A stretch of 64,000 bases of DNA from Amphiura filiformis. Its lineage: Eukaryota; Echinodermata; Ophiuroidea; Amphilepidida; Amphiuridae. Positions within the stretch are counted from its first letter, which is position 1; each line of letters begins with the position of its first letter. The stretch covers positions 31,936,880-32,000,879 of the forward strand of contig NC_092646.1 in assembly GCF_039555335.1 (NCBI RefSeq), read 5' to 3'. The notes beneath the pieces were generated by a model. The model was not told where the DNA came from. It was given only the letters and a program-made list of their open reading frames with translations, and did not search any database. Positions 1 to 64,000 of the stretch are shown in pieces. Made by a program: the position numbers and the translations under genes.

Positions 1-1
1 A

Positions 2-613
2 GCTCTTCTTACTCCTCCACCCGAGATGGATCTGAACAAATACGCAGCATTGGAAAGAAATCTCACTAACCAAGCTGCCACACGGACTTTTCCTATGGGG
101 GATCAACAATTTGCGTATTCTCAAAACGGGAATGGTAAAAACAAACGCGGACATTTGTGCATTTACTGCGGGAAGTTGTACTCGCGTAAATACGGACTGA
201 AAATTCACTTACGGACTCACACCGGGTATAAACCTCTGAAGTGTAAGGTATGTCTTCGACCATTTGGGGATCCGAGCAACTTGAACAAGCACATAAGGTT
301 ACACGCGGAAGGCGACACGCCGTACCGATGCGAGTACTGCGGGAAGGTCCTGGTGCGACGGAGAGATTTAGACCGCCATATTAGGTCGCGACATCCGGGA
401 GAGTGTAATAATCTTGAGAACGAGGAGAAGAAAACTGAGGAAGCAACAATTGATGCGTCTTCTTCTGTTAAAGACTTAGTAAAAATAGAAGAGGATGAAG
501 AAGATTTGGACATTTCTGTTGATGATATGGAGGATGATTGCGAAATAGACTGTGTAAATGATGATAGTAGTCATGGTAGCATAGCGGACGAGCAAGATGT
601 AAGACAAAGTTAG
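2..613 (+). CDS. PRDM13: PRDM13-like zinc-finger protein, C-terminal part (5' end outside window)
   Basis: Seen: the frame is open from base 2; the first Met is at 26 and the stop is TAG at 611-613. Counting from that Met, three C2H2 fingers lie at residues 45-65 (C45, C48, H61, H65), 73-93 and 102-123, followed by a strongly acidic, Ser-rich tail (about 131-195). Known: the motifs HLCIYCGKLYSRKYGLKIH, GDPSNLNKH and LVRRRDLDRH are the ones I associate with the closing fingers of PRDM13, a PR/SET-domain transcriptional regulator of neural development that acts in the nucleus. Inference: this is the last coding exon or exons, with the PR domain and an earlier finger lying left of the window. 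Because the frame has no stop before Met26, that Met need not be the start. Other PRDM members such as PRDM8 or PRDM12 are less likely. No frameshift is visible. Confidence 0.78.
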   Translation, partial: ALLTPPPEMDLNKYAALERNLTNQAATRTFPMGDQQFAYSQNGNGKNKRGHLCIYCGKLYSRKYGLKIHLRTHTGYKPLKCKVCLRPFGDPSNLNKHIRLHAEGDTPYRCEYCGKVLVRRRDLDRHIRSRHPGECNNLENEEKKTEEATIDASSSVKDLVKIEEDEEDLDISVDDMEDDCEIDCVNDDSSHGSIADEQDVRQS

Positions 614-805
614 AGAATATATTTTGTAAAATATAGATTCATGAATTTTAATGTTTTAAACGTGTACGTATTGTTCTGGTACACATATCGAGTGCTCAGT
701 GCCAGAAGTGGGTAAGTGTATAAATAGCTGTCATGTGTAGCTGACATGTGTAGCCGAGTACTATTATACTGTGTGTCAGAGGATGTTTAACTTTAAAGAC
801 ATTCC
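614..805 (+). other. 3' flank of the PRDM13-like gene
   Basis: AT-rich sequence after the stop codon, probably 3' UTR. No AATAAA occurs before the repeat that begins at 806. The first AATAAA on this strand is at 948-953, inside that repeat, so the repeat may supply the polyadenylation signal. Confidence 0.4.
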
Positions 806-1150
806 CACAACCCAATGGGGTTTCTGACCTTGTATGTCTGGCTTTTGTACACATATGGTACAGTTGATCATGCCTTGCATTGGAATTGTGTGCAAATATC
901 TGGTGTTTTCATCCTATTATTTAACATTCATAACATCGAGACTTAGGAATAAAATTAATGCAGTGGGACGATATGAATGTTTCCTGTAAGAAAAGCAAAT
1001 ATCAGTCCTAAGTCTCAACTATTAGCTCGTTGGCTGCAGTTTTAAAATGACCATTTTGTGTGTGTGGCAATGGGGACTTTGCCTTTAAAATTAGGTTATA
1101 TTGATCAAATTTCCCAATCATAGTGCATTGTAGGAATGCCTTTAAGCCTC
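806..1150 (+). repeat. Dispersed 345-bp repeat, second copy at 57332-57579
   Basis: It starts CACAACCCAATGGG and ends near AATGCCTTTAAGCCTC. The same ends and interior recur at 57332-57579, but that copy lacks about 100 bp just after CACAACCCAATGGG. The 57-kb copy has an 11-bp target duplication and an empty paralogous site, so the family is mobile. This copy has no clear target duplication. No terminal inverted repeat or poly-A tail is obvious, so the class is unknown (SINE-like is possible). Confidence 0.75.
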
Positions 1151-1286
1151 CTCTGAGTCACGACGGTATATATACCTGTATGTGATTTATACTTAAAGTT
1201 TTGTGATATTAAGCAATTTTAGGACGAAAAGGGTTTGCAATTTGGGCTTTCAACATGGCAATAGTAAAACAAGTTTTAAAATGTTT

Positions 1287-1744
1287 CCCGGGGGGGCCAC
1301 TTGTATTTCAAGGTGGACACCATGCTCGTGTAAAAAAACAAGTAAAAAGGGTTGTTTTTCAGCATTGGGCAAGTACAGCGCTGTACCTGTTTAGGGTGTC
1401 AAAAACGCCAAAAATCAGGAAAAGGGTATACTTTTCCAAGCAAAATACTTGCTTAGGGGGTACCAAAGTTTAATGGCAAAATAAAAAAGGGTGAAATAGG
1501 CTATGTTTGGCTTCTATCAGAACAAATCGTAGGGTAAAACATTAAGAAACATCAAACTTCTTATATTAAACAAGAACCTGAACATGAATTTTTACTTTCT
1601 TAGTGTTAAAAAAACACTAAGAAATGGCAAAATACTTGTTTAGGGTATGTTTTGCATGCGCTGAGTAATACTCGTTTAGGGTGCGTTTCGAGAGTCTATA
1701 CATGAGCATGGTGTCCATCACGTAATGTAAGTGGCCCCCCCGGG
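1287..1744. mobile_element. CCCGG-ended foldback element, 458 bp
   Basis: About 45-bp imperfect terminal inverted repeats start CCCGGGGGGGCCACTT and end with its complement. They are flanked by 8-bp duplications differing at one base (AAATGTTT at 1279-1286, AAACGTTT at 1745-1752). The interior carries degenerate repeats of an ACTTGTTTAGGGT type. There is no coding capacity, so it is a non-autonomous DNA element. Members of the same structural group lie at 5874, 21735, 35490, 57237, 60184 and 63405. Confidence 0.85.
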
Positions 1745-1908
1745 AAACGTTTACTTTATATTGTCAAAATATTTCATCCAACTGAAAAACCCGGCTGCCA
1801 AGTTTAAAGAGCAAGACGTCAATAACGTCATCAATTTATTGTATGTAACTAAATATTAAACTTAATCTTATTACAGTCATATTTAAGTTACTTGTAAAAT
1901 GAAACATG

Positions 1909-2128
1909 CCGTAAACGTTCGCCTAATGGCGCTATGGGCTCCCTTGACATAACTGGAATTTTAGACACAAACTAAACGTGTCTCCCCCCAAAAAATCCCA
2001 CCAGTAAATAAGGGCACGTATACCCTTAATTCTTGTTGGGATTTTTAGAGGATGGAGGTCTCTATTTGTACATGAAATTTATTCCAAAGCAAAGGAGCCC
2101 AGGTGCGCCATTAGGCGAACGTTTACGG
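1909..2128. mobile_element. Small inverted-repeat element (MITE-like), 220 bp
   Basis: The left arm starting CCGTAAACGTTCGCCTAATG (1909) is matched in inverse by an arm ending CGTTTACGG at 2128. Both arms continue through GGCGC to GGGCTCC, giving roughly 33 bp with a small indel. No clear target duplication and no coding capacity. Confidence 0.75.
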
Positions 2129-2652
2129 TATCAGACGAAAAAACTAATTTATTACAGCCCAAATCTGGTGCACAAAATCTATAATTAATTAATTATAATA
2201 CCGGTAATATTATTAATAATTATTAATATAACTTATTTTGTGTCCACTGAGTGTCATGTGTTTAAAACTTGCCAATTGCCAAAATAATGAATAACGATTT
2301 AGTTGATTACTGCAATTTTATTCACCATATATATGTCCGTAATTAATTTTGAAATTCAGGGGCTCGACTTAGTTTTGGTAACTTACAACTGCATGAAAAT
2401 TGAAATATATTCAATCATGAAAAATAATGTTAATTTATTTTCACCACATAACTGAGAATACTTGAGCTTCGCAAGTCTTCCATAAACATAATAAAAGCGC
2501 TATCTACCGTAGACGAAATTATATGGTGGCGCTCTTCAAGTTTTCGCTCTAGGATCATCGAGTTTTATGTTAAATTATTTTTACAAAGTTCTCTTCAGAA
2601 ATTACTTATTTTTTATACTAGTCGCCAAGTATGACATAGCGTATCTTACTGG
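2129..2652. other. AT-rich non-coding stretch with a short dispersed motif
   Basis: No gene seen. Bases 2501-2536 (TATCTACCGTAGACGAAATT and the following GGTGGCGCTCTT) are repeated with few changes at 6424-6460, which marks a dispersed repeat of unknown extent. Confidence 0.5.
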
Positions 2653-2842
2653 GCTGTTCCACTTGAAATACAAACACCTTATGGAAGACATGACCTTAAT
2701 CTTCCCCACACAAATAATATGAATTTCAAATGGGGTTACCTGAATCCCACCTGAATGGGTGATTCCATTTGAAATCTTCAACCCTGTGTGGGAGACAAGG
2801 TCATGTCTTCCATAGGGTGTATGGATTTCAACTGGAATTGCA
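2653..2842. repeat. Near-complete hairpin element, 190 bp
   Basis: The two halves are near reverse complements. The left half runs through TTATGGAAGACATGACCTTA and the right half through GGTCATGTCTTCCATAGG. The outer ends read TTCCACTTGAAATAC and, in inverse, TTCCAGTTGAAATCC. Shorter relatives lie at 17611-17690 and 19586-19671, so this is a family of hairpin repeats. No coding capacity. Confidence 0.8.
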
Positions 2843-3205
2843 TATTGTTCCTATCATTGTTAAATACCTTTATTATTATGTGCAATATAGAAATAGAAGT
2901 TTTGTAACTGGGTTTATGCGTTTACAATAGACTTACAGTTTTTTAAATTAAAAAAGTTCAAACTTTATCTTATTACTAGTATCTTGTTATGTTTTTTTGT
3001 TTTTTTTATTAATCGAATGTAAAATTCATGTAGGCCTACTGATAAAACCCAATTATTGGTATAGCATGAACCATAAAGTGTGGATACAAGTTTGCTTACT
3101 ATAAACCTATTGCTTTTCTGTAAAATGTCGGTTAGTTTTATACTCAATATCCAAATTGTGTAAAAATTACCCGGTATAATATTATACTTGGAACCATTGT
3201 TATGT
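2843..3205. other. AT-rich stretch, no gene seen
   Basis: Contains one TAGGCCTA octamer (3031-3038) and T/A-rich low-complexity sequence. Nothing coding is recognisable. Confidence 0.5.
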
Positions 3206-3499
3206 TGCTATTCCAGATAAAATGCACACTCTCGCAGACGATGTTGGATTTCCAGACTTACGTTTTTAGTTATGGACCGGAATTCTAATATATTTTTTTT
3301 TAGTTCCGAACGAGATTTCTAGGACTGGTATTTTTCATGTTTTCCCACCATTCCAAGATTTTTTCAAGGATTTTTTTAAACATTTTAAACTAGATTTCCG
3401 TACTTATGTTGGTTTGGTGCGTGGAATTCCAAACATTTATTGCATGCATCACATTTTCACATCCTCGATGGGGGAAGATGGCTTATGTCTGGAATAGCA
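3206..3499. repeat. Inverted-repeat element with TGCTATTCCAG ends
   Basis: Starts TGCTATTCCAGATA (3206) and ends with the inverse, TCTGGAATAGCA, near 3499. The terminal match is only about 14 bp. Related GCTATTCCAG ends occur on the hairpin at 17611. No coding capacity. Confidence 0.6.
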
Positions 3500-4166
3500 C
3501 AATACGGTGGCTAAGTTGAATTTCATCAACGAAATATTGTATTCAAACATTTTTGAAAAAATATTTAGAATTATGAAATTTTTAAATTGATAAAATTTCC
3601 GTTTTCTTTTTTATCTCATTCAGAAATTTGACTCGAAAGTTTTAATGATGAAAAATAAATCTGATTTACAAAAACGATTAAAATGTTTTTTGGAACTTTT
3701 TCAATTTTCAAATGTATAATCCCAAAACTTTAATACTAATTTAAGAATTTCGTGCATATTATGCAAGATTCTCAAATTGACATACAAGAAAAGATACAAA
3801 TTATTGTTCCATATACATTACGAAGTAGATTATATTAATATAAAAAGTTTATCCAGAAGCTTGTCGGGAGATTAACAAACCAATAACATTATATACAAAG
3901 GTGTTTGGGGAAATAAAATTATGAAAATTACATAATAAATACAAATGATATAAAATGTGTGTGTCTTGTTATGTTTTGTTTGATGCGTGTAAATTTAATC
4001 ATCTCAAAGGAAAGTTGGATTAAAATGACATCAGGAACTCAATTCTTCAGAATTTGGGGAAATGACCAGTTTAGTTAAAGTAAAGTCATGCCGGAGCAAA
4101 TACTTAACGTGCCGAAGTGCCCATTTATTTTCCCTTGGTATTTAGACCAGACTCCCCTTTATTTAA
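3500..4166. other. AT-rich stretch, no gene seen
   Basis: Low-complexity AT-rich sequence with no recognisable coding or repeat structure. Confidence 0.5.
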
Positions 4167-4385
4167 AGTGAAAAGTAATTGAACATAAAATTATACACTG
4201 ACGTTTCGTACAAAAGTACTTTATCAAAGTGAGAAAATAGAGTATGTCTGCGAGCGCGGAAAACAAAAATGAGAAATTTCTCACTTTGATAAAGTACTTT
4301 CGTACGAAACGTCAGTGTATAATTTTATGTCAGTTAAAACATCGTTGAACAACACCAATAATATTCGTTCAATTACTTTTCACTT
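4167..4385. repeat. Hairpin-forming foldback element, ~219 bp
   Basis: Two nested inverted pairs are present. The outer pair is AAGTGAAAAGTAATTGAAC (4167-4185) against GTTCAATTACTTTTCACTT (4367-4385). The inner pair is about 48 bp, reading ACACTGACGTTTCGTAC near 4195 with its complement near 4305. The loop is short (about 40 bp) and the right arm has a ~35-bp interruption between its two blocks. Confidence 0.8.
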
Positions 4386-4503
4386 TTACCATGCGATGTT
4401 ACGTGGGAATCTTAACCTTTCCCCCTTTATTTAACTTGTGGGGGGGGGCATGGGGGTGCGAAGGGTGGATATGAGAGACTATAGAGGTCAATAGGCATGT
4501 CTA

Positions 4504-4952
4504 TAGGCCTACTGTAAATCCAAATGTTTAGGGTTTCTGTAACACTTTTTAAACACTGCAAGGCGCAGGTGTTTATTTTTTCATTTACACAGTAAGGGTA
4601 TAGAACACCTAAACACCTAAATACCAAAGTAAACACAAAGTAAACACATAAACACAAGATTAAACATATGAGAGTATTTAGATTCTAAACATTCAACATG
4701 TTTGCTTTCAAAATGGTTTAGAAAGTAAACACACCAAATGTTTACAAAGTAAGCACATGTGTATTTACTTTCCGAAAAATATGAAAGTAAAAATGTTGAA
4801 TGTTTAGAATCTAAATACGCTCATGTGTTTACTCTTTGTGTTTATGTGTTTACCTATGTAGGTGCCCTATACTGACTGTGTAAATGAAAAATTAAACACC
4901 TCGCAGTGTTTAAAAAGTGTTACAGAAACCCTAAACACTTGGATTTACAGTG
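4504..4952. mobile_element. Full-length foldback element, 449 bp, with 12-bp (or 5-bp) flanking duplication
   Basis: The arms are imperfect inverse copies over most of their length (for example ACTGTAAATCCAAATGTTTA near 4510, with its complement ending near 4951). The repeats are rich in GTTTAC/GTAAAC words. TAGGCATGTCTA flanks it exactly at 4492-4503 and 4953-4964. A shorter reading gives TAGGC as the duplication. No coding capacity. Confidence 0.8.
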
Positions 4953-4964
4953 TAGGCATGTCTA

Positions 4965-5873
4965 ACATGTACAGCACGATAGTACCACAGACGAACCCGC
5001 AATCTTCCGATTATGGCCCCCATAATTTTTGAGAACATCCACACAAATTATTTTTGAACCAACCAAATCTTAACTTTTTTGAGAAAAGTAGGGATGAGGC
5101 TATGGATCTCGAAATGCCCCTTTAATCTGTAACTGTAAGTGTAAACTGTTATGCAAAAACGATGATGAGATGATACATACGTTAGGATCTCTGTATTGAA
5201 AGTCCACTTCGAGATCTAAGTTATAGACTACCATCCTCCTTCCTTACTCCAAAAAGGTTGCGAGTTTATACCATCAGCAATGTTTGTGTGCATAGCCAGG
5301 TCTTTCGGTTTACCCGGGGTTTTGTTGAAGAAGGGGGTAATATCTCAGCCATTCCTAAGATATGTCGGCGTTAGTAGCCTACACAAACAGCCCCAAGACA
5401 GATGCAAGCAAACAAAAATAAACCATCAAAAAGCAAGCAAAAAACAAAAACATTTGTGCTAAAGATTTTATTATTGATACTCGAGTTACAAAATTATTAC
5501 CTAGTGTAATAGAAAAAGTTGATGCGTTAAATGCATATAGGCTACTTCGTCGTCGGACCTGCTGACGTTTTGAAACTTTTATCAACATGATTAATGTCAA
5601 CGAAAATGCAAAACGTGGTTCGATTATTCAAGTTGCGACATTTCATCGTGGTCTAGCAGACTTCACGCCCGCTATACGATTAATGTAAGAGTCTGATACA
5701 AATCATCACCGCAAAAAGATGACGCTAATATAATTGTTTAAAATGCATGTCAAGTGATTGATAAAAGAATGCAGCTTCATTAATGCATATAAATTCCATT
5801 TTGGTTAATAAAATCAAAGGCATTAAATGAACAGATTATAGTTAACATTAACAATGTTAATGTTACAATAACA
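4965..5873. other. Non-coding stretch, no gene seen
   Basis: AT-rich with short A-rich tracts near 5400-5460. Small open frames here have no recognisable domain and look like chance. Confidence 0.5.
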
Positions 5874-6386
5874 CCTGGGGGGGCACTCCAACTTTGGAGG
5901 TGACGCGTATGTAGGGCTGTTAAGACCCTCTTTTTCAGCATCGCTGTCACCCAAAGACCCCATATTTTTACGAACACATGCTCTGTCGGTGCTCTGTCAC
6001 CCGAAGACCCCGTATTTTTCCATTTGATCTGTCACCCAAAGACCCATTACAAGTTCAATTTGAACAGCAACTTTCATTCATCACTGATTTTGTTACTTAT
6101 TTTGAAAAAACAATGAAATTTGAAGCCATTTCGTACTAGAAATTCGATTTTCGAGGTTTTTGTGGCGCTGTTTCGGCTCTCACCCAAAAATTTCAATTAA
6201 AAAAGGTCATGTTCTCACCCAATGACCCCATATTTTTTACATTTTGCTCTCACCGAATGCCAAATATCATGCTCTCACCCAATGACCCCATTTTTTTTAC
6301 ATTTTGCTCTCACCGAATGCCCCTGGCCTTAGTGCGAAAGTGCCAGCCCTACACCTATATCCATTTCATATTGAAGTTCCCCCGGG
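5874..6386. mobile_element. CCCGG-group foldback element, 513 bp
   Basis: Starts CCTGGGGGGGCACTCC and ends GAAGTTCCCCCGGG. The inner parts of the termini (GTAGGGCTG against CAGCCCTAC) match in inverse. Flanks CAATAACA (5866-5873) and CAAAAACA (6387-6394) form an 8-bp duplication with one mismatch. The interior is an irregular tandem of CACCCAATGACCCC-like units, including two nearly identical ~68-bp units at 6209-6330. An open frame over these units is a product of the repeat, not a gene. Confidence 0.8.
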
Positions 6387-7585
6387 CAAAAACATCGGCT
6401 CGGTCTCGAACAAATTAATATGATATCTACCGAAGACGAAATTAAATGGTGGCGCTCTTTAACGCGGCTGTGTACTCAAGACGTTGTTTCTTTCGCAAAA
6501 TTGAGCTTTTTTTATATTTGTTACTTTGTTATGTTTTTATAAATACAAGGAAAGAAAATCCAGATTTATAAACTCCAACTGCGCTATTTTATGGATTTTA
6601 TTTCACTATTTCATTCGTGTTTGCAATTATAAAAGAGAGCAAATCTTTGTTGTATCAGCGGGTACACGCGCGCAACAACGCATCGCGCTGCGTATCGCGC
6701 AATTTGTTAACGCACAGATACGCTACGCATACGCGACGCTTATCTGCATGCGTGGCGCATCCTTTGGAAACACTAATTTCAAGTGGTCAAATGGCTCCGT
6801 TTTAGCTGATAAAATGTGGGTTTTTTCAAGTTCTTTTCCTCGATTTGAATATCAAGTTATGAATGGATTTCGCTCAAACTTCTCAACGGGCTGTGGATTT
6901 ACCCGATGTTCACATAATATAAGGTAGAAAAACGAAAACTGCCGCATTCTCCTGTGAGATTCGATGAAAGGGCAAAATGTGACCACTTTAAACTTTAACG
7001 GCCATTATTTCAATGTTCATTTTCTCGGTAAAATGACGATTTAGGTACACGATAACTCAATAAATACAGCATCTATAGGTAAGCAAATATGATCATCGTA
7101 AAAAGCATGATCGACTCAAGAAACGGTTTTCTCATTTTTTTATATTTTGGTCTATTTCCGATTTTAGGCATCATTTTGTGCAAATAGGCATTTGTGAATT
7201 TTAAAAGTTCAATTTGATGCCTTATATGGTCAATATCTCAAAAACTAAGGCCAATATCAAAAAATAAAAAACCGTTTTTGGAATGGAGCCTCAAGATTGA
7301 GCTAAAAACAAAATAAAATATTTTGGAAAGAGTGTTTTTTGTTATGATGTACCTCACAAATATTGCCAAAAACTCACTTTTTGTGATTTTCTTCATAATT
7401 GTTGTTTTTACCCCAAATCTGTATTTATATTAAGATTTATTGATGTCTTGCCTTTATAAAAATGTATACTTTTATATGTCTTGCGCGAATAATTACAAAG
7501 TTATTGCACTTTTACTACATGCATGTCTGAGAGTACACAGCCACCTTAAGGTTTCACTTCAGGCCTGCTTCAGGCATGCAGATCG
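6387..7585. other. Non-coding stretch with a CG-rich patch
   Basis: Bases 6424-6460 carry the motif shared with 2501-2536. A local patch at 6660-6770 is rich in CGC words, unlike its surroundings. An open frame of 133 codons (6526-6927) spans it but has no recognisable motif. Confidence 0.45.
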
Positions 7586-7593
7586 ACGCGACC

Positions 7594-10500
7594 TAGTCCA
7601 TACAGGACCAACGCAATATTTAGCACCATAATCAACGCCGTCAGGCGTTGGTCCTTACAAATCCGTTCGCTACCCCCAGCAGTGCACCCTCATTATAATA
7701 AACAGTGACCAAAACCAAACCAGTCGATAAGTTACGTCATGAATCCAAATATGGGAAATAGTCCCGCCCATCATTCGGGCCATCATTCAACCGCATCTAT
7801 TACATAACTGGGACTCTCAAGTCATCTCAAGTACTTGGTATCCCAATCGATTGATTTTGATAATGCAATCAAAGCAATACAAACTTTTGAGGTCGCTTAC
7901 CAGTGCATGGAAATAGTAGATATCTACTATTTTCCATGACCAGTGTAAATCGGGCTGGTATGAATTAAATGAAAGTTTTTGTTGCTATATCAGTGCAGAG
8001 ATAATGTAGGCCTAATCAGTGTTAACAAAAGTCATTTGTATGATTCTAGGTTTGTTTTCTTTTTTTTATTTAATATTGTCACATTTGTCGATAGGCCTAA
8101 CCGTGATACCATTAAAAAAGCTAAAAGAACATCAATTCTACACACCGTTTATTTGGAACTGAACTTTGATTTAGTAAAGTCATAATGTACGATCTTATAA
8201 TATGAATTTGGTTTATTTTTTTCAAACCTGATTTTATGGCATATTTGTAATGTATACACATGTCACAACTTGCATTTAAATGGAATCAGCCAAATTTGTT
8301 GTGTTTGTAGGTAAACAGAGCAAAAGTTCGACATAAAGTCATAATTCAAAATTATGACTTTATAGAACTGCGTGTTAAACGGCCAAAATAACAAACAGGG
8401 TTTACCTCGTTATTTCAGTTCAAAATGGACAGAAGCCATTCCCGATAATTAGGGCCTATTACTGGTATTATTTCAGCATTTTGAATATATAATGACAAAT
8501 TAAAAAATTTGAAGAAATCGTACATTAACCCTTTAACACCAAACTGGAAATAACAGAGTGAGTAAAATAAAATAAAAGGCGATACCACTCGCAAGTAGGC
8601 CTACTGTTGAATGTGTTGATATTTCAAATGCATGTAAAAAAAAGGAACGGAAAAAAATCACAGTATATTTCTTTCATCCCGAAGGCATGAAAGGGCCTGT
8701 GATTACTATTTGAATTTAGGGTTTTGATTTAAACTATTTTAATATCAAATCTTTTAAAAAAAAACATGGTCTTCTCGTTTTAATCGAGGGGCATGGGATT
8801 CATCACTTTTAACTACGTCATTCACGGACGGGGCTGAGGCAACGGCTCTCCGCTCCGTTGATAGTAATTTCCTGGTCTTTGTTTCATTTCAAAGTTACAA
8901 ACAACTAAAGACAAGACAAGACAAAATTGTAAAAAGTGCACTGCTTTCATCGTTTTTCAATTTTTGGCAGCCGTCTGTTTGTATGAGGCGAGGTCCAAAA
9001 AGGAACACTGCAAAATCTAAATGTTTATAGGCCTAATTTGCCATATTTGGAAGAGATACAGTACTTAAAAAGCTAAGGGAACGTTCATAAATACTTGGGG
9101 GCTGGAAAATTTTGATATCGGTATGTCAAAACTTTTTTGACCCCCTACACATGTTAAACTTTTAGAACCACTTTTTTTGGATCCTTTTTTGTATACACCA
9201 AAATATTTTGTACCCCCACACCAAAATCACTAAAAACACCCGTTTTAGGCCTACTTATGAATTCCAAGGGGTCATAGGTCAAAAACCATAGGTCGCAGAA
9301 AAATGTTATGATTGACGTTTTTGATCCAAACATCCATCTTAGTAAACTGATACACTTTGCAAGATGTATATGTCAATTTTCAAAAAAATTCCCATATAAA
9401 AACTTGTTCTTTTGGTCAAAACTGAACAAAAATCACCAAAAAATGCCATTTTTACCCATAAATTAAATGTATTGAATAAAGCGGTGGTCTTTTTTTGCCT
9501 TATTCCAGGGTCCTAAAATAATGGAGAAAATTTGAACATCATTAAATGAAGAGTTTGGTTCCAAAAGGCATTAAGTCCAAAGACTGTTTTGTGGGATTTT
9601 TATTTGAAAAATATTGAGTAGCAGTAACCTTGCCACTCTAATAACATTGGCGTAGTAGAATATATAGTTATAACAATAATATTTTGGCAAATAATTGCAA
9701 ATCCCTTTAACTTCCCACGTGCGAAGAAGAAAAAAGCATCAAGTGCAATGGCAGCCATTTTAAAACCTTGGATTTGACAATTTTAGGGGACAAATCTATT
9801 ATTGAAAGAGAATAAGCCAGATGTGCAAACATATCCATTCCAATCGTTAAATGTCATTTGAACTTTAGAATGTAAAAATATTCCAGCAAAATGTTACACA
9901 AGGCAGCTATTGAACTAATGCCTTTTGGAAACAAACTCTTGAAATATTGTGTTAGTAAAGAAAGTGAATAGACCTACCTCACTTTAATAGGAATTGGACT
10001 AAACTACAAATCAAGTAAATGACTACATTATTTTTATGGCGATGTCGACATTTTAAAGAAAATTAACACAAATTGGCGCTGACTGGAAAATAAAGCTCTT
10101 CCCATATCCTGTCGGAAAACCATGTCCATGTAAAATTTAGTTTATTCGAAGCATGCAAAATAGCGGCGTCATCCATTTTTATAGTATTGTAAAACAAATA
10201 ATAATAACTGAGGCCTAATGATAAAATGAAACGATGGCCACCCCCAAAAAAAACCATGTATAATGTGCGCAACCTACAAAGTGAAGAACTTGAAAAAGAA
10301 CATTTCAGCCCGAGTCACGGGTCAAATAATCGCCAAGTATCTTCTTAACCATTGATTTATATGGGACAGGAATAGAGGTTATCCATGTTCTATAAGCCGC
10401 ATGTCCTATCAACGACTGCTATACCTTGTTTAGGACATTCTAAAGAAGTACCTGCTGCATGTGCAACCATGGAAGAAAGAGATGAGAAGGAACCACAACG

Positions 10501-13025
10501 ACTTCGATCGGCCAAGTTTTAATCCGCTTATCTATTGACGCATGAAAAGAAAAGCTATCCATGGTACTTACTTTCATGTATGATCCATTTACCGCGATCG
10601 ATGCTTGGCGAAATCATTACTGGAAAAAAACTATAACAAACCCATCCAAGAACAAACAAACGCTACCCAGAAGTAAGATTATGGAATTTCACTGATGCTC
10701 TGAACATGTATAGTAGCTTTGTTTTGGGATCTACAGTCAAACTGTTTTCTTGATCGTGTTGTGTAGAAAATGTCCTTTAACACATCGAAAAGGTCATCAA
10801 AATCGGCCGTTTTTTTGCTGAGTTTCATCTTTAGCAAATAAGGTAAGATTTTGGTGATTTTTCGATGAAAAATAGATGCAAAATGTTCTTAAATAATGCA
10901 CAATGTTCCGGTTGAGTCCGGTACATGATACCTGTTTAATTCAATAGTTTATATGTGTATAATCGTAACTAGCTAACTCGTTTCAGTGCCAAAGACTGCC
11001 AACTCTGAGAAAAAAGTCATCAAAGTTCGGGAAAATTGGGCGAAATGGAAGAAAAAGATGTAGGCCATCAATGACCGATGATCACGTCACCAGAGAAAAT
11101 CCTATAGAGTGCTTGCACGGAAGGTCATTAGTTCAAATCATCCTTCAGACACGCTCCAGAAGACATGCAAATACATGGAGTACAATACCAATCACCTACT
11201 TAACGCGGGGTATTGACATAGATGAACTCCTGGATGGGGCAGCTTTAATTAGCATGAGGCCGCATTGATATGTAAATAGCGTATTGTTATTTAAATTTGC
11301 GCCCAGACGTATTGAGGGCGACAGTCATGTTATCCAGACGGAGAATGGCTGCATATGCCGGGCATGTCAATTTGCTGAGTGAAGGCTGATAATTACCTTT
11401 CTGTATAGGTAATAAGCTAGTATATTTCGTGTACCAGTTGGTTATAACAAAAAAATTAGTATCATATTAAATATATTAAATGTATAAACTTTGAAATTTA
11501 CATGAATTTGAAGAGCAGAGCTTCGAAATGTAGCTAAGTCAGGTGATGTGAAATTCTGCTGCGTGACCCCTCTGCGTGGTAGAATTATATTCATAAAATA
11601 TTGAATTTAACAGATATCGTGGGTAGCCAACCACGATTTATCAGCATTTAAAATATATGTTAATTAACAAAGATAAATAATAAAGAGTACAAATGGCAAT
11701 TAACTAGTAAACAAGCCTGAAATCTTAAAATGTTGCCACGTGATTTCCCGAACACATGATATGTTAACATGTGACCACTATTCAGATTTACCGTAAATAT
11801 TTGGAGTATGCTTGCACATCATGCACATACACTGTGCATTTCTTTACTTCCGTATAAAATCAATAATTCATGCTGGGAGCCAAGTAACATTGTCTGCTCA
11901 GAGCAGATTGGTATTTTATTTTACTTGAGAGCATAATAGAAATACATAAAAACGAATAAGGCGCCATGATGGAAGGTCAGGTCGGGTATCAAAGGTTATT
12001 CATAACTTAAATACTACTTGTATTTCCCACCTTGCCTCTGTCACATGTTTCCTTCATATTATTGACAGCAAGTCCTAATTTTGACTTTGCTATTGCAAAA
12101 TGTCATTTCATATCAAATTAGTAGACTTTCTTTGAAAAAACATATCACTGGTGCCTGATGGGAATACCCGTCCGCCATTTCATTAAACTGGATCGTTTTC
12201 GCCTGTTTTGCGCCCAGATGTATTGGGGCGCGCTATACTCTCATTGAACAGGCAAAGTTCGCAAAACTAACAACGTTGTTATTTGCCAAACTCAATTAAC
12301 ATGATCCAAGGGGACGAACATGAATTATTCATAACGAGCTATAACGGATCGATAACTGGCCTCACTTTCTAGCTAGTAAACCAGCTGAATTTTTCATAGA
12401 TTTTGCGTTGCTAATAGAACAACCGTGAATTTAGTGTCACCCCCTTGGTATTGATCAAAGTAAATCCTCATGAATAACAATGTCAATTAAATGTCGGTAA
12501 AGGGAGTGGACAAAGTGAATGCGTTCGTTGTGGTTCCTTCTTATCTCTTTCTTCCATGGTGCAACCATGACTGTTTCAAAATAGCCCGCCAAAGTCATGC
12601 AGGTAACTCCGAGGTCGTGCATTGAATTAGTTTGAATGACGAATACTACGGGAACCAGTGCCTTTTGTTAGAAGTCACACATGAGTGAAGTGGATAACCT
12701 CTATTATTAAAAGTCCCGGGGAAAATCTTTAATAGTTTCCCAATTGAAGAGGACATAGATAAATTGAATGAATGAATGAATGGACATGATTATCGATATT
12801 GTTACGCAATAGTGGTGTTAGATCCAAAGCTGGAAGCTAGTAGTTGGCAGGTGGAAGGCAAGTCTAATCTGATTGGCTAAATATCGTCAGTAGCTGTCAG
12901 TAGGCGTGGTTAGTCAGTTTGACATTTCCTTGACTTTCCAAGGGAGGATATGTCGGATCTATAAGGACCAACGCCTGACGGCGTTGATTATAGTACTAAA
13001 TATTGCGTTGGTCCTGTATGGACTA
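7594..13025. mobile_element. Large 5.4-kb inverted-repeat element with 8-bp target duplication
   Basis: Seen: about 75-bp terminal inverted repeats. The left starts TAGTCCATACAGGACCAACG at 7594 and the right ends with its complement at 13025. Exact 8-bp flanks ACGCGACC lie at 7586-7593 and 13026-13033. Family knowledge: 8-bp duplications fit hAT or P-type cut-and-paste transposons. No transposase frame is recognisable inside, so it is non-autonomous or deeply decayed. An inner inverted pair (CCATGGAAGAAAGAGAT near 10467, complement near 12545; AATAGAGGTTATCCA near 10372, complement near 12694) suggests another, ~2.3-kb, element nested at about 10370-12710. Confidence 0.8.
7906..7938. repeat. 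Short near-perfect palindrome
   Basis: A 33-base near-palindrome centred on AGTAGATATCTACT, with arms CATGGAAATAG and CTATTTTCCATG differing by one base. It lies inside the 5.4-kb element. Function unknown. Confidence 0.8.
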
Positions 13026-13033
13026 ACGCGACC

Positions 13034-13867
13034 CGACTATGGGATAATTTTACTCTTTATGAGCTTTTATGTTCAGGTATAAATCTTATTTTCCTGTGTT
13101 GTATTATTTTGTGCGTCAAATTTCAGGAACTGTTGTCAAAACTCCAGAATTTTGATATTTGTCTAAATTTGTGATTTGTCAAACTATCGGATTTGACCGT
13201 TGTCAAACAAAAGGAATAATATTTGTACACGTACGTCCAGTTCATACTATTTTCTTAATCAAAAGTTAAAAGGAGTAGTGATGAAAATAATTCCATAGGC
13301 CATATTCTTATTTCTAAGAGAGTGCGTATGCCTATACCTCATATCGCTTCGCCTTTTATAGTGAATAGTACACCGTTAAATATAACACAATGAAGAATGG
13401 AGCCACAAGACTGATTAATTTTGTACATTACTTTTTTAATTAAAAAATGTATAATATTGAAACTTGTCTTCTGCAGTCGACACCCGCGTGGAGAGAGTGG
13501 CAACATGAAAAATTCGTTTTACGTCCACCTCCCTCCTCACTTTTTGGGATCAGTTCATTTTTTTCTTCATCTTCATATATCAAATTTAGGATTTTAATAC
13601 TTTATTTTAACATTGTTTAATGCTTTAATGCTGATAAACAAGTTAATTAGCCACCATGAATCACTTTCAAGTTGTTTATTTTTTGTGGAAAGTCTAAGGG
13701 TCGTATATAACTACCATAATCTCAATTTCATGCGGCCTAACATGCAAAATATATTTGTGAAAATTGCAAAAAGTTGATCTTTCTGGTATGACTTCCAATT
13801 AAAAGCACACCTTGGATTTAGTAGGCCTACTATTATACTTATAACATAAAAAGAGTCTTATCTACTA
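13034..13867. other. AT-rich stretch, no gene seen
   Basis: Separates the 5.4-kb element from the Tc1-type element. One TAGGCCTA site at 13822-13829. No coding signal. Confidence 0.5.
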
Positions 13868-15721
13868 AACTACGCAAAAAAAGTTTCTTTATGGTTAGGA
13901 AATTTACCCACTATTAAAATCTAGCGACCAATTTTGTACGTTTGCTAAATAATCGCATGCAGGAGATTGTCCTGCGCATTTTGACACCTCAACCACTACC
14001 CTACGTCACTCCTGAGAAAAGATATGAATGTTTAAGTAACACGAAGTCGAAAACTGAAAATTGCAAAGAGGCCTATTCAATGGTTTTAGAGCTGATTCAC
14101 TGCTGCTGATGAAAAATCCTAGAGTGCGTTTGGAGGTTTTTTCTGCACTTTACCAGTAGCCCTAATAAATTCATAAAACAATAAAAATCAAATAAAGATT
14201 TAGGGCAAATGTTTTTACTCACTGCTCATCTGATCCACTTTCCCAGGAAACTAAATACCGATACTCCTTAGTTTTTCCCTGACTTTCCAGACATAATTAT
14301 GAGTAAACATCAAATTTAATGTTTACAAAACAATCAAATATATATACATTCTTTTGCATTTTGTACATAAATATTGATATCAATAATGTAGGCCTACAAA
14401 CATTAAAAAACGGGACCTAAGAGTATGTCTATTTTTAATCATATACTAATTCCGCCATGCCCAAACATATCTTATTATGAAATCGTGTAATGGAACCCAA
14501 ATTCCAATCAAAAATAAAAACAAATTTGTTATCAAATACACTAGGCCTATACATTCATTTTTACATTGTATTATAGGAATTTAATAGATGGTTCATTTTA
14601 ATAAATAAATAGATTAACACGGGTAATGGACAAGAAATATTTGGCAATACCGGATTTACCAGAGAGCCAGTGGATAAAGAAATTAATTAATATTAAAACA
14701 AATTAAATGAGAAAATGAAAGCAAGGACATTTGGCGAAGTATTGTTTTAGAATTCGAAGGAGTCCTAAATGTTATCCTGGCCCCAGGACACTGATTAATG
14801 TAAATTCGACCCATAGTTATTTTATCTACTTTTGCCAGCATTCAACCTGTTCAATGTGATTTATGCCTATTTTTAATAAAATTCCGAAATCTGACGTATC
14901 AACGTTGTATCGTGCACAAATTATGATTCGAGACTATTTCATTTGACACGGTTGTATGGATTTCAGAAGAGCGGTCCTATAATAGATATCGATTAGAGAA
15001 TTACAGCAAGAGGCTTTGAGGATGCCGTAATCCTCTTGACCATCAACCAATCAGAGAGACATATTTCAGAAATATATTCGTAAGGTTGAAACTCTTTCAA
15101 CTCTGAAATATATATTTCAAGTAATCTCGTTTCACACTTTGGCTTGCAATAAAGCCACGAAGGGGCGGTAATGTTAATATACGATTTCAGTCAAATATTG
15201 GTGCAAATATACGATTTCGGTCAACTATTTGGCTATCCTTTGCCCAAAATTATGAAATATTTATTAGTAACAACAACTCTTAGGAGGGTTTTCGAGTAAT
15301 TTTAGCGAAATAATGAGGTTAAATAAAAGAAAACCCACTTACAATTTTGGACGCTTAACTGTGGTGTTCTAGGGGAATTAAAATATCACAATTAACATGT
15401 TTAATTCAAAATCGTTGTCCTACAAGCATATGTTCAGATTGTGTGAACATTACAAATACAAACAATAAGGTTGAAAAATAAATAGCCATTTAAAAATGAT
15501 TTTAAAAGATCGTCTATTTTGTAGCTTTATGACACTGAATAGGCCAAATATCTGCCTCTGACGAAAAAAAAAATGTTTTCCATGCTGATTTGTTTTTGTA
15601 ACAAGTACCGTATGTCATTTCAAAAAGAAAGAAAAAAGGCGGATATTACTTTTTAAAAACTCAACGCATTACTATTAATACGCCTATAATTAATGAATGA
15701 AAAAGTATAGAAGGCGTTGCA

Positions 15722-15826
15722 TCCGGTTCTGATGAGGGGGGAGGGGCACAAGCCGTTTTCGGGAGTTTTCCTATGGGATTTTCTAATATTTCAGATCAAG
15801 GGGGGGGGGCTTCCGTGCCCCTAACG
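15722..15826. repeat. Possible very short G-rich inverted-repeat element
   Basis: GGGGGGAGGGGCACAAG near 15735 and, inverted, GCTTCCGTGCCCCT near 15809 face each other around a ~60-bp middle. Weak. Confidence 0.3.
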
Positions 15827-16117
15827 CTACGGTTACTGCATTAACACGTTTATGGATGTATTGTGATGATCATAAGTAGGCCTATCATAACATGCCTCAA
15901 CGATATCAATATGTAAAAAGGTGTTGCAAAATCATAACACAGCGTGTTATAATGTAACGAATGCTATGCCAAAACTTTAAAAATTAACAAAAATATCAGT
16001 ATCAATAAAATCAGAACCAGAATAAATACAAAGGCCTACAAATAATACTTTTAAACTTTCTAAATCAATATATGACTAAATATCAGTATAAATGAATCTC
16101 TAAATCAATTAATCAAT

Positions 16118-16171
16118 CAGTTATCAATCAATCAATCAATCAATCAATAAATAAATAAATAAATGAATTAA

Positions 16172-16230
<59 letters not shown>

Positions 16231-16265
16231 ACCTAAATAGATAAATCTATAAATAAATAAATAAG
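16118..16265. repeat. AATC/AATA microsatellite
   Basis: A run of AATC units (about 16120-16146) passes into a long AAAT/AATA tetranucleotide array to about 16262, with a few interruptions. It lies inside the Tc1-type element. Confidence 0.9.
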
Positions 16266-16378
16266 ATCTGTATGTGCCATTTATATTATTATTACAATTT
16301 TAATATTATTAATATTAGTATTAATACGACGTAAAAAGGTGCCCATTGATTATATAATAATTCAAGTACAGTTGAATC

Positions 16379-16406
16379 ATGGTAGGTATTATGATACCTA
16401 CCATGG
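16379..16406. repeat. 28-bp palindrome
   Basis: CATGGTAGGTAT followed after four bases by its inverse ATACCTACCATG. Hairpin-forming; no assigned role. Confidence 0.75.
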
Positions 16407-16566
16407 TTGAATACAAGAAGACATTAAAAGATGTTCATCATTCCGTGCACTCACTAAATTTAGAACTCTTAGAAATTTGGCAACTCCGTATCAATTAAGC
16501 AACCTATGATTGTAGCAAAATATATATTTTCCCGGTACATACTATTTATTGCACGTGTAATACTTT

Positions 16567-16887
16567 TTGACGTCACGAAAAGTATTGTACATACAATATT
16601 GTACGTACAATACGGAGTCTGAAGCGCGCTTAAGACATTTGCGTTTTGAGAGATGGATTTGGAAAAGGGATTCAAAACAGGTCATGATTACAGCTGCATT
16701 CCTGGAAGCAGAAGGAATTGAGACACTTGAGTGGCCCTCCAGAAGCCCTGATCTTAACCCCATGGAGAACCTTTGGGATCAACACAAGAGACGAGTAAAC
16801 AAGAAGATAAAGGCAGATACAACTCTGTTGGGATTGCGTCGCAGCGATATCAACGAGTGGAACGGGGTTGAGCAAGGTAACATTTGA
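16567..16887 (+). pseudogene. Tc1-type transposase, C-terminal fragment
   Basis: The open frame encodes FLEAEGIETLEWPSRSPDLN followed by PMENLWDQHKRRV. Known: SPDLNPxENLWD is the signature around the third catalytic acidic residue (here E67 of NPME) of Tc1/mariner DDE transposases, normally about 340 residues long. Only about 40 residues are convincing. The residues upstream of about position 40 do not resemble the family, and the first two catalytic Asp motifs are missing. It sits near the right inverted repeat of the 13868-17306 element in the expected orientation for a relic of its own transposase. Confidence 0.75.
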
Positions 16888-17308
16888 CGCATCATTGGGA
16901 GCATGAGACTCCGCGTGGCTGCTGTAAGGGAAGCCAACGGTGGACACACAAAGTATTGAAAGACTGGTAAAGAAAGAGATTAATCTCAAGTTAAGTTGGA
17001 AGCGGCAGTATGATGCCTGAAATATGCTCAGTAATTAAACAAACAATGTTATCTGCATGTTTGTTGTTTTTTGTGTTCTTTCATGCTGAAAACTTGAATA
17101 GGCCTTTTTGCAATTTTCATTTTTCGACCTCGTGTTACTTAAACATTCATATCTTTTCTCAGGAGTGTCGTAGAGTAGTGATTGAGGTGTCAAAATGCGC
17201 AGGACAATCACCCGCATGCGATTATTTAACAAACGTACAAAATTATTCGCTAGATTTTAATAGTGGGTAAATTTCCTAACCATAAAGAAACTTTTTTTGC
17301 GTAGTGTA

Positions 17309-17610
17309 TATCCATGCTTATAATGATACACATCACAAAAAGTAGTTAAAAAGCCTATAATAAGCATGCTGATGGCCTGTATGGAAAGAGAAGTGAGAAA
17401 CAGATTTGAAGACAAAGAACAAGGAAAAGAAGGCCACTCCCAACAATCAAATTAACAATTTTACTGGGTCAAGAGAAAGGAAGTGCTTTTTGGAAGGTAA
17501 TAACTCAAAAAGTGCGCATGTGCATCAAATTAGTTGCTAAACTGAAACAGCAGAAAGAAGCCTTTATTATGGTCTGTGCATATCCTTATTGATACCTTAA
17601 TAATATTAGG
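17309..17610. other. Non-coding stretch, no gene seen
   Basis: Nothing recognisable between the Tc1-type element and the next hairpin. Confidence 0.4.
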
Positions 17611-17690
17611 CTATTCCAGTTAAAATCCACACTACCCCTGTGGAAGATTTAGTTAAAGTCTGCCACAGAGGGAGTATCAATTTTGAATAG
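17611..17690. repeat. Short hairpin element
   Basis: CTATTCCAGTTAAAATCCAC pairs imperfectly with the inverse of GGGAGTATCAATTTTGAATAG. The loop region includes CTGTGGAAGA and TGCCACAG. Same family as 2653-2842 and 19586-19671. Confidence 0.65.
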
Positions 17691-17702
17691 AATAGACAAA
17701 AT

Positions 17703-17944
17703 GTGATGCGATTAAGCCAAATCAGTCGGAACTCGGAAATATTAAATTTTCAATTTCTTATAGGATATTAAAAAGCATTTTAAAATATGGATTTTCCAGA
17801 AAACCTTATTGAAATTGAACAACCAGTTCCAAAGATATGAGCAATTAAAGAGTTTCCAAAACAAGCGGGAAATATTTCCTTTGTTTGGCTATATCTCAAA
17901 ATCAATATTTCAGAGTTCCGACTGATTTTGCTTGATCGCATCAC
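17703..17944. repeat. Foldback element with GTGATGCGAT ends
   Basis: GTGATGCGATTAAGCCAAAT at 17703 is matched in inverse by sequence ending GATCGCATCAC at 17944. The match continues through AATCAGTCGGAACTC for about 43 bp. Confidence 0.8.
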
Positions 17945-18597
17945 TAATGTGTATATAACTTCCATTTGAAATAGGCTACTCACTCCAGTTCCCATGGCGA
18001 TATTGGTCCGATGGTGGCCCGATATATCATGATGCAGTCATGTCTACAGTAGAATTCAACTCGACCTTTGCAGGACTTAAACCCCATTAAAAGCTATATT
18101 AAACCAAGATAACACTCATTGAAAACAGCTAAGCTGATTAAATCATATCTTCTCTGGTTAAATACACACAACATATGTGTCTGCTTTACACGTACAATGG
18201 AGCAATGAGCTGGGATTATACTTTCAGTTGGGTGAACGATAATAAAGCGAGCGCTAGAGAACAATTGTGTGTGGTCTTTGGTTACGAAATGAGACAATAC
18301 GTGCTTATTGTTAACCAGCGTTCTTGAAAATGAGAAACATGGTGGTTTGCAGACTTAACACGGTTTGGAAATAATTTCTTCATATTTTTGGTGTTATCTG
18401 TCGTTTACATATCCTTCCTAAAACACCAAAGTACGCATATTTCCAAACATCTAAATTAGCTAAAAATTTAGGACATGTTACAATACTATATTGTCTAGAA
18501 CTTTAGAAGAGTACTTTTAATATTGGCCGGTTATTTTTCACACAGCGACGTTAACTAGGCATATCCCCATACTTTTAACGTAGGCTATTTAGCAAGT
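17945..18597. other. Non-coding stretch, no gene seen
   Basis: No domain-bearing frame and no clear repeat. Confidence 0.4.
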
Positions 18598-19192
18598 TTC
18601 CTCCTTCAACTACCTTGGCAGTCTAATCACAGAAGATGCCAGATGTATTAAGGAGATTAAGAGAAGGATTGCACTGGCTAAGTCTGCGTTCTCAAAGTTA
18701 GACAAGAAACTAAAAAACAGTGCCCTCAGTATAGAGACCAGAATTCGGGTACTCAACTGCTATGTCGTCCCTGTATTAATGTATGGAAGTGAAGCATGGT
18801 CAATAACAACAGACATTAAAAGAAGATTGGAGAGCTGCGAGATGTGGTTCCTTAGAAGAATGATGAAGATCCCTTGGACTGATAAAGTGTCAAATGACGA
18901 TGTCCTTAGAAGAGCAAATGTGAACAGGAAGCTGTTACGTGAAATCAGAGTTAAGCAGCTCAAATTCCTTGGTCATATCCTCAGAAAGGATGGTTTCGAG
19001 AACCTAGTATTGACAGGAAGAATAGAAGGAACAAGGAGCAGAGGCAGGAAGAGAGTGATGTGGTTATCAAATCTGAAAGATTGGCTAAAAGAAAGGGGAG
19101 CTGAACATAAAGCGACAGAGCTTCTGGAGATGGCTTATAACAGAGAATTGTGGCATGACCTGATCGCCAACGTCTTAGGATATGGCACCTAG
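18598..19192 (+). pseudogene. 5'-truncated LINE: end of a non-LTR reverse-transcriptase ORF
   Basis: A continuous frame reads FNYLGSLITEDARCIKEIK from about 18605, then LMYGSEAW (about 18778), MWFLRRMMKIPW, LKFLGHILRKDGFENLVLTG and RGRKRV, and stops at 19192. Known: this series (LMYGSEtW, MWcyRRMLrIpW, LGHvlRk) marks the C-terminal region downstream of the reverse-transcriptase core in many animal LINEs. The endonuclease and RT catalytic core are absent, as expected for 5' truncation at insertion. The stop is immediately followed by a GA-repeat tail (19190-19215). The remaining reading frame is intact, which suggests moderate age. Confidence 0.85.
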
Positions 19193-19215
19193 AGAGAGAG
19201 AGAGAGAGAGAGAGA
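19190..19215. repeat. AG dinucleotide tail of the LINE
   Basis: Thirteen AG units directly at the end of the LINE frame, suggesting that this simple repeat is the element's 3' tail. Confidence 0.8.
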
Positions 19216-19269
19216 TTTGTAGAGGTCACGCGTCAATTGGAAAGAGCACTGTGTATTGTGTATAGGAAA

Positions 19270-19525
19270 ACGGACAGTAACTGCAGTATGTGTTCAATAA
19301 TGGCCCAATATCATTTGCTCATGGGCCCAAGATTGGTCCAAGATTGGGCTTGGGCCAAATATTGGGCCTATATTGGACCAATATAGGCTGCCACTGTGAT
19401 GCCAATATGAAGATTACCGATGGTAAGCCAAGATTGGACCAATATGGGCAGCAAAATAATGCCGATGCCAAGATTGGCGTTCGAAAACCAACACTGGGCC
19501 AATATATATGCATGTTAGCTGGGTT
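19270..19525. repeat. Element of CCAATATTGG-type internal repeats
   Basis: Degenerate units such as CCAAGATTGG and CCAATATTGG alternate on both strands. The right edge reads, in inverse, AACCCAGCTAACATG, resembling the CCCAG ends of ISL2EU-like MITEs (compare 53571-53847). No matching left terminus was found. The open frames across it are products of the repeat. Confidence 0.5.
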
Positions 19526-19585
19526 GTGGAAGATACAGGTAAAGACATGATACAAGGGGAGCTAGGTTTAAACATGATTAAGCCT

Positions 19586-19671
19586 GACAATTACATTTGA
19601 AAAACATACTCCCCTTGTGGAAGATATTTCCAATGTCTTCCACAGGGGGAGTGTGGATTTCAACTGGAATT
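19586..19671. repeat. Short hairpin element
   Basis: ACTCCCCTTGTGGAAGATAT pairs with TGTCTTCCACAGGGGGAGTG. The outer arms ACAATTACATTTGAAAAAC and GATTTCAACTGGAATTGTCC are imperfect. It is the best hairpin of the family also seen at 2653 and 17611. Confidence 0.8.
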
Positions 19672-19796
19672 GTCCATTGTATCAACAGCCTCCTCCTCAA
19701 TATTGCCTTGATGACCACGTGAAAAGAAAGGGGGCAGATACCAAAGTTGCACTTGAATATACCAACTGAAAATGTATTCTCTAAAATAATGTAAAG

Positions 19797-20080
19797 AGTG
19801 AAAAATTCACTCCCCAAAAGAGTGATTCACTTATAGAACCACTCAAAAAAGAGTGAAATGTGTTTTTAACATTAAAACTATTTAAAAAAAAGAGTGAAAA
19901 CCACTCTAAAAGAGCGAACTTCAACTCGTTCAAGGAGTTAAATGAAGGACAACACGTTTTTAGAGTTGTCCTTCATTTATCTCCTTGAAAGAGATAAAAT
20001 CCACTCTTTTAGAGTGGTTTTCACTCTTTTTAGAGTGGTCTTATAAGTAAATCACTCTTTTGGGAGTGAGTTTTCCCCGG
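19797..20080. repeat. Foldback element built of CACTCT/AGAGTG hairpins
   Basis: The left half has TTCACTCCCCAAAAGAGTG near 19806 and the right half CACTCTTTTGGGAGTGAG near 20054. In between are nested pairs such as GGACAACACG against GTTGTCCTTC and several CACTCTnnnAGAGTG stems. It can fold as one long or several short hairpins. No coding capacity. Confidence 0.8.
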
Positions 20081-20822
20081 AGTTTTCACGCTTTGACATT
20101 TAGAGAGTAGGTTTTTTTTTTGCTGCTGCTGCTATAGAGTGTTGAAACACAGATGTTTAGTTATCAGGTTGAGCACTTTACTGTGGATGAGCACTTTACT
20201 GTGGATGATTTACCTTACTTGGATTTATTTAGTTATCAGGTTATTGTCTTCCAAAAAGAGGATGATTTTTAGATATTGTCTTCCAAAAAAGGGTGCATGG
20301 TATAATAATGGTTACTTTAGGCCCTTGAAAGTCGCCCGCCCTCACTTCATTTTCTGACCCTCACTTGAATTCATTATTGTGATTTTCCAAAATATACCGA
20401 TAAAAACTGGTTATATTTGCAAACAAAAAATGATGAATATCCAACAAAAAATGATGAATATCCATTTATTTTTTGTGGAAAAATCAAAATGAAAATAAAT
20501 ATTTTACTGTCAACCTTGCAGACTCTTTTTAATATACTTTTGAATCTCATTTGGGCTAAACATCCATCTTCAAGTGAGTGAACGGCAAATAACAACACAT
20601 TTTACATGCGTGTTGGTCATATAATGAACGGCAGAAAAATAACGAACAATGAAAAAGTTACCTTACTTGTTTTTAGAAATTATGTGACGGGAAAATCAAA
20701 ATTGACTGTTAGTGGCCTTATGCGAGGTGTTTAGTAAAAGAAAGGTAAAATATTTGGTGCAATGTCGTTGTTGTCATCACAATTCATTTTCACCAACTTT
20801 GAATTTGATTCTAACAATCTGG
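20081..20822. other. Non-coding stretch with small tandem duplications
   Basis: GAGCACTTTACTGTGGAT occurs twice in tandem (about 20169-20205), TGTCTTCCAAAAA twice (about 20245-20290), and ACAAAAAATGATGAATATCC twice (about 20424-20463). No gene seen. Confidence 0.55.
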
Positions 20823-21368
20823 CTAATCAAACACAAACTTTTTCTCTGCATCGTTTAATATTCCTGCTACTGTAACGCTCTCATGAACATAATCAATACT
20901 CCATAGTTCTGGCAAAAATTGAGGCTGCATGAAATCTACAAAATGTTGTCGCCAAATTTGACAAGCCCAGTGCATCCTTCTTTTTCCATTATTGCTGCGA
21001 CAACTTTTTCACCATGTGAACCAGTGTATTCCTCGTTTGGCTTCTTTATTTGTATCTGAGCAGCTTCTTCTAGTAGCTCCTCTTCCACCCGATAAAAAGC
21101 TCTGATTGTTTTCTCAAGTTCTTGGACCCTGTCTTCTGGAAGAGCCTTGGTCTTCAGATGGCGAAGCAACCCTTTGGCGTGTGAACGAACTCTGGATTTT
21201 TCTTTATCTGCTACCATTGCGGGGTTGGTGGAAGACATGGGGGCGTTGTATTCTTGCACCAGTGTTTGTTTTAATGTGACGTCATACAGACAGCTTTTCT
21301 GATGGCATTGATGACAAAGTAGTAAGACATCGTGCGAGGAGCAGTTCTTAAGGTACTCAGGGAAAAAT
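20823..21368 (-). CDS. EXD2: EXD2-like 3'-5' exonuclease, C-terminal exon with an apparent frameshift
   Basis: Seen on the minus strand: a likely splice acceptor (TTATCTTTACAG) ends at 21369, so the exon begins at 21368 and the Met codon slightly upstream is probably intronic. The frame encodes NCSSHDVLLLCHQCHQKSC, LKQTLVQEYNAPM, SRVRSHAKGLLR and LEDRV-like residues, then a stop at 20936-20938. In the next frame the sequence continues without a break as WRQHFVDFMQPQFLPELWSI to a stop at 20823-20825. Known: these motifs match what I recall of the C-terminal half of EXD2, a 3'-5' exonuclease-domain protein of DNA repair and mitochondrial function. Inference: a one-base shift near 20945-20955 separates conserved parts, so this is either a pseudogene or a sequence error. 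The exonuclease-domain exons should lie to the right but were not found, possibly because of long introns. Confidence 0.65.
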
Positions 21369-21409
21369 CTGTAAAGATAACATTGCAAAGAAAGTTTGAC
21401 AGTTTGCAA

Positions 21410-21726
21410 ACATTTCTTGTTTAATTCTAGCAGCGATTATTCGGAAGGGAGTTCCCAAATATACGGGGGGGGGGGGGGTCATAAATTTTTGGAAAGAAAA
21501 TAGGAGGGGGGTTATAAAATTTTTGATGACCATTAAATGTAGGGAGTCAAAAGATGATCACAGATGATCGCGTTTATTTTTTTCAAAACGACTGATACAA
21601 TTAGCCTGTTTAGGAGGTAAGGTGTTGGGGTGGGGGTCCTAAATCAATGTTCATCATCTGCACCTTATAATATCCACAACAACAGTAGTAGTGAACTCCT
21701 GAATGGTGAAATCGGAGTAGTGGCTG
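21410..21726. other. Non-coding stretch with G-runs
   Basis: Contains G-tracts at about 21465-21478 and 21507-21515 followed by GTCATAAATTTTTGG-like repeats. No gene seen. It may include part of the EXD2-like intron. Confidence 0.45.
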
Positions 21727-21734
21727 ACATCACC

Positions 21735-24350
21735 CCCGGTCCCCGCAATCTGTGCATCCGCGGGTATTCATGCTTGTCGGTGAACTTTAAAAACACCCCC
21801 TTTTGCATCTCATTTCGCGAAGTTTTTAGGGGAAAAACACCCCTTTTTTAGCGATTTCGCGAATTATTTGCCCTTCGACAATACCCCTATTTTCGCTAAA
21901 ACGCGAACGATATTTCTAATATACCCTTTTCTGGCAGAAACGCGTATAGTAGGGTTTTCATGTGAAAAAGTTTGCAACCCCCTACAAACACAAAGTTAGT
22001 GTCAAATGAAAGATAATGACAACAGAATCATCACACTTTTTAAATTTTTCGAATCGGATAAAATTTGACCAAGTTATGACCAAAACTTGCACGAAAAAAT
22101 GATAACGAAATGAGGACAATAGCTCCATAGGCCATGATGTACTGTATTTGGCCAAATATGGCCTAATTATAGCATTGGAATTACACATTTTCATTCACTA
22201 TTTTCTTATTTTACATCACATCAACTTGATTTTTTCAACATATTAAGTTTGTATTGAGGCAAATCTGAAATTGCGAAAAAATTTCAAAAATATTATTAAC
22301 GACTGGTCTTTTGTTGCCATGGAAACCAATCGAGTTTTAACCAAAATACGTAAAAATAACCCCAAAACATGATCCTCATTTTTAAGAACATCAGAATGTG
22401 TTAAATGATATATTTGTGTACTCAATCAATTTAATTTAAACTGAACATAGCCAAAATACATGATTTTAAACATACCTTTTCAATGGTTTCCAAGGTAACA
22501 GTTGATTGTCCCTAGCAACAAGGGAAAATAGCTTAATTTTTTTACCGCCATTTTGTTTGGTGTTTTTTTAAATAAATTTGCAGGGTGGTATTACAATGTT
22601 TAATATCATATATTAAATTAAGTAGCACATAATGTATGATAAATGACATTATGACATAAAAAAACACATATTTTACCTAGCAACAGGACAATTTACATAG
22701 CAACATAATATTCGTTCATAGCAACATAACACAGGATATTATTATACCAGAGCAACAGGTACTTTCAAACACAAATAATAGTTATCAAATAAATGGTAAT
22801 CTACACAACCACAGATATTGGATGTGACACAACAAAGCTGCTGAACATAGGTATATTATTGTAAAAAAATTAACATGACTTTCAATAATAATAATGTATA
22901 CAATTGTGGGACTCCATGTACCCCCCCCCCCAAATCCTCAAAAAAAAACATTATTTAAAAAAAAGTATAAAAAAGGGACTGGTAAAATAATAAAACAGTT
23001 TGGCTTTGTATCCAATTATTTTTCTTAAGCTTCGCCCATTCACCCGTTGTACCCCTGACTACTCCAGGGACCTTTATTTCCTTGAGGGCCTTTAATCCCT
23101 TGTCCTACCATAATGTACCCCCACCCCCCCCCATCAAAACTGTTGCATCTATTAGTTTTGCTTTACAAGCCCCTCACACACATTATAAACACCCATAAAT
23201 GACAATGGAACAGTCTAAAGTAGCATTGACTAACTGTATGAATGGGCTATACCATTATGCATTATAGGTACATATTTATATTGATGCTACAAGTACAGCA
23301 CTATAAATTGCACTCAAAACTTATCTTTTCCTCTGAAATAGTTAAAAAGTTATTCCTCTGAAATAGTTAAAAAGTTACACATTTACTTCAGATAAATGAT
23401 AATAATCCTTTATTTGCAGTTATAACTCAATTTTGGGGTTTTACTGGAAAGCTGCATAAACCCTCTGGTCAACTCAATTCAGCCCCGTCAACTCTGCAGG
23501 CACCACTAAGCCAGCACACGCCTACTTGCTCAGTGATGTGGCCTGTTGTGAAAAACCATGACATGTGCAGATACTTTTCCATTTCCAGGGGCTATTTTAT
23601 CACCTACAACCTCAAGATTTTAACCTGAGATACCTTAAACATTATACTTTAATATTCTAAATGTCTTTTAAGTCAAATGTGTTGTTTACATGCCCAAAAT
23701 ATTGTACCTACTTTTGGGGATTCTCAGCTTGGCTTGTGGATGTCCTACAAATTTCAGACAAACTCCAGGGTATAGCTTGCAGCCTCCACAATAAAATAAG
23801 AAGTCTCATTAACTGTCAATCAGCTCCAGTTGCCCTGGAAACGACCTACAGAGTGACTAGTTTCATTCTTTTGCAAAAAATTTGAGGTCAAGAATGACTT
23901 ATAAGGCCTTTTTCTAGTGAGCATTTGCCAAGTGGGCTGGACTGACTAGGTTTCATTCATAAGGCTGAGGCTTGTTTATACAGCAATATTTCTATAAAGT
24001 GATTACAGAAATCAATGGTAGACATTTTAAGGTTTACTAAAAGGTATAATATGCCTGAAAAAAACATTTTTTAAGGGAAAACACTTGTTTGAATCTGTGA
24101 GTTTTTGGAGGAAAGTGAGTGTTCTGTGTGTGTGGGTGTCTTCAGTTCGAGGTCGTCACACTGAAACCCCTACGTATAGGCTGCTCGATGAAAATACCCT
24201 TTTTTTCAATTTCGCGAACATGTGGTTTGAAAAAACACCCTTTTTTGTGTGTTTCGCGAATCGCGTTTTATTCATCTGAAAACACCCCTTATTTCGCGAA
24301 ATTTTCGACGAGCATGAATACCCACGGATGCACGGAGTGCGGGGACCGGG
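21735..24350. mobile_element. 2.6-kb inverted-repeat element of the CCCGG group, 8-bp duplication
   Basis: Exact 8-bp flanks ACATCACC lie at 21727-21734 and 24351-24358. Terminal inverted repeats of roughly 55 bp start CCCGGTCCCCGCAATC and end GAGTGCGGGGACCGGG. Internally next to the ends are AACACCCC and TTTCGCGAA words on both sides. The middle (about 22000-24050) is non-coding and includes poly-C (22919-22931). No transposase seen. The CCCGG ends and 8-bp duplication place it with the smaller elements at 1287, 5874, 35490 and 63405. Confidence 0.85.
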
Positions 24351-24429
24351 ACATCACCTTCTTGGAGGTCAGTGACAATATAGTATACTTCCAGGGTTAT
24401 ATGTGCAAGTGACATAGCATTTTGAATTT

Positions 24430-24545
24430 GTTATGTGACCTCCAGTTAACAGAGTATGAGTTTTTTTGTACCCAAATTGTCAAAGGTTATTCAATGAATA
24501 TACAAATATTGGGGTTCAAGAACTGTGCCCTGATGAGATTTGTTG
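24430..24545 (+). repeat. Dispersed repeat shared with 52200-52310
   Basis: Both places carry CAGAGTATGAG, TTTTTGTACCC, CAAAGGT, ATTCAATGAAT and AAGAACTGTGC in the same order. The second copy is inside the Mutator-like element at 52051-56268. Confidence 0.7.
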
Positions 24546-25199
24546 GCCGCAACGGAAGAACAAACCCAAACAATTATAATACCTAGCTGGGGTGTAAACC
24601 CGGAAGCTAGGTAAAAATATATTTTCTTAGAAGGGTGCACTATACCATACTAAATCCTTACGCATTTGGTGTAATCCTTGATAGTCAAGAAAAATATAGC
24701 GCCTATATCGGCGTCCCGAATCGAATTTGAGTGGCTCTTAATATCTTGGTTGTTTTAATAAAAACCTGAGACCATAATACCTAAGGTATTTAGGCTATGG
24801 TCTCAGATAAAAACGATAGAAAAACACATCTGTTCAGAAAATGTCCCGAATCGAATCATTCGAATGTGCATGGTTTAACTCTTGCTTCCAATTTGCACAC
24901 GATAGAATGTGAAGCTATCGGTTAGCAAATTCTTGGCTCGACTTCTCGAGCAAGTGTATGGATGACAGCTCGGAACAATATCATGGCCGGAACTGGTAAA
25001 GAGGCGTGGAGGCGCGAGTGTCGGCTGATGTGGCGCTGTTCAGGAGTTCGTCACAGTATCGCCTGAGTAGCCTATCTCTCAAGTTTATCTTACCTTGTCA
25101 CATAAAATCAAATTTAAATAAAAATCTAATCTTTGGTTCGATCAAAATATTAAAAATATTGTATACATGGGGTAGAAAAACAAACTTACTTTGTTGTAG
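24546..25199. other. Non-coding stretch with one strong hairpin
   Basis: Bases 24766-24806 form a palindrome with arms CTGAGACCATA and TATGGTCTCAG around CTAAGGTATTTAGG. No gene recognised, although a weak open frame runs 25006-25296. Confidence 0.5.
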
Positions 25200-25345
25200 T
25201 TGTATTTTTACGTGTATTTCAATGCGACGATTATTTAGTGGTGTGCGTCCCAAAGGGCTCGATCGGATTCTGGTTTCTGCTCGTCTTGTCTTATAACAAT
25301 TTGCGGCAATAACTTGCAAGAAATTCCGACCTCATCTTTTAACTT
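25200..25345. repeat. Diverged copy of the 36.1/56.9/59.8-kb module
   Basis: CACGTATTTCAATG-like sequence, then ATTATTTAGTGGTGTGCG, then ACTTGCAAGAAAT and CCATCTTTT-like words occur in the same order and spacing as at 36062-36240, 56893-57060 and 59798-59968. It is clearly more diverged than the other three and lies alone. Confidence 0.7.
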
Positions 25346-25412
25346 TCCAACTGAAAGGTTTGGTAATACTTCTAGGCCCGATGCAGGTAAAGTGATAATA
25401 AATTAACGTATA

Positions 25413-26792
25413 GGGTAATATAAAAGGTGGGACAGTGGGGTATAAAGTGGGACATTTTATTATATCGTCATTGCAGTAGGCCTACCCGGCCTAGCATACG
25501 ATACCGAATCTGCGAATCATCCTAATGACTTTAACATGAAAGGCAAACCTTATATACATGTAGTTAACACATTTGCTAGTCAGCCAAATTGGCCTAAACC
25601 GGGGCCCAAACACAATACATATTTACATAGAAATTTACAAGAAAAGATTTGTCAAGGAAACCTACATAAATCCACTTGACCCAAATATTTGATTTTTTTT
25701 TGTGATGAGATATTAATCGCACATGCAGTTCCACATAGAAAAGCTGCACCAGCGCACTATCATGAAACTATGCACTGGTTTTTTTTTTAATTGATGCATT
25801 AAATGTTGGCTGAAATATTTTAATGAAAGTCAACCTTTGACAAAATGTAACTTTGCTACGGAAAGTGCTATGACAAAACGGTTTTCAGTTTTGGCTTTCT
25901 TTACTCAAGGGGTTTAATTTGTTATTAAATATAAATAATGCAGTTTGATGACAAATTCAGTGAATTCAGCTTTCATTTCTATTTAATACCCAATTGCAAT
26001 TATGTATCATGTTTAATTTCACTGCTTAATAATATTGCAGTTTATTGGTATAGCTGCGGGAGATGCTTGAGACCAACACTACCTTGATGTGGCGGCCAAC
26101 TTTGAGGAATTATACTTATTTATTACCCCATCCACTTGTAGGTAGGTAGGTGGGACAGTGGTTCTTGAAATTCAATTTTGATACAAAAATAACAAAATTA
26201 CTAAGTTACTTTTAAATTGCATATATTAAATACCGCCAACAAGCTCAAAAATAATTTTAATACTGAACAAGCCTATTGAATGACTTTGATTATTGATTTT
26301 GTGGCTGAAAATCACAAATTGTGGGTTTTTTGGGTTTTTTCACTAAAAACAAAAAAAAAAATCTGCCTCATGTATTCAGATGAAATTAATAAATATAATG
26401 ATAGTATAGCTATTGTTTGGTATAATTTATATGTTTACAATGGTGCCCAAGTGCTCCAATATAAATGTGCATTTAATACTGTAAAATATGTTCTTTTAAT
26501 GTAATATTATATCATAAATATATGTGTCGAATTTACCCCTATCCCAGAATGTGTCCCACTTATCCCAAATTATTGGGGTAAGTGGGACAGTTGAGTCATT
26601 TTATAAATTTTGGTCCCGCCCTTCTTTACTGAATTAGAGTATCGTCCCAAAACTAACACCAGACATTGTCCTAGGATAATAAAAACACAAGTCCAATCTT
26701 TACTCACTTACATGAGTTTTATCCCCGGGGTTTTTATCCGGGAGTTTTATATCCAATAATATCAAAAGTGTCCCACTTACCCCATCTTTCCC
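25413..26792. mobile_element. Possible 1.4-kb TA-flanked element with GGGACA-rich ends
   Basis: The left end reads TAGGGTAATATAAAAGGTGG with GTGGGACA twice. The right end, in inverse, reads TAGGGAAAGATGGGGTAAGT then GGGACA. TA lies at both edges. An internal inverted pair at about 26550-26592 (GTCCCACTTATCCC, then GGGGTAAGTGGGAC) suggests a composite. No coding capacity recognised. Confidence 0.5.
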
Positions 26793-27375
26793 TAATCAGT
26801 ACAGTGCAGTGTGGTCTGGATGATCATGGATCAAATTTCACAGAGAGATGCACATGTGTCATTAGAACGTATACAATGCCTCATTTCAAATATTGAGTTT
26901 TAGTTTTGGTTTTGGTCACGTGGTTTCCTATTGTCCTGCCTAACCACTTGAATCACAAGATATCGAACTCATTGTTTCTACCTTTTGTTTAAAACTAAAC
27001 ATTTGTGACAGGTAGTTTCGGTTTTGGTTTCAGTTTCTTATAAGTGGTGTGACGAATAAAATTACAGGATTTTCGAGTTACCTGATCCAAGTATACAAAA
27101 GAAATGTTTAAATTTCGCAGTGCAATATTCACGAGCAGAGAAATCGAACAAAGCAGTCTACATTTGAAAGCATTGATTTAGTTTGAAAGCATTGACTTGA
27201 GACTACGAATTAGAAAATCGAAATATTTCCACAGACATTACAATAGCCACTTGACAGATTATGACTTCATTGATATAAACACTATTATACAGAACTCTAT
27301 TTATGTGCATGTCGCATGACGGAAGATCAATATCATAGAAAGCTGGTTTAAACTAACTTTTATTCAATTTATTTA
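26793..27375. other. Non-coding stretch, no gene seen
   Basis: AT-rich; nothing recognisable. Confidence 0.4.
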
Positions 27376-27640
27376 TTGGAGAATAGAGAGAGAGAGAGAG
27401 AGATAGAAGAGATCACCAGGGAAAGAGGGTATGTGTGTGTGTGTGAGGGGGGAGGGGGTAAGGGTAAGGGAGAAAGAGAAACAGAGGGGAGAGAGCATTG
27501 GAAGTGGGAAGGGAAGGAGGGGGAGGGGGGGGCTCAAGAGTGGAGTGGAATAATAGGGAAGAGTCGATATCGAGTGTGGGGAGGGGGAGGGAGGAGGTTA
27601 TATATAGGTGGCGGAGGGAACATAGGTAAGAGGTATGGGT
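27376..27640. repeat. Purine-rich low-complexity tract
   Basis: Runs of GA and GT dinucleotides followed by long G/A-only sequence. A 158-codon open frame from 27376 translates mostly to E, R and G and is a product of base composition. Confidence 0.8.
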
Positions 27641-28049
27641 TGTGCTTTCCGGGGAATAATCTAATTCATAATCAAATCATCTACATCATCATGCATCGTT
27701 TATATTTCAGACAAATAAACAAAACACCCCCCACCCCTCAATATATGCACATGATTTCTACATGTAGGCCTAGGTCTCGTATATATCCATCCTTTATGTC
27801 TCAACGATGTCTATGCATAACTTATCAAACGAATCTCGGAACTTGGGTGTAATTTTATGGTGTCATGGAAGTGTGTGCCACCTACGGCAAAAGTCGCCCG
27901 CGTTGATAGATATCGATAATGAAAATGTTAGCACAATAGGCTATTATATACGTATGGTTATAGGCCATTATACTTTTGATTATATATACCCTCTTGTGTC
28001 CTCCCAGCACAATAGTGTTATGATTGCATACCAGTTCATCTCCACATTT
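27641..28049. other. Non-coding stretch, no gene seen
   Basis: Includes one TAGGCCTA site (27765-27772). No recognisable gene. Confidence 0.4.
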
Positions 28050-28109
28050 TAATCCCTTGATTTTTGGTTTCTGAACAATAGAGAAACCAAAACTATATAT
28101 TTGAAATGA

Positions 28110-28827
28110 GGGACTATCACCCCGGGACTATCACCCACACCATGAGCACTTTGAATGGTAGCTATACGTATTCTTACTGTATACAGAGTGAAATAGAATT
28201 TTAGAAATAAATCTAATACTGAAACTTTACAACTTTGCGTCTGGTACCACCAAACTTCATCAAGGAACTGAGAGAAAGTTCCAGTATTATATTTATTTCT
28301 AACTCTGTTAAAACTACTGAATGACAATGAACATTCACTCACAAAGAGAAGTTATTTATAGGACCATCAGAAAGACCTTAGGGTACTCCACACTCCCGTT
28401 GATGTAGCTTTGCCAATGGCATATAAAAAAAAGACTGATAGGAGAATGACAGCGACGGGTGAAAGAAGGTTGAAAGAATTGGTGAAAATAGTGTCGGAAA
28501 ACCAACACAAGACGTGCATCTCTGCCCGCCTCCCTAGGTTTTGGTATTAATTGTTTAAAACTTAACCTTTTTAATATGTCTAATGGGCTTCCATTTCAAC
28601 AAGTTATAATTTCAGGATATGGTATTCTTTATCTTTCAGATTCTGTGCTTATTTAGTCAGTGTGCAGTACAATTCTATCATCACCCCCAGGATACAGTTG
28701 GGTACCAACCTTGATTTCTCTTGTACCGGGCTCTTGTACGATTCTTAATTGAAGACATCTGGGAAATAACTGACTTGGACCATGCTGAATATAGAATGCT
28801 ATTAATTAAAATCTACCACAAGATACA
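28110..28827 (+). other. Shared upstream segment of zinc-finger copy 1
   Basis: Pieces of this segment recur before the copies at 32428, 39812 and 41938. They include GAATGGTAGCTATA-like sequence, CTAGGTTTTGGTATTAAT and a likely splice acceptor TTCTTTATCTTTCAG ending at 28639. Bases 28353-28404 read on the minus strand as GVP, stop, GLSDGP, a fossil of the reverse-transcriptase motif GVPQGSxxGP also seen at 32173-32206. A hairpin with arms TAGAAATAAAT and ATTTATTTCTA (about 28202-28302) interrupts this copy only. Inference: intron plus start of the exon that carries the zinc-finger frame. Confidence 0.55.
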
Positions 28828-29781
28828 ATGCTGAACACATTAAAAATGAATGTAAGACTTTTAAAACCATTTATTTGTAGATTTTGTAAAATCTACTTCT
28901 ATTCTTTGAATAGGTTGAAAGGTCACGTTTACAGACATATGATCAAATATGTTAGAGCTACTAGAAACAAAGAGACCAGAGAGACACGTCGGTGTAAATA
29001 TCCTCAGAAATCTGTCAATCTAAAAGGACACACATACACCAAAACTCACACAAAAGAGAAGCCTTATCAGTGCGAGTATTGTCAGAAATGCTTTACATAT
29101 CCTAGTAATCTCAGAATACACATCCTATTTCACATCAGAATTCACACCAAAGAGAAACCCTATCAGTGTGAGTATTGTCAGAAATGCTTTGCCCAAAATA
29201 GTGATCTCAAAAGACACATCAGAACTCACACTAAAGAAAAACCTTATCGGTGTGAATATTGTCAAAACCGGTTTTCACAGTCTAATGTTCTTAAATACCA
29301 CATCAGATTTCACTGTAAAAAAACACAAACTCACACTAAAGAGAAACCCTATCAGTGTGAGTATTGTGGGATTTTTTTTGCAGAATCTGCAAAACTTAAA
29401 CGACACATCCTAATTCACACCAAAGAGAAACGATTTCGATGTGAGTATTGCCAAACATGCTTTGCACGAAGTGGTGATCTCAGAAGACACATCAGAACTC
29501 ACACTAAAGAAAAACCTTATCAGTGTCAGCATTGTCAAAAATGTTTTGCACAATCTAGTACTCTTAAATACCACATTAAGACTCACACTGACAAAACTCA
29601 CATTGATGAGAAACACTATCAGTGTGAGTATTGTCAGAAACGGTTTGCAGTCTCTGGGGAACTCAAACGGCACATCTTTACTCACACCAAAGAAAAACCA
29701 TTTCGATGTGAGTATTGTAAGAAATGCTTTTCACAAAATGGTAATCTCAAAAGACACATGAGAACTCACACCAAAGAGTAA
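28828..29781 (+). CDS. C2H2 zinc-finger protein, copy 1 (9 fingers)
   Basis: 317 residues. An N-terminal module MNVRLLKPFICRFCKIYFYS with a CxxC...H...H finger is shared with the other copies. After a spacer with a lost finger (YPQKSVNLKGH), eight C2H2 fingers of [10 protein letters not shown] type are joined by TKEKPY linkers. Known: arrays of this kind bind DNA, and such proteins are usually nuclear regulators. No KRAB, BTB, ZAD or SET domain is visible. Met 28828 has an alternative at 28849, where the shared module begins. The stop is a lysine codon changed to TAA inside a linker (TKE then stop), and finger remnants continue downstream, so this protein is probably C-terminally truncated. 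The finger block at 29250-29520 is almost the same as 41062-41332 of copy 3. Confidence 0.75.
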   Translation: MLNTLKMNVRLLKPFICRFCKIYFYSLNRLKGHVYRHMIKYVRATRNKETRETRRCKYPQKSVNLKGHTYTKTHTKEKPYQCEYCQKCFTYPSNLRIHILFHIRIHTKEKPYQCEYCQKCFAQNSDLKRHIRTHTKEKPYRCEYCQNRFSQSNVLKYHIRFHCKKTQTHTKEKPYQCEYCGIFFAESAKLKRHILIHTKEKRFRCEYCQTCFARSGDLRRHIRTHTKEKPYQCQHCQKCFAQSSTLKYHIKTHTDKTHIDEKHYQCEYCQKRFAVSGELKRHIFTHTKEKPFRCEYCKKCFSQNGNLKRHMRTHTKE

Positions 29782-30416
29782 CCTTAACAGTGCAGTATTG
29801 TCAGAAATGCTTCACACTTCCTGGGTGTCTCACTCACTAAAAACACTGATCACTATCAGTGAGTATAAGCCCAATCGCCATTCTAACTTCCGGTTTTTGA
29901 GAGCAGTTTTGGGACACTTTGACCTCTGACATATCGGGAAAATTTACGTAATTATTATTAATTTTCTTAATATTGTCATAATGTTGATCATTAAAAATAC
30001 TTATAATTAATTTTTAAAGTAATGTAATTTTTTATATTTGTTTTAATTATTGTAAAACATTAAAAGATTATATTTTGTACGTACAAAAACCCAATATTTC
30101 TGAATTTTCTGAGAGGTCAAAGGGAAAAGTGTCCCAAAACTGCAAAAACTGTCCTACAATGCATTGCAAGCGTCCAATGCCGATTTGGCTTATTGTCAAA
30201 AATGTTTAATACACAATCTAGTACTTTCAAAGATCACATCAGAACTCACACAAAAGAGAAACACTCAAACTGTTTCTCTGATTCTGGTACTCTCATAGAC
30301 CATATTAGATACTAAAGAGTATAACCCTATCAGTATGAGTACTAGTATTGTCAGAAATGTCTTGCCTACTCTTGTTTTCTTAAAGAATGCATCAAAACTC
30401 ACAGCAAAATCTGATT
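29782..30416 (+). pseudogene. Decayed downstream fingers of copy 1, split by a transposon
   Basis: After the stop, CAGTATTGTCAGAAATGCTT (about 29794) and, beyond an insertion, GTCAAAAATGTTTAATACAC (30194), GATCACATCAGAACTCACAC and AGTATTGTCAGAAATGTCTT (about 30343) are finger remnants with stops and shifts. They show that copy 1 once carried at least three or four more fingers. Confidence 0.8.
29868..30190. mobile_element. TA-inserted MITE (mariner-like), 323 bp, inside the finger pseudogene
   Basis: Ends are AGCCCAATCGCCATT and, in inverse, AGCCAAATCGGCATTGG. The arms continue through GTTTTGGGACACTTTGACCT on both sides. It interrupts the finger word GAGTATTGTC so that TA is repeated on both sides (29864-29865 and 30191-30192). 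A second copy is at 55318-55622. No coding capacity. Confidence 0.85.
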
Positions 30417-30538
30417 AGTGCGCAATTACCATTGATGTATTGGTACAACAATTTTTAACTCAAAATGGCGTGTTTTTCTGTCGCGGTGTCCACTGTTGCC
30501 ATAACGGCGGCCATATTGGATTTTTACATGTTTAGTTA

Positions 30539-30746
30539 GGGACCGTTCACAAACACTTGTTGGGGGGCCTGATGCAAAAATATTTCATTGCGAAATATTT
30601 CGGGTCCCTCCTCAAAAAATTTCAGGCCCTCCACTTTTTGACATGAAAATTATGGGTCAACCCCATAGAAAAGCATGTAAACTCAATTTTCCCAGGAAAA
30701 TTATTTTGGGGTCAGGCCCCCCTAACAAGTGTTTGTGAACGGTCCC
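30539..30746. mobile_element. PIF/Harbinger-like foldback MITE, TTA duplication (copy 1)
   Basis: Terminal repeats GGGACCGTTCACAAACACTT and its inverse. The 3-bp flank TTA is repeated (30536-30538, 30747-30749). The arms continue into GGGGCCTGATGCA. Other copies: 34770, 58301 and 60940. Non-coding. Confidence 0.85.
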
Positions 30747-30749
30747 TTA

Positions 30750-32103
30750 TTCCATTTTATTTTGGAATAACTATAAACAAAAAATTAGCATGAAACCACC
30801 TGTAGTGAGTTGACAGTACAGAGCAATTTGTTTCACAATTTTTCTGGCATTATGTTTTTTTAATGTTTTTGAATCATGTTTTACCGGAAAAAAAATTTAG
30901 GCCGCTAATTTTGTATGAAAAAAACCATGATTTTGTCAAAATTCGAGCAGAATTTCAAGGAAAGGGCTATGTACTGCCCTAAATCTAAATCTAAATTAAA
31001 AATACATCTTCCTGACAAGTATTAAATCATTTGGTAGAAATAATGAGTCCGTTAGGGGCTGTACAATAATTATGAGCCCCCGGGTGGAAAATTTTCAAAT
31101 AAGTGCTCACCAAAATTTGCTCGCCCTCCCTCTCGGCCCGCCAAAACATCTTTGCCCCCCTTGCATATTTTAACATTATTAAACTGCAGTGTTTTCCAAA
31201 GCCTTTTTAGAGCGTGTTATTTAAAAGGTGCCCGTAAAATTTGAAGATCAAAGATTAAACTTGTCCGATTGGGCTTAAACTTGGTGGTGGGATCCTTGAT
31301 ATGAGAGGAGGTCAAATTCGAGTTATCCGACCTTAAACTTGGCATAATTCATACGAAAGATCGAGAAAAATACGAGGAGTGTTATAAACTGCATTTATCG
31401 AGGTCAAAGGTCAAAGATCAATTTTAAACTTGGTGATTGGAATCATTCGAGGTATAATGTCATAGGGGCAAATGTCACAGCATTCCAGATTGGGCATAAA
31501 CTTGGTAAACTAAGCAAACTGAAATTGAAATAAATAACAAATGTGACCATCCACCACGAAGTGAGTGGTAGTAAAGTCGGCTCTAGATGATTTTCTGTTT
31601 ATTGCAGATTTGGAAAGAATGCACTTTCAGCTTTAAAATGACACCTCAACCAGCTTCATCGGACATCTGGAATTGAAGTTATGGTTCATCAAATGTCAAA
31701 TTCCTAATATATTTTACATAGAAATGGAAAATGCCGACTTTACGACCAGTTCGTGGTGGATGGGCACACATGTTCCACGAAGGTGTGCTGTCATGTATAC
31801 GGGCATATGGTCATGTATTCGATAGTATTAAGGATTATAAAATGAGTTTGACCTCGAATGCACCATTCTTGAGTTATTATACCCAAAAGATGAAGGTCAA
31901 ATATTTGGTCAATATAGGGGGTCAAAAATGTGGGGGATATGCAATAATTATGAACCCGGAGGGAGGGTAAATTGGGGGAAGGGACGCACCATATAGATAT
32001 CAAGGGGGGTGCTTGGGAGTTTTTGTCACGCCGTATGAGCAAAAAAAATTGCTCCACCTCAGACCAAAAAAAAATTGCTCCACCTCGGACCAGAAAAACC
32101 CAT
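30750..32103. other. Non-coding stretch with a GGGGCTGTACAATAATTATG terminus
   Basis: At 31052-31090 a TTA plus GGGGCTGTACAATAATTATG resembles the ends of the element at 36675-37151. Inverted versions lie at 34600-34630, 39455-39486 and 50632-50665, but no matching 3-bp duplication pairs them. Bases 31240-31500 hold loose repeats of AACTTGG. No gene seen. Confidence 0.5.
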
Positions 32104-32427
32104 ATCACCAACACCATTCAGCACTCTGAATGGTAGCTGTATGTCCTGTATACATCTAAAGAGAAATGAGTTGGTCCAACTATAGAACCTTGGGGCACTC
32201 CACTGGATGTTTCTTTGATGTAAACCTCATGTCTAAATGGGCCTTTATGAATTCCATACAGACAAGTTAGTTAATTATGATCAAAATGTTATTCTTTATC
32301 TTTCAGATGCTGTGATTATTTGTCAATCTCCAGTATAATTCTACAATCACGAGTCGCGACCTGGATATAGTTAGGTGCCAACTCTGATTTTCCTATCCGA
32401 TTCTTTACTGGAGATACCTTTAATGAA
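32104..32427 (+). other. Shared upstream segment of zinc-finger copy 2, with a reverse-transcriptase fossil
   Basis: The minus strand at 32140-32206 reads SGVPQGSIVGPTHFSLDVYR, the conserved RT palm motif region, and nothing else of a retrotransposon follows. The same fossil precedes copy 1, so it predates the duplication. The likely splice acceptor TTCTTTATCTTTCAG ends at 32306. Confidence 0.6.
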
Positions 32428-33411
32428 TTGACTCTGTCCATCATACAATACAACAAGACACTGCTGAACACATTTGATATGAATGTAAGACTTTTAAAAC
32501 CATTTACGTGTGGATTTTGTGGCATCTACCTCTATTCTTTGAATAGGTTTAAAGGCCACATTGACAGACATATGATCAAGTATGTTAAAGCAGATAGAAT
32601 CAAGACTAGAGAGGTACTTTTTTGGTGTAAATATCGTCAGAAATATTTTGCACCTTCTGGCAATCTAAAAGGACACACTAACACGAAAGATAACCCGTAT
32701 AAGTGTGAGTATTGTCAGAAATGTTTTACACGAAGTAGTCATCTCAGAAGACACATCAAAACTCACACAAAAGAGAAACCTTACCAGTGCGAGTATTGTC
32801 AGAAATGTTTTACACGAAGTAGTCATCTCAGAAGACACATCAGAACTCACACAAAAGAGAAACCTTACCAGTGCGAGTATTGTCAGAAATGTTTTGCTTT
32901 AAGTTGGCATCTCAAATTGCATATCCGGACTCACACTAAAGAGAAACCTTACCAGTGCGAGTATTGTCTGAAATGTTTTGCTTTAAGTTGGCATCTCAAA
33001 TTGCATATCCGGACTCACACTAAAGAGAAACCCTATCAGTGTGAATATTGTCAAAAATGCTTTACGCAATCTAGTACTCTTAAAAATCATATCAAAACTC
33101 ACACAAAAGAGAACACCTATCAGTGTGAATATTGTCAAAAATGCTTTGTAGTATCTAGTGCTCTTAAACATCACATCAGAATTCACACTAAAGAAAAACC
33201 CTATCAGTGTGAATATTGTCAAAACTATTTTGCACACCAAAGTAATCTTAAGAGACACATCAGAACTCACACAAAAGAGAAAGAATTTCAGTGTGAGTAT
33301 TGTCAAAAACGTTTCACACGATCTGCTACTCTTAAATACCACATCAGCACTCACACCAAAGAGAAACGATATCAGTGTGAGTATTGTGAGAAAACGCTAT
33401 GCACAAAGTAG
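32428..33411 (+). CDS. C2H2 zinc-finger protein, copy 2, frameshifted near its end
   Basis: 327 residues. N-terminal module MNVRLLKPFTCGFCGIYLYS (Met at about 32476 is the start shared with other copies), a degenerate second finger lacking one Cys, then eight intact fingers and the start of a ninth. Fingers at 32704-32787 and 32788-32871 are nearly identical in DNA, and so are those at 32872-32955 and 32956-33039, showing recent duplication of single 84-bp finger units. At about 33391 one extra base, absent from the paralogue at 44890-44910, shifts the frame and gives a stop at 33409-33411. The remaining four fingers continue in another frame to 33718. It is either a truncated protein or a young pseudogene. 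Confidence 0.7.
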   Translation: MTLSIIQYNKTLLNTFDMNVRLLKPFTCGFCGIYLYSLNRFKGHIDRHMIKYVKADRIKTREVLFWCKYRQKYFAPSGNLKGHTNTKDNPYKCEYCQKCFTRSSHLRRHIKTHTKEKPYQCEYCQKCFTRSSHLRRHIRTHTKEKPYQCEYCQKCFALSWHLKLHIRTHTKEKPYQCEYCLKCFALSWHLKLHIRTHTKEKPYQCEYCQKCFTQSSTLKNHIKTHTKENTYQCEYCQKCFVVSSALKHHIRIHTKEKPYQCEYCQNYFAHQSNLKRHIRTHTKEKEFQCEYCQKRFTRSATLKYHISTHTKEKRYQCEYCEKTLCTK

Positions 33412-34441
33412 CCATCTCAAAAGACACACCAGAACTCACACTAAAGAGAAACCCTATCAGTGCGAATATTGTCAAAAATGCTTTACACTATCTCATTCTC
33501 TTAAATACCACATCACAACTCACACCAAAGAGAAACCCTATCAGTGTGAATATTGTCAAAAACGTTTTGCAGAGCCTGTGAAACTCCGACACATCAGAAC
33601 TCACATCAAAGAGAAACCCTATCAGTGTGAGTATTGTCAAAAATGCTTTACACGAAATAGTGGTCTCACTAGACACATCGTAACTCACAAAAAAGAGAAA
33701 TCGTATCAGTGTGAATAATTGTAACAAGAATTTGTGTTTAAAAAGACAAAGTTCACGGATCAGGTGTATAGTTCTCTACTTTGGTCTAACTTTCAATATT
33801 ATTATACTAACCCACAGATACTAACCTATTCTGCACTGATTTAACAATAAATAAGTGATTTGAGGCATAAATGATACTTGCATCTTGACTCTGGAAAATA
33901 ATTTTCAAAAAACCTCATTTTGCATAAATTAGGTTTTTAAGCCACCTACAGGAACAAACTTACACCAAAATGTCCACTGTATCAGCCCATCAGATGCTAT
34001 TTCCCATTCGACACCCCATTCCTTTTTAAAAGAAGTTTTATTTGGAAGCAAATCGCCTAATGTGTTTCAGGAACACTGCATGTTTGTTGAATAGTTTTAG
34101 ATGCTACATGCCAATATCACTAAAGTAAACACATTGCACTACATGGTCTTGCTATAGTTTTTGTCAGCATATCCCAGCTTTTTATATGCACACCAATTAT
34201 TATTTTGTAACAGAAAATATAACATTGGATATGTTTATACACCCATTGCTTGGTTATTACAAGAGTTAATAAACAACGAATTTAACTAACAGTGTTTAAT
34301 CAGGGAAGTGGTTCAATTAAAGCCATATTATAACATTTGCTGAGGAAGACGCCTTCACTGAATTGTTAAAATTCCTTTTTTTACACGATTAAATTGTACT
34401 TTATTAAACCAATATACCCTGCAAAAATCAAGACTCTAGGT
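33372..34441 (+). repeat. Duplicated 3' end of the zinc-finger gene (pair of 44890-45969)
   Basis: The last four fingers, stop and about 720 bp of 3' flank are nearly identical to 44890-45969. Homology ends at GACTCTAGGT (34432-34441). A candidate polyadenylation signal AATAAA lies at 33846-33851 and is kept in the other copy. One small difference: the other copy has an extra CCGCCATACCGGGGTTTTTA near 45750. Confidence 0.85.
33392..33718 (+). pseudogene. Out-of-frame C-terminal fingers of copy 2
   Basis: In the shifted frame the series YAQSSHLKRH, CFTLSHSLKYH, RFAEPVKLRH (one residue short between Cys and His) and CFTRNSGLTRH runs to KSYQCE and a stop at 33716-33718. The same end, including the shortened finger, occurs at 44900-45230, so it is inherited from a common ancestor. 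Confidence 0.85.
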
Positions 34442-34769
34442 ACTTTTATTGCCAGTTAGGACTAACTAAAGGATTAGGATTTAGCTATGTTTCATTTGGC
34501 AAAACAGGATAATATTTTTTTATCCCAAAAAATTAGTGCTGTATTTTTAGGCATTCTTGATTTTGATTACGCAGTGTTAGATTACCCCCCCCCCACCCCC
34601 ACGGGGCTCATAATTATTGCACAGTCCCTGAGTTCTTCCAAATTTGATTAAATAGGTTTCAAAATGTTAATTTCTATGTACCAATTCAAATAAAGAAGTT
34701 TTCACTTAGGTAACAGCAAATTAGGTCAAGGTCAATAGGTTGACATATTTTTGGTAGCACCTTAAATAA

Positions 34770-35042
34770 GGGACCGTTCACAAACACTTGTAAGGGGGGG
34801 CCTGATGTAAAAGGGGGGCCCTGAAATTTTTGACCCTCCTAAGGGGGGGCCCTGAAAAAATGGCCACAAATTTTTCTGGGAAAATTGAGTTTATATGCTT
34901 TTCTATGGGGTTGACCGATAATTTTCATGTCAAAAAGGGCGCTGAAATTTTCGAGGTCTGTAAAGGGGGTTCCCCGAAAAATTTTCGCGATAATTTTTTT
35001 TGTGCATCAGGCCCCCCCTTATAAGTGTTTGTGAACGGTCCC
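34770..35042. mobile_element. PIF/Harbinger-like foldback MITE, TAA duplication (copy 2)
   Basis: Same ends as 30539-30746, flanked by TAA at 34767-34769 and 35043-35045. The paralogous segment has a single TAA at 50817-50819 and no element, which proves insertion and gives the exact ends. Confidence 0.92.
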
Positions 35043-35309
35043 TAACGAAACACACTAGATAGTACAAACTGTTCTTCATTTGCATTAAAACAGGCATGAG
35101 TATTAGGAGGTTTAAACCTGAATTCAGGCTTTTATACCAAATTTCTGCACTTTCTTTTAATTTCAGCCCGTTTCGGTCTTTTTAGCTCAATCTCACCCAC
35201 TTTTTCAGGCTTTCTTCTAAACACTCACTTCAGGTTTTTTCATGGATGATCATTCTCATGCCTGCGTGAATAAACCAATCCACTATCATGAGTTGATGTT
35301 TTTTTTTAA

Positions 35310-35415
35310 ACAAAAAAAAAAAAATGTTTGTCGTAAGATTTTTTGTGCAAAAAAAAAAAGAAAAGAAAAAGGAAATAAAAATAAAAAAAAGGAAAAGAAA
35401 AAAAAAGATCCAAGG
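35310..35415. repeat. A-rich low-complexity tract
   Basis: Long AAAAAGAAAAG-type sequence. The paralogous position near 51130-51155 is far shorter. Open frames across it are artefacts. Confidence 0.8.
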
Positions 35416-35489
35416 CTTTTATCAAACGCAATTTACAGCTTTTAAAGTTGCATTTTGGTACCTTTTTATCACAAAGAATGTCCTTGAAT

Positions 35490-35841
35490 CCCGGGGGGGT
35501 ACTCACATAATTGGTCTGTACGCATGCGTGACCAAAAAAAACAAGGAAAAGGGGTGTTTTTTTAGGCAAGGCGAGTTACGCGAGTGACGCATTTAGGGTC
35601 TAAAAACACTGATTTTCAAGAATAAGGGTAGTTTTCTGAAACTGAACAACTTGTTTAGGGTACCGTTTCAAATTTTGGTAAATTACGAGTCCGAAAAGGA
35701 TACATTTTTTCATTTTACTGGCCAAAAAAATTCTATATTAAATCACCTAAATTTGCTGGTAGGGTAAAACTCGTTTAGGGGGTGTTTGAAAAAAAATTGG
35801 TCACGCATGCGTACAATGTCATATTTGAGTGATCCCCCGGG
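35490..35841. mobile_element. CCCGG-ended foldback element, 352 bp, with empty paralogous site
   Basis: Ends CCCGGGGGGGTACTCACAT and, in inverse, CCCGGGGGATCACTCAAAT. Inner TIR blocks share GTACGCATGCGTGACCA. The left flank CCTTGAAT (35482-35489) is repeated on the right as CCTTGAT (35842-35848, one A lost). The empty site CCTTGAATATACTAAA is at 51211. The interior has GTTTAGGGT units, as at 1287-1744. Confidence 0.92.
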
Positions 35842-35859
35842 CCTTGATATACTAAATTT

Positions 35860-37350
35860 TTCTGGAATGAAATGGGGAGTAGAGCATGTCAAAAACAACG
35901 AGGGCGCTTTTCACAGCCTCGTAACGGGAAAACGAGGTGGAAGACAACCCATATATTGAAACGTATGTTAAACTTTCATCGATTTGCAAGCGACAGGTTA
36001 TCATAAAATATCTCAAGACTCGCCCAAAAAAGGCATCAAAATGACAAAGAAAACCAAGCCGGCCTTTTTACACGTATTTCAATGGGGCAATTATTTAGTG
36101 GTGTGCGCCCTTCGTCGGTCTGCTTCTTGGCTTTGTCTTTGGGGTACACACCGGGGGTACACACGTCAAGTTTTCCTGAAGCAGTTTGTTGCTCATTTTT
36201 GTGGTAACTTGCAAGAAATGTCGACCCCATCTTTTGTCGTACGGTAGTAAAATAGATTTGATCATCATTTAACTGCATTCATCATCATGGTTGGACGTCA
36301 TTAAATTTTTTTCTGGTAAGCTTTATTGAACGTCCTGTTGCCAGACGTAGACGTCATTGTAATGTAATATGTTGTGTAGTTTTTTTGGAGTGTTCATGTT
36401 CATAAATACTTTAGTACGGGACTTTAGTGTGTGTGTGTGGGGGGTGGGGGGGCTGGGAAAAATGGAGGGGGTAAAAAAGTTTTAGGTCTTCAAAAGGGGG
36501 GGGGGACCAAAAGTTTGACTCCTTTTAGAAGGGGAGGGGGTCAAAAAAGTTTTAACCAATTATTGAACAAAAATTTCATGCGCATTTAACCATAATTGAG
36601 AATAATGAAAGTCTGTTTTAATATCATTACATCATGGACCGCAGCATTCCAATTTCCATAGGTCTACCTTCTAAGGGGTGGTGCAATAATTATGTGTACC
36701 CCAGGGTGGTAATTCTCAAAATGGTCTGCCAAAAGCGCTTGCCCCCCCTTTGGCAGTGCAAAAAAATCTTTGCCCCCCCCCTTCGACGTGCCAAAAACCT
36801 TTGCCCCCCTTTGATGTGCCAAAAATCTTTGCCCCCCTTACACATGCAAGATTTTGGGGAACCCGAATTTAAAACCGTAAATTGTCTTATCATATGGGGC
36901 GGGCGCAGCGAGCGGGCAATTTGGCCTAGTTGAACCTACTCCTAACGTCTACGTACGCCTTTTTAGGGCGTAATATAGAAACGGTGCCCAAAATATCTGT
37001 GCCAAAAATTGCTTGCCCCCCCTTTCGACCTGCCAAAAATCGCTGACCCCCCTTTTGACCTGCCAAAAATGCTTGCCCCCCCTTTGGCCTGCCAAAAATC
37101 TTTGCCCCCCTATAATTCACCCCGGGGTACACATAATTATTGCACCACCCCTAATACCCTTGGAAATCAGGGCGAAAGTGATGCTGTGGAGTGTGATGGA
37201 TGTTTGTTTGAGCATATTCTCTAACGCAGCAAGGGCATCCGTGAGCAAATTCGTTAGTGTTTTGATGGTGGATCAAAATGTCTGACATTGGTTTTCAGGG
37301 GGGTCAAAATGTAAATGTACAATTGGGGTTTTGCATGGGTAATATCTCAG
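35860..37350. repeat. Module copy 1 (pairs with 56700-58260 and 59606-60910)
   Basis: Starts at TTTTTCTGGAATGAAATGGG and runs through CGAGGGCGCTTTTCACAGCC, ATTATTTAGTGGTGTGCG, ATCATCATGGTTGGACGTCA, a G-rich GGGGGTCAAAAAAGTTTTAA part and GGGCGAAAGTGAT. This copy lacks the CCCGG element found at 57237 and 60184, and instead has its own insertion at 36675-37151. The minus strand (36278-36036) keeps an 80-codon frame with KMGSTFLASYHKNEQQTASG that also exists in the other two copies. It is not a recognised domain. Confidence 0.85.
36675..37151. mobile_element. Harbinger-like foldback element, 477 bp, TAA duplication and empty sites
   Basis: Ends GGGGTGGTGCAATAATTATG and its inverse, flanked by TAA at 36672-36674 and 37152-37154. 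The two paralogous modules have a single TAA and no insert (58130-58132, 60787-60789). The interior repeats TGCCAAAAATCTTTGCCCCC-type units on both sides. Fragments of the same interior lie at 58740-58945 and 61375-61575. Confidence 0.92.
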
Positions 37351-38103
37351 CTAAAAGTATTCTAATAAGCTCAATATTGGATAAGAGTAATGTCCTACTA
37401 AAGGGCTCTGACTGGCAAAAAAATGGACGGTAAAATTATTTTTACTTTTGGAGTTCTGACCACCCAAAGTTGGTCCTGGATGGACGAAGTTGCATTTTGA
37501 GGGCCCTATATCTTTTAAAGTAAAGGAGTTACAAGTTTTCTGATGCCAGATTTGAATTCTACACAAATAAGTACCCCAGGATTCATACTTTTCAACGTTG
37601 TAAAGGGTTCCTTTATACACTTATGGACCTCCAAGCGTCGTCTTTTCGCGTTGCGACACATTTTTACGCTGACCCCCCTTAATTTCAAATTGATGCCACG
37701 GGAAAACAAAATGGAGTACAGAAGCTCAAATTTTCGGAATTTTACTTTCTCATCAATATCTACCACCACACAGAAAAAGAAAAAAATTGAAGAGGTGCTG
37801 CGGTGCACATCCCTGGAGTTGACATGGAATGGGTCTGTTCAGAGTACAAAATTTCACAATGAAAGTAGTATAGATCTTCTTCCCTCTTTCTTTCCCTTTT
37901 CTCTTCTCCCTTCCCCTTTCTCTTCTCCCTTCCCCTTTTTCTTCCCTCTTTTTTTTTTTTCCTCCCTCTTTTCCCCTTTTTTCTTCTCCTTCCCCTTTTT
38001 CTTCCCTCTTTTCTCTCCTTCCCCCCTTTTCCCTTCCCAATTTTTTGCTCTTCTTCCCAGTTTTTTTGTGTCTGGGGGGGGCAGCTTGGCCCCCCACTGG
38101 TTA
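37351..38103. other. Non-coding stretch with a polypyrimidine tract
   Basis: Bases 37875-38050 are almost pure C/T (CTTTCCCTTTTCTCTTCTCC type). The end TGGTTACGCCACTG at 38091-38104 looks like the right terminus of a hAT-type element whose left end is not visible. A 199-codon open frame (37543-38142) is mostly the pyrimidine tract (S, F, P) and is not credited. Confidence 0.5.
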
Positions 38104-38109
38104 CGCCAC

Positions 38110-39112
38110 TGCTTGTTTGTACATCCCATCAGCTGCACGTAGCTCGCCTGCTCGGCAATAATCATGAAAAATAATATGATTGGCGAGAATATACACGCAT
38201 TGTAGGCACTGTACGTAGACTTGACGCATAAACTGTGTATATCGCTATTCGTCCTCTATTCGTTTTATTGAATCCCATCACCATCAGCTGCGTGAAGCTT
38301 CCGATAATCATGATCGGCGAGCTAAAATACACGCATTGTAGGCGCTGGAATGAAATAGCAATTTCCTTCGTTTTACCTCATTTATTTGGCTCGAAATTAA
38401 AAGGTGGCTAATGCGATCAGTAGCTATCAAACTAAACTAACATTTAAATAGGAATCTATTTCTTATGCAAATCAGACATTGTTTTAAGCAGCTAAACTGA
38501 TTTCACTTCACATTGAAAGACCTTATACGATATTCTTTTCTTGACCTCAGTGAGGCGCTACAGGGTGGGGGCAAAGGGGGCATTTGCCCCCCCAAATGTT
38601 TTTCTTGCCCCCAAATGTTTTTCTTGGCCCCCAGATTGCCCCCACTTTTGAGGCAAAACCCCCCAAATCACGTAAATTTCCACTTTTTGCGGCCATTTTG
38701 CGCAAAAATGTGCCAATTTTGCCCCCCTGAAATTCACTTTACACCCCCAATGCCCCCCCCCAAAAAATTCCTGGCGCCGCCACTGCTTGACCTATACTAA
38801 GTACAATTTATTCTTGGACACAGAATGGTTTAGATTAATCAACTGTGAACTATGAAGGGATTCCAGTCGCTATGTGTCACTTAAAAAGTGTGTTGTATAC
38901 TCCCCTTTTTCAGGTTTACCTTGCTGTTGGGGAACTATTCTATTTCCAATTGCATCAGTTTAGGCACATTTGACACCCTGATCATCCTTTCAAAATTTTG
39001 GAATTAAAATTTTATTTGATTGGTGGAATTATTTTGTAAAAATATTAACAAAAAGAAACCAAGAGGATAAACATTGTAGGAGCTGCGATTTAATCCCTAT
39101 TCCAGCAAAATA
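38110..39112 (+). repeat. Segment duplicated at 61845-64000 (less-interrupted copy)
   Basis: Runs from ACATCCCATCAGCTGCACGT through TAGGCACTGTACG, CTTATGCAAATCAGACATTG, GATTCCAGTCGCTATGTGTC and AATTTTGGAATTAAAATTTT to CGATTTAATCCCTATTCCAG. The other copy carries a TA MITE, a TTAA element and a CCCGG element at positions that are empty here (38172-38173, 38484-38487, 38861-38868). Confidence 0.9.
38548..38785. mobile_element. hAT-like MITE, 238 bp, 8-bp duplication
   Basis: Exact flanks CTTGACCT at 38540-38547 and 38786-38793. Ends CAGTGAGGCGC and GCGCCGCCACTG. C-rich interior. The partner segment keeps an internally deleted version at 63266-63321 between the same flanks. CAGTGGCG ends with 8-bp duplications are typical of hAT MITEs. 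Confidence 0.88.
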
Positions 39113-39811
39113 CAGTACTAATTTTTTGGAATTAAAAAATAATTGTTCTGGCAAATTAAACGTAGCTAAATCCTAATCCCTTAGGTAGTTCTAACTGGCA
39201 ATTTGGACAATTTGAGTGAAAATGGGCTTGAAAACATGCAAATTTGCATGTTTTCTTACAATTGTAGTCACAAAATTCTAAGACTTGGCACAACTTGAAG
39301 TCTAAGCATTCAAAATATTGATTGTAGGCTAAGAGTGAGCTCAAAATTTTAATATGGTAAATATTAGAAAATGTTAAATTAAAAGTGTTTCCAATCCACA
39401 CTGTTTTGCTAAGCATTTTTATAGATTAGCGTTATATATTGAAAAGGTGCCCCATGAATGTGGGCTCATAATTATTGCACAGCCCCTTGGAAAGACCCAC
39501 AAAACGTGCATCTGCATTTTCTCCCTCCTTAGGTTTTGGTATTAATCTTTCAATCAAAACCTTTGATATCTATTAAATGGGCCTTGACGAATTCCATACA
39601 GACAAAGTTATAATTTTAAAATATGATATTCTTTATCTTTCAGATGCTGTGATTATTATTAGTCAGTCTGCAGTACATTCGATCATCACCAGGATACAGT
39701 GAGGTACCAACCCTGATTTGTCTTGTCCGATTCTTTACTGAAGACGGGAAAGAACTGACTTGGTCCCTGCTGAATATCGAATGATATTTAAATCTACTAC
39801 AAGACAAAATA
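39113..39811 (+). other. Foldback arm plus shared upstream segment of zinc-finger copy 3
   Basis: 39093-39205 is one arm of the CCTATTCCAG foldback family (full copy 50096-50591). 39455-39486 is an inverted AATAATTATG-type terminus. 39487-39811 matches the upstream parts of copies 1 and 2, with the likely splice acceptor TTCTTTATCTTTCAG ending at 39643. Confidence 0.6.
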
Positions 39812-41758
39812 TTGATCACATTTAAAATGAATGCAAGACTTTTAAAACCATTGACTTGTAGATTTTGTGGAATATACCTCTATTCTCTGAATAGGTTGAA
39901 AGGTCACTATGACAAACATATGATCAAATATGTTAATGCTGCCAGAAACAAAAAGACTAGAGAGACATTTTGCTGTAAATATCCTCAGAAACCTGTCGGT
40001 CTAAATGGACAAACGTACACGTACCCATGCAAGTATTGTCCAAAATGGTTTACGCAATCTAGTACTCTTAAATGTCACATCAGATTTCACACAGAAGAAA
40101 AACCATATCAGTGTGAATATTGTCCGAAATGCTTTACACTATCTAGTCATCTTAAAGTCCACATCAGAACTCACACTAAAGAGAAACCCTACCAGTGCGA
40201 GTATTGTCAAAAATGTTTTACGGAATCGGGTAGTCTTAAAGCTCATATTAGAACTCACACAAAAGAGAAACCCTATCAGTGTGAATATTGTCTAGACCGT
40301 TTTGCACTACTTGGTGCTCTTAAATGCCACATCAGAACTCACATGAGAACTCACACCAAAGAGAAACCTTATCATTGCAAATATTGTCAGAAATATTTTT
40401 CACAATCTAGTCGCCTCAAAAGCCATATCAAAACTCACAGTAAAGAGAAACCCTATCAGTGTGAGTATTGTCAGAAGTGCTTTGAACAAAATAGCGATCT
40501 CAAAATACACAGAAAAACTCACATCGAAGAGAAGACTTACCAGTGTGAGTATTGTCACAAATGCTTTGCATATCCTAGTTTTCTTAGGACGCACATTTTA
40601 AATCACACTAAACCAAATCAGTGCGAGTATTGTCAGAAATGCTTTGCACGAGCTACTTGTCTAAGGAGACACATTCTAACTCACAAAAAGGAGAAACAAT
40701 ATCAATGCGAGTATTGTGAGAAATTCTTTATACATCTCGGTAATCTCAAAAGACACATTCTAACTTGCACCAAAACTCGCACTAAACAGAAGCCTCATCA
40801 GTGCGAGTATTGTGGGAAATGTTTTCCACATTCTTGTAATCTCAAAAGACACATCGTAACTCACATCAAAACTGAAGATAGAGTGAAACCTTATCAGTGT
40901 GAGTATTGTCAGAAGTGTTTTGCAGAATCTGGATCACTCAAAATCCACATCAGAACCCACACTAAAGAGAAACCCTATCAGTGTGAGCATTGTCAGAGAT
41001 GTTTTGTGCAAAGTAGTCATCTCAAGGACCACATCAGAACTCATACTAAAGAAAAACCCTATCAGTGTGAATATTGTCAAAACCGGTTTTCACAGTCTAA
41101 TGTTCTTAAATACCACATCAGATTTCACTGTAAAAAAACACTACCTCACACTAAAGTGAAACCCTATCAGTGTGAGTATTGTGGGATTTGTTTTGTAGAA
41201 TCTGCAAAACTTAAACGACACATCCTAATTCACACCAAAGAGAAACGATTTCGATGTGAGTATTGCCAAACATGCTTTGCACGAAGTGGTGATCTCAGAA
41301 GACACATCAGAACTCACACTAAAGAAAAACCGTATCTGTGTGAATATTGTCAAAACTGTTTTGCACAAGCTTATCAGCTTAAACGTCACATCAGAACTCA
41401 CACAGAGAAATCCTATCAGTGTCAGTATTGTCAAAAATGTTTTGCGGAAAACATTGATCTCGAAAGTCACATCAGAACTCACACTATACAGCAATCGGAG
41501 AATATAAAAGGAAAACCGCATCAGTGTGAGGTTTGTAAGAAACGCTTTGCAGAGTCTGGGAAACTCAAACGACATATGATTACTCACACCAAAGAGAAAC
41601 CCTGTCGATGCGAGTATTGTCAGAAATGCTTTACACAAAATAGTGATGTCAAAAGACACATCATGAGAAAACACAAAAGTGAAACCTTACCAGTGCGAGT
41701 ATTGTCAGAAATGCTTTTCACTGCTTTGGATTCTCAAACAACACATCCGAACTCATAA
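39812..41758 (+). CDS. C2H2 zinc-finger protein, copy 3 (about 20 fingers), longest of the cluster
   Basis: 648 residues, the most complete copy. The shared module MNARLLKPLTCRFCGIYLYS starts at the Met near 39830 and is followed by a run of about 19 C2H2 fingers with [17 protein letters not shown] units. One finger has Cys in place of the last His (HILTC). Linker irregularities such as a doubled RTHMRTH suggest past unequal exchange. Helix residues differ between fingers (for example TQSSTLKCH, TESGSLKAH, EQNSDLKIH), as expected for a sequence-specific DNA binder. The last 27 residues are out of frame: HIMRKH holds one extra base and a further finger ([16 protein letters not shown]) continues in the next frame to a stop at about 41758-41761. 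Function unknown; probably a nuclear DNA-binding regulator. Confidence 0.85.
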   Translation: MITFKMNARLLKPLTCRFCGIYLYSLNRLKGHYDKHMIKYVNAARNKKTRETFCCKYPQKPVGLNGQTYTYPCKYCPKWFTQSSTLKCHIRFHTEEKPYQCEYCPKCFTLSSHLKVHIRTHTKEKPYQCEYCQKCFTESGSLKAHIRTHTKEKPYQCEYCLDRFALLGALKCHIRTHMRTHTKEKPYHCKYCQKYFSQSSRLKSHIKTHSKEKPYQCEYCQKCFEQNSDLKIHRKTHIEEKTYQCEYCHKCFAYPSFLRTHILNHTKPNQCEYCQKCFARATCLRRHILTHKKEKQYQCEYCEKFFIHLGNLKRHILTCTKTRTKQKPHQCEYCGKCFPHSCNLKRHIVTHIKTEDRVKPYQCEYCQKCFAESGSLKIHIRTHTKEKPYQCEHCQRCFVQSSHLKDHIRTHTKEKPYQCEYCQNRFSQSNVLKYHIRFHCKKTLPHTKVKPYQCEYCGICFVESAKLKRHILIHTKEKRFRCEYCQTCFARSGDLRRHIRTHTKEKPYLCEYCQNCFAQAYQLKRHIRTHTEKSYQCQYCQKCFAENIDLESHIRTHTIQQSENIKGKPHQCEVCKKRFAESGKLKRHMITHTKEKPCRCEYCQKCFTQNSDVKRHIMRKHKSETLPVRVLSEMLFTALDSQTTHPNS

Positions 41759-41761
41759 CTA

Positions 41762-41937
41762 ACTTTTATTATATCTAATTAGCATCTAATTCAGATGCTG
41801 TGATTACTCGTCAATCTGCAGTATAATTCTACAATCACGACCTGGATATAGTTAATTCAACTCCGATTTGTCCGATTTTTTTACCGAAGATGACACCTTT
41901 AATGAACTGACTGACCATCATAAACAAGACACAATGC
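41762..41937 (+). other. Upstream exon part of zinc-finger copy 4
   Basis: TTCAGATGCTGTGATTA (acceptor AG at 41793-41794) and CCTGGATATAGTTA match the corresponding parts of copies 2 and 3. The intron is reduced to a few tens of bases between the end of copy 3 and this exon. Confidence 0.6.
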
Positions 41938-44900
41938 TGAACACATTTAAAATGAATGTAAGACTTTTAAAACCATTAACTTGTAGATTTTGTGGCATCT
42001 ACTTCTATTCTTTGAATAGGTTGAAAGGTCACGTTGACAGCAGGGGTAGCGCTAGAACTAAACACTCCAGTGTCCGCAGGGACCCCCGAACTTGCAGAAA
42101 ATTAAAAAGTAAGGGGTCCGAAGTAGAGTTTGGTGAGTCCGAGTTGCACAAATGCAGCATCTGCAATAGGGTCAGTCCATGTCGAAACAGATTGAGTGTA
42201 CACCCACCCTCTTGGATTATGCTCTCCTTTGGCTCAGGGGTACCTTTCATGGATCCCTAGGTGAGGTCACAAGAAAAAATTCAAATTCCATTTCGTTTGC
42301 GAATGGCGGGCAATCAAAGTTTGGCGACCTCGACCAAAATTGTGAATTTAAGGGTCCAAATGACAAAGTGCTCTCTTTGAGGGGCACTTTCTTCTTAATT
42401 GAATCAGTTGTGATCCTCTTTTTGAATGTGGTCACTCACTGGCTGTGTCTGAAATACCTAATGGCAAAAAAGATAGATTTCGGAATTTCGTTGGGATTTC
42501 AGAGGGGTCAAAATCAGCACTTCGTACTGTTCAATCAAATTATCTTGATTTTGAAGGACCCATGATAATGTCACAGTGCACTTATAGGTCCTAATTATGT
42601 TCAGAATGGATTAACCATATGCCAATGTCTATGAGCAATTAAAAAAAAGAGAAATTTCTAGACCCCTACAGAATTTTAGGCCACCCCTAAAGTGGTTCAG
42701 CCACAAATGGCACTTAAAGTCGGCAAATTTTGACCCCTTATAACTTTAGGTGTACACCAGATATGAATTTCTAGCCTTTTGCATCTGAAAGAATGTAGTT
42801 TAATGTTACTAGGAACATATGATTTGTTTTGTATTTTTTGTGTTTTAGTATTAAGTTGACGCTTTCAAAAATAGTCATTTTTGCCTAACATACCATGCAT
42901 ACAGGATACGGTACAAAATGCCAATTTTAGTATGATATTTTTTTATATTTTTGATCACTTTATAGCCATTTGTATTATTTATCCTGATATTTCAAGTTGC
43001 TCTTGAGTCAAGTAATAAGAAAAAACTACTTTCTAATCCTCTGTATGGATTTTTAAGGGGGTCAAAAATGCACTTCCTGGCAACGATGCACATGCAAAGT
43101 ACAGGTTATGGGGGTCAGATTTTCAGAATGCTCCCAATTATGTCAAGTAATATATCAAATTACTCAGTATGGTCATGAGGATTCCAAAATGTATAGTTTG
43201 TTATGTGTCAGACCTTTCAGGAGGGCGCTATGACGAAAAATGTTCATAGGTCAACGACCTTTTGAAAGTATCAAAACACAAAAAATACAAAACAAATCTT
43301 ATGTTCCTAGTAACATTAGACTACATTCTTTCAGATGCAAAAGACTAGAAATTCATATCTGGTGTACACCTAAAGTTATTAGGTGTCAAAATTTGCCGAT
43401 TTTAAGCGCCATTTGTGGCTGAACCACTTTAGGGGGCCTAAAATTCTGTAGGGGGTCTAGAAATTTCTCTTTTTTGAATTGCTCATAGACATTGGCACAT
43501 GGTTAATCCATTCTGAACATAATTAGGACCTATAAGTGCACTGTGGCATTATCATGGGTCCTTCAAAATCAAAGATAATTTGATTGAACAGTACGAAGTG
43601 CTGATTTTGACCCCCTCTGAAATCCCAACGAAATTCCGAAATCAATCTTTTTTGGCATTAGGCATTTCAGACACAGTCAGTGAGTGACCACATTCAAAAA
43701 GAGGGTCACAACTGATTTAATTAAGAAGAAAATGCCTCTCAAAGAGAGCGCTTTGTCATTTGGACACCTTAAATTCCCAATTTTTGTCAAGGTCGCCAAA
43801 CTTAGATGGCCCGCCATTCGGAAACGAAATTGAATTTGAATTTTTTCTTGTGACCTCACCTAGGGGTCCATGAAAGGTACCCCTGAGCCAAAGGAGAGCA
43901 TAATCCAAGAGGGTGGGTGTACACTCAGTCTGTTTTGACATGGACTGACCCAATAGCACTAGATTGAAAAAATCGGGGGTCTGCAGGGACCCCTGAACTT
44001 GCAGAAAATTGAAAAACAGGGGGTCCGAACTCTATTTTGGTGGGTCCGGGACCCCAAAAAGCGACATAGCGCTACCCCTGGTTGACAGGCATACGATCAA
44101 ATATGTTAGAGCTACTAAAATAAAAAGAATGAGAGACACTTTTTCGGTGTAAATATCTTCAGAAATCTGTCAATACGTACACCAAAACTCACACTAAAGA
44201 GAAGCCTTATCAGTGTGAGTATTGTCAGAAAAGTTTCAAGCAAAGTAGTTATCTCAAACAACACATCAGAACTCACACTAAAGAGAAACCCTACCAGTGT
44301 GAGTATTGCCAGAAATGTTTTACATACTCTAGTACTCTTAAATGTCACATCAGAAAGCACACAAAAGAGAAACCCTATCAGTGTAAATATTGTCAGAAAT
44401 GCTTTTCACAACCTGGCCATCATCAATGACACATCAGAACTCACACGAAAGATAAACCCTATCAGTGTGAATATTGTCAAAACTGTTTTACGCAATCGGA
44501 TACTCTTAAATGTCACTTAAGAACTCACACAAAAGAGAAACCCTATCAGAGTGAATATTGTCGAAACTGTTTTGCACGCAAAAGTAGTCTCAACAGACAT
44601 ATCAAAATTCACACGAAAGAGAAACCACACCAGTGCCAGTATTGTCAGAAATGCTTTACAGAATCGGGTGCTCTCAAAATCCACATCGGCAGAACTCATA
44701 CTAAAGAGAAATCCTATCAGTGTGAGAATTGTCAGAAATGCTTTGCAGAATTTAGTCATCTCAAATATCACATCAGAACCCACACAAAAGAGAAGCCTTA
44801 TCAGTGTGAATATTGTCAAAAATGTTTTGCACAATCTGGTACTCTTAAATATCACATCAGCACTCACACCAAAGAGAAACGATATCAGTGTGAGTATTGT

Positions 44901-45230
44901 GAGAAAAGCTATGCACAAAGTAGCCATCTCAAAAGACACACCAGAACTCACACTAAAGAGAAACCCTATCAGTGCGAATATTGTCAAAAATGCTTTACAC
45001 TATCTCATTCTCTTAAATACCACATCACAACTCACACCAAAGAGAAACCCTATCAGTGTGAATATTGTCAAAAACGTTTTGCAGAGCCTGTGAAACTCCG
45101 ACATATTAGAACTCACATCAAAGAGAAACCCTATCAGTGTGAGTATTGTCAAAAATGCTTTACACGAAATAGTGGTCTCACTAGACACATCGTAACTCAC
45201 AAAAAAGAGAAATCGTATCAGTGTGAATAA
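41938..45230 (+). pseudogene. C2H2 zinc-finger copy 4, split by a 2.0-kb foldback transposon
   Basis: The module MLNTFKMNVRLLKPLTCRFC begins at 41938 and is cut after GGTCACGTTGACAG (42040). It resumes at 44081 after the transposon, reading DRH-like then IKYVRAT. Further lesions are a frameshift leading to a stop near 44149, a stop at about 44426-44428 within a finger (CAA TGA where a His/Leu codon is expected), and a Cys changed to Ser (YQSEYC near 44550). From 44429 to the stop at 45228-45230 the finger frame is open again, about ten fingers. The end is the duplicate of 33372-33718. A non-functional gene with several independent lesions. Confidence 0.88.
42041..44080. mobile_element. 2,040-bp giant foldback hAT-like element inside zinc-finger copy 4
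   Basis: Exact 8-bp duplication GTTGACAG at 42033-42040 and 44081-44088. Ends CAGGGGTAGCGCT and AGCGCTACCCCTG. The arms are near-perfect inverse copies over about 800 bp each (roughly 42041-42870 and 43235-44080). For example CCACCCTCTTGGATTATGCT at about 42201 is matched in inverse near 43910. They surround a ~370-bp unpaired middle. No transposase is visible; open frames in it are mirror images of one another. CAGGG ends with an 8-bp duplication fit hAT. Confidence 0.93.
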
Positions 45231-45969
45231 TTGTAACAAGAATTTGTCTTTAAAAAGACAAAGTTCACAGATCAGGTGTATAGTTCTCTACTTTGGTCTA
45301 ACTTTCAATATTATTATACTAACCCACAGATACTAACCTACTCTGCACTGATTTAACAATAAATAAGTGATTTGAGGCATAAATGATACTTGGATACTCT
45401 GGAAAATAATTTTCAAAAAACCTCATTTTGCATAAATTAGGTTTTTAAGCCACCTACAGGAAACAAACTTACATCAAAATGTCCACTGTATCAGCCCATC
45501 AGATGCTATTTCCCATTCGACACCCCATTCCTTTTTAAAAGACGTTTTATTTGGAAGCAAATCGCCTAATGTGTTTCAGGAACACTGCATGTTTGTTGAA
45601 TAGTTTTAGATGCTAGATGCCAATATCACTAAAGTAAACACATTGCACTACATGGTCTTGCTATAGTTTTTGTCAGCATATCCCAGCTTTTTATATGCAC
45701 ACCAATTATTATTTTGTAACAGAAAATATAACATTGGATATGTTTATACCGCCATACCGGGGTTTTTACACCCATTGCTTGGTTATTACAAGAGTTAATA
45801 AACAACCAATTTAACTAACAGTGTTTAATCAGGAAGTGGTTCAATTAAAGCCATATTATAACATTTGCTGAGGAAGACGCCTTCACTGAATTGTTAAAAT
45901 TCCTTTTTTACACGATTAAATTGTACTTTATTAAACCAATATACCCTGCAAAAATCAAGACTCTAGGTG
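44890..45969 (+). repeat. Duplicated 3' end of the zinc-finger gene (pair of 33372-34441)
   Basis: Last fingers, stop and 3' flank almost identical to the other copy. Homology stops at GACTCTAGGT (45960-45969). AATAAA is at 45358-45363. Confidence 0.85.
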
Positions 45970-47011
45970 CTGTAGTTATGTCAAAATCCGAGATTTTGAA
46001 TAATACGCCGGAACCGGCGCTTTATTATTACGATGGAATTATAAGTCGAACGCATACACGATGTTCATAACATACAGTACGTACACGGCGTGAGGAACGG
46101 TGATATACACAACAAATTTGGTCATACCACAACATGACCGAAGGAGTGGTATTGGCGACATGTGTGCTGGTAGTAAATTTCAATTTTCTTTGCTTTGCCG
46201 TAAGTTGTAAGGGGATATATCTGACAGTAAAAGCTTACCGGTACATTTTATGGCAAATAAATGCTAATCTATTTTGTTTGAAAATGTTATAATATGGCTC
46301 TAACTATAGAGAATGGGCTTAATGTTGTGCGCTGTAGTTATATATTCTGAAATAAAATCGCCTATTGCAGGTTTCTATGCCGTATCACTAAATAAATTAA
46401 AAATATAGCTAATTATACTGACCATGGTGACCTGCTTAACCAATCAGGTATGTGTATTGTCAGCATGTGATTGCTATAAGTAGGGATGACCAATGAACCA
46501 TCAACTTGATTAGAACACTCCCATAGACATGCAGGGAGCTCAACTGTGCACTGCTTGCACAGACATTTCTAAATTGAGCTCATTCTTTTATTTTTCATAA
46601 TTTTTCTGTAAAAATTGGAGATGTTAATGCCAATTATGTTTTGTAACTATCCTGCAAATTACAGCATCATAACTTATTTGGTTTTTCTGTAAGTGTGAGT
46701 CAAAATTGGTCCATCGCCACAGTGCGCTTAATTGCCAGTGGCCCAGTGCAGCACTGCTCAGAATGGCACACAATATTCAGATGAATAAGATCAGGTGAAC
46801 ACCTTGACCTACTGAGCTGTAATTTGGCAGAGTTGTTGTTATTACCTCTATCATACCCTCTGTAAAAAGGAAAAAACCGGACAAGTAGATCTCGAGTTAA
46901 AAATTAAATCACCAGCTTCCCTTTGGAATTTCCAAACACCTTTCGAATCATGTTAAATAGACACCTTTCTGAACATAAATGTGAAGTTTCATGCTCATTT
47001 GTTGTATTATT
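45970..47011. other. Non-coding stretch, no gene seen
   Basis: Single-copy within the window. AT-rich; no domain-bearing frame. Confidence 0.45.
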
Positions 47012-48626
47012 AATAATAATAATAATATTTATTTCTTATAGAGCCCATTACATACAAAATCTCAATGCGCTTTACAATATATTAAAAACACCAAAACTAC
47101 AAAGATTAATTGCACAAATACATTTCAACTATATCAAAAATATACAACTGATACCCAGATAAAACTCAGAACCATGCTGAGATGAGACTAGGTTAAAAGA
47201 TAAACAAATTTAAAAAGTTTAAGAAACATCACTAAATGCATTGGTAAAAAGGTGAGTTTTTAAAATACTCTTGAAATGATTGATGGAATCTGCAGATCTG
47301 AGTTGTATAGGCAAGTTGTTCCACAAGACTGGAGCTAGCTGCATTACAAAAAGCTCTCTCACCATAAAACTTTGTATTGCACTTTCTGACACTCAACAAC
47401 TTTTGTGTAGTGGAACGTAGTGAACGGGTGGGTTGATATGTATTAACCAATTCTTTTAAATACAATGGGGCTAGATCATGCAAGGCCTTGAAAGTAATCA
47501 GGAGCACCTTGTACACGATACGCTGTTCAATCGGAAGCCAGTGGAGATCGTATAAAACTGGCTTCATGTGGTCACGATATTTTGCACGAGAGACTAGACG
47601 TGCAGCAGAATTCTGGATGCGCTGCAATTTGGCAATCTCATATTTTGGCAGGCCAACCAGAAGACTGTTGCAGTTGCAGCAGTCTAGTCTCGAACTGACG
47701 AATGCGTGTACAAGGCGCTCTGTTGATTTACTATCAAGATACTTGCAGATCTTACCAATCTTGTAGATAGCAAAAGAGGCTGATCTTGTTAAAGCTTTTA
47801 CATGCTCTTTCATGTTAAGTGCACTATCAATCACAACACCAAGATCTCGGGCTGAGGTCGATGGATCTATAGCTGCATTACCAATGGTAAGTGGTGGTAG
47901 TGGCAGGGTCTTGACAAATTGAGATGACAGATGAATAACCTCAGTTTTTGTATCATTCAGCATTAGCTTATTGGTAACTGCCCATGCCTTAATATCTGAA
48001 ACACACCGTTCAATTATATCAATACTCTCACTACGCTTGGATGGATCATGAACTATATACAACTGTGTGTCATCAGCATAAATCATATGACTCAACCCAT
48101 AGGATGAAATGATGTCACCTAGTGGGGCAGTATACATGGTAAATATGAGTGGACCCAATACGGATCCCTGAGGTACGCCTCATGAAGAAAGAATTCATCA
48201 GAGGTGACACCGCAAACATCAATGCACTGAGAACGGCCCTTCAGATAGGATGACATATATTTCAACGCAGTGCCATCAATACCGTAGCGTTGACGCAGTC
48301 GATGCAGCAAGATGTCGTGATCAATCAATCAAATCGAACGCAGCCGAAAAATCAAGTAAAATGAGAGCGGCCTCCTGACGCTGATCAACTGCACAAAGCA
48401 GGTCATTCTGAACGCGCAACAGAGCCGTTTCAGTGCTGTGATGTTTATGTATGCTGACTGCATTGGAGCATGCAAATTGTTTTCATCAAGATATGAATTC
48501 AACTGAGAAGCAGCAACTTTTTCAATTGTCTTGAACATGAATTTAAGATTTGATATAGGTCTATAATTATTTAGTTCTTCTGAAGCTAGACCGGATTTCT
48601 TGAGCAGTGGAACAACTCTTATTCAC
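47012..48626 (-). pseudogene. Non-LTR retrotransposon (CR1/L2-like), reverse-transcriptase half, frameshifted
   Basis: Minus-strand order: VVPLLKKSGLASEELNNYRP (about 48620), [37 protein letters not shown] (about 48170-48140), then YADD (about 48080), SRLDCCN, LQRIQNSAARLV, HWLPIEQRI and a C-terminus at 47232. Known: these are RT motifs of LINE ORF2. Three frame breaks are visible (about 48445, a 4-bp TGAT duplication near 48324, and near 48185), so it is inactive. The 5' endonuclease domain is missing. The 3' end has TTGTAAAGCGCATTGAG and an ATT-repeat tail (47012-47026 on the plus strand), the typical tail of CR1/L2-type LINEs. Confidence 0.88.
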
Positions 48627-48766
48627 CTGATCTCAACCCTAAACATGTTCTTATATTTATACCATCTGCACTGACTTGCTGCTATACACGCACAGGAGCT
48701 GTACTTTTAAAATACGCGCCTAATCAATAATGGTCTTTCACTCCATTGTTAAAGTACTGTGCTCCC
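48627..48766. other. Short non-coding stretch
   Basis: Nothing recognisable between the LINE and the next MITE. Confidence 0.4.
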
Positions 48767-49014
48767 CAGGGGCGGATTTAGGGGGGGGGGGGGGCGCAGT
48801 CGGCGCCCGCCCCTCTTTTTTTTGACTGGCCAAGGGCGCCGGGGGCTTAAAAATACAAAAATGGTAAGAAATTAAAAAAAAGGAACAAATTCGGCCATGA
48901 ACAGCAAACAATGGGCCAAAACCGTTGAGTTTTCGAGGGGTAACCCCTTTAACACATTTTTTTCGTGCGTCGACCAAAAGGCGCCTTTATCAAAAATTCC
49001 TGGATCCGACCCTG
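48767..49014. mobile_element. hAT-like MITE, ~248 bp
   Basis: Starts CAGGGGCGGATTTAGGGG and ends CCTGGATCCGACCCTG, imperfect inverse ends of the common CAGGGGCGGAT type. The flanks share CTCCC but no exact 8-bp duplication is visible. Confidence 0.7.
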
Positions 49015-49994
49015 CTCCCTGTAGCATATAGAGTGACCAGGCCATGGAGTGTGATGGTTTTGTAGCACATGACAGTATTCATTCAAGCCTATCAAGGTCA
49101 GTTATTAGCCACTTGCTGAATGGCTGGGCATTATCAGCTATCAAAGAGATACCTTATGCTGCTGCCAATCACAATAGAGGTTAAACATTTTGTTAAATAA
49201 AACCCCAGAAGTGATATCAGGACAAAGCTGTGCATGTTGGTACTTGATTGTTTGGATTCCTATGTTGAAAATCCCTTGTAGTACATTAGTATTTTTCTTA
49301 TGTGTAGTGTATATTGTTGTGGAAAAAAGTTCACCTGGACTTTTGATTTTGTGCCACTTTGGCCATTATGGATGATTTTTGGCAAATGTTTTCTAAAAGC
49401 ATGATTTCAGTGCCTCGGTTTGAAGAAATACTTCATGCTTTTGACTAGTAAAGTGCCATTTCATAAGAAACCCTTTGATACTTTCACAATATGCTTGTTT
49501 CATGTTTGCATATATATTAAAATAAAGAAATATAAAAAGGTAAATATATGCTTATACCAATTTTGCTCACATTGCTATATTTAGACTTTGTCAAATTATT
49601 TCGTTCCAATGACCGGTCAGAATGGGAAACTTTGACAATTCATAATTCGAAAAGTTTTTGACCGATTTTGACCATTTAACCACCAAAATACTTCTGTTGA
49701 TGAGTTCTTTCCAGAAAACAATCTTTTGTAGCAAAAGGGGCAACATGAAATTATGATGGTCATCCCTACTATAAGCCAATTGTAAACATGTTGAATGTGC
49801 TAATGTCCTCGTCATGGGGAGCAAGATTAGATAAAGGCATACAAACGAGGGTATGGGATATTAGGAATGATTTCCTAGCCTCTCAACCACAGGTTTGGTG
49901 GCTTACAATAGCTATTCAAGGCACATGGTAATGTAGGGACAAACTGTGCATAAGAGATATGTGGGTGCAAACGGTTTTAATGTTCCCTGGCATG
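49015..49994. other. Non-coding stretch, no gene seen
   Basis: AT-rich, with short open frames only and no recognisable motif. Confidence 0.45.
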
Positions 49995-50094
49995 AACAAA
50001 AAATGCTTTGCACTATCCGGCGCTCTTAATATGACATCAAAACTCGCACTAAAGAGAGTGTGAATATTGTCAAAAATACATTGCGCAATCTATT
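49995..50094 (+). pseudogene. Zinc-finger gene remnant
   Basis: AAAAAATGCTTTGCACTATC, TCAAAACTCGCACTAAAGAG and GTGAATATTGTCAAAAATAC are finger and linker words of the cluster with losses. About one and a half fingers remain before the foldback element at 50096. It shows the cluster once reached at least 50 kb. Confidence 0.8.
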
Positions 50095-50095
50095 C

Positions 50096-50591
50096 CCTAT
50101 TCCAGAAAAATACAGCACTAATTTTTTGGGAGAAACAAAAATATTATCCTGTTTTGTCAAATGAAACATAGCTAAATCCTAATCATTTAGTTAGTCCTAA
50201 CTGGCAATAAAAGTAAAATTTTAATATTTTTACTAATTTCAGTTTACGCGTTCTAGGTTTTAGTCATGTTTCATTTTTATAACCCATTATTTAATTAAAG
50301 TAACACAAAAAAAGTGGGAACTAGAGCAAAATTGCGGCATCTACTCAAGATTTTGAATGTGTAGACTTGTTCCAAGTCTTTGATTTTTGTGACTCGACTG
50401 TCAGAAAACATGACAAAAATGCATGTTTTTGGCTCTTTTTTCAAGAAATTGGCCAATTATTAAAATTTTACTTTTATTGCCAGTTAGGACTAACTAAAGG
50501 ATTAGGATTTAGTCATGTTTCATTTGGCAAAACAGGATAATATTTTTTTTATCCCAAAAAATTAGTGCTGCATGTATTTTTCTGGAATAGG
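50096..50591. mobile_element. CCTATTCCAG foldback element, intact copy, 496 bp
   Basis: Ends CCTATTCCAGAAAAATACAG and its inverse. The arms are inverse over ~130 bp each (ATCCTAATCATTTAGTTAGT against ACTAACTAAAGGATTAGGAT). The middle has CTTGTTCCAAGTCTTTGATT and CAGAAAACATG. It serves as the unbroken reference for the interrupted copy at 51695-56707. Solo arms lie at 34442-34560, 39093-39205 and 59500-59612. Non-coding. Confidence 0.85.
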
Positions 50592-51218
50592 CATTTTTGA
50601 TTTTGAGTACGCAGTTTTAGGTTACCCCCCATGGGGCTCATAATTATTGCACCGGCAGTCCCTGAATTCTTCCAAATTTGATTAAATAGGTTTCAAAATG
50701 TTCATTTTTATGTACCAATTCATGTAAAGAATTTTTCACTATCTAGGACGTTTAACTTAGGTAACAGCAAATTAGGTCAAGGTCAATATGTTGACATATT
50801 TTTGGTAGCACCTTAATAACGAAACACACTAGATAGTACAAACTGTTCTTCATTTGCATTGTTAAACAGGCATGAGAATTAGGAGGTTTAAACCTGAATT
50901 CAGGCTTTTTTACCAAATTTCTGCACTTTCTTTTAATTTCAGCCCGTTTTGGTCTTTTTAGCCCATCTCACCCACTTTTTCAGGCTTTCTTCTAAACACT
51001 GACACTTCAGGTTTTTTCATGGATGATCATTCTCATGCCTGCGTGAATAAACCAATCCACTATCATGAGTTGATGTTTTTTTAAAACAATCTGCAGATTA
51101 CTTAGGCCTAAAAATGTTTGTCGTAAAATTTTTTTTGGCAAAAAAAAAGAAGCAATTTAGGCCTACAGCTTTTAAAGTTGCATTTGGTACCTTTTTATCA
51201 CAAAGAATGTCCTTGAAT
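50467..51218 (+). repeat. Segment duplicated at 34442-35489 (copy without insertions)
   Basis: Provides the empty sites TAA (50817-50819) and CCTTGAAT (51211-51218) for two transposons present in the other copy. Confidence 0.88.
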
Positions 51219-51694
51219 ATACTAAAAAATAAATCCCTACCTACCTACTCTAATTTGTTTCATGTTACGCCAATCAAATGAATCAAACAATGTTTTTAGG
51301 CCTTAAATTCAGAAAAAATTAAAGCAATTTTAAGCACCAGTTCACATGCCATTTCAGAGCATTAAACAATCTGGTTTTAAAGACAAAAAACTTGATTTTA
51401 AACAGAATAAGTAGTTGTGAGAAGATAACTTTTTTACTGGCTAAAATTTTTATAAAATATAGCAAATGAATATTCGCTGACGAACACTGAAATGTCGCAG
51501 TTGATGTGCATTATACAGATTTGGCTACTTTGCAGAGGTATTTTGGGCTGGTCTTTAGACTAATAATCAGATAGAGTAGCGAATTAGGCTATATAGCTTA
51601 AATAAAAGTGTTAAGCCTATAATTTTTATAATTATCGAGAAATAGGTCCGTGAATTAAAAACGTCCCGGCAGAAACAGGTTTGCAGTCTTTACT
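51219..51694. other. Non-coding stretch, no gene seen
   Basis: AT-rich; nothing recognisable. Confidence 0.4.
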
Positions 51695-52050
51695 CCCTAT
51701 TCCAGAAAAATACAGAACTAATTTTTTGGGATTAAAAAAATATTATCCTAGCTGTTTTGGCAAATGAAATATAGCTATATCCTAATCCTTTAGTTATAGT
51801 CCTAACTAGCAATAAAAGTTAAATTTTGATATTTGGTAAATTTTTGGAAATAAGGGCCAAAAACATGCGATTTTAGGGTGTTTTTCGTATGCTGTGACAA
51901 TCAAGCTCAACTAAGACTAGTTTCTGACTACTAGTAGTTGTTCCAAGTCTTTGATTTTTGTGACACGATTGTCAGAAAACATGCCGAAAATGCATGTTTT
52001 TGGCAAAATTTTGAATGCTTTGACTTGTTCCAAGTCTTTGATTTTTGAGA
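51695..52050. mobile_element. CCTATTCCAG foldback element, left half (right half 56269-56707)
   Basis: Starts CCCTATTCCAGAAAAATACA and follows the intact copy at 50096 up to CCAAGTCTTTGATTTTTGAGA. The Mutator-like element then interrupts it, and the sequence resumes at 56278 with CTCGATTGTCAGAAAACATG. Confidence 0.85.
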
Positions 52051-53570
52051 GGGTGTTTCCATAACCTGACCACCTTTTCTGACTACCTTTTCTGACTACC
52101 TTTTCTGACCAGCTTTTACAGTGAGCCCTGTGATATTTGATTGGCCTTATCCCAATGCCATAGTCCAATAACATTAACTAAACAATCATAGTGCAAAATT
52201 TGACCTCAAGTTGCAGAGTATGAGGTTTTTGTACCCCTATTTTCAAAGGTCATTCAATGAATGTACAAATGTATTGGAGTTAAAGAACTGTGCACTAATA
52301 GATGAGAATGTTTTGGATCCTAGTGTTTTACACCATAATCATAGACAGTCATGCTGGGTGATAATTAGCAAGCTTTTCTCTGGGACTTGTTCATAGATAA
52401 ACAACATTTTTAAGGGTACATGGTTGTTATTTCTTTCTCACTTTAGATTATTTATTTGTACCTTCCCTTACCTAAAAAACTAGCATTCCCTAAGCACTCA
52501 CTAGGCATTCCATTGAATGGTAAAGAACCGTTAATGAATGCCTAAATGGTGAATGCCTCCAATACTATAACATTGAGTTAATAGGCGGTTATTAGCACTC
52601 AACCGCCTGTTTGCTAGCCCTCAACCGCTTATAGCGGTTCATAAGTGGTTCATAAGCCCTCCTCAGAGGCGAAATATGTAAATGAGCTAAGCACTCGAAC
52701 CACTAAGGAGGCATTCGAACCACTAAGGAGGCATTCAAACCGCCTAGCATTTAAACCACCTAGGAAGCATTCGAACCGCTTGGGAAGCATTCCAACCGCC
52801 TAGGAAGCATTACAACCGCTAGGAAGCATTCCAACCGCTAGGAAGCATACCAACTGCCTCAGAAGCATTCCAACCGCCTACCGGTTAGCACTCGAACCAC
52901 TTATTTAGCCCTCAACCGCTATAAGCGGTTCGTAAGTGGTTCATAAGCCCTCCTCAGAGGCGAAATATGTAAATGAGCTAGGCCCTCGAACCACTTAGTG
53001 GCATTCCAACCGCCTATGAAGCACTCCAACCGCCAAAGAAATTTCCAATCGCCTCAGAAGCATTCCAACCGCCTATAGGCATTCCAACCGCCTATAGGTA
53101 TTCCAACCACTTACAGGTGAGACACTCGAACCACTATATAATTATATAGCTATATGCTGGCTAAGCAATTCTACGAGAGTGACAAATAGGAATATAATGC
53201 ACTGCATAAAATTGCAAATGGTAATAGCCCAGAACCATTTTTTATCCATTGTGACAGATGCAGAGGCATTTAAAGTTCAGTACAGCGTATGTCTTTGTCG
53301 AGTCTATGATATTTTTAGGTCAAAAGTGAAAAAAGACAATTTTCGCTAATTTTCCCATTTTCCTGATCAAATGAGGCTCATGATAAATATTTTTCCATAT
53401 GATTTCCCATATTTTCCCGAGATAGCACTTGAACCCCTATAGGGGTTGCTATAGGAATTCTAGGAGAGTAAGGATTAAAAATATGCACAAATTTAACTCA
53501 AATATAGCCATGTGCATCAGCAAGAGCATAAATTGCATGATCAAATTGATAACTGATAAATTGAGTACAT

Positions 53571-53847
53571 CCCAGTGGGCACAGCTAGGTTAGGATTTTG
53601 ATGTTGTATCAACGTTGAAACAACATCGAAGTTTCAACCTAACCTGATTTCAACCTGATTTTAACCTTACGGTTAGTTGAAATCACATTGAAATTTCAAC
53701 CTGGTTTCAACCAACTTTCAATGCAAAATTTAAGGAGGTTGAAATCAGGTTGAAGTCCATTTGCAAATACAACCTGATTTCAACCCGATTTCAACTAGTC
53801 AACGTCGAAATTTCAACCTGATTTCAATGTTAGGTGTGCCCACTGGG
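53571..53847. mobile_element. ISL2EU-like MITE, 277 bp, AT duplication
   Basis: Ends CCCAGTGGGCAC and GTGCCCACTGGG, flanked by AT on both sides (53569-53570, 53848-53849). The interior is a head-to-head series of TTGAAATCAGGTTGAA/TTCAACCTGATTTCAA units. Known: CCCAGTGGGCA ends with a 2-bp AT duplication resemble ISL2EU-type MITEs of invertebrates. Confidence 0.8.
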
Positions 53848-54454
53848 ATCAGTGTGTTTTATAAATACACAAAATAATTATAGCTACGTCATAATTATAT
53901 AATTTGTCGTTGTTGTTTGGTTTCATTGTTTGAGGTTTCATTGCTCTTTGCTTGAGCTCTTCTTGCGCCATATGAGTGCATTTTTTAGTGGATTAGTGCA
54001 TGGTATAACTGTACACTATTATTATTAATGTTAACAATAATGCCCCAATATGGTAACTAGCTCCTCTTTCCTAACACTAGACCATTCCATATTTCAAGAA
54101 ACTGCCTGCATAAAACCCTATATTCAAAGTTACATCTAGTCATATTTAAGCTTACCTATACTTACACCATCCATATTGTGGCATAATTATTGTACACAAA
54201 GATAACTACATGGATCCCATACATGTATGATGTTGTCCACATAATATGCATTTTCATGTAACATCCCAAATGTAAAGAGTGAAAAATAAGGCCTATAATA
54301 AAGCTGGAAACATGAAAGGATTAAGAAACCATCATCTCTGCATTCACACCAGTTCAAAATGGCAGTTAGAAATATATTCCCATCATGCACCTGCTTGACC
54401 CTTGGGTCAACCACTAAGGAATGCTAGTCAAGGCTATTAGCAGAATGCCTAATT

Positions 54455-54640
54455 GAATGGAATGCCTATTACTTAGAAATTTTTTACCCTAAGGCCTAAT
54501 ACTTAGAAATTTTTCAGTGGAATGCCTATTACTTAAGAATTTTTTAACCGAATGCCTAATACTTAGAAATTTTTCAGTGGAATGCCTATTACTTAAGAAT
54601 TTTTTAACCGAATGCCTATGACTTATCCGAATGCCACTGA
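54455..54640. repeat. 60-bp tandem repeat
   Basis: CAGTGGAATGCCTATTACTT, AAGAATTTTTTAACCGAATG and CCTAATACTTAGAAATTTTT recur exactly 60 bp apart (54515 and 54575), with a diverged third unit before. Confidence 0.85.
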
Positions 54641-54912
54641 GTGCCTATAGCAAACCGCCTAATTAAAGGAATGCCTAAGTTACGAATGCTTAGGAATGCC
54701 TAAGTTAATAGTATTGAGCTTTAACGAGGGCTTAATGAGTAAATAGGCATTCGGTAGCATTCTTGTGAGGCATTGGGAATGCCTGTGAACCAGCTCTATA
54801 GGCATTCATTAGCTGCTGAGTGCTAGTGACCACCTAGTACCGCTATCCTTGGCACTCGAGGGCTTGGCGAATACCTACAGAATGCCAAATAGGCATTCAT
54901 GTTTGGTAAGGG

Positions 54913-55214
54913 TTTTGCTTGTCGAGTATCCTTTGATTTTGTTTTGTTTAATACAGTTTTGTTTATATAGGCCTATTTAATGTCTTGGATGCACCATCGG
55001 ATCGAGTGCCACTGATGTAAAAGCAATTTCCAAATAAAAACTTGAAACTTAAAAAAAAACTACAACACTTTCATGGTAAATGAAATTATTTAAAACAAAT
55101 AAAATAAAATTTTGCACACACATCCAATTTTCCTGACTTCATTCGAACGAGTGCTCCCTAGTGTTACCCTCAGCACTTCCCTGTTCAGACTTTGTCTGTC
55201 TGATGGACAATTAA
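54913..55214. other. Short non-coding stretch inside the MULE
   Basis: One TAGGCCTA site (54968-54975); no gene seen. Confidence 0.4.
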
Positions 55215-55886
55215 GAGTATACGATGTATTGTTGGTCGAAGCAGCAGAAAACAAAGTAGTTCACAGCACCTTGCAAATGGTAGTGAGCTTTAGCAAAAAT
55301 TGCATTGCTCAATATTAAGCCCAATCGGCATTGGAAGGTTGCAATGCATTGTGGGACACATTTTGCAGTTTTGGGACACTTTGTCCTTTGACCTATCGGG
55401 AAAATTCAGAAAAATTGGGGTTTTGAGCGTACAAAATATAATTTAAAACGTGTTACTAGAATAAAAACAACAACCCAAAAATTTGATTATTGTATAAATT
55501 AATTATTTTATTATTTATAATGATAACATTATTACAATAATAAATTAATGATTACAGCAATTTTCCAGATATGTCAGAGGTCAAAGTGTCCCTAAAAACC
55601 TGAAAGTTATGGCGATTGTGCTTATTCATAGCGAGCGTGTAGAATAATTCAAATATCACAGATATACTTTTGTAGGTCCTGTGGTTCTTGAATTATGTTG
55701 TAGAGAGGGCTTAAACAACAACACTTTTGTAAAACGCACATAACTCATTAACAATAAATTAAGCAAGTTTTCCAAAGTATATGATTTGTATAATGAACTT
55801 CTGCAAAACACCAAAGTGTTATTTTTCAATAATATATTGATTCAGATAATGAAAATCTGCTTCGACCAACAATACCTCGTATACCC
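55215..55886. mobile_element. TTAA-flanked (piggyBac-like) foldback MITE, 672 bp with nested insert
   Basis: TTAA at 55211-55214 and 55887-55890. ~30-bp inverted ends: GAGTATACGATGTATTGTTG and TTGGTCGAAGCAG on the left, mirrored on the right. A TA-type MITE (55318-55622) sits inside, so without it the element is about 365 bp. TTAA targets are diagnostic of piggyBac-type transposition. Non-coding. Confidence 0.82.
55318..55622. mobile_element. TA-inserted MITE (mariner-like), 305 bp, second copy
   Basis: Ends AGCCCAATCGGCATTGGA and, in inverse, AGCACAATCGCC. Flanked by TA (55316-55317, 55623-55624). Both arms include TTTTGGGACACTTTG or its inverse. Same family as 29868-30190. Confidence 0.85.
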
Positions 55887-55890
55887 TTAA

Positions 55891-56204
55891 ACCCATATTC
55901 ACATTCATGCTGCACCCTTAATATCTGCAGGGCATGTTTGACAAACATCATGAATATGACCTTGTGAAGTGGTGGTAACTGTGTTTAATGATTATTGACC
56001 CAGCACCTGCAATGATAACTGTCTCCTGAGAAGTTAACTGCCCTGTGAAAAACCATGGAAGTATGGAAAAACAAAAGAAATTTCACTTGAAATTTCAATT
56101 TTATGTCACTTAACATCCAGAATGGTACAACATTATTGTGCAAAGTGTAAAGATAACAACAATGAAGCAAACATCAAAATAATGTCAAATAAGATTGTCA
56201 AAAA
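55891..56204. other. Right interior of the MULE, no gene seen
   Basis: AT-rich, non-coding. Confidence 0.4.
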
Positions 56205-56268
56205 AGATGGTCAGAAAAGGTGGTCAGAAAAGGTAGTCAGAAAAGGTGGTCAGGTTATGGAAACACCC

Positions 56269-56707
56269 TTTTTGAGACTCGATTGTCAGAAAACATGCTG
56301 AAAATGCATGTTTTTGGCTAATTTTTCAAGAAATTGGTAAAATAGTAGGCCTAAACCTTTTCTATTATCTCCAGGTTAGTCTACTGTAGTAGACCAGTTT
56401 AATTTATCATTCCCTAAATTAATCTCTCTGACCATGGAAAAGTCATCATTCCTGTTCTGATTCAACAGCTCAGATATCCATCTGGGCAGGACAGTCACTG
56501 GAGATGTGATGTGTTTCGTCATAGATTTTAAATGGTTTCATGCATGGAAACGTATGAATTGTTTATCAAAAAAAAAAAAAAAAGGAATGCAGCGCAGTCT
56601 ATCTCCAGGTAGGACTAAATGAATGATTAGGATTAAGCTATTTTTCATTTGGCAGAACTTGATAATATTTTTTAATCCAAAAAATTAGTTCTGTATTTTT
56701 CTGGAAT
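56269..56707. mobile_element. CCTATTCCAG foldback element, right half, with an extra insert
   Basis: Continues the left half from 52050. Bases 56375-56597 are an extra segment ending in 15 A (56569-56583) plus GGAATGCAGCGCAG. It is bracketed by TCTATTATCTCCAGG and TCTATCTCCAGG and absent from the partner at 59510-59525. It may be a short retroposed sequence; its origin is not recognised. Confidence 0.7.
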
Positions 56708-56775
56708 GAAATGGGGAGTAGAGCATGTCAAAAACAACGAGGGCGCTTTTCACAGCCTCGTAGCGGGAAAACGAG

Positions 56776-57107
56776 GTGGAAGACAACCCATATATTGAAA
56801 CGTATGTTAAACTTTCATCGATTTGCAAGCGACTGGTTATCATAAAATATCTCAAGACTCGCCCAAAAGGCATCAAAATGACAAAGAAAACCGGCCTTTT
56901 TACACGTATTTCAATGGGGCAATTATTTAGTGGTGTGCGCCCTTCGTCGGCCTGCTTCTTGGCTTTGTCTTCTCGCGTACACACGTCAAGTTTTCCTGAA
57001 GCAGTTTGTTGCTCATTTTTGTGGTAACTTGCAAGAAATGTCGACCCCATCTTTTGTCGTACGGTAGTAAAATAGATTTGATCATCATTAACTGCATTCA
57101 TCATCAT
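56776..57107 (-). other. Conserved but unassigned open frame in the module (also at 59681-60018)
   Basis: Minus-strand frame of 140 codons (57107-56685) with KMGSTFLASYHKNEQQTASG and GRTPLNNCPIEIRVKRP. It is repeated almost identically in unit B (142 codons) and partly at 36278-36036; the GRTPLNNxxIEIxVK part is also legible at 25200-25260. The plus strand is open too, so coding is not proven. No domain recognised. Confidence 0.3.
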
Positions 57108-57236
57108 GGTTGGACGTCATTAAATTTTTTTCTGGTAAGCTTATTGAACGTCATCATGTCTGTTGCCACTGCCAGTACACGATAATGTCAGAAATTAATA
57201 ATTTGTTCTGGGTCTGATTATTCGGACTACTGCCAG

Positions 57237-57799
57237 CCCGGAGGGGGTTCTCCCTGGTTGAAGGTATACGGGGATGTGCCACGGTTTTGGGGTACCTTTT
57301 CAGCAATTTTGGTATATCGATGGGTGGGTTTCACAACCCAATGGGATTAACATTCATAACATCGAGACTTGGGAATAAAATTAATGCAGTGGGACAATAT
57401 GAATGTTTCCTGTAAGAAAATCAAATATCAGTCCTAAGTCTTAACTATTAGCTTGTTGGCTGCAGTTTTAAAATTACCATTTTGTGTGTGTGGCAATGGG
57501 GACTTTGCCTTTAAAATTAGGTTATATTGATCAAATTTCCCAATCATAGTGCATTGTAGGAATGCCTTTAAGCCTCAACTGGGTGGGTTTTCAGTGGAGA
57601 TCAATGCGCCTGGGCGCATTTGGGCAAAAGTGCCCATAAAAGCGCCCAATTAGGGCAAATTTGGGTGCTTTTTGGGTGTGAAAAATTGGTCTACTGATGG
57701 GTGGCAAAAACAGCAAAAAGTAGGTATAGAGAAAGTCGGCATCCAAAAGTCTGCGTGGCACATCCCCGTAATTTTTTTTCTCGAAGAACCCCCCCCGGG
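57237..57799. mobile_element. CCCGG-group element in unit A, itself interrupted
   Basis: Ends CCCGGAGGGGGTTCT and AGAACCCCCCCCGGG. The subterminal arms share GGGGATGTGCCACG. Flanks CTGCCAG and TTGCCAG. The related module at 36330 has one TTGCCAG and no element. Length is 563 bp, including the 248-bp insertion at 57332-57579. Confidence 0.85.
57332..57579 (+). mobile_element. 248-bp insertion with 11-bp target duplication (relative of 806-1150)
   Basis: TGGGTGGGTTT occurs at 57321-57331 and 57580-57590, but once in unit B (60267-60277). The insert starts CACAACCCAATGGG and ends AAGCCTCAAC. It lacks ~100 bp present in the 806-1150 copy. It must have inserted after the unit A/B duplication, or been lost precisely from B. 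Confidence 0.93.
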
Positions 57800-58300
57800 T
57801 TGCCAGACGTCTGCTATTTAGAGCATGATAGGGTGCTTATGTCATTGTTATGTTGTGTAGTTTTTCGGGAGTGTTCATAAATACTTTAGTACGTGTGTGT
57901 GTGGGGGGGGGGGGGGCTGTGAAAAATGGAGGGGTAAAAAGTTTTAGGTCTTCAAAGGGGGGGATAAAAAGTTTGACTACTTTTGGAAGGGGGGTCAAAA
58001 AGTTTTAACCAATTATTGAACAAAAATTTCATGCGCATTTAACCATGGCATAATTGAGAATAATGAAAGTCCGTTTTAATATCATTACATCATGGACCGC
58101 AGCATTCCAATTTATATAGGCCTACCTTCTAATACCCTTGGAAATCAGGGCGAAAGTGATACTGTTGGATGTTTGTTCGAGCATATTCTAACGCAACAAG
58201 GGCATCTGTGAGCAAATTCGTTGCTAGTGTTTCTCGAGCAAATGGATGTTTAGCTGAAAACGACAGCCTAAAGATCTGGATACCGGGTCTGGATACCTTA

Positions 58301-58574
58301 GGGACCGTTCACAAACACTTGTAAGGGGGGGCCTGATGCAAAAAATGTCATTGCAAAAAAATTTTCGGGGCCCTTTACAGACCTCAAAAATTTCAGGGCC
58401 CCCCCTTTTTGACATGAAAATTATGGGTCAACCCCATAGCATAGAAAAGCATATAAACTAAATTTTTCCAGGAAAATTTGTGGTCTTTTTTTCAGGGCCC
58501 CTTTAGGAGGGTCAAAATTTTTCAGGGCCCCCTTTTTTTTTTATTTTCCCTAACAAGCGTTTGTGAACGGTCCC
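58301..58574. mobile_element. PIF/Harbinger-like foldback MITE, TTA duplication (copy 3)
   Basis: GGGACCGTTCACAAACACTT and its inverse, with TTA at 58298-58300 and 58575-58577. Equivalent to 60940-61206 in unit B, so it predates the duplication. Confidence 0.88.
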
Positions 58575-58739
58575 TTAAGTAATTTGCAGTGCTCAGTTAG
58601 TGCTGATTTGTTGTGATCATATTGTTGTGTTCCAAAATGATAATATGCAATCATGAAAGTTCCCAATACATTTGGATGCAAAAAATATTGGGAATTTGTA
58701 AAGAAACAACATCATAAATGGGTAAAATTTTCAAATTGC

Positions 58740-58975
58740 TTTCGCCAAAATTGTTCACCCCTTTAGGCCTGCCCAAAAAACTTTGCCCCCTTTGCACATG
58801 CCAAATATTTTGGTTCCCAATGTGCAAACTTTAAATGGTCTAAAGGTGCCCCGTAAATGTGTGCCAAAATTGCTTGCCCCCCTCTCCGCCTGCCAAATAC
58901 TGCTTGCCCCCCTCTCCACCTGCCAAAAAAATCTTGGCCCATATGCCACACAAAATGGGCTGGTAACATAGACTT
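58740..58975. repeat. Interior fragment of the GGGGTGGTGCAATAATTATG family
   Basis: Units of TGCCAAA...TTGCCCCCCTC type as in 36720-37100, without terminal repeats. A second copy in unit B is at 61375-61607. Opposing open frames here come from the repeat. Confidence 0.6.
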
Positions 58976-59256
58976 AAAGCCATAATGTGTGATTTACTCC
59001 ACAGCAACGCCCTCAATTATTTTTGAATTTCTACTTTTTGCACCATTGTAATGACCATTGGTGTACATAAATGATATTTGAAAGACTAAGCCTGAAGTGC
59101 TTTAATTACAGTAAATTTAACATTTGTAATAAAACCGACGAGTGCTGAATAAATATGTGGCCTGCGTGTGTATAGTGAACCATTGAATAAGTGACGTACG
59201 GTATAAACTGAACATCCCGTCAGCTGCACATAGCTCGGCAATAATCATGAAAAATA
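58976..59256. other. Non-coding part of unit A
   Basis: No gene seen. Ends with CAGCTGCACATAGCTCGGCA, the sequence also at 38128 and 61856. Confidence 0.45.
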
Positions 59257-59487
59257 CCATATTTCGTCAAATAAACGGGGGCGTTACATTTTCCCAAGGG
59301 GGGGGCGTTTATTCAAGGTCAATTTTAGAACGATAATTCCCGTTAAAATCATTAGGTAAACTAAAAACACACGCTAAAATGACGAACTATGAACTAGAAA
59401 CACTGACTTCTGGCTCACTTCCGGGTTTCTGATCCAGATTTTCGCCAATTATTGACGCTATTATCGACCATGTGCGCAACTTGGTAA
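59257..59487. mobile_element. Truncated TA MITE at the duplication breakpoint
   Basis: Left 231 bp of the element complete at 61892-62233 (starts CCATATTTCGTCAAATAAAC). Cut at TTGGTAA. Confidence 0.85.
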
Positions 59488-60183
59488 TAGTAAACCTTTT
59501 CTATTATCTCCAGGTAGGACTAAATGAATGATTAGGATTGAGCTATTTTTCATTTGGCAGAACTTGATAATATTTTTTAATCCAAAAAATTAGTTCTGTA
59601 TTTTTCTGGAATGAAATGGGGAGTAGAGCATGTCAAAAACAACGAGGGCGCTTTTCACAGCCTCGTAGCGGGAAAACGAGGTGGAAGACAACCCATATAG
59701 TGAAACGTATGTTAAACTTTCATCGATTTGCAAGCGACTGGTTATCATAAAATATCTCAAGACTCGCCCAAAAGGCATCAAAATGACAAAGAAAACCGGC
59801 CTTTTTACACGTATTTCAATGGGGCAATTATTTAGTGGTGTGCGTCCTTCGTCGGCCTCCTTCTTGGCTTTGTCTTCTCGATCTCGCGTACACACGTCAA
59901 GTTTTCCTGAAGCAGTTTGTTGCTCATTTTTGTGGTAACTTGCAAGAAATGTCGACCCCATCTTTTGTCGTACGGTAGTAAAATAGATTTGATCATCATT
60001 AACTGCATTCATCATCATGGTTGGACGTCATTAAATTTTTTTCTGGTAAGCTTTAATATTGCACGTCATCATGTCTGATGTTGCTAGCTCGTTCACGTAG
60101 CGTTTTCGTTGTCCCACTGGCACTGGCGATCGGAGTGTTTATCGTCAGAGCACCTCGGACTACTAGTCTGTTGCCACTGCCAG

Positions 60184-60456
60184 CCCGGAGGGGGTTCTCC
60201 CTGGTTGAAGGTATACGGGATGTGCCACGGTTTTGGGGTACCTTTTCAGCAATTTTGGTATATCGATGGGTGGGTTTTCAGTGGAGATCAATGCGCCTGA
60301 GTGCCCATAAAAGCGCCCAATTAGGGCAAATTTGGGTGCTTTTTGGGTGTGAAAAATTGGTATAGGCCTACTGATAGGTATAGAGAAAGTCAACATCCGA
60401 AAGTCTGCGTGGCACATCCCCGTAATTTTTTTTTCGAAGAACCCCCCCCCCCCGGG
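60184..60456. mobile_element. CCCGG-group element in unit B, uninterrupted, 273 bp
   Basis: Same ends as 57237-57799. It contains the single TGGGTGGGTTT (60267-60277) that is duplicated in unit A. Confidence 0.88.
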
Positions 60457-60939
60457 TTGCCAGACGTCTGCTATTTAGAGCATGATAGGGTGCTTATGTC
60501 ATTGTTATGTGTAGTTTTTCGGGAGTGTTCATAAATACTTTAGTACGTGTGTGTGTGGGGGGGGCTGTGAAAAATGGAGGGGGTAACAAAAGTTTTAGGT
60601 CTTCAAAGGGGGGGGGGAACAAAAAGTTTGACTACTTTTGGAAGGGGGGGTCAAAAAAGTTTTAACCAATTATTGAACAAAAATTTCATGCGTATTTAAC
60701 CATGGCATAATTGAGAATAATGCAAGTCCGTTTTAATATCATTACATCATGGACCGCAGCATTCCAATTTATATAGGCCTACCTTCTAATACCCTTGGAA
60801 ATCAGGGCAAAAGTGATACTGTTGGATGTTTGTTCGAGCATATTCTAACGCAACAAGGGCATCCGTGAGCAAATTCGTTGCTAGTGTTTCTCGAGCAAAT
60901 GGATGTTTAAAACGACAGCCTAAAGATCTGGATACCTTA

Positions 60940-61206
60940 GGGACCGTTTACAAACACTTGTAAGGGGGGGGCCTGATGCAAAAAAATTTCATTGCAAAAA
61001 AATTTTCGGGGCCCTTTACAGACCTCAAAAATTTCATGGCCCCCCCTTTTTGACATGAAAATTATGGGTCAACCCCATAGCATAGAAAAGCATATATTTC
61101 CAGGAAAATTTGTGGTCTTTTTTTCAGGGCCCCTTTAGGAGGGTCAAAATTTTTCAGGGCCCCCTTTTTGCATCAGGCCCCCTAACAAGCGTTTGTGAAC
61201 GGTCCC
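60940..61206. mobile_element. PIF/Harbinger-like foldback MITE, TTA duplication (copy 4)
   Basis: TTA at 60937-60939 and 61207-61209. Copy of 58301-58574. Confidence 0.88.
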
Positions 61207-61891
61207 TTAAGTAATTTGCAGTGCTCAGTTAGTGCTGATTTGTTGTGATCATATTGTTGTGTTCCAAAATGATAATATGCAATCATGAAAGTTCCCAATA
61301 CATTTGGACGCAAAAAATATTGGGAATTTGTAAAGAAACAACATCATAAATGGGTAAAATTTTGAAATTGCTCGCCAAAAATTGTTCACCCCCTTTAGGC
61401 CTGCCCAAAAAAACTTTGCCCCCCTTTGCACATGCCAAATATTTTTGGTTCCCAATGTGCAAACTTTAAATGGTCTAAAGGTGCCCCGTAAATGTGTGCC
61501 AAAATTGCTTGCCCCCCTCTCCGCCTGCCAAATACTGCTTGCCCCCCTCTCCACCTGCCAAAAAAATATTGGCCCATATGCCACACAAAATGGGCTGGTA
61601 ACATAGACTTAAAGCCATAATGTGTGATTTACTCCACAGCAACGCCCTCAATTATTTTTGAATTTCTACTTTTTGCACCATTGTAATGACCATTGGTGTA
61701 CATAAATGATATTTGAAAGACTAAGCCTGAAGTGCTTTAATTACAGTAAATTTAACATTTGTAATAAAACCGACGAGTGCTGAATAAATATGTGGCCTGC
61801 ATGTGTATAGTGAACCATTGAATAAGTGACGTACCGTATAAACTGTACATCCCGTCAGCTGCACATAGCTCGGCAATAATCATGAAAAATA

Positions 61892-62233
61892 CCATATTTC
61901 GTCAAATAAACGGGGGCGTTACATTTTCCCAAGGGGGGGGCGTTTATTCAAGGTCAATTTTAGAACGATAATTCCCGTTAAAATCATTAGGTAAACTAAA
62001 AACACACGCTAAAATGACGAACTATGAACTAGAAACACTGACTTCTGGCTCACTTCCGGGTTTCTGATCCAGATTTTCGCCAATTATTGACGCTATTATC
62101 GACCATGTGCGCAACTTGGTAAGCTTACTACACAAGATAGCATGGAAATATCAGCATTTTTGAAACATCTTGGTTGAAAAAAGTGGTGGGGGGCGTTTAT
62201 TTGAGGGGGGGCGACTATTTTGACGAAATACGG
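61892..62233. mobile_element. TA-inserted MITE, complete, 342 bp
   Basis: Ends CCATATTTCGTCAAATA and TATTTTGACGAAATACGG, with G/C-rich subterminal GGGGGCGTT. TA on both sides (61890-61891, 62234-62235). The paralogous segment has one TA and no element (38172-38173). Mariner-like by its target. Confidence 0.9.
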
Positions 62234-62556
62234 TAATACGATTGGCGAGATTATACACGCATACGCATTGTAGGCACTGTATGTCGACTTGACGCATAAA
62301 CTGTGTGTATATCGCTATTCGTCTTCTATTCGTTTTGTTTGAATCCCATCAGCTGCGTGAAGTTCCCGATAATCATGATCGGGGAGCTAAAATACACGCA
62401 TTGTAGGCGCTGGAATGAAATACCAATTTTCCTTGTTTTACCTCATTTGTCTGGCTCGAAATTAAAAGGTGGCAATGCGATCAGTAGCTATCAGTGAAAA
62501 CTAAACTAACATTTAAATAGGAATCTATTTCTTATGCAAATCACACATTGCTTTAA

Positions 62557-63200
62557 GGGGTGGGGTATGAACTTTTGGACAGTATTTATTGTGGGAAATT
62601 AGAGCACATCAGACATATCGAATTGCATTTTGAATCCGAAGAATGTCCTTTTGATATCAAATAATTTTGATTTTTTGAAATTCGCAATGTAATACACAAA
62701 TTGATATTTTTGATATTTAACAGTACTCGAAGTAAACTTTATAAATCTGATGATTTAAACTTAAGGTGTATGTAGGTGGGATGAAAAGCCGATGATCAAT
62801 TGAAAATTTTGACGTTTCGTATTGAAGATATGGATTTTTTCCCCAAAACACCAAAAAAAATTAGGCCTTTTTGGGAAAAAAATCCATATCTAATAATCTT
62901 CAATATGAAAGGTCAAATTTTTCAATTGATCGTCGGCTTTTACTCACAGCTACATACACTTTAGAATATGTCATTAGATTTATACAAATTTACTTCGAGG
63001 ACTGTTATATATCAAAAATGTGAAAAATATCAAATTTTAATAATTTGTCATAAAATTGGTATTATATCATGAATTTCAAAAAATGAAAATTATTTGATTT
63101 CAGAAAGACATTCTTCGTATTCAGAATGCAATTCGATATGTCTGACTCATGTCCCACCAAAAATACTGTCGAAACGCTCAAAACGCTCATTCCAGATCCC
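62557..63200. mobile_element. TTAA-flanked (piggyBac-like) hairpin MITE, 644 bp
   Basis: TTAA at 62553-62556 and 63201-63204; a single TTAA at 38484-38487 in the empty paralogue. The whole element is one imperfect hairpin: for example CAGACATATCGAATTGCATT near 62611 has its inverse near 63125, and GTAGGTGGGATGAAAAGCCG near 62771 pairs with CGGCTTTTACTCACAGCTAC near 62933. Non-coding. Confidence 0.93.
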
Positions 63201-63265
63201 TTAAGCAGCTAAACTGATTTCACTTCACATTGAAAGACCTAAATACGATATTCTTTTCTTGACCT

Positions 63266-63321
63266 CAATTCACTTTACACCCCCAATGCCCCCCCCCCCC
63301 AAATTCCTGGCGGCGCCACTG
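63266..63321. mobile_element. Internally deleted copy of the 38548 hAT MITE
   Basis: Between CTTGACCT (63258-63265) and CTTGACCT (63322-63329) only CA plus the right ~54 bp, ending GGCGGCGCCACTG, remain. Same flanks as the 38-kb copy, so this is a deletion after the segment duplication, not a separate insertion. Confidence 0.85.
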
Positions 63322-63404
63322 CTTGACCTATACTAAGTACAATTTATTCTTGGACACAGAATGGTTTAGATTCATCAACTGTGAACTATGAAGGGGATTC
63401 CAGT

Positions 63405-63755
63405 CCCTGGGGGGGGGGGTACTCAAGTTTGGTTTTGGTAGGGACGTGCTGCTGAGATTTTGGAAGTAGACCCATAAATATACCAATTTTTCAAGAAATT
63501 TGGACCCATTGATATACCAAAAGTCAAATTGTCTGAATTTTTACAAATTTTCCCAAAATTTTGGAAAATTTTGGCTAGATTAAGGGAAACTTGGGCTGTT
63601 TTCCGAAAAAATTGAGACAATTTTGAAAAAAGGACCCATTCATATACCAAAATAGGCTTTGAAAAAGGGGTCATTGATATACCAGAAGGCTGAAAATGCT
63701 AGCCATGTTTGCGGCACGTCCCTGTATGGTCATTTGTACTGAGTACCCCCCCGGG
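63405..63755. mobile_element. CCCGG-ended foldback element, ~351 bp, with empty paralogous site
   Basis: TTCCAGT (or TTCCAGTC) on both sides (from 63398 and from 63756); single TTCCAGTC at 38861-38868. Ends CCCTGGGGGGGGGGGTACTC and GAGTACCCCCCCGGG; inner blocks GGGACGTGC and GCACGTCCC. The interior repeats GACCCATTNATATACCA units. Confidence 0.92.
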
Positions 63756-64000
63756 TTCCAGTCGCTCATGTGTCACTTAAAAAGTGTGCTGTTACTCCCC
63801 TTTTTCAGGTTTACCTTGCTGTTGGAGAACTATTCGATTTCCAATTGCATCAGTTTAGGCACATTTGACACCCTGATCATCCTTTCAAAATTTTGGAATT
63901 AAAATTTTATTTGATTGGTGGAATTATTTTGTAAAAATATTAACAAAAAGAAACCAAGAGGAAAAACGGTGTAGGAGCTGCGATTTAATCCCTATTCCAG

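Follow-up and report, generated by a model that had tools for sequence, protein, structure and literature searches.

A putative hAT-like foldback element with same-facing end modules in a zinc-finger gene copy of Amphiura filiformis

An interrupted zinc-finger copy

The window – the whole stretch of Amphiura filiformis DNA that we analysed, 64,000 nucleotides (64 kb) in length – carries four zinc-finger copies, the fourth of which is interrupted by a transposon-like insertion of 2040 bp (42041-44080). The insertion is non-coding and its halves are near mirror images of one another; the positions of its parts, and of the gene segments on either side, are collected in Table 1.

Table 1. Positions in the window of the element's component parts and of the zinc-finger copy that it interrupts
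Feature	Position	Strand	Basis
Zinc-finger copy 4, 5' part (N-terminal module to first His of finger 1)	41856..42040	+	alignment to copies 1-3; ORF
Target-site duplication (left), 8 bp, GTTGACAG	42033..42040		read directly
Terminal inverted repeat (left), 14 bp, CAGGGGTAGCGCTA	42041..42054	+	direct comparison
Left subterminal module S, overlaps inner part of terminal inverted repeat	42047..42160	+	sequence comparison with right module
Left foldback arm, 685 bp	42162..42846	+	self-alignment
Middle, 426 bp, would-be hairpin loop	42847..43272		no other match in window
Right foldback arm, 686 bp, inverted	43273..43958	-	self-alignment
Right subterminal module S	43954..44067	+	same orientation as left module
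Terminal inverted repeat (right), 14 bp, TAGCGCTACCCCTG	44067..44080	-	direct comparison
Target-site duplication (right), 8 bp, GTTGACAG	44081..44088		read directly
Zinc-finger copy 4, 3' part	44089..45230	+	ORFs; TAA 44150-44152, TGA 44427-44429

Evidence of an insertion comes from comparison of the flanks with the sister copies. The flanking sequence of copy 4 makes up a C2H2 finger, C-x2-C-x12-H-V-D-R-H, and, when the flanks are joined with one copy of GTTGACAG, they align without a gap across the junction to copy 1 (180 of 201 columns identical), copy 2 (222 of 273) and copy 3 (171 of 201). The same alignment confirms that the element lies in copy 4's N-terminal module, as a preliminary description of this DNA had stated. 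That description placed the insertion between codons contiguous in copies 1-3; the coding sequence is indeed uninterrupted in those copies, but the insertion point falls inside a codon, that of the Arg between the two zinc-binding His residues of finger 1. At this place the Pfam family zf-C2H2_jaz is matched by copy 1 with 25.5 bits (cut-off 22.6), while the interrupted copy 4 stays under the cut-off.

The element had also been credited with splitting the gene. It does lie within copy 4, but that copy is broken further downstream as well: the frame running on from the insertion stops at the TAA given in Table 1, and the finger array continues in another frame from 44133, only to reach the in-frame TGA. 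Given this frameshift and in-frame stop, the element need not have been what killed copy 4. Near 33390 a 1-bp difference gives copy 2 a frameshift of its own. This copy and copy 4 also resemble each other closely along part of their length, with 95-100% identity in ten of eleven hundred-column blocks (33341-34419 and 44854-45946; the remaining block is at 80%), preceded by eight blocks at 66-82% identity and then a sharp edge. A boundary this abrupt suggests that the two have recently undergone gene conversion or unequal crossover.

Tips, arms and same-facing end modules

The element is flanked by two identical 8-bp duplications, exactly as first described, and ends in a 14-bp terminal inverted repeat (TIR) that is perfect throughout; the inner eight bases of its left copy, TAGCGCTA, form a palindrome. 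Both features match the hAT superfamily, for which 8-bp target-site duplications (TSDs) and TIRs of 5-27 bp are reported (PMC3517528), or TIRs of 10-25 bp in a second source (PMC3942097). When the window was scanned for 8-bp TSDs combined with 12-bp TIRs, eight candidates emerged – the element, three nested words within its own arms and four others – as against 0 to 3 (mean 1.1) in each of ten block-shuffled control sequences.

Between these ends lie two long inverted arms that enclose a non-coding middle, the arrangement expected of a foldback. Aligned to one another in inverted orientation the arms are identical at 651 of 689 columns (94.5%, or 95.5% if gaps are ignored), the longest identical stretches measuring 61, 47 and 41 columns; they differ by 31 mismatches (17 transitions, 14 transversions) and 7 gap columns, a Jukes-Cantor divergence of ~4.7%. 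The preliminary description spoke of a near-perfect foldback with two ~800-bp arms around a short middle, and named an identity below 85% as telling against it. The observed identity is well above that value, and the inverted arms and the 426-bp middle are present, but the arms measure ~690 bp and contain indels, and the outermost 95-114 bp of the two ends repeat each other in direct orientation, outside the foldback. Inverted symmetry thus does not extend to the tips: the arms start 121 bp in, and outside them only the 14-bp TIR is mirrored. The length of the element, moreover, is well beyond that of the many-copy miniature inverted-repeat elements (MITEs), which are generally under 600 bp (PMC4298943).

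Two further observations concern the arms themselves. Both (at 42235-42247 and 43873-43885) contain, ~195 bp from each tip, the sequence CAGGGGTACC, which nearly repeats the tip of the element and is possibly the trace of an older end. A coding remnant within the arms was considered and rejected, the best Pfam matches (E 0.11 and 0.16) being far under the cut-off.

An odd feature of the element, absent from the preliminary description, is the ~105 bp at each end, between the 14-bp tip and the arm, that show no mirror symmetry. These subterminal modules (S) match one another in direct orientation, at 75 of 95 columns (79%) when 42047 is aligned with 43954, and at 75% over 114 bp. With the TIRs removed, the direct match still extends over 59 of 70 columns (score 85), as against an inverted match of 9 bases (score 18), and the best direct score among 2000 shuffles was 26. 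Palindromy of the modules themselves, which would render orientation meaningless, was rejected for the left module, since 600 of 1000 shuffles attain its self-inverted score. In the right module a degree of internal inversion is present, its own score being equalled in 13 of 1000 shuffles, yet the direct score of 85 between the modules far exceeds the inverted 18. A direct match with almost no inverted counterpart means that one of the two modules is flipped with respect to the arms.

Two routes to this layout are possible: a flip may have occurred between palindromic words, or each end may have acquired a short element that faces the same way. A near copy of the palindrome TAGCGCTA, TAGCACTA, is found in the right module, at its inner edge. 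The words GGGTCC/GGACCC occur two and four times in the element's two ends, and it would be a guess to call them transposase sites.

A foldback carries the risk of acquiring two identical ends, and the modules deserve pursuit because the transposase of Hermes, a hAT element, requires asymmetric ends: as reported for Hermes, most activity is lost when the ends are symmetrised, and the subterminal repeats are antisense in the left end (the first excepted) and sense in the right. By analogy, same-facing modules might keep a foldback mobile by restoring asymmetry, the transposase being able to tell a 'left' end from a 'right'. We hold this reading to be unlikely, since in Hermes movement was reportedly not rescued when the first 50 bp of one end were made asymmetric again, kinship between our element and Hermes is assumed, and from a single copy design cannot be told from accident. 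Were the layout common to copies genome-wide, it would imply that selection acts jointly on the formation of foldbacks and the asymmetry of their ends; and were the family mobile, a mirror-image transposon with same-facing modules would constitute a natural test of the hAT end-asymmetry rule. Our literature search, judged from titles and the openings of abstracts, found no account of same-facing modules within a foldback.

Superfamily, rival explanations and the RNA hairpin

The element is probably a non-autonomous, non-coding, cut-and-paste foldback transposon of hAT-like type. The assignment is based on TSD length and tip sequence, because no hAT transposase was found in the open reading frames (ORFs) scanned. 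Nine of the 34 ORFs of at least 35 aa that overlap the element, together with an ORF reading from the gene into it, contain neither a hAT transposase nor any other Pfam domain above cut-off; elsewhere in the window, 15 of the 91 ORFs of at least 75 aa outside the zinc-finger arrays yielded reverse transcriptase and DDE_3 fragments instead of hAT transposase. A zf-BED match in ORF 2-610 (21.3 bits against 20.6) was rejected as a sign of hAT transposase, being overlapped by stronger C2H2 matches.

The tips support the earlier claim of hAT-like ends. They begin with CAGxG, the general consensus of hAT tips. Beyond that, the tip CAGGGGTAG is identical to the first nine bases of CAG(G/A)GGTAGGC, the TIR of the Drosophila hAT MITE Mar (PMC3517528), and its CAGGGGT is common to the Buster2 TIR, CAGGGGTGGCCAACCT (PMC4298943). 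Within the superfamily, clues to a particular family conflict, a Buster-like tip being combined with a non-Buster TSD. The duplication GTTGACAG departs from the Buster pattern nnnTAnnn (PMC3517528), having GA at positions 4-5, and fits instead the nTnnnnAn preferred by Hermes (PMC10368747) and typical of Ac/Hermes-type targets; each comparison concerns a single site, and the fit would arise by chance with a probability of ~10% at this base composition.

If the ends are a reliable guide, the tips CAGGGGTAGCGCTA, and probably also the subterminal module, would have served as recognition sites for a hAT-type transposase supplied by another element. Once the four zinc-finger copies had diverged, the element would have been excised from its donor site and joined over an 8-bp staggered cut in the Arg codon of the fourth. 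Its arms probably arose by inverted duplication of the interior of an older element, to be followed by ~4.7% divergence. In situ it would be a passenger that blocks continuous reading of copy 4 – a copy itself broken elsewhere, earlier or later – and a read-through transcript would fold into a long double-stranded hairpin.

Sequencing or assembly can create long inverted repeats as chimeric artefacts, and an inverted duplication of this kind could in principle account for the mirror-image structure. This we regard as extremely improbable, given that the arms differ by 5.5%, with indels, and that the element has a TSD at its ends and an empty site in the paralogues. Membership of another superfamily with 8-bp TSDs – P, Merlin, a Zisupton-like group or one as yet undescribed – is a more substantial rival, if still an unlikely one. 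The tips of P, Merlin and Zisupton elements are not known to be like the one found here, which resembles those of hAT elements. The superfamily has, however, been deduced from the ends alone, and Galileo, of the P superfamily, is described as having evolved long foldback arms though TIRs in its family are otherwise short (PMC4168063). The main rival is Mutator, because most foldbacks have been assigned there (PMC4079207) and because Mutator-like elements (MULEs) make 8-10-bp duplications; a MULE foldback moved by a Mutator transposase would account for the TSD length. MULEs typically have TIRs of more than 100 bp (PMC5225508), whereas the strictly terminal repeat is here just 14 bp, followed by ~105 bp that are not mirrored, the long arms beginning only 121 bp inward. 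The tip, moreover, matches published hAT tips, and subterminal tandem repeats of the Muta1 kind are absent, there being no tandem array within 41484-44179. We thus give a Mutator origin a low probability and retain a hAT-like element as the best explanation.

A last alternative concerns function, and turns on the hairpin. That a transcript would form very long double-stranded RNA, as the preliminary description claimed, was borne out by computation for the inner 921 nt (42600-43520): the predicted fold has -483 kcal/mol, where 20 shuffles average -201 (z -37.8) and none of them is as good. For a single arm, the fold resembles that of its shuffles (z -1.2), 5 of 20 of which do as well. Counting G-U, pairing would extend to 662 of 689 arm columns when the + strand (the sense of the zinc-finger gene) is transcribed; 11 of the 31 mismatches then become G-U, as against 6 when the opposite strand is. 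The model indicates a capacity for double-stranded RNA and nothing further. The locus could nevertheless be one that the host uses, the foldback being retained for a transcript that yields small RNAs and thereby silences dispersed relatives or the transcripts of zinc-finger genes: the extreme stability and extensive pairing would suit such a role, and plant MITE transcripts are reported to form hairpins that yield siRNAs (PMC12595863). We find this improbable, since the mismatches between the arms – their transitions, transversions and gaps – resemble neutral decay; and a blastn comparison detected no zinc-finger sequence in the arms, so that any small RNAs would target relatives of the element and not zinc-finger genes. 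If the hAT-like family is mobile, a 690-bp hairpin inside a transcribed zinc-finger cluster would nonetheless lend itself readily to processing by small-RNA or RNA-editing pathways.

Considered as an insertion the element is ordinary, a further non-autonomous DNA transposon at a repeat-rich locus, and foldbacks and hairpin-forming hAT elements are already known; the odd feature is the same-facing end modules. Similar in its ends is Mar, of the Buster family in Drosophila willistoni, which is likewise non-coding, with a short TIR, the tip CAGGGGTAG and an 8-bp TSD, but which is 610 bp long and AT-rich, has the TSD nnnTAnnn in place of GTTGACAG, and is described without mention of foldback arms in the source consulted (PMC3517528). 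The stable hairpin build recalls hATpin, a MITE-like hAT family with highly stable secondary structures, a likeness drawn from the title of that work; hATpin, unlike our element, is a plant family. Very long inverted arms, transposase-less copies and TSDs are shared with the Drosophila foldback Galileo, which differs in its P-superfamily transposase, in arms that reach the tips and in the tandem repeats within the arms of some copies (PMC4168063, PMC3688188); TIRs of 4246/4680 and 1575/1608 bp are given for its copies (PMC4168063). Tetris, from Drosophila virilis, is similarly non-autonomous, with long arms, a non-coding middle domain, 8-10-bp TSDs and no known autonomous partner, but it has 220-bp tandem repeats in its arms and is assigned by its authors to Mutator (PMC4079207). 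The sea-urchin foldback of Lieberman et al. (1983), as cited in PMC4079207, is a further animal foldback, likened here by that citation; our literature search for TU or a sea-urchin foldback returned nothing. The earlier statement that arms of this length are unusual for a hAT MITE holds in a relative sense, hATpin hairpins, and foldback arms of 1.6 to 4.7 kb from another superfamily, being already in print.

Relatives and neighbouring repeats

No second copy of the element is present in the 64-kb window. A blastn search of the window found no further copy of the arms or the subterminal modules, and a profile search with the arms gave a sole extra match, non-significant (E 0.75) and located in the element's own middle; Rfam families are likewise absent from the window. 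Near-tips in the window were rejected as marks of other copies: the eight matches with at most three mismatches compare with a chance mean of 4.8 and are equalled in 13 of 100 shuffles, and two of them are the element's own ends and two lie inside its arms.

Further afield, two arm patterns gave 0 and 0 matches in IMG/VR, one arm pattern gave 0 in GTDB contigs, and the whole element had no blastn match among plasmids. Such silence tells little of a eukaryote, the collections being viral, prokaryotic and plasmid. The 14-base tip had 60 matches in IMG/VR; comparison of the element with all 60 produced short matches only (best E 0.27), and these were dismissed as chance. To judge by the ranking of the matches, none of the papers retrieved for the tip contains the 13-mer CAGGGGTAGCGCT; those listed were, by their titles, mostly primer lists.

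Several other repeats occupy the window. At 7594-13025 lies a 5.4-kb stretch with a 72-bp TIR at 94% and an 8-bp duplication, ACGCGACC, probably another DNA transposon; nested within it, at 10468-12558, are a 34-bp TIR and the 7-bp repeat GTGCAAC. A second probable DNA transposon, of 2.6 kb (21735-24350), has a 45-bp TIR starting CCCGGTCCCCGC and the 8-bp duplication ACATCACC. Inverted repeats of 215 bp (94%) at 13866-17308 enclose a fragment matching DDE_3 (16561-16884), and together probably represent a Tc1/mariner-like relic. An element-like stretch of 4.2 kb (52050-56269), flanked by TTTTGAG, is bounded by inverted ends of 68 bp (97%) that consist of 13-bp tandem repeats. Two neighbouring copies of a 1.9-kb stretch, both in the same orientation (57580-59487 and 60267-62122), share 93.6% identity. 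Lastly, 4222-4291 forms the centre of a long, near-perfect inverted repeat whose arms continue beyond the 70-bp core and which is flanked by the palindrome AAGTACTT.
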